Positions 1 through 16,195 of a stretch of DNA of 16,195 nucleotides are shown here, in pieces. The translations under genes and the position numbers were made by a program. Origin of the DNA: a bacterium (GTDB lineage: Bacteria > Patescibacteriota > Minisyncoccia > Phycocordibacterales > JAUSIJ01); assembly GCA_030647855.1 (NCBI GenBank), contig JAUSIJ010000058.1, positions 1 through 16,195 on the forward strand, written 5' to 3'. Under the pieces are notes generated by a model. The model worked only from the letters and a program-made list of their open reading frames with translations, was not told the DNA's origin and made no database searches. Every line of letters begins with the position of its first letter. Within the stretch, counting starts at the first letter, position 1.

Positions 1-2
1 AC

Positions 3-203
3 GTATTGATGCACTGGTCGCCCGATGTGCTTGTCCTCGGCGGCTCGATGATCGTTGGAGATCCTTCCATTTCGCTCGAGATGGCCGCCGCCTACCTAAA
101 GGGCGTCTACACCATAGGAGCTTCCACCCCGCCGATAAAAAAAGCCGAACTTGACCAAGTCGGCGGCCTTTACGGAGCGCTTGTCTTAGCGCAAGGGCTC
201 TGA
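3..203 (+). CDS. ROK-family sugar kinase, C-terminal fragment (cut by window edge)
   Basis: The open frame enters from the left edge and ends at a TGA at 201-203, giving about 66 C-terminal residues. The stretch HWSPDVLVLGGSMI matches the conserved ROK segment in which a helix with a DPE/SPD turn leads into a strand and a VLGG glycine pair. The tail GGLYGALVLA matches the usual ROK ending (D.AGLLGAA.LA). ROK kinases phosphorylate sugars such as glucose or N-acetylmannosamine in the cytoplasm. The ATP-binding and zinc motifs lie outside the window, so substrate cannot be assigned and a transcriptional-repressor ROK cannot be excluded. No terminator is visible before the next promoter at about 219. 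Confidence 0.7.
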   Translation, partial: VLMHWSPDVLVLGGSMIVGDPSISLEMAAAYLKGVYTIGASTPPIKKAELDQVGGLYGALVLAQGL

Positions 204-218
204 ACAGCACTTCTCTGC

Positions 219-224
219 TATAAT
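219..224 (+). promoter_or_regulatory. -10 box TATAAT of a leaderless transcript
   Basis: A perfect TATAAT lies six bases before the ATG at 231 and there is no Shine-Dalgarno sequence, so transcription probably starts at or next to the A of the ATG. No good -35 box is seen. Confidence 0.6.
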
Positions 225-230
225 TGCCTT

Positions 231-455
231 ATGTTCAAGAATTTTTTAATGAAAAAACTGCTCGCGGCAAAACTCAAAGATGTACCGCCGGCCGAGCAGG
301 AAAAAATACTGACTCTTATCGAGAAGCATCCCGAATTTATGCAAAAAATCTCGGCGGAAATTCAACAAAAGATGAAAGAGGGCAAGGACCAAATGTCGGC
401 CACCTTCGAAGTCATGAGAGTCCATCAGGATGAACTAAGAAAGCTCATGTCATAA
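231..455 (+). CDS. small hypothetical protein, 74 aa, helical and charged
   Basis: The 74-aa product is rich in Lys, Glu and Gln and looks wholly alpha-helical (KILTLIEKHPEFMQKISAEI, then a KEGKDQ linker and VMRVHQDELRKLM). I do not recognise a named family. The start at 231 is preferred because TATAAT ends six bases upstream, typical of leaderless mRNAs; an ATG at 249 (MKKLLAAK) is an alternative. The stop is one base before the ATG of the quinone-oxidoreductase gene, so the two form a tightly coupled operon. No signal peptide or membrane segment is seen. A role linked to the neighbouring flavoprotein is possible from spacing only. Confidence 0.7.
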   Translation: MFKNFLMKKLLAAKLKDVPPAEQEKILTLIEKHPEFMQKISAEIQQKMKEGKDQMSATFEVMRVHQDELRKLMS

Positions 456-456
456 C

Positions 457-1059
457 ATGTTTGCTTTTTTAAGAAAATCAAGCGGTCAGCCGAGAAAGAT
501 CTTGATTCTTCTGGGGCATCCGGACAAGGAAACCACCTGCGGGCACCTGGCGGATTCTTATGAAACGGGCGCTAGGCAAGCAGGACACGAGGTGCGCCGG
601 ATAAATATCGGGGAGCTCACTTTCGACCCCATCCTTCACAAAGGCTACAAAACGGTTCAGGAACTTGAACCGGATCTTGTTATGGTACAGGAGGCTTTCA
701 AGTGGGCGGGCCATGTCGTTATTCTCTATCCCAACTGGTGGTCGAGCATGCCCGCGCTACTCAAGGGCATGTTTGATCGGATGTTTTTACCAGGATTTGC
801 GTACAATTTTCACCAATTTGGCTGGGATAAACTGCTCAAGGGGAAAACTGGGCGGGTAATTATTACCATGGACAACTGGCCGCTTCTTGCCCGCGTAATG
901 TTTGGCGACTATACGAACGAAATCACAAATGCCATTCTCGGTTTTTCCGGAATTAAGCCCGTGCATATTTGGAAAGTCGGCCCGCTCAAGCATATGAATG
1001 AGATTGAGAAAAATGACTGCATTGATAAAGCCTTTGCTTTAGGCGGGCAAGCATTTTAA
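457..1059 (+). CDS. NAD(P)H:quinone oxidoreductase, flavodoxin-2 family
   Basis: A 200-aa protein of the NQO/MdaB/YwrO group, which bind FMN or FAD and transfer two electrons from NAD(P)H to quinones in the cytosol. The N-terminal strand KILILLGHPDKETTCGHLAD (from residue 14) is the phosphate-binding loop region. The segment YPNWWSSMPALLKGMFDRMF followed by LPGFAY (around residues 91-116) is the family signature that packs on the isoalloxazine ring. The C-terminal part (MDNWPLLARVMFGDYTNEI) fits the family length of about 190-210 aa. The start follows the previous stop by one base with only a weak purine stretch, suggesting translational coupling. Family assignment is firm; the physiological acceptor is unknown. 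Confidence 0.88.
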   Translation: MFAFLRKSSGQPRKILILLGHPDKETTCGHLADSYETGARQAGHEVRRINIGELTFDPILHKGYKTVQELEPDLVMVQEAFKWAGHVVILYPNWWSSMPALLKGMFDRMFLPGFAYNFHQFGWDKLLKGKTGRVIITMDNWPLLARVMFGDYTNEITNAILGFSGIKPVHIWKVGPLKHMNEIEKNDCIDKAFALGGQAF

Positions 1060-1063
1060 ATCT

Positions 1064-1099
1064 AAAAAAAAGAGGTAAGAGTCAGCTGACTCTTACCTC
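1064..1099 (-). terminator. intrinsic terminator made of a 28-nt perfect palindrome
   Basis: Positions 1072-1099 are a perfect palindrome (arms GAGGTAAGAGTCAG / CTGACTCTTACCTC) followed, on the minus strand, by eight T (A-run 1064-1071). The TGA stop of the minus-strand gene lies inside the palindrome. No T-run follows on the plus strand, so it should end only the minus transcript. Confidence 0.8.
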
Positions 1100-1594
1100 A
1101 AGAACGATACCCCTCCTCTTTTTCGCTAGTGTAAGACGCTTGGCAATATTCTGTGCCAAACTGCTTAAACTGTGCGGGTTCAGAAGATCTCCTCTACTTA
1201 TGAGAAAATGTGCCTTCTGCGTCGATTTCTTCTCCCAATTTTCCGAGAGATCAAAACTGACAATAAAATTTCGAATGGGCTCAAGATAAAAGAAACCGTC
1301 AATACCGTGATACAGATCGAGCTGACTGCCCAGAGCACAGCAAAGACGTAAATTCGATCTCTCCCGACCAAGGTAACGGCGAATTTCTCTCATGAGCATT
1401 ATGCTCAATTTGGCCGAGGGCTGTATGGGGTTCCAACCGATGTTTGACTGATGTTCGCGTACTAACTGCACGCTCGCCCAAAAATTCGAGTAATTCGGCA
1501 CGCTGGTAAAGGATGCGCTAAAACCGAAAAAATCTTCTTCCAGACGAACCCCGTTCCCGTCCTCTTTTTTGGGCTGGACTTCCGCTGCAGGCAT
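1082..1594 (-). CDS. hypothetical protein, 170 aa
   Basis: A 170-aa soluble protein without a recognisable catalytic motif. The N-terminus is a charged low-complexity stretch (MPAAEVQPKKEDGNG), the middle has aromatic beta-like segments (DFFGFSASF, YHGIDGFFYLEPIRNF) and the C-terminus is basic (AKRLTLAKKRRG). The start at 1594 is set by a strong Shine-Dalgarno AGAGGAGGAGAA directly upstream, unlike the leaderless neighbours. A promoter TTGACC-N17-TATGTA fits the stretch upstream. It diverges from ychF and ends in its own terminator, so it is a single-gene unit. Function not assigned. Confidence 0.65.
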   Translation of the reverse strand: MPAAEVQPKKEDGNGVRLEEDFFGFSASFTSVPNYSNFWASVQLVREHQSNIGWNPIQPSAKLSIMLMREIRRYLGRERSNLRLCCALGSQLDLYHGIDGFFYLEPIRNFIVSFDLSENWEKKSTQKAHFLISRGDLLNPHSLSSLAQNIAKRLTLAKKRRGIVLEVRVS

Positions 1595-1718
1595 TTCTCC
1601 TCCTCTTGTATGAAGCTTCTAGCATATACATATCATGATTATAAATGTCGGTCAACTTGTCATAGGAAGATTCGAAATGTTAATTGTGTAGCTTTAAAAA
1701 TTATGACACTATACCAAA

Positions 1719-2813
1719 ATGTCACTCTCTATCGGCATTGTCGGATTGCCAAACGTCGGGAAATCCACGCTTTTTAATGCACTTACAAAGAGGAGCGTCT
1801 TAGCTGCCAACTATCCCTTTGCCACCATTGACCCTTCTGTTGGCGTCGTTGCGGTACCGGATGATCGTCTGCATAAACTCACCGATTTTTCGAAGTCAGC
1901 TAAAACTGTTCCTGCCGCTATCGAATTTGTGGATATCGCGGGGCTGGTCAAGGGAGCCTCGGAGGGCGAAGGTCTCGGCAATCAGTTTTTGGCAAACATT
2001 CGAGAGGTAGATGCCATCGCGGAAGTGGTTCGTGTTTTTGATGATAGCGATATTATTCACGTAGCGGGGAAAATAGATCCGCTTGAAGATATTCAGGTGA
2101 TTAACCTCGAGCTTGGTATGGCAGATCTCGAGACGATTACGAAACGGTTGAGCAATATCCAGGGCGACGTTCGGAAGGGAAGCAAACTCGCGATCAAAGA
2201 AAATGAGGTTCTGGAGAAAGTGAAAGCAACCCTCGAGCAGGGAAAACTGACCCGAACACTGGTTTTGAATGACGAGGAGAAGGCGATCCTCAAAGGCATG
2301 CATCTTTTGACTGCCAAACCGATTCTTTATGTGCTCAATCGTAAAAGCGGAGGCAACAATCTCGAGCAGGGCGACGAGAGGTACGAGCGCTTAATGAAGT
2401 TTTTCACAGATTCGGAGGCGCTTTTTGTGACGGTGGACGCCGGCATCGAGCAGGAGCTTAAAGACCTCGAAGGAGATGAGAAATTAGAATTCCGCAAAGA
2501 GCTTGGGGCAAGTGACGATGGGATCAGCAATCTTATCCGCAAGGGCTATGAATTGCTTGATCTTATAACCTATTTTACGACCGGCGAGGACGAGACGAGG
2601 GCTTGGACAATCAAGCGTCATTCGAGTGCGCCCGAGGCCGGTGCCGCTATTCACAGTGATTTTCAAGAAAAGTTTATTCGAGCAGAAGTGATTGCCTATG
2701 AAAAGCTTCTTGAAGCGGGTTCGTACTCCGCCGCCCGCGAAAAAGGATGGCTGCGCACGGAAGGGAAGGAATACATCGTCCAAGACGGTGATGTAATCGA
2801 GTTTAGGATTTAG
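1719..2813 (+). CDS. ychF: Obg-family GTPase/ATPase YchF (OLA1)
   Basis: A 364-aa P-loop protein of the universal YchF/OLA1 family, which prefers ATP over GTP and associates with ribosomes; it has been tied to translation and stress responses. The G1 P-loop GLPNVGKST starts near residue 9, switch II is [10 protein letters not shown] (about 72-81) and [15 protein letters not shown] follows as in the family. The usual NxxE-type G4 region reads [13 protein letters not shown]-terminal TGS domain is seen ([13 protein letters not shown], then [17 protein letters not shown]). Length is normal. There is no Shine-Dalgarno; an AT-rich CACTAT/TATACC region lies 4-7 bases before the ATG, so a leaderless mRNA is likely. 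It marks the left housekeeping edge of the accessory island. Confidence 0.95.
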
Positions 2814-2847
2814 TCATGGCTTATGTATGTCGCATATGATAATCTCA

Positions 2848-2933
2848 TTATGACAGAGTGCCGGATAGTCCCGCATTCCAAGCATTAGTCCTGTTAACTG
2901 TAGGGCAGGGGTCTCGAATCTCTGCCATTTTTT
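2848..2933 (+). ncRNA. array unit P0, small structured RNA with terminator
   Basis: The unit follows ychF. A TATGAT box at 2835-2840 could start an RNA here. The inner stem is GAGTGC/GCATTC with an outer ACAG/CTGT stem; it ends in hairpin 2903-2926 (GGGCAGGGG...CTCTGCC) and a T-run. It is the only plus-strand unit left of the RAMP-like gene and meets unit M9 head-on at a shared T/A tract. Confidence 0.5.
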
Positions 2934-2939
2934 ATCCAT

Positions 2940-3033
2940 AAAAAATGGCAAGACCTTGTGAGATCTTGCCCCATGGTTTGCGCCAGCGCTCCTAACTCTG
3001 GACAGCTAGGCTAAAGAACGCGTCGCTGAGTGC
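2940..3033 (-). ncRNA. array unit M9
   Basis: The promoter TTGCCA (3062-3067) -N16- TAAAAT (3040-3045) is read on the minus strand, with the -35 lying inside the terminator of M8. Nested stem: CAGCG 2984-2988 with CGCTG 3024-3028, and CCTA with TAGG (2991-2994, 3007-3010) inside. The terminal hairpin is 2947-2971 (GGCAAGACCT...GATCTTGCC), followed by T6. Confidence 0.55.
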
Positions 3034-3055
3034 GGCCCAATTTTATTCGAAATAT

Positions 3056-3164
3056 AAAAAATGGCAAGGATCTTTCGAACCTTGCCCAGTAGTATAGGGC
3101 TGACGGCGACACCAAGCTGCAGCGAGCGGGACCTCACGCCACTACGATCCACTGGGCGATGTGC
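3056..3164 (-). ncRNA. array unit M8
   Basis: The promoter TTGCCA (3193-3198) -N16- TAATTT (3171-3176) is on the minus strand, with the -35 in the M7 terminator arm. An internal stem is formed by CGCC 3137-3140 and GGCG 3155-3158. The terminal hairpin 3063-3086 (GGCAAGGATC...AACCTTGCC) is followed by T6. Confidence 0.55.
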
Positions 3165-3187
3165 TAGTAAAAATTATCATAAGTTAT

Positions 3188-3288
3188 AAAAATGGCAAGA
3201 CATTGATAGTCTTGCCCTGAAGGGGAGTCGGCGGTAGTGAACTCAAGCGTACTGGACTATGCCTAAGTATGCTGGACTAAGTTTAGCC
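3188..3288 (-). ncRNA. array unit M7
   Basis: The promoter TTGCCA (3318-3323) -N17- TATATT (3295-3300), minus strand, is among the best in the array. The unique part contains a short direct repeat (CTGGACTA at 3252-3259 and 3272-3279 on the plus strand). The terminal hairpin is 3194-3216 with CTTGCCA and T5. Confidence 0.55.
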
Positions 3289-3311
3289 ATCGCTAATATA
3301 TATAAAGAAAT

Positions 3312-3410
3312 AAAAAATGGCAAGATCATGAGATCTTGCCGTGTAGAATAGTATAGCCGACAGAGCATAGGAACACCACGCTGAGCGGAGCATCGCAGTG
3401 ACACTCAAAC
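3312..3410 (-). ncRNA. array unit M6, last of the terminator-less block
   Basis: No promoter is seen directly upstream, so it is probably read through from M1-M5. The terminal hairpin 3319-3340 is a perfect GGCAAGATC/GATCTTGCC stem with T6 and is the first true terminator after the RAMP-like gene's own. Its 3' arm supplies the -35 of M7. Confidence 0.5.
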
Positions 3411-3513
3411 GACAGCAACCCCGTTAAGGATCGCTGTCCTGCGGAACATCTTACTATAGAGGACGCCACGGGGCATTGGTACTCGGTAGTGGCCTCTACT
3501 ACATTAGAGAAAC
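3411..3513 (-). ncRNA. array unit M5, hairpin without T-run
   Basis: Nested internal stem: TAGAGG 3457-3462 with CCTCTA 3493-3498, and CCAC 3466-3469 with GTGG 3489-3492. The terminal hairpin 3411-3437 (GACAGCGATCC...GGTTGCTGTC, with G-U pairs) is followed by GTTTGAG rather than a T-run. No -10 box follows. Confidence 0.5.
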
Positions 3514-3609
3514 GACGGCGATATGTTTCCACACCGCCGTCCTGGAGCGAGGCCAACACTAGGCAGCTCCTCTGGAGAGCGCTAGAGGCCGCCGGACGAG
3601 ATAACAAGT
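3514..3609 (-). ncRNA. array unit M4, hairpin without T-run
   Basis: The internal stem is CCTCT 3569-3573 with AGAGG 3584-3588. The terminal hairpin 3514-3541 (GACGGCG...CGCCGTC) has stem bases unlike its neighbours but the same size and position. It is followed by GTTTCTC, not a T-run. Confidence 0.5.
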
Positions 3610-3713
3610 GGCAGTAACCGCGTTAACGATCACTGCCCTGAACCCAAGCGCATCGCAGGACACACTGCCCGAGTCAGCAATGCGCAACACGAGTCTATGC
3701 TACTTACTCAAGA
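3610..3713 (-). ncRNA. array unit M3, hairpin without T-run
   Basis: The internal stem is a perfect GCGCAT/ATGCGC (3648-3653, 3680-3685). The terminal hairpin 3610-3637 (GGCAGTGATCG...CGGTTACTGCC) keeps pairing through G-U wobbles. It is followed by ACTTGT, not a T-run. Confidence 0.5.
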
Positions 3714-3804
3714 GACAATGACTCATTTCTGAATCATTGCCCTGTAGGGAGGGCCACCTTACCTCTGCGTGCAGATCTCAGCTGGACGCCGCTAAGTGCT
3801 AAAC
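3714..3804 (-). ncRNA. array unit M2, hairpin without T-run
   Basis: The internal stem is CTCAGC 3777-3782 with GCTAAG 3791-3796 (one G-U). The terminal hairpin 3714-3741 (GGCAATGATTC...GAGTCATTGTC) is followed by TCTTGAG. It is the shortest period in the array, 91 bp to the next hairpin. Confidence 0.5.
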
Positions 3805-3921
3805 GACAGCGATCCGTTAAGGATCGCTGTCCTGAAGAGGAGTAAGCCTGTGTACAGATGTCGTTAGTTCACTCGGCTGGACTAGACAATACCCAACTGA
3901 GTGTGAAGGGACTTGATAATA
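3805..3921 (-). ncRNA. array unit M1, first minus-strand unit
   Basis: A promoter TTGCAA (3951-3956) -N17- GATATT (3928-3933) lies just past the RAMP-like gene terminator. Transcription would begin in the palindrome ACTTGATAATATCAAGT (3911-3927). Nested stem: CACTC/GAGTG (3870-3874, 3899-3903) and CTGG/CCAA (3877-3880, 3893-3896). The terminal hairpin 3805-3831 is a perfect 11-bp stem followed by GTTTAG, no T-run. Confidence 0.5.
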
Positions 3922-3927
3922 TCAAGT

Positions 3928-3956
3928 AATATCGAAGTTCGACCTTGATATTGCAA
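3928..3956 (-). promoter_or_regulatory. putative promoter of the M1-M6 block with adjacent palindrome
   Basis: TTGCAA-N17-GATATT on the minus strand, with a perfect 17-nt palindrome abutting the -10 at 3911-3927. The palindrome could be an operator or a 5' hairpin on the RNA. Confidence 0.4.
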
Positions 3957-3957
3957 G

Positions 3958-3991
3958 AAAAAAGCAGGCGTTCGTAATGACACGCCTGCTT
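3958..3991 (-). terminator. terminator of the RAMP-like gene
   Basis: AAGCAGGCG (3962-3970) pairs with CGCCTGCTT (3983-3991), and the minus strand continues into T6. It sits 19 nt past the stop of the RAMP-like gene and does not use the array GGCAAG stem. Confidence 0.8.
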
Positions 3992-4010
3992 AGATTTCTG
4001 ATAGGTTCAC

Positions 4011-4859
4011 CTAAACAAGGTGAAGGAACGAACCGATAGCGATGAGGACCGCTGCCACAGCGGCGAGGCGACCTCGACGCGCACGCTTGGGCTTGCCGTC
4101 GCCGTTGTCATCGGGAGCCGTGCCTGCAAGGGCGGCCGTCCTGGCTTCATCGGCATCCGCCGGCTCGCCGTTCTCCTGCGTGCCGGCATAGTTCACCTCG
4201 ACTGCCGGTCCGCTCTGCTTCGAGAGTTTCTCCTCTTCGAGCCACTCCTTCGGGGTGATATCCTCGAACTTCACCACCGCGAAGGTGCCGAAGGGCCCCT
4301 TGCAGTTGGGACGGAACGAGCCGAGACCCTGACACTCACCAGCGACGCTGAAGAGTGCTTGGATGGTGCTCGGACTGCCAGCGGGTGACTTGTTCTTCAC
4401 CACGATTATAACGGTGAAGCCCCACTCTTTGAACTTGGGGCGAATGAGACCAACCGCCGTACCGTCGGGCAGACGCCCACGGCGCTTATCCACGATCCAC
4501 GGGGCCTCGCTGGCGCCTTCCGGTATCGGGAACGTGAGGAACTCTTCCTCGAACCTGAGGAACGAGGGGAGGAGGGTCGTTTTGGCCGTCGAGATCATCT
4601 TGCGGCCCTGGAAGGGAACCATGCGGCCGGCCTCGACGAGCGAGGCATAGAGCATGGTGGCCGGCAAGCCAATCTGGCCATGCCGATCGTCATCCGGGTC
4701 ATCGAGACGATAGATCTTCTCCCGCGCCGTCTCCTCGAAGGGGCGATCCTTCTTGAGCTGAGGCCGGACACCGGTGATGAGACCAGTCAAGGTCTCATCG
4801 GTCATCCGGTCTGACATGAGCGGATTGGTCCCCCGTACAGTGATGCGGTACCTGCGCAT
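4011..4859 (-). CDS. Cas7/RAMP-like protein with acidic linker and C-terminal hydrophobic tail
   Basis: A 282-aa protein. Residues 1-205 resemble a family of uncharacterised phage and plasmid proteins. It has an N-terminal strand RYRITVRGTNPLM, a motif IGLPATMLYASLVEAGR (63-79) like the ylPgSSLkGalR motif of Cas7/RAMP proteins, and a glycine-rich loop GLGSFRPNCKGPFGTF (178-193) like RAMP C-terminal G-loops. Such folds bind structured or guide RNA. From 206 on comes an acidic linker (to about 253), a basic KPKRARRGR (257-264) and a hydrophobic LAAVAAVLIAIGSFLHLV (265-282), possibly a tail anchor. The start is set by AAGGAG eight bases upstream. Its leader is structured, its promoter is back-to-back with that of the plus-strand array, and RNA units follow its terminator. 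No catalytic residues are evident. The RAMP link is motif-based inference; no search was run. Confidence 0.65.
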   Translation of the reverse strand: MRRYRITVRGTNPLMSDRMTDETLTGLITGVRPQLKKDRPFEETAREKIYRLDDPDDDRHGQIGLPATMLYASLVEAGRMVPFQGRKMISTAKTTLLPSFLRFEEEFLTFPIPEGASEAPWIVDKRRGRLPDGTAVGLIRPKFKEWGFTVIIVVKNKSPAGSPSTIQALFSVAGECQGLGSFRPNCKGPFGTFAVVKFEDITPKEWLEEEKLSKQSGPAVEVNYAGTQENGEPADADEARTAALAGTAPDDNGDGKPKRARRGRLAAVAAVLIAIGSFLHLV

Positions 4860-4935
4860 AGGCAGTACTCCTTAGAATAGCGCTTATCGAAGCGCTGACA
4901 ATGGACAGTTGAGCAAGACAGTCTCACCCAATCTG
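4860..4935 (-). promoter_or_regulatory. structured 5' leader of the RAMP-like gene
   Basis: The leader is about 75 nt. A perfect 7-bp stem-loop AGCGCTT-cgat-AAGCGCT (4879-4896) lies just upstream of the Shine-Dalgarno AAGGAG. It could set translation rate or be a binding site for the protein itself. Confidence 0.5.
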
Positions 4936-4941
4936 GGGCTA

Positions 4942-5000
4942 GTTCTATCAGGCGATTGCTATCGAGTCAACTTGACTAGGAAATAACAATAATGTTTAGT
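4942..5000. promoter_or_regulatory. back-to-back divergent promoters sharing a -35 palindrome
   Basis: AGTCAA-c-TTGACT (4965-4977) carries a TTGACT -35 for each strand. Minus: TTGACT-N17-TAGAAC (-10 at 4942-4947) toward the RAMP-like gene. Plus: TTGACT-N17-TTTAGT (-10 at 4995-5000) toward unit U1. The palindrome could also bind a dimeric regulator acting on both arms at once. Confidence 0.55.
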
Positions 5001-5006
5001 AAAACT

Positions 5007-5092
5007 CGTAAACCTATGCACCGTCCAGCATTCTATGCTGCACCTGGGCTTAGTTTAGTGCAGGGCAAGGTTAACCATACCTTGCCATTTTT
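5007..5092 (+). ncRNA. array unit U1, first plus-strand unit
   Basis: The unit is read from the divergent promoter. Outer stem TGCAC 5017-5021 with GTGCA 5058-5062, inner perfect stem CAGCAT-tct-ATGCTG (5026-5040). The terminal hairpin 5064-5086 (GGCAAGG...CCTTGCC) is followed by A and T5. Confidence 0.6.
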
Positions 5093-5116
5093 ATTGACAT
5101 TAGATAGTCTATGGAT

Positions 5117-5212
5117 CATCGCAGTGGCGCGAAGTTATGACCAGTGCGGTAGGGCTTCCTAGTCCTTACCAAAGTGCTGTCCACGGCAAGGTACCCAATC
5201 CTTGCCATTTTT
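5117..5212 (+). ncRNA. array unit U2
   Basis: The promoter TTGCCA (5082-5087, inside the U1 terminator) -N17- TAGTCT is weak in the -10. An internal stem GGTAGG/CCTTACC (with a bulge) is seen near 5147-5170. The terminal hairpin is 5185-5206, then T5. Confidence 0.55.
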
Positions 5213-5235
5213 ATTTGTAACTGTAACATTCAAAT

Positions 5236-5323
5236 ATCTGCTGTGGTGCAAAGCTAAGTTAAGCGTTGTTAACCATAGCACGGTCCAGTCGACGCCAGAG
5301 TAACCAATCTCTGGCATTTTTTT
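5236..5323 (+). ncRNA. array unit U3, alternative terminal stem
   Basis: The promoter is TTGCCA (5202-5207) -N16- TAACAT (5224-5229). A long internal stem TGCTGTGGT 5239-5247 with ACCATAGCA 5272-5280 has one G-U pair. The terminal hairpin uses GCCAGAG/CTCTGGC (5294-5315) instead of GGCAAGG, with both arms changed together, then T7. Confidence 0.6.
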
Positions 5324-5346
5324 GTTGTCTTTGATAGATTTGAGTC

Positions 5347-5428
5347 GCGTGGTCAAGCCAAGCTTCGTATTGTGTTGCTGCTTGTGCCCCAGTAAGGAGC
5401 GGAGATTATGTCTCCGCTATTTTTTTTA
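5347..5428 (+). ncRNA. array unit U4, alternative terminal stem
   Basis: A possible promoter is CTGGCA (5311-5316) -N18- TAGATT (5335-5340). The terminal hairpin is AGCGGAGA-ttatg-TCTCCGCT (5398-5418) followed by A and T9. No unit promoter follows it, in line with the loss of the TTGCC arm. Confidence 0.55.
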
Positions 5429-5437
5429 AATTATGAA

Positions 5438-5463
5438 AACCCACGCGAGAACGTGGGTTTTGT
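5438..5463. terminator. bidirectional hairpin ending the small minus-strand gene
   Basis: AACCCACG (5438-5445) pairs with CGTGGGTT (5452-5459). TTTT follows on both strands. It lies 14 nt past the stop of the 75-aa gene and 10 nt past the U4 T-run, so it insulates the two directions. Confidence 0.65.
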
Positions 5464-5476
5464 ATGTCGTGTGCCG

Positions 5477-5704
5477 TTAGTGTGCGGTTACAAGGTTGAT
5501 CAGTCGCTCAGCTTCCGCATTCAATGCCTTAGCCGAAGCGATATCTCCTTGCTGCCGCGCCTGTTCGGCCCGTTCGATGAGGTTGTAGACCACATCCACT
5601 GGCTTGTGTCGAACCAGTCGCTCAATCGGTACTGGACGAACCGGCTGCGGACCACACGCGAACGACGGAATGAAAGCGCAACCTTGCGCAATGACGATAT
5701 CCAT
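5477..5704 (-). CDS. small hypothetical protein inside the array, 75 aa
   Basis: A 75-aa protein, MDIVIAQGCAFIPSFACG at the N-terminus, then a Pro/Arg-rich linker (PQPVRPVPIERLVRHKP) and an amphipathic helical C-terminal half (VVYNLIERAEQARQQGDIAS). The start at 5704 is chosen because GGAGG lies eight bases upstream; the reading frame could extend 18 residues further but has no ribosome site there. It has its own strong promoter and terminator, and is transcribed against the flanking plus-strand array units. I do not recognise the family. The position suggests an accessory or regulatory protein of the island, but nothing in the sequence proves it. Confidence 0.6.
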   Translation of the reverse strand: MDIVIAQGCAFIPSFACGPQPVRPVPIERLVRHKPVDVVYNLIERAEQARQQGDIASAKALNAEAERLINLVTAH

Positions 5705-5781
5705 AATAGGCCTCCTTCGGCCTCTGATGGTGCAGATGGTGCAGTGAAATGAGGCCAATCCTCACTTCGTACCTATTAGCT

Positions 5782-5810
5782 ATAGTACACCCTAACGTTT
5801 GTTTTGTCAA
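5782..5810 (-). promoter_or_regulatory. strong consensus promoter of the 75-aa gene
   Basis: TTGACA (minus strand, 5805-5810), 17-nt spacer, TACTAT (5782-5787), then about 75 nt of leader to the ATG. One of the two best promoters in the window. Confidence 0.8.
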
Positions 5811-5855
5811 GCCCTAAATGAGAGTTACCGTTTTTTGCCTTTTTTAAGCCACCTT

Positions 5856-5884
5856 TTGCTTTCCTCTCAATTGGCGTGTATATT
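5856..5884 (+). promoter_or_regulatory. promoter restarting the plus-strand array at U6
   Basis: TTGCTT (5856-5861) -N17- TATATT (5879-5884). It follows the interrupting minus-strand gene, where no preceding array terminator could lend its -35. A stretch TTTTTTGCCTTTTTT at 5831-5845 looks like a remnant of a unit terminator. Confidence 0.6.
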
Positions 5885-5890
5885 TTAGAC

Positions 5891-5980
5891 TACTTAGCCA
5901 GAGCTCTGCGGACCCTTCTCCAGCAAGCTCCCGCTGGCTTATGTATTGGGCAAGGACTTGTCGGTTCTTGCCTTTTTTTT
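5891..5980 (+). ncRNA. array unit U6
   Basis: Outer stem AGCCAG 5896-5901 with CTGGCT 5934-5939, and a smaller CAGC/GCTG stem inside. The terminal hairpin 5949-5972 (GGCAAGGAC...GTTCTTGCC) is followed by T8. It is preceded by its own promoter at 5856-5884. Confidence 0.6.
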
Positions 5981-6002
5981 CAGAAGGTCCTAATTTATTG
6001 AT

Positions 6003-6119
6003 TGGAATTGGGCAGCGTCCTGTACTGTTACGCTCGCTTCGGTAGAGTTTTCTAACGCGTAGTCCACGGCAAGGTAACCCTCTCGACTTCGCTCGAGGCA
6101 GGCAATCCTTGCCTTTTTT
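6003..6119 (+). ncRNA. array unit U7, terminator loop enlarged by a 28-nt insert
   Basis: The promoter is TTGCCT (5968-5973) -N17- TAATTT (5991-5996). The internal stem is AGCGT 6014-6018 with ACGCT 6030-6034. Terminal arms GGCAAGG 6068-6074 and CCTTGCC 6107-6113 flank a loop holding a second hairpin (CTCGA...TCGAG), identical over 28 nt to that of U16. Confidence 0.6.
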
Positions 6120-6143
6120 ATATAAAGATTATATTTTATTCTT

Positions 6144-6230
6144 CTGGAGCAGGGTAGAGCGGAGCACCGTAATCTGCGCATGTGTACTGTTCCGTATACG
6201 GCAAGGTTACCCATACCTTGCCATTTTTTT
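6144..6230 (+). ncRNA. array unit U8
   Basis: The promoter is TTGCCT (6109-6114) -N17- TATTTT (6132-6137). Nested internal stem GCAG/CTGC (6149-6152, 6174-6177) with CGG/CCG inside. The terminal hairpin is 6200-6222, then T7. Confidence 0.55.
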
Positions 6231-6252
6231 AGATGGATGATAGCCTGCGTAT

Positions 6253-6353
6253 CGATAATGTAGCGTAGAGTAAGCTACTGTCCGGTCGTGTTCTCTGCCC
6301 CACGCTGCGGTCGCGCATACTTTACGGCAAGGTAACCACTCCTTGCCTTTTTT
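6253..6353 (+). ncRNA. array unit U9
   Basis: The -35 TTGCCA (6218-6223) is good but the -10 TAGCCT (6241-6246) is weak. The internal stem is GTAGC 6260-6264 with GCTAC 6274-6278. The terminal hairpin is 6326-6347, then T6. Confidence 0.5.
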
Positions 6354-6379
6354 ATGTCTTACCCACAATATTATTCACA

Positions 6380-6473
6380 TAGCGTTAAGTGCTGTGCGGT
6401 TCTGTATTGTGAAGCTTAGCGCAGCATGATCGCCTCTCGTATAGGGCAAGATCTTGTGATCTTGCCATTTTTT
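6380..6473 (+). ncRNA. array unit U10, immediately before the helicase gene
   Basis: The -35 TTGCCT (6343-6348) has a less regular spacing (CAATAT at N17 or TATTAT at N20). The internal stem GCGTTAAG 6382-6389 with CTTAGCGC 6415-6422 is 8 bp with one G-U. The terminal hairpin is 6445-6466 (GGCAAGAT/ATCTTGCC), then T6. Confidence 0.55.
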
Positions 6474-6489
6474 ATGGTTGTGGTAATTT
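6462..6489 (+). promoter_or_regulatory. helicase promoter built on the U10 terminator
   Basis: TTGCCA (6462-6467), the 3' arm of the U10 terminator, -N16- TAATTT (6484-6489). The T-run lies in the spacer. The protein gene therefore uses the same promoter layout as the RNA units. Confidence 0.6.
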
Positions 6490-6494
6490 AGCGC

Positions 6495-6560
6495 CAGATG
6501 TTTTTTGAAAAGTCCAAGCAATTTCTGCCTATGCAGGCAGGGCTCGGACGGTAACATCTG
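6495..6560 (+). promoter_or_regulatory. structured 5' leader of the helicase gene
   Basis: Three nested stems: CAGATGTT/AACATCTG (6495-6502, 6553-6560), GTCC/GGAC (6512-6515, 6546-6549) and CTGCCT-atgc-AGGCAG (6525-6540). The layout resembles the bulged stem of array units. The Shine-Dalgarno AAGGAGG follows at 6571-6577, outside the structure. Confidence 0.6.
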
Positions 6561-6582
6561 TACCATCTATAAGGAGGTCGCC

Positions 6583-8442
6583 ATGAGCGACACGCAAAGG
6601 ATTAGTTTACCGGTTCTTTTGAACAACTTCCCGAGTACTGCGGTATATCGGGATCCTCGGCGGGTGCAAACCGACATGCTCGAGTTTGTTGCCAAGCACG
6701 GCTCCTCTCTCATCGAGGCGCCCACAGGCAGCGGCAAAACCGCGGTGGAATATGCCATCGCCCACGCCGCCAAAAACAAGTTCGGAACGACCTTTATCAT
6801 CACCCCGAACAAGACGATTCTCGACCAGATCAGGACGGAATTTCCGGACCTCTGGTACGCGCTCGGCCGTAATGAGCATCCCTGTCTCTACTATGTGGAG
6901 AATAAGAAGACGCTCACGCCTATTACCGTTGAGGGACTGCGTCTCGATCCGGAAAACCCGCGAGCCGACGAGATTCCATGTTCGTTCCTCACTGACTGTC
7001 CGCATCGTGTGTATCAAGACACCGGTAAAACTCACGAGGAAGGTGCCTACCGGTGTCCTTACCTCGAACAGAAGTGGGAAGCCAAGCAGAGGGGAGTCGT
7101 CGTAGCGACGATGTCCTTCTATCTCTTCACTCATCTGTTTACTCAGGAGTTTGATACGGAAGCGGTCGTCATTGACGAAGCGCACCGTATCGCAGACGTG
7201 ATCAGGAACGCCCTCTCGTACGAAATCACCGACTATCATCTCAAGCGCTCAGCCGAGCTCTTGAAAGATGTAGCACCGGCTGAAGCAAAGGTTTTCAGGC
7301 GGTTTGTGGCGGCAATGATCAAGATCGCCAAGACCAAACGGCCAGGCGAAACTACGATTCTTGACCGCAAGGAAATCGAGCGACTTCTCGACATCATCTC
7401 TGATGTCGACAGCAAGGGGCTTGCAGCGGCGATCAAGAGAGCGGTCGAGGCAGGGCAGATTAATCCCCGCAAGGATCGCGTGGAACTGCGTAAGCTCGAG
7501 GTGCTCGTGCGCGATATCAGGCGCTACATCAAGTCCTTTGAGTACTCGATGCCTATTGGTGAGCCGGGAGAGCGGGGCTTTCGCAATGCGCTCAATTACA
7601 CGTGCGCTTACCACAAGGTCGAAAAGGGCGAACGCGACAAAGTCGAGCACAAACTCGTGATCAAGTGCTACTACGTCGTGCCGATTGTGCGCAAGATTTT
7701 GCCATCATTTCGGGTGTCGCTCTCTGCAACGATCGGCGATCCGGAAGTGTTCGGATATGAAAGCGGTATCAAGGACCCGTTTCTCTCTCTCGGTTCAAAT
7801 TTCCCGGCAGAGAACGCGCGGATCTACATGCCGCAGGATACGCCGAATCTTGCTCTCAATAACCGCTCTCGCCGCGATCTGCCGCAATCCTTGCGGAAGA
7901 TGGCTCGGGCGGCCAAGAGGTTCAGCAACAAAGGGATTCGTTCTCTTGTTGTCACCATCTCGAATGATGAACGGGAGCGGTTCCTTATCATGGCAGAAGA
8001 AGAGAAGCTCGATGCGATGAGCTACGGCAACGGAGTGACTGCCAAAGAGGCGGCGCTTCGTTTCCGGGACGGCGAGGGGAAAGTCCTCGTCGGTACGGCG
8101 GCGAACTACTCCGAAGGAGTAGACTTGCCGAAGCAAATGGCGCCGGTAATCTTTTTTCTGCGGCCGGGATATCCCAACCCCCGCGATCCCATGACGCAGT
8201 TTGAGGAGCAGCGCTTTGGCGGAGCCCGCTGGGCGCTCTGGAACTGGCGGGTGATGCAGCAGGCGCTGCAGGTACGCGGTCGCAATGTCCGCAGCCGATC
8301 CGATATCGGCGTAACGTTCTTTATAAGCCAGCAGTTTCGGCGAGTGCTCTTTGCGGCGCTTCCCGAATGGCTTCAGAAATCCTATCGAGGTGAAATAACC
8401 TTCGATGAAGCGGTTAAGGATGCCGAGAGGCTGCTTGGATAG
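6583..8442 (+). CDS. XPD/DinG-family superfamily 2 DNA helicase with Fe-S cluster motif
   Basis: A 619-aa helicase of the Rad3/XPD/DinG family, ATP-driven 5'-3' enzymes that unwind DNA or displace R-loops. Residues seen: Walker A EAPTGSGKT (45-53), motif Ia FIITPNKTILDQI, DEAH box VVIDEAHRIADV (198-201), SLSATIGDPEVFG (motif III region), SEGVDLP (motif V) and QALQVRGRNVRSRSDIG (motif VI, arginine finger). Four cysteines between motifs Ia and II (C101, C133, C139, C158) match a 4Fe-4S ligand set. The start at 6583 follows AAGGAGG; an upstream extension would run through the structured leader. It is shorter than E. coli DinG (about 716 aa) and lacks an exonuclease domain. Its promoter overlaps an array terminator, and more units follow it. 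CasDinG of type IV-A CRISPR is a relative by family; a generic DinG is the alternative. Confidence 0.88.
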   Translation: MSDTQRISLPVLLNNFPSTAVYRDPRRVQTDMLEFVAKHGSSLIEAPTGSGKTAVEYAIAHAAKNKFGTTFIITPNKTILDQIRTEFPDLWYALGRNEHPCLYYVENKKTLTPITVEGLRLDPENPRADEIPCSFLTDCPHRVYQDTGKTHEEGAYRCPYLEQKWEAKQRGVVVATMSFYLFTHLFTQEFDTEAVVIDEAHRIADVIRNALSYEITDYHLKRSAELLKDVAPAEAKVFRRFVAAMIKIAKTKRPGETTILDRKEIERLLDIISDVDSKGLAAAIKRAVEAGQINPRKDRVELRKLEVLVRDIRRYIKSFEYSMPIGEPGERGFRNALNYTCAYHKVEKGERDKVEHKLVIKCYYVVPIVRKILPSFRVSLSATIGDPEVFGYESGIKDPFLSLGSNFPAENARIYMPQDTPNLALNNRSRRDLPQSLRKMARAAKRFSNKGIRSLVVTISNDERERFLIMAEEEKLDAMSYGNGVTAKEAALRFRDGEGKVLVGTAANYSEGVDLPKQMAPVIFFLRPGYPNPRDPMTQFEEQRFGGARWALWNWRVMQQALQVRGRNVRSRSDIGVTFFISQQFRRVLFAALPEWLQKSYRGEITFDEAVKDAERLLG

Positions 8443-8456
8443 TCGTGAGTGATTTC

Positions 8457-8544
8457 AGGAGCACTTAAGTGGTTTCCACTTAACATTGCTACCGCGCATT
8501 CCCGCACAGGCGCAGGTCAGTCACCGATTGACTTGCGCTTTTTT
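8457..8544 (+). terminator. 3' end of the helicase transcript (unit U11-like)
   Basis: A perfect stem TTAAGTGG-ttt-CCACTTAA (8465-8483) is followed by the terminator GCGCA.GTCA...TGAC.TGCGC (8510-8538) and T6. This repeats the two-hairpin layout of array units but has a different terminal stem. Confidence 0.7.
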
Positions 8545-8574
8545 ATTTGTTATTTTGTTTTCTAAATTAGACAC

Positions 8575-8658
8575 CGGTATGCTTTACTCCCGCCAGCTTC
8601 AGTGCGGCACGGCGTCGTTATGTGTAGGGCAAGGTTATCCATACCTTGCCATTTTTTT
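8575..8658 (+). ncRNA. array unit U12
   Basis: A possible -10 TAAATT (8563-8568) lies in a T-rich stretch without a clear -35. Nested stem CGCC/GGCG (8591-8594, 8611-8614) with GTGC-g-GCAC inside. The terminal hairpin is 8628-8650, then T7. Confidence 0.5.
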
Positions 8659-8677
8659 ACAATAATTTAAGATTTGC

Positions 8678-8779
8678 CAGTGCTGTGTTCGAGAGTCTTG
8701 TATTTTAAAGTATCGCACAACAGCGAAAACTCCTGCGGACTAGCACTACAGGGCAAGAGATAACTCTCTTGCCATTTTT
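8678..8779 (+). ncRNA. array unit U13
   Basis: The promoter is TTGCCA (8646-8651) -N16- TAAGAT (8668-8673). The outer stem is AGTGCT 8679-8684 with AGCACT 8742-8747. The terminal hairpin GGCAAGAGA/TCTCTTGCC (8752-8773) has a 9-bp perfect stem, then T5. Confidence 0.6.
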
Positions 8780-8802
8780 ATTGATTAACTTATGCTTGGC
8801 AG

Positions 8803-8899
8803 CATCAAGCTTCGTGGCGCAGAGTGTTTTGTCGTCTGGTACTCTGGCCTAGAGCTAAGTCCACTCCACGGCAAGGTATCCAACCCTTGCCATTTTTTT
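8803..8899 (+). ncRNA. array unit U14
   Basis: The promoter is TTGCCA (8769-8774) -N16- TATGCT (8791-8796). The internal stem CAGAGT 8820-8825 with ACTCTG 8841-8846 is extended by GG/CC across a bulge. The terminal hairpin is 8870-8891, then T7. Confidence 0.6.
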
Positions 8900-8921
8900 A
8901 ACGTCCGTATTTAATAAGTCC

Positions 8922-9017
8922 GTCAGTCTTAGCCCGCAGTTATGCGGTGTAAGGACTAGTTATCTCCCGTACGGTTCACTATCGCACAGGGCAAGACTCC
9001 GATGTCTTGCCATTTTT
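8922..9017 (+). ncRNA. array unit U15
   Basis: The promoter is TTGCCA (8887-8892) -N17- TTTAAT (8910-8915). Nested stem AGTC.TTA/TAA.GACT (8925-8931, 8950-8957) with CCGCA-gtta-TGCGG (8934-8947) inside. The terminal hairpin is 8990-9011, then T5. Confidence 0.65.
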
Positions 9018-9040
9018 ATTGTTTCCAGTAGTATCTCTTT

Positions 9041-9158
9041 GTTCTGTTCTGCAACGCAGGGTACTTTGGTGTCGGCTCTAGCGCGGTCATGTAAAGTTCG
9101 GTGCACGGCAAGGTAGCCCTCTCGACTTCGCTCGAGGCAGGCAACCCTTGCCTTTTTT
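9041..9158 (+). ncRNA. array unit U16, terminator loop enlarged by the same 28-nt insert as U7
   Basis: The promoter is TTGCCA (9007-9012) -N16- TAGTAT (9029-9034). A small stem CTGC-aac-GCAG sits at 9049-9059. Terminal arms GGCAAGG 9107-9113 and CCTTGCC 9146-9152 flank the inserted CTCGA...TCGAG hairpin, then T6. Confidence 0.6.
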
Positions 9159-9181
9159 AAATTGCGATGTAAATTAATTTA

Positions 9182-9266
9182 ATCGCACTAACCTTCGCCG
9201 CTGTTACCCTAGGCGATGTTCGTTAGTCCAATGTTCAGGGCAAGACATGCATGTCTTGCCGTTTTT
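9182..9266 (+). ncRNA. array unit U17, last plus-strand unit
   Basis: The promoter is TTGCCT (9148-9153) -N16- TAAATT (9170-9175). Nested stem ACTAAC/GTTAGT (9187-9192, 9222-9227) with TCGCC/GGCGA (9195-9199, 9212-9216) inside. The terminal hairpin is a perfect 10-bp GGCAAGACAT/ATGTCTTGCC (9239-9260), then T5. Confidence 0.65.
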
Positions 9267-9282
9267 ATTAAAAAAGTTTACT

Positions 9283-9319
9283 AAAAAGGGCGCCGAGGTG
9301 TGGGTGTAACCTCGGCGCC
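9283..9319 (-). terminator. strong minus-strand terminator facing the end of the array
   Basis: GGCGCCGAGGT (9289-9299) pairs perfectly with ACCTCGGCGCC (9309-9319) and T5 follows on the minus strand. It would stop minus-strand transcription before it enters the array. The stretch 9320-9437 upstream of it on that strand shows no gene that I can support. Confidence 0.6.
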
Positions 9320-9437
9320 AAGGAAGGAGGGGAAGGCGATTTGAAGAACGTACAAAACTAACATAACCTATCAGAATTAAGATTTTATGAGGATCTGTGA
9401 ATAATCCTGCATGCTCGAAAGTGCTAGATCTGCATAT

Positions 9438-9546
9438 AAAAAAAGCGCCGTGTGGGAATGGGGTTGACCACGGCGCTGGGCTAACGGGCGCGCTCGCTCC
9501 GGGGTTTTATCACCACCTTTCATTGTTTGTGCGAGCGCATCAGACT
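9438..9546 (-). ncRNA. candidate small RNA with promoter and terminator
   Basis: On the minus strand a TATACT box (9553-9558) is followed by paired GCGCTCGC/GCGAGCGC (9490-9497, 9531-9538) and a terminator AGCGCCGTG/CACGGCGCT (9444-9452, 9469-9477) with T7. No convincing open frame with a ribosome site lies within it. Promoter, internal stem and terminal hairpin repeat the array-unit layout, but stem sequences differ and the -35 is poor. Confidence 0.35.
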
Positions 9547-9575
9547 ATCCATAGTATACACCATGCCCTTCATAA

Positions 9576-9710
9576 ACCCGCACACTGAGTTTGGTCAGGT
9601 TGCAGCAATTACACGAAAATATTTATAGTGGATTGTCTTTCCATCATTTCATTTAGGTAATTTAAAATTGGTTAAGCAACTGATTGCATGACCAAACTTA
9701 GTGTGCGGGT
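9576..9710. repeat. 135-bp element bounded by 22-bp inverted repeats
   Basis: The arms 9576-9597 and 9689-9710 match as inverted repeats at 21 of 22 positions (ACCCGCACACT...TTTGGTCA). The 91-bp AT-rich interior has no reading frame; a small GTTGC/GCAAC pair lies inside it. It could be a miniature mobile element or a large hairpin. No target-site duplication is seen. Confidence 0.55.
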
Positions 9711-9744
9711 AAAAAAATTCCGCTTGGCCAGCCAAACGGAATTT
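9711..9744 (-). terminator. terminator of the two-helix membrane protein gene
   Basis: AAATTCCGCTTGG (9715-9727) pairs with CCAAACGGAATTT (9732-9744), one wobble, with T7 on the minus strand. Confidence 0.8.
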
Positions 9745-9765
9745 CTCGTGTTTGTTGTAGACTTG

Positions 9766-9966
9766 TCAGTTCTCGGTGGCGGGCGCCGTCTTGTCGAGGA
9801 AAATGCTCGCGAGTGCTGCGATGATACCTCCGCCCCAGAAGCAGGCGAGAGAGATAAGGATCGCGAGGTTACGGCTGACTACCGCAAGCAGCGTTGCGGC
9901 TAGGATACCGAAAGAAAACAGAGCGAGTCCGGCAAACACGATCAAACGGTAGACCAATTCTCGCAT
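9766..9966 (-). CDS. small two-helix membrane protein, 66 aa
   Basis: A 66-aa protein with two hydrophobic segments: LIVFAGLALFSFGILAATLL (about residues 8-27) and LAILISLACFWGGGIIAALA (about 34-53). A short polar tail DKTAPATEN follows. The start at 9966 is selected by GGAGG five bases upstream; longer in-frame starts lie on or before that ribosome site. It has a perfect consensus promoter and its own terminator, so it is a strongly expressed single gene. Small two-helix membrane proteins include holins, toxins and stress peptides, but no family motif is seen here and I assign no function. It lies at the right edge of the accessory island. Confidence 0.65.
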   Translation of the reverse strand: MRELVYRLIVFAGLALFSFGILAATLLAVVSRNLAILISLACFWGGGIIAALASIFLDKTAPATEN

Positions 9967-9992
9967 AAGAACCTCCATTTGTTCCGGTGTCA

Positions 9993-10021
9993 ATTATATC
10001 ACCGAACCTATACTATGTCAA
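9993..10021 (-). promoter_or_regulatory. perfect sigma-70 type promoter
   Basis: TTGACA (10016-10021), 17-nt spacer, TATAAT (9993-9998), minus strand. The leader is about 20-26 nt and carries GGAGG. Confidence 0.88.
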
Positions 10022-10086
10022 GTGATTAAGCACCAAGTACCAAGGAATCCCCAAGTTAAGGTATTTTTCATATAATAAGTATGTAG

Positions 10087-10092
10087 TATAAT
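10087..10092 (+). promoter_or_regulatory. -10 box of the DUF5671 gene
   Basis: TATAAT at 10087-10092 with TTTTCA at a 16-nt spacing; a second TATAAT lies at 10071-10076. The leader to the ATG would be about 20 nt and has no clear Shine-Dalgarno. Confidence 0.5.
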
Positions 10093-10118
10093 CAAGCTCA
10101 TCTAATGGAACACATATT

Positions 10119-11042
10119 ATGAGAACAACACCCAAAGATTTTTTTCTTCATCTAGGCGTTATCATAACGCTCTATGTCTCGATTATTAGCTTTCTGACGC
10201 TTATATTTCGGGTCGTTGATTATGCCTTTCCCCCTGCCTTCGAGCGTTATTTTGCAACCTCAGCCATAAGCTGGCCGGTGGCGTCGCTTATCATAATTTT
10301 CCCCATTTACCTCATTCTTTCCTGGATCCTTAACCGAGATTATGTCGCAAATCCCGAGAAGCGTGATCTCGGCATCCGCCGATGGTTGCTCTACATCACC
10401 CTCTTCATCGCTGGCATAGCGATCGTAACGGATCTCATTGTCCTCCTTTACTACTTCCTCGACGGCCGATTAATTACGGCGGGCTTTATTCTTAAAGTGC
10501 TCGCTGTCTTTGTGGTCGCAGGCGGCGTTTTCAGCTACTACATTCTTGACCTTCGGGAGCGAACTAACAGGGGCGTAAACAAACTCTTCGCCGTGATTGC
10601 CGCGCTTCTCGCTATCGGATCGATTGTGGCAGGCTTTGCCGTCATCGGATCACCACAGACCCAGAGGCAACTGCGTTACGACCAGCAAAAAGTTCAAGAC
10701 CTTCAGATGATCCAAGGACAGGTATTAGAATACTGGAATAGGACGGATAAACTCCCAGAGACACTCGCCGAAGTTGATGATATTCTTGCCGGTTTCAATA
10801 TTCCGGAAGATCCACAAAGTCAGCCATACGAGTATCGAAAAATTGCAAATCTTAACTTTGAATTATGCGCAACTTTTAACCTTCCAAGCAATGAAGGGAA
10901 GAACAAGAGGGCGATACCGGAGCCGATCTATGGTCCCTACGGCCTTGTTGATGAAGACTGGAAGCATAGCGATGGACGAAGTTGTTTCGAACGGACGATT
11001 AGGCCGGAACTCTTTCCGGACAAACCTCAAAAAGCACAATAA
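10119..11042 (+). CDS. DUF5671-type membrane protein with periplasmic pseudopilin-like tail
   Basis: A 307-aa protein. The first half has about five transmembrane segments (near residues 11-31, 50-68, 88-113, 120-143 and 155-176). Its start FFLHLGVIITLYVSIISFLT and the following RVVDYAFPP match the DUF5671 proteins common in Parcubacteria. The last 120 residues are soluble; LRYDQQKVQDLQMIQGQVLE followed by YWNRTDKLPETLAEV resembles the amphipathic helix and small-peptide region of type IV pilin-like proteins. Two cysteines (CATFNL, RSCFERT) could form a disulphide outside the cell. Function is not known; an envelope role is likely from topology. The gene stands alone between a divergent small gene and leuS. 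Confidence 0.75.
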   Translation: MRTTPKDFFLHLGVIITLYVSIISFLTLIFRVVDYAFPPAFERYFATSAISWPVASLIIIFPIYLILSWILNRDYVANPEKRDLGIRRWLLYITLFIAGIAIVTDLIVLLYYFLDGRLITAGFILKVLAVFVVAGGVFSYYILDLRERTNRGVNKLFAVIAALLAIGSIVAGFAVIGSPQTQRQLRYDQQKVQDLQMIQGQVLEYWNRTDKLPETLAEVDDILAGFNIPEDPQSQPYEYRKIANLNFELCATFNLPSNEGKNKRAIPEPIYGPYGLVDEDWKHSDGRSCFERTIRPELFPDKPQKAQ

Positions 11043-11051
11043 AGGGCGCTC

Positions 11052-11145
11052 GGACTTTACTCTGGAAAAGCACGGATATCCGCCTCAGGCGGATTCCTCC
11101 AGCTCGCGCTGTCGCGCTCGCTAGTCTTTTCCAGGGACAAAGTCC
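11052..11145. repeat. stem-swapped hairpin repeat A
   Basis: Ends GGACTTT/AAAGTCC enclose a stem CTGGAAAAG/CTTTTCCAG (11062-11070, 11126-11134) and an inner hairpin ATCCGCC-tca-GGCGGAT. Between the stems lies a conserved GC-rich stretch (CTCGCGCTGTCGCGCTCGCT). Repeat B has the same frame but unrelated stem sequence. Confidence 0.7.
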
Positions 11146-11171
11146 TCGCTTTTGCATAGAGGTCGCAGGGC

Positions 11172-11240
11172 CTTCAGAAACGACACCCTCGCTTCTGTAG
11201 AAAAAAGTGCAGTACTAACTCCGCGATGTTTTCTGAAAGA
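11172..11240. repeat. weak hairpin D upstream of leuS
   Basis: CTTCAGAAA (11172-11180) and TTTCTGAAAG (near 11230-11239) pair with one bulge. It is followed by ATACCCGAGT, which also follows repeat C. Relationship to the other repeats is uncertain. Confidence 0.35.
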
Positions 11241-11291
11241 ATACCCGAGTGATATTTTACAAACTTAGATTTTCGTAGTACTCTTTTGAGT

Positions 11292-14200
11292 ATGGCCGAT
11301 TACGATCCTAAGAAAATCGAGAAGAAATGGCAGCTTGCATGGCACAGGCGCCAACTCCATCGAGCGAAGGACGTATCTCGAAAAAAGAAATATTACTGTC
11401 TGGTTGAGTTCCCGTACCCTTCAGGGGATGGTCTCCATGTCGGGCATATTAGAAGTTACACGGCTATGGATGTCATTGCGCGCAAGCGCCGAGCCGAAGG
11501 TTTTGAAACGCTCTACCCGATAGGATGGGACTCGTTTGGACTGCCAACGGAGAATTATGCGGTCAAGACCGGCATTCATCCAAAGATCGTTACCAGAAAG
11601 AACACGGATACTTTTCGGAGGCAGCTCAAGTCCCTCGGCTTTTCCTTTGACTGGAAACGAGAGGTTGATACATCAAGCCCTGCGTACTACAAATGGACGC
11701 AGTGGATTTTTCTCCAGATGTTTAAGCGTGGCCTCGCGTACAAAGCCAAGATGGCGATCAACTGGTGTCCTTCATGCAAGATAGGTCTCGCCAATGAAGA
11801 AGTAATTGACGGTAGATGCGAACGGTGCGGCGGCCTCACTGAAAAGCGCGAAAAGGAACAATGGATGATTGCAATTACCAAATATGCCGACCGGTTACTC
11901 AAGGACCTCGACTCAGTCAATTATCTCGAGCGAATAAAAACGCAGCAGAGAAACTGGATCGGACGAAGCGATGGTGCCGAGATAGATTTTCCAATAAGCG
12001 AGGGCGGAGAAAAACCGAATTTTCTACTTCTGCACGGCTGGACTGGGAGGGCTAATAAGAATTTTTTGCCTTGGCTGAAAAAGAAACTGGAGAGCGAGGG
12101 ATTTGCTGTGGAAACGCCCGAGCTACCGAATACTGATAAACCGACGGAAGAGGAGCAGGTTACGTATGTTCTGAAAAATTGCACTATAGATGCGAATACC
12201 ATCATTGTCGGTCATAGTCTTGGCGCAATTGTTGCCCTGAAAGTTCTCATGAGGCACAACAAGCCGGTGAGAGGGCTTGTTCTGGTTGCTGCTGCCATGG
12301 ATCCGGACACAAATAAAGAATACAAACCATTTCATAAGACGTTTTCCTGGGATTTCGATTTTGAAAAAATTAAAAGGCTTGCTTCGTCGCGCTTAGTTAT
12401 ATCTGACCTATTAGAGACGGAACGAATCCCGTATCTTAAAAGAATGGCCTTGAAGCTCGAGGCGCCCATTGCGCAAGCCACAGCAAAAAAAGAGCATTTT
12501 ACTGCTAAGGAAGAACCGTTTCTGCTTCAGAAGCTCATTCCGTCCATCAGTGTTTTTACGACGCGGCCCGATACACTCTTTGGCGCAACGTATCTCGTGC
12601 TCGCCCCAGAGCATCAAATAATTGAGAAATTAAAAAGAAAAATTAAGAATTGGCCGGAGGTTCTGAAATATATCAAAGCGTCGAAGGCAAAAAAAGAGAT
12701 GGAACGAATGGCCGAGGGAAGAGAAAAAACGGGAGTGGCGCTTTCTGGAGTCAGGGCGATTAATCCGGCCACGAAAGAATCGATTACGGTTTTTATTGCA
12801 GACTATGTGTTGGCCGGATATGGCACCGGGGCCATCATGGCTGTTCCGGCCCATGACCAGCGTGATTTTGAATTCGCTAAGGAATTTAAACTGCCGATTC
12901 GAGAGGCGATTGAACCACTTTTTAACGCCGACGACAAAGGGGAAGACGCGATTCGAAAGGGTCTGCCGTTCAAGGAACGACATGCGGCGGTTTGTATCGT
13001 TAAGCATTGGTCGGAGGACAAATATATCGGTCTTAAGTGGAAGAAAACCGACTGGCGCGGTTTTGTAGTCGGCGGCATCGAAGATGGAGAATCGCTTGAA
13101 GATGCCGGCCGAAGAGAAATTGCGGAAGAGACCGGCTATAAGAACGCGAAATTCGTAAAAAAACTCGGCGGCATTATTCATTCTCAGTTTTATCATCCTC
13201 TAAAAAATGAGAACCGATGGGCGAAATTTCAGGGCTTGTATTTTGAGTTAGAAAACGGAGAGCGAGAAGAAATTTCCGCCGAAGAAAACGCTATACACGA
13301 AGTTTTGTGGCTGACACGAGACGAAGTCGAGAAATTCCTAAACGCCCGCGATATGCGCCATTTCTGGCAAAGGCTTCTCCGGGGAGACGTGGTGTATACG
13401 GATAAGGGAATTGTGGCCAATTCAGGCAAGTTCACGGGGATCCCGAGCGAAAAGGCGAAATTGGAAATCGTAAAAGCAGTCGGCGGGGTAGAGAAGGTAA
13501 GTTATAAGCTTCGCGACTGGGTTTTCTCGCGCCAGCGTTACTGGGGTGAGCCGATTCCGATTATTCACTGCGAAAATTGCGGCACCGTAGCGGTACCTCT
13601 GAAAGATTTACCGGTTAAACTTCCCGATGTCAAAAATTTCAAACCCACGGAAAGCGGCGAATCGCCTCTCGCCAATGTATCTACGTGGATCAACGTTAAG
13701 TGTCCGGAGTGCGGCGGCAAAGCGAAGCGAGAGACGGATGTCATGCCTAATTGGGCCGGTTCGAGCTGGTACTATCTGCGCTACGTCGATCCTCAGAACA
13801 AAAAAAAGCTGGCAGATCGAAAGAAGCTCAATCACTGGATGCCGGTTGATTGGTATAACGGGGGCATGGAGCACACCACTCTCCATCTTCTCTACTCTCG
13901 CTTTTGGCACAAGTTCCTTTTTGACATCGGTGCAGTTCCCGGAAGCGAACCATATGCCAAACGTACCGCTCACGGGCTCATTTTGGCCGAAGGCGGCGAG
14001 AAAATGTCGAAGTCTAAGGGTAACGTCGTTAATCCTGATGACATTATAAAAATGTACGGAGCCGATACGCTCAGAGTTTATGAAATGTTCATGGGGCCGT
14101 TCGACCAGGCTATCTCGTGGAGCTCCGATAGCATCATCGGCGCTCGCCGGTTCATCGAAAAAGTCTGGAAGTTATCTGGGAAGGTGGCAAAAAAGACCCC

Positions 14201-14672
14201 AGCGGATAGGGAACTGGAATCACTCGTAACAACCGCTGTAAAAAAAGTGGGAGACGATATCGAAGAGATGAAATTTAACACGGCGGTAAGCCACATGATG
14301 ATCCTTGTCAATGAGATGGATAAGAGGGAATCAATCGATGTGGAAAACTACAAGACCTTGCTTCAACTCGTTGCTCCTTTCGCCCCCCATGCAGTGGAAG
14401 AATTATGGCGGATAATGAAAGGCAAAAAATCCGTACATGAAGCGAAATGGCCGCGCTATGATCCGAAAAAAGTTGCAAAAATTGCGCACCGCATTATTAT
14501 ACAAATCAACGGGAAGCTTCGCGACAGCATAATGGTGGAAGCGGATGAAGCGGAGCAGGCAGAAGTTGTGAAAAAAGCCCTTGCCCGTGACACGGTTAGG
14601 CAATGGACCGAGGGGAAGGAGGTTAAGCGAGTGATTTATGTGCCGAAGAGGCTCCTTAACATCGTGGTGTAG
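11292..14672 (+). CDS. leuS: leucyl-tRNA synthetase with alpha/beta-hydrolase and Nudix insertions
   Basis: A class I synthetase charging tRNA-Leu. Seen: HVGH (49-52), zinc pairs C159/C162 with C176/C179, editing-domain TTRPDTLFGATY (423-434) and GTGAIMAVPAHDQRDFEFA (511-529), second zinc C760/C763 with C804/C807, KMSKS (904-908), and the C-terminal tail ending in KRLLNIVV. At 1126 aa it is well above the usual 800-970. Two extra domains account for this. Residues about 239-417 (nt 12006-12542) form an RBBP9/YdeN-like alpha/beta hydrolase: LLLHGWTG, nucleophile GHSLG (S309), EHF (H402). Residues about 548-702 (nt 12933-13397) carry a complete Nudix box (G594 to Y616, REIAEETGY core). The start ATG is preferred over a TTG six bases upstream. 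No frameshift interrupts it, so both insertions are translated. Synthetase role is certain; activity of the inserts is not. Confidence 0.95.
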   Translation: MADYDPKKIEKKWQLAWHRRQLHRAKDVSRKKKYYCLVEFPYPSGDGLHVGHIRSYTAMDVIARKRRAEGFETLYPIGWDSFGLPTENYAVKTGIHPKIVTRKNTDTFRRQLKSLGFSFDWKREVDTSSPAYYKWTQWIFLQMFKRGLAYKAKMAINWCPSCKIGLANEEVIDGRCERCGGLTEKREKEQWMIAITKYADRLLKDLDSVNYLERIKTQQRNWIGRSDGAEIDFPISEGGEKPNFLLLHGWTGRANKNFLPWLKKKLESEGFAVETPELPNTDKPTEEEQVTYVLKNCTIDANTIIVGHSLGAIVALKVLMRHNKPVRGLVLVAAAMDPDTNKEYKPFHKTFSWDFDFEKIKRLASSRLVISDLLETERIPYLKRMALKLEAPIAQATAKKEHFTAKEEPFLLQKLIPSISVFTTRPDTLFGATYLVLAPEHQIIEKLKRKIKNWPEVLKYIKASKAKKEMERMAEGREKTGVALSGVRAINPATKESITVFIADYVLAGYGTGAIMAVPAHDQRDFEFAKEFKLPIREAIEPLFNADDKGEDAIRKGLPFKERHAAVCIVKHWSEDKYIGLKWKKTDWRGFVVGGIEDGESLEDAGRREIAEETGYKNAKFVKKLGGIIHSQFYHPLKNENRWAKFQGLYFELENGEREEISAEENAIHEVLWLTRDEVEKFLNARDMRHFWQRLLRGDVVYTDKGIVANSGKFTGIPSEKAKLEIVKAVGGVEKVSYKLRDWVFSRQRYWGEPIPIIHCENCGTVAVPLKDLPVKLPDVKNFKPTESGESPLANVSTWINVKCPECGGKAKRETDVMPNWAGSSWYYLRYVDPQNKKKLADRKKLNHWMPVDWYNGGMEHTTLHLLYSRFWHKFLFDIGAVPGSEPYAKRTAHGLILAEGGEKMSKSKGNVVNPDDIIKMYGADTLRVYEMFMGPFDQAISWSSDSIIGARRFIEKVWKLSGKVAKKTPADRELESLVTTAVKKVGDDIEEMKFNTAVSHMMILVNEMDKRESIDVENYKTLLQLVAPFAPHAVEELWRIMKGKKSVHEAKWPRYDPKKVAKIAHRIIIQINGKLRDSIMVEADEAEQAEVVKKALARDTVRQWTEGKEVKRVIYVPKRLLNIVV

Positions 14673-14691
14673 CGTGTGGATTATTAGCTTC

Positions 14692-14720
14692 TTGACTTCT
14701 TTTTGAAGTAGTGATAAAAA
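14692..14720 (+). promoter_or_regulatory. promoter of the sigma4/HARE-HTH gene
   Basis: TTGACT (14692-14697) -N17- TAAAAA (14715-14720). The predicted start lies about six bases before the ATG at 14733, and no ribosome site is present. Confidence 0.6.
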
Positions 14721-14732
14721 GAATAGACAACC

Positions 14733-15764
14733 ATGAGTGCCACTATAATGTTTAAACCAAAGCAAGTTGTAAAACGCCTTCTTTCCGTGCTCCCGGATCG
14801 GGCAAAGGACATAATCACGAATCGTTACGGCCTTGGTAACAGCCCTGATCGGCTAACGCTTGAGGCCATAGGTAAAAAGTACGGTATTACCCGCGAACGG
14901 GTTCGCCAGATTGAAAATTATGCTTTGGCCAATATCCGCAAATCTAAGGAATTTACGAAGGAAAAAAAGAGTTTTGATGAGCTTGCCGGACTTGTTCATT
15001 CATTTGGCGGAATAGTAGCGGAGCAGGATTTTTTGAATCATATCAGTTTGAACGATTCGATCCAGAATCACATGAACTTTCTCCTTGTTCTTGGTAACGA
15101 ATTCAAGCGTCTTAAGGAAGATGAGGAGTTCAAACACCGCTGGTATATTGATGAAGACCTTGCCGAAAAAATCCACGAATCGCTCCGTAAACTCTATAAC
15201 AGTCTTTCGGACGACGACATCGTCGCCGAATCCGAAATGGTCTCCCGCTTCTTAGATCAGTTGAAAGATGTCAACGATCAGTACCGAAAGGAAGAGGTGG
15301 TGAAACGATGGCTCTCTCTTTCCAAAAATCTTGATAAAAATCCCTTTGGTGAGTGGGGCGTCACTCACTCGCCGAATATTCGGACCAAAGGCATGCGCGA
15401 CTACGCTTTTCTTGTCATTCGCAAGCATGGTTCTCCTATCCATTTCCGCGAAGTGGCCAAGAAAATTACGGAGCTCTTCAATAAAAAGGCTCACGTGGCA
15501 ACAACCCATAATGAGCTCATTAAAGATCCGCGCTTTGTCCTCGTGGGACGCGGCCTCTACGCGCTCGCTGAGTGGGGCTATATGAGCGGAGTGGTAAAAG
15601 ATGTCATCAGAAAAATTATTGAAAAAAATGGACCATTGCCGAAAGACAAAATCATAGACAAGGTGTTGAAAGAACGCTACGTGAAAGAAAATACAATTCT
15701 TGTGAATTTGCAGAATCCAAAATATTTTAGAAAAGACAAGGAGGGGCGATACGCGAACGCCTAA
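14733..15764 (+). CDS. sigma-70 region 4 protein with HARE-HTH type domains
   Basis: A 343-aa DNA-binding protein. Residues 18-70 match sigma region 4: ITNRYGLG, then LTLEAIGKKYGITRERVRQI, the helix-turn-helix that reads a -35 box, and ALANIRKS. There is no region 2, so it is not a complete sigma factor. The C-terminal half carries HARE-HTH-like winged helices: FLVIRKHGSPIHFREVAKKI through FVLVGRGLYALAEWGY (about 226-283), and a second partial copy, VIRKIIEKNGPLPKDKIIDK onward (about 289-342). HARE-HTH domains occur in RNA polymerase delta subunits and in restriction and chromatin proteins. This fusion recurs in CPR genomes and suggests a transcription co-factor. An alternative start is the ATG at 14748 (MFKPKQ). 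Expressed from its own promoter. Confidence 0.8.
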   Translation: MSATIMFKPKQVVKRLLSVLPDRAKDIITNRYGLGNSPDRLTLEAIGKKYGITRERVRQIENYALANIRKSKEFTKEKKSFDELAGLVHSFGGIVAEQDFLNHISLNDSIQNHMNFLLVLGNEFKRLKEDEEFKHRWYIDEDLAEKIHESLRKLYNSLSDDDIVAESEMVSRFLDQLKDVNDQYRKEEVVKRWLSLSKNLDKNPFGEWGVTHSPNIRTKGMRDYAFLVIRKHGSPIHFREVAKKITELFNKKAHVATTHNELIKDPRFVLVGRGLYALAEWGYMSGVVKDVIRKIIEKNGPLPKDKIIDKVLKERYVKENTILVNLQNPKYFRKDKEGRYANA

Positions 15765-15773
15765 AGGTCGCTC

Positions 15774-15865
15774 GGACTTTGCATTAAAAAACACGGATAA
15801 ATTCTTGCTAGAATTTTCCTCGAGCTTGCGCCGTCGCGCTCGCTAGTTTTTTTAATGCAAAGTCC
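15774..15865. repeat. stem-swapped hairpin repeat B
   Basis: It has the same ends as repeat A (GGACTTT 15774-15780, AAAGTCC 15859-15865) and the same middle (CACGGATA, then GTCGCGCTCGCTAGT). The stem is GCATTAAAAAA/TTTTTTTAATGC and the inner hairpin AAATTC-ttgcta-GAATTT. Both strands of the stem differ from A in a compensating way. Confidence 0.7.
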
Positions 15866-15876
15866 TCGCTCTTATG

Positions 15877-15902
15877 GGAGAAAACGGCAAGCTCTCCTTT
15901 TT
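15877..15902 (+). terminator. likely terminator after the sigma4/HARE-HTH gene
   Basis: GGAGA (15877-15881) pairs with TCTCC (15893-15897), followed by T5. The stem is short, so efficiency is uncertain. Confidence 0.45.
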
Positions 15903-15933
15903 GAATATATTGCACGGTCATTCATTTCTCTAA

Positions 15934-15996
15934 GCGAGGCGTTACTTTTGTCTGCCAGTAAGCCCCCGTAAGTCCTTTCAAAACAAGCGTCTCGCC
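15934..15996. repeat. imperfect hairpin E
   Basis: GCGAGGCGTTACTTTTG (15934-15950) pairs imperfectly with CAAAACAAGCGTCTCGC (15979-15995), with the outer bases and TTTTG/CAAAA matched. No coding frame is seen in 15903-16156. Confidence 0.4.
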
Positions 15997-16010
15997 GGTT
16001 GGTAGGAGTA

Positions 16011-16132
16011 AATACTCACGTAGACGAGAGGTATCACTTTTTGAAAGCCTTGCGCAGGCGCGGCGGCGCCGAGCAGAGCAGAAAATTCAGCAGAATTTTA
16101 CGCGTGCTTTCAAAAAGTGATACCCGAGTATT
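16011..16132. repeat. long hairpin repeat C
   Basis: A perfect 19-bp stem (16030-16048 with 16106-16124, GGTATCAC...) is extended outward by AATACTC/GAGTATT (16011-16017, 16126-16132). An inner hairpin AAAATTC/GAATTTT (16082-16099) and a GC-rich side give the same plan as A and B read on the opposite strand. Confidence 0.65.
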
Positions 16133-16145
16133 CTTTATGGTAAAA

Positions 16146-16151
16146 TATACT
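16146..16151 (+). promoter_or_regulatory. -10 box of a leaderless transcript
   Basis: TATACT ends five bases before the ATG at 16157. No Shine-Dalgarno is present. Confidence 0.5.
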
Positions 16152-16156
16152 CATCT

Positions 16157-16195
16157 ATGGAGTACATCCGCAATTTTCTTGCTGAACTTTATGGT
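16157..16195 (+). CDS. N-terminus of a gene cut by the window edge
   Basis: Thirteen codons are visible (MEYIRNFLAELYG) from an ATG just after a TATACT box. It repeats the leaderless arrangement of other genes here. Too little is present to assign a family. Confidence 0.5.
   Translation, partial: MEYIRNFLAELYG

Follow-up and report, generated by a model that had tools for sequence, protein, structure and literature searches.

We observed two large genes and a series of tandem units at 2820-9320 of the window, the 16,195-nt stretch of contig JAUSIJ010000058.1 (assembly GCA_030647855.1) analysed here. The ORF list places a gene for a protein of 282 aa at 4011-4859 on the minus strand and one for a protein of about 619 aa at 6583-8442 on the plus strand. 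Tandem units lie on both sides of the gene pair, those of the left arm mostly in minus-strand and those of the right arm in plus-strand orientation, and the window holds about 25 of them, each comprising about 55 nt and a hairpin. This layout had been proposed in an initial annotation and was borne out by the ORF list and the unit search. Housekeeping genes are found on the same contig as the VIPR-type locus.

The signature of the units is a 5-nt rhythm, [G/C][T/C]NNN, which is phase-locked to the hairpin. Hairpins for which no fewer than 8 of 11 pentads fit [GC][CT] in a single phase were sought in three stretches (2820-4010 minus, 4861-6600 plus and 8443-9320 plus), and 22 passed. Three further units, with hairpins from 2970 (minus), 2904 (plus) and 8752 (plus), are weaker, or the finder overlooked them. 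The tandem units first described were recovered, with a count of 25 in place of about 26. In the hairpin-locked phase, [GC][CT] fits 210 of the 275 pentads in the 25 units, a number lowered by 2 of the 25 hairpin starts having been entered slightly off; in each of the other four phases it fits 54-91 of the 275. Twelve stretches in the window as a whole score 11 of 12 pentads or better, including one that runs opposite to a unit, on the other strand; the mean in 20 block shuffles is 0.1.

The left arm opens with a plus-strand guide-RNA unit of weak lattice at 2850-2932 (hairpin 2904-2926 and T run; 7/11 pentads). On the minus strand follow 2947-3026 (lattice 2972-3026, hairpin from 2970; 10/11) and three units whose hairpin is joined by a T run, at 3063-3142 (hairpin 3086-3063; 10/11), 3194-3272 (hairpin 3216-3194; 11/11) and 3319-3396 (hairpin 3340-3319; 11/11). 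The remaining minus-strand units, at 3411-3494 (8/11), 3514-3597 (10/11), 3610-3693 (10/11), 3713-3797 (8/11) and 3805-3887 (9/11), have a hairpin without a T run. Plus-strand units with terminator-like hairpins lie at 5008-5086 (11/11), 5129-5206 (10/11), 5238-5315 (11/11), 5342-5418 (9/11), 5893-5973 (11/11), 6144-6222 (10/11), 6270-6347 (11/11), 6389-6466 (10/11), 8572-8650 (10/11), 8814-8891 (10/11), 8934-9011 (10/11) and 9183-9260 (9/11). Two more, at 6012-6113 (11/11) and 9051-9152 (10/11), have a tail with an additional inner hairpin, and the unit at 8680-8773 has a weaker lattice (hairpin from 8752; 7/11).

In 20 of the 22 lattice-positive units the hairpin begins 6 bases past the start of the last pentad, and in the other two 5 bases past it. 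After the hairpin, 17 of these units have a run of at least five Ts; the five units without one are consecutive, with hairpins at 3411-3831. The stems differ between units, yet pairing is kept. The absence of CRISPR repeats noted in the initial annotation was upheld, since the repeat families proved to be diverged hairpin tails that differ from unit to unit. The same annotation had described the unique segments as structured; their fold is weak (mean z -0.78, 19% below -2; 79 segments from five loci), so this idea was dropped, and what the segments share is the 5-nt periodicity. We also rejected contiguous copies of foreign DNA as the origin of the guides: A makes up 18-19% of the segments in all five genomes, an odd composition that results from the 5-nt rhythm. 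An Rfam search of the window gave a best match of E 0.37, far below the gathering score. In the related loci L002, L003, L004 and L006, tRNA was the sole match at E<=1, and a search of the L004 array yielded six weak matches, none of which reached gathering.

The gene at 4011-4859 encodes a Cas7-like RAMP protein. Its predicted model and fold matches gave a Cas7/Csm3 fold, in agreement with the RAMP-like assignment made at the outset; residues 1-212 are folded and the C-terminal tail is of low confidence. A profile search matched the protein to Vipr 36pp_D of SUSP1 (E 4e-10). By fold and profile matches, Csm3, type VII Cas7 and Vipr are nearer to it than type IV-A. In the tree, the row from the window falls within no strongly supported set.

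The second gene, at 6583-8442, encodes a 619-aa helicase with four conserved Cys residues, which domain matches and alignment assign to the XPD/DinG Fe-S kind, in keeping with the DinG-type helicase first annotated. The Walker A, DEAH and Cys residues are kept in all 15 aligned rows, the window included. The PADLOC typeIV_DinG model matched at 1.6e-42; the NCBIfam csf4 equivalog scored 26.3 bits, its cut-off being 400.

We then looked at recurrence of the RAMP, helicase and hairpin array, and found that gene, lattice and helicase recur together across loci. When viral contigs were searched by the bare DNA rhythm, a Vipr gene was present in 90 of 120 loci; the controls had one in 1 of 120 and 9 of 119. 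A viral-contig search with the window protein had given no match and one with an alignment a single locus, and genome searches at order level around G054 and G249 recovered the centres alone (1 of 3 and 1 of 11). The helicase accompanies 18 of 23 Patescibacteria-type (CPR) loci, the window included; none was seen in L413 and L408. Lattice and Vipr gene lie on the same strand 915 times to 2. In L026, L029 and L030 Vipr is present and the lattice almost absent; L029 is cut by the contig end, and L026 and L030 carry the helicase despite this near-absence. In one relative, L004, nine hammerhead-like modules (a CUGANGA-type core, GAA and three stems) lie between the units, and L005 has one; such modules were looked for in the window and not found.

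VIPR has been described as a RAMP ancestor together with vrRNAs of GGY/NN repeats (PMC13142463; bioRxiv 2026.04.26.720920), a description that the idea of a distinct system or relative of a CRISPR ancestor, put forward in the initial annotation, matches well. The preprint gives 9-16 pentanucleotide repeats of GGY/NN or a "related consensus" for the RNA, and it was the sole source in our literature search to fit the window system. The 282-aa protein corresponds to the minimal RAMP Vipr of that definition, and the hairpins of the window units to its structured 3' tail. The pentad count is 9-16 in 220 of 240 CPR units (8-20 admitted) with the consensus [GC][CT]NNN, not GGYNN, and this agrees with the definition if "related consensus" covers [GC][CT]NNN. 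The Cas7-like protein is a Vipr homologue, and each unit, like a vrRNA, combines a pentad-lattice segment with a hairpin at its 3' end. It is highly probable that a Patescibacteria-type genome here carries a system of the VIPR kind (Viral Interference Programmable Repeat) together with a DinG/XPD-like helicase. This supports the initial overall interpretation, with a Vipr-homologue RAMP, an XPD/DinG-kind helicase and an array of RNA units. The genes annotated as hypothetical in the cultured phages Felixounavirus Alf5, LESphi2, MakoManhole and phiHSIC belong to the VIPR kind.

The host is a tiny uncultured bacterium and the system is probably directed against viruses. The preprint describes Vipr as coating the RNA, whose dinucleotides pair with double-stranded DNA while one base per triplet is skipped (PMC13142463). 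On this model, the window's Vipr would coat its guide RNAs and their dinucleotides would pair with double-stranded DNA in the same skipping manner. Most window units would be released singly by their terminators, and those of a relative by hammerhead-like ribozymes. The complex could then bind virus or plasmid DNA, and the helicase, for which we infer a role in the system and which is likely an accessory effector and may be a vap gene (vap1-6 in the preprint's numbering), might unwind that DNA, strip proteins from it or help in its destruction. Overall, this would give the host immunity, because of the housekeeping genes on the contig and the long arrays. Alternatively, the helicase of this VIPR could act as a regulator of genes or in the processing of guides, and not in immunity. 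Phage VIPRs are repressors, which vap1 merely enhances, according to the preprint (PMC13142463). We find this alternative somewhat unlikely, as the housekeeping surroundings, the long array and the guides common to different species fit defence better.

The guides also bear on the code. Between species, what guides have in common is chiefly bases 3-4 of the pentads, aligned at offsets of whole pentads; L403, L405 and L407 are among the loci with shared guides. In seven cross-genome unit pairs at p<1e-6, pooled agreement is 0.87 and 0.82 at bases 3 and 4 (chance 0.26), compared to 0.44 at base 1 (chance 0.50), 0.69 at base 2 (0.53) and 0.40 at base 5 (0.27). This sharing, as indirect evidence, supports the published dinucleotide code, and the comparison supports placing the conserved information in bases 3-4. 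Base 5 may also carry target information, which would imply a different code: a VIPR relative could read all three free bases, with an interrupted guide, a contiguous target and no skipped base. Dinucleotide odds are strand-symmetric at bases 4-5 (r 0.88) and at base 5 and the next base 3 (r 0.86), as adjacent target bases on both strands would be, with symmetric covariances of 0.0446 and 0.0277 (null ~0.002; equalled in 0 of 2000 shuffles). At base 5 the composition is nearly free, and agreement is 8/14 and 7/11 positions in two of the seven best pairs. However, these two pairs (offsets 0 and -1, scaffold also kept) may reflect common descent, and base 5 is near chance in the other five (2/12, 4/9, 5/10, 3/10 and 2/11), where bases 3-4 agree at 77-94%. 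A scan using all three free bases gave no target either. We gave the unit pairs more weight than the symmetry statistics and regard three-base reading as improbable.

Returning to the dinucleotide code, tests of decoded triplets for stop-codon phase gave mixed results. In 54 units, antisense stops in one phase numbered 8 against 17.5; in 240 units the same phase had 63 against 79.7, and another was lower still (133 against 163). Decoded strings of units in other phases overlapped clearly only in pairs within one array. No target was found for the guides: neither 150 of the 343 phage guides, scanned against the collected loci (6.7 million bases, both strands), nor 234 of the 240 CPR guides, scanned under five rules, gave anything above shuffles. 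Two target patterns from a shared decoded consensus had 0 and 0 matches in viral contigs; a shorter one had 2, with about 3 expected by chance (an estimate with assumed collection size), and both fall in the predicted antisense codon frame.

That the arrays are DNA-level elements such as iterons or filament binding sites, as the position of some phage lattice arrays near DNA replication or lysogeny genes might suggest, is very improbable given the varied stems with retained pairing, the T run ending most window units, the 915 to 2 strand agreement, the nine hammerhead-like modules and the sequencing of such RNAs in SUSP1-infected cells, as described in the preprint (PMC13142463).

VIPR is a months-old candidate root of Class 1 CRISPR, and the preprint proposes a step between inter-phage weapon and host immunity (PMC13142463), which a branch found in cells, with a helicase and about 25 guides, resembles. 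Our tentative suggestion, plausible rather than probable, is that patescibacterial VIPRs form a host-immunity branch with a relaxed [G/C][U/C] scaffold and three free bases, in which guides drift outside the coding dinucleotides, guides of unrelated species are directed at one and the same codon-phased gene of a virus or plasmid, and the effector is a DinG-type helicase, not a nuclease. If true, this would be a natural halfway step from phage VIPR to helicase-bearing CRISPR (type IV-A or Cas3 systems). The drift outside two bases per pentad allows the code to be read from the sequence itself.

Among known systems, hammerhead ribozymes resemble the modules of L004 and L005, although those of L004 were not reported by Rfam models. 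In contrast to type III Csm3 and type VII Cas7 systems, the window has a single RAMP gene and no CRISPR repeats, and in contrast to type III there is no Cas10-like ORF among its two large genes. CRISPR type IV-A (Csf2 and DinG/Csf4) likewise pairs a RAMP with a DinG-family helicase, and the locus might be a derived type IV-A system without repeats. This is very improbable: the guide is a pentad lattice without a CRISPR array, the repeats are diverged hairpins, the region has just two large ORFs, the Csf4 equivalog score is low (26.3 vs 400 bits), and Csm3, type VII Cas7 and Vipr are nearer. Csf1, Csf3 (Cas5) and Csf5 (Cas6) had no match among the two large ORFs and the one ORF of <125 aa scanned. 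VIPR shares with the window a Vipr homologue, about 11 tandem pentads with a 3' hairpin tail, an array adjoining the gene and, probably, an accessory DNA enzyme. The window differs in its [G/C][T/C] scaffold with three free bases, compared to GGY and two, in its ~25 units in two opposed arms, mostly with their own terminator-like tails, and in its DinG-type helicase. The preprint's main text refers to helicase types, to arrays interspersed with hammerheads and to copies on chromosomes, and seven types have been published (PMC13142463). The window subtype may already be one of these seven, and our additions are the relaxed scaffold and the sharing of mainly bases 3-4 by guides of different species.

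Each unit in the window opens with an AT-rich lead, followed by a unique segment of about 55 nt and then a hairpin. Most units have a terminator-like tail of their own, which five left-arm units lack; in 17 of the 22 lattice-positive units, a run of at least five T comes after the hairpin. By aligning 75 units of five genomes on the first hairpin-stem base, we found a 5-nt period: T or C occupies one position in every five (G there at 0-8%), G or C the position just before it (A at 0-4% across the nine pentads nearest the hairpin), and the remaining three bases are free; the rhythm fades past about ten pentads from the hairpin. Of the 275 pentads in the window's own units, 210 match this pattern at the hairpin-locked phase, compared to 54-91 at other phases. 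Across 240 units from 20 CPR (Patescibacteria-type) loci, selected by the rhythm itself, the pentad reads G/C (94%), T/C (94%) and three near-free bases, with an excess of G (36%) and a scarcity of C (17%) at the last base. One compared locus, L409, carries 42 lattice units, and two Vipr matches each were seen in L027, L408 and L409.

The gene order in the window is a YchF-type GTPase gene, the 282-aa vipr gene (4011-4859, minus strand) and the helicase gene (6583-8442, plus strand), with tandem units on both sides. The window's genome is 68% complete and probably belongs to Patescibacteria, since the five named loci nearest in gene and layout (L002-L006) are titled Paceibacterota, Doudnabacteria or Patescibacteria; the further genomes compared are from the same phylum as the window. 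Several neighbouring features were also observed. A 170-aa ORF (1082-1594, minus strand) sits between a flavodoxin-fold gene and ychF; family-model searches gave it no convincing family, with one octapeptide-repeat match at E 0.59. A 75-aa ORF within the right array (5477-5704, minus strand) has a good-looking ribosome site by eye, and among the loci compared it matched only the window's own stretches; small or unrelated ORFs lie inside the arrays of L002 and L003 too. Directly beyond the array, a 22-nt inverted repeat (9576-9597 and 9689-9710; 95% complementary, 91 nt apart) is possibly a small insertion element or edge. Pfam identifies a leucyl-tRNA synthetase of 1128 aa (11286-14672) whose editing domain match (419-548) is flanked by two further domains, an alpha/beta (serine) hydrolase at residues ~244-388 and a NUDIX domain at 565-693. 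One protein (14733-15764) joins a sigma-70 region 4 domain and a HARE-HTH domain. In L006 (9018-16813), the VIPR locus lies within a ribosomal protein operon, flanked by L2-like and S19-like genes by eye.

A profile of 15 helicase rows matched structures of XPD, Rad3 and DinG, with a best E of 3.7e-22 and an E of 1.3e-13 for DinG. Residues G49, G51, K52, D198, E199, H201, C101, C139 and C158 are invariant in these rows and C133 is nearly so. Given this conservation and the roles of such residues in the family, the helicase looks catalytically intact, with a predicted Fe-S cluster. The initial annotation had suggested looking for the trio of RAMP, helicase and hairpin array in other CPR genomes and phages, and the gene pair does recur: an HMM from the window and three relatives found the helicase in 18 of 23 CPR loci having Vipr, those four included. 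The gene is cut off or partial in L025 and L405 and in two pieces in L407. Among the five loci without a match, the contig ends near the gene or array in L004, L005 and L029, and the HMM did not find the helicase in L408 and L413. The final bases of L004 resemble a helicase start by eye. We lean slightly towards a role in immunity, with the helicase as putative effector.

In tblastn searches with two distant Vipr relatives, 123 and 130 phage records matched, and in all four phages inspected the vipr gene adjoins a lattice stricter than the CPR one. A GGYNN lattice is present in Felixounavirus Alf5, Pseudomonas LESphi2 and Gordonia MakoManhole; that of phiHSIC has a GCAAN-like form. As an unbiased test of this link, viral contigs were searched for the bare DNA pattern (GGYNN)8GGY and vipr was then scored by HMM. 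With near-duplicate contigs left in, vipr was present in 90 of 120 loci among the matches listed when the HMM was built without those loci (91 of 120 when it included them), compared to 1 of 120 for a period-6 control and 9 of 119 for a GGRNN control, whose 120th locus was already a lattice locus, without vipr. In vipr-bearing loci, 915 overlapping lattice matches lie on the same strand as the gene versus 2 on the opposite strand, with a median of 180 bp between match and gene. The nine vipr-bearing GGRNN loci (within L272-L390) are perhaps purine variants of the lattice. Among the matches listed, 30 of the 120 GGYNN loci (L032-L151) scored negative for vipr with the HMM that excluded these loci. 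Some of these are short pieces; the others may be satellites borrowing another phage's Vipr, or have unknown partners.

Modes of unit release may vary. The units of L004 are interspersed with nine hammerhead-like modules, whose stem III has seven pairs and whose stems I and II are also paired; one module occurs in L005, and 50 shuffles of L004 gave none. Rfam models did not report these modules, perhaps, as a guess, due to a mismatch beside the core. In the MakoManhole locus, inter-unit hairpins (1650-1700, 2985-3025 and 3100-3145) resemble a tRNA T-arm or minihelix by eye, a hint that these units are released by tRNA-processing enzymes.

Vipr relatives are patchy, at 1-3%: of the genomes sampled, 8 of 379 in the phylum draw carry one, as do 9 of 297 in the order draw and 4 of 383 in the class draw. 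These draws overlap, and each count includes the window's own genome. In a 114-row FastTree tree, two changes are needed for the CPR rows (22 after length filtering, out of 23 loci) versus 20.3 in shuffles; support within this set is poor, and L030 sits on a long branch.

To examine the guide code, each of the 240 CPR units was set against those of other genomes at every whole-pentad offset that left an overlap of at least eight pentads (252,323 comparisons). With bases 3-4, five unit pairs reached p<1e-7 and seven reached p<1e-6. The controls, namely five other position pairs and shuffled pentad order, yielded no pair at the first threshold and no more than one each at the second. The five pairs fall into three groups (L403/L405/L407, L402/L407 and L402/L403). 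Between L403 and L405 (offset 5, 12 pentads), bases 3-4 agree at 21/24, and bases 1, 2 and 5 at 3/12, 8/12 and 2/12. When the seven pairs (77 pentads) are taken together, identity at bases 1-5 was 0.44, 0.69, 0.87, 0.82 and 0.40, with chance expectations of 0.50, 0.53, 0.26, 0.26 and 0.27. Two L402/L403 pairs among the seven (offsets 0 and -1) also retain scaffold and base 5 and may reflect common descent. These identities indicate that bases 3-4 are the ones chiefly conserved, through selection or because guides have a target in common. Against this, dinucleotide odds suggest that base 5 might be target-informative as well, and such a reading is retained as a less likely rival. Scans of the compared loci and of viral contigs for targets of the guides gave nothing above chance. 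Read as antisense codons, the guide shared by L403, L405 and L407 gives H/Q-F/L-I/M-I/M-T-P-(L or I/M)-T-A-D/E-D/E, its lone altered pentad being Leu to Ile/Met, a reading that is suggestive only.

The sole literature match to the system was the preprint on VIPR, the Viral Interference Programmable Repeat system (PMC13142463). There, Vipr is a phage RAMP ancestor, the vrRNA comprises 9-16 YNNGG repeats and a tail, and dsDNA is recognised through NN dinucleotides with one base skipped; VIPR is divided into seven types, of which some include helicases or nucleases, and arrays interspersed with hammerheads also exist (PMC13142463). Because we obtained the rhythm and the gene link before finding the preprint, the two are independent lines. 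The window locus shows the main VIPR features open to test by sequence and is almost certainly a VIPR system. The preprint's NN code predicts the conservation of bases 3-4 seen in CPR units, and such a dinucleotide code probably operates in the CPR branch.
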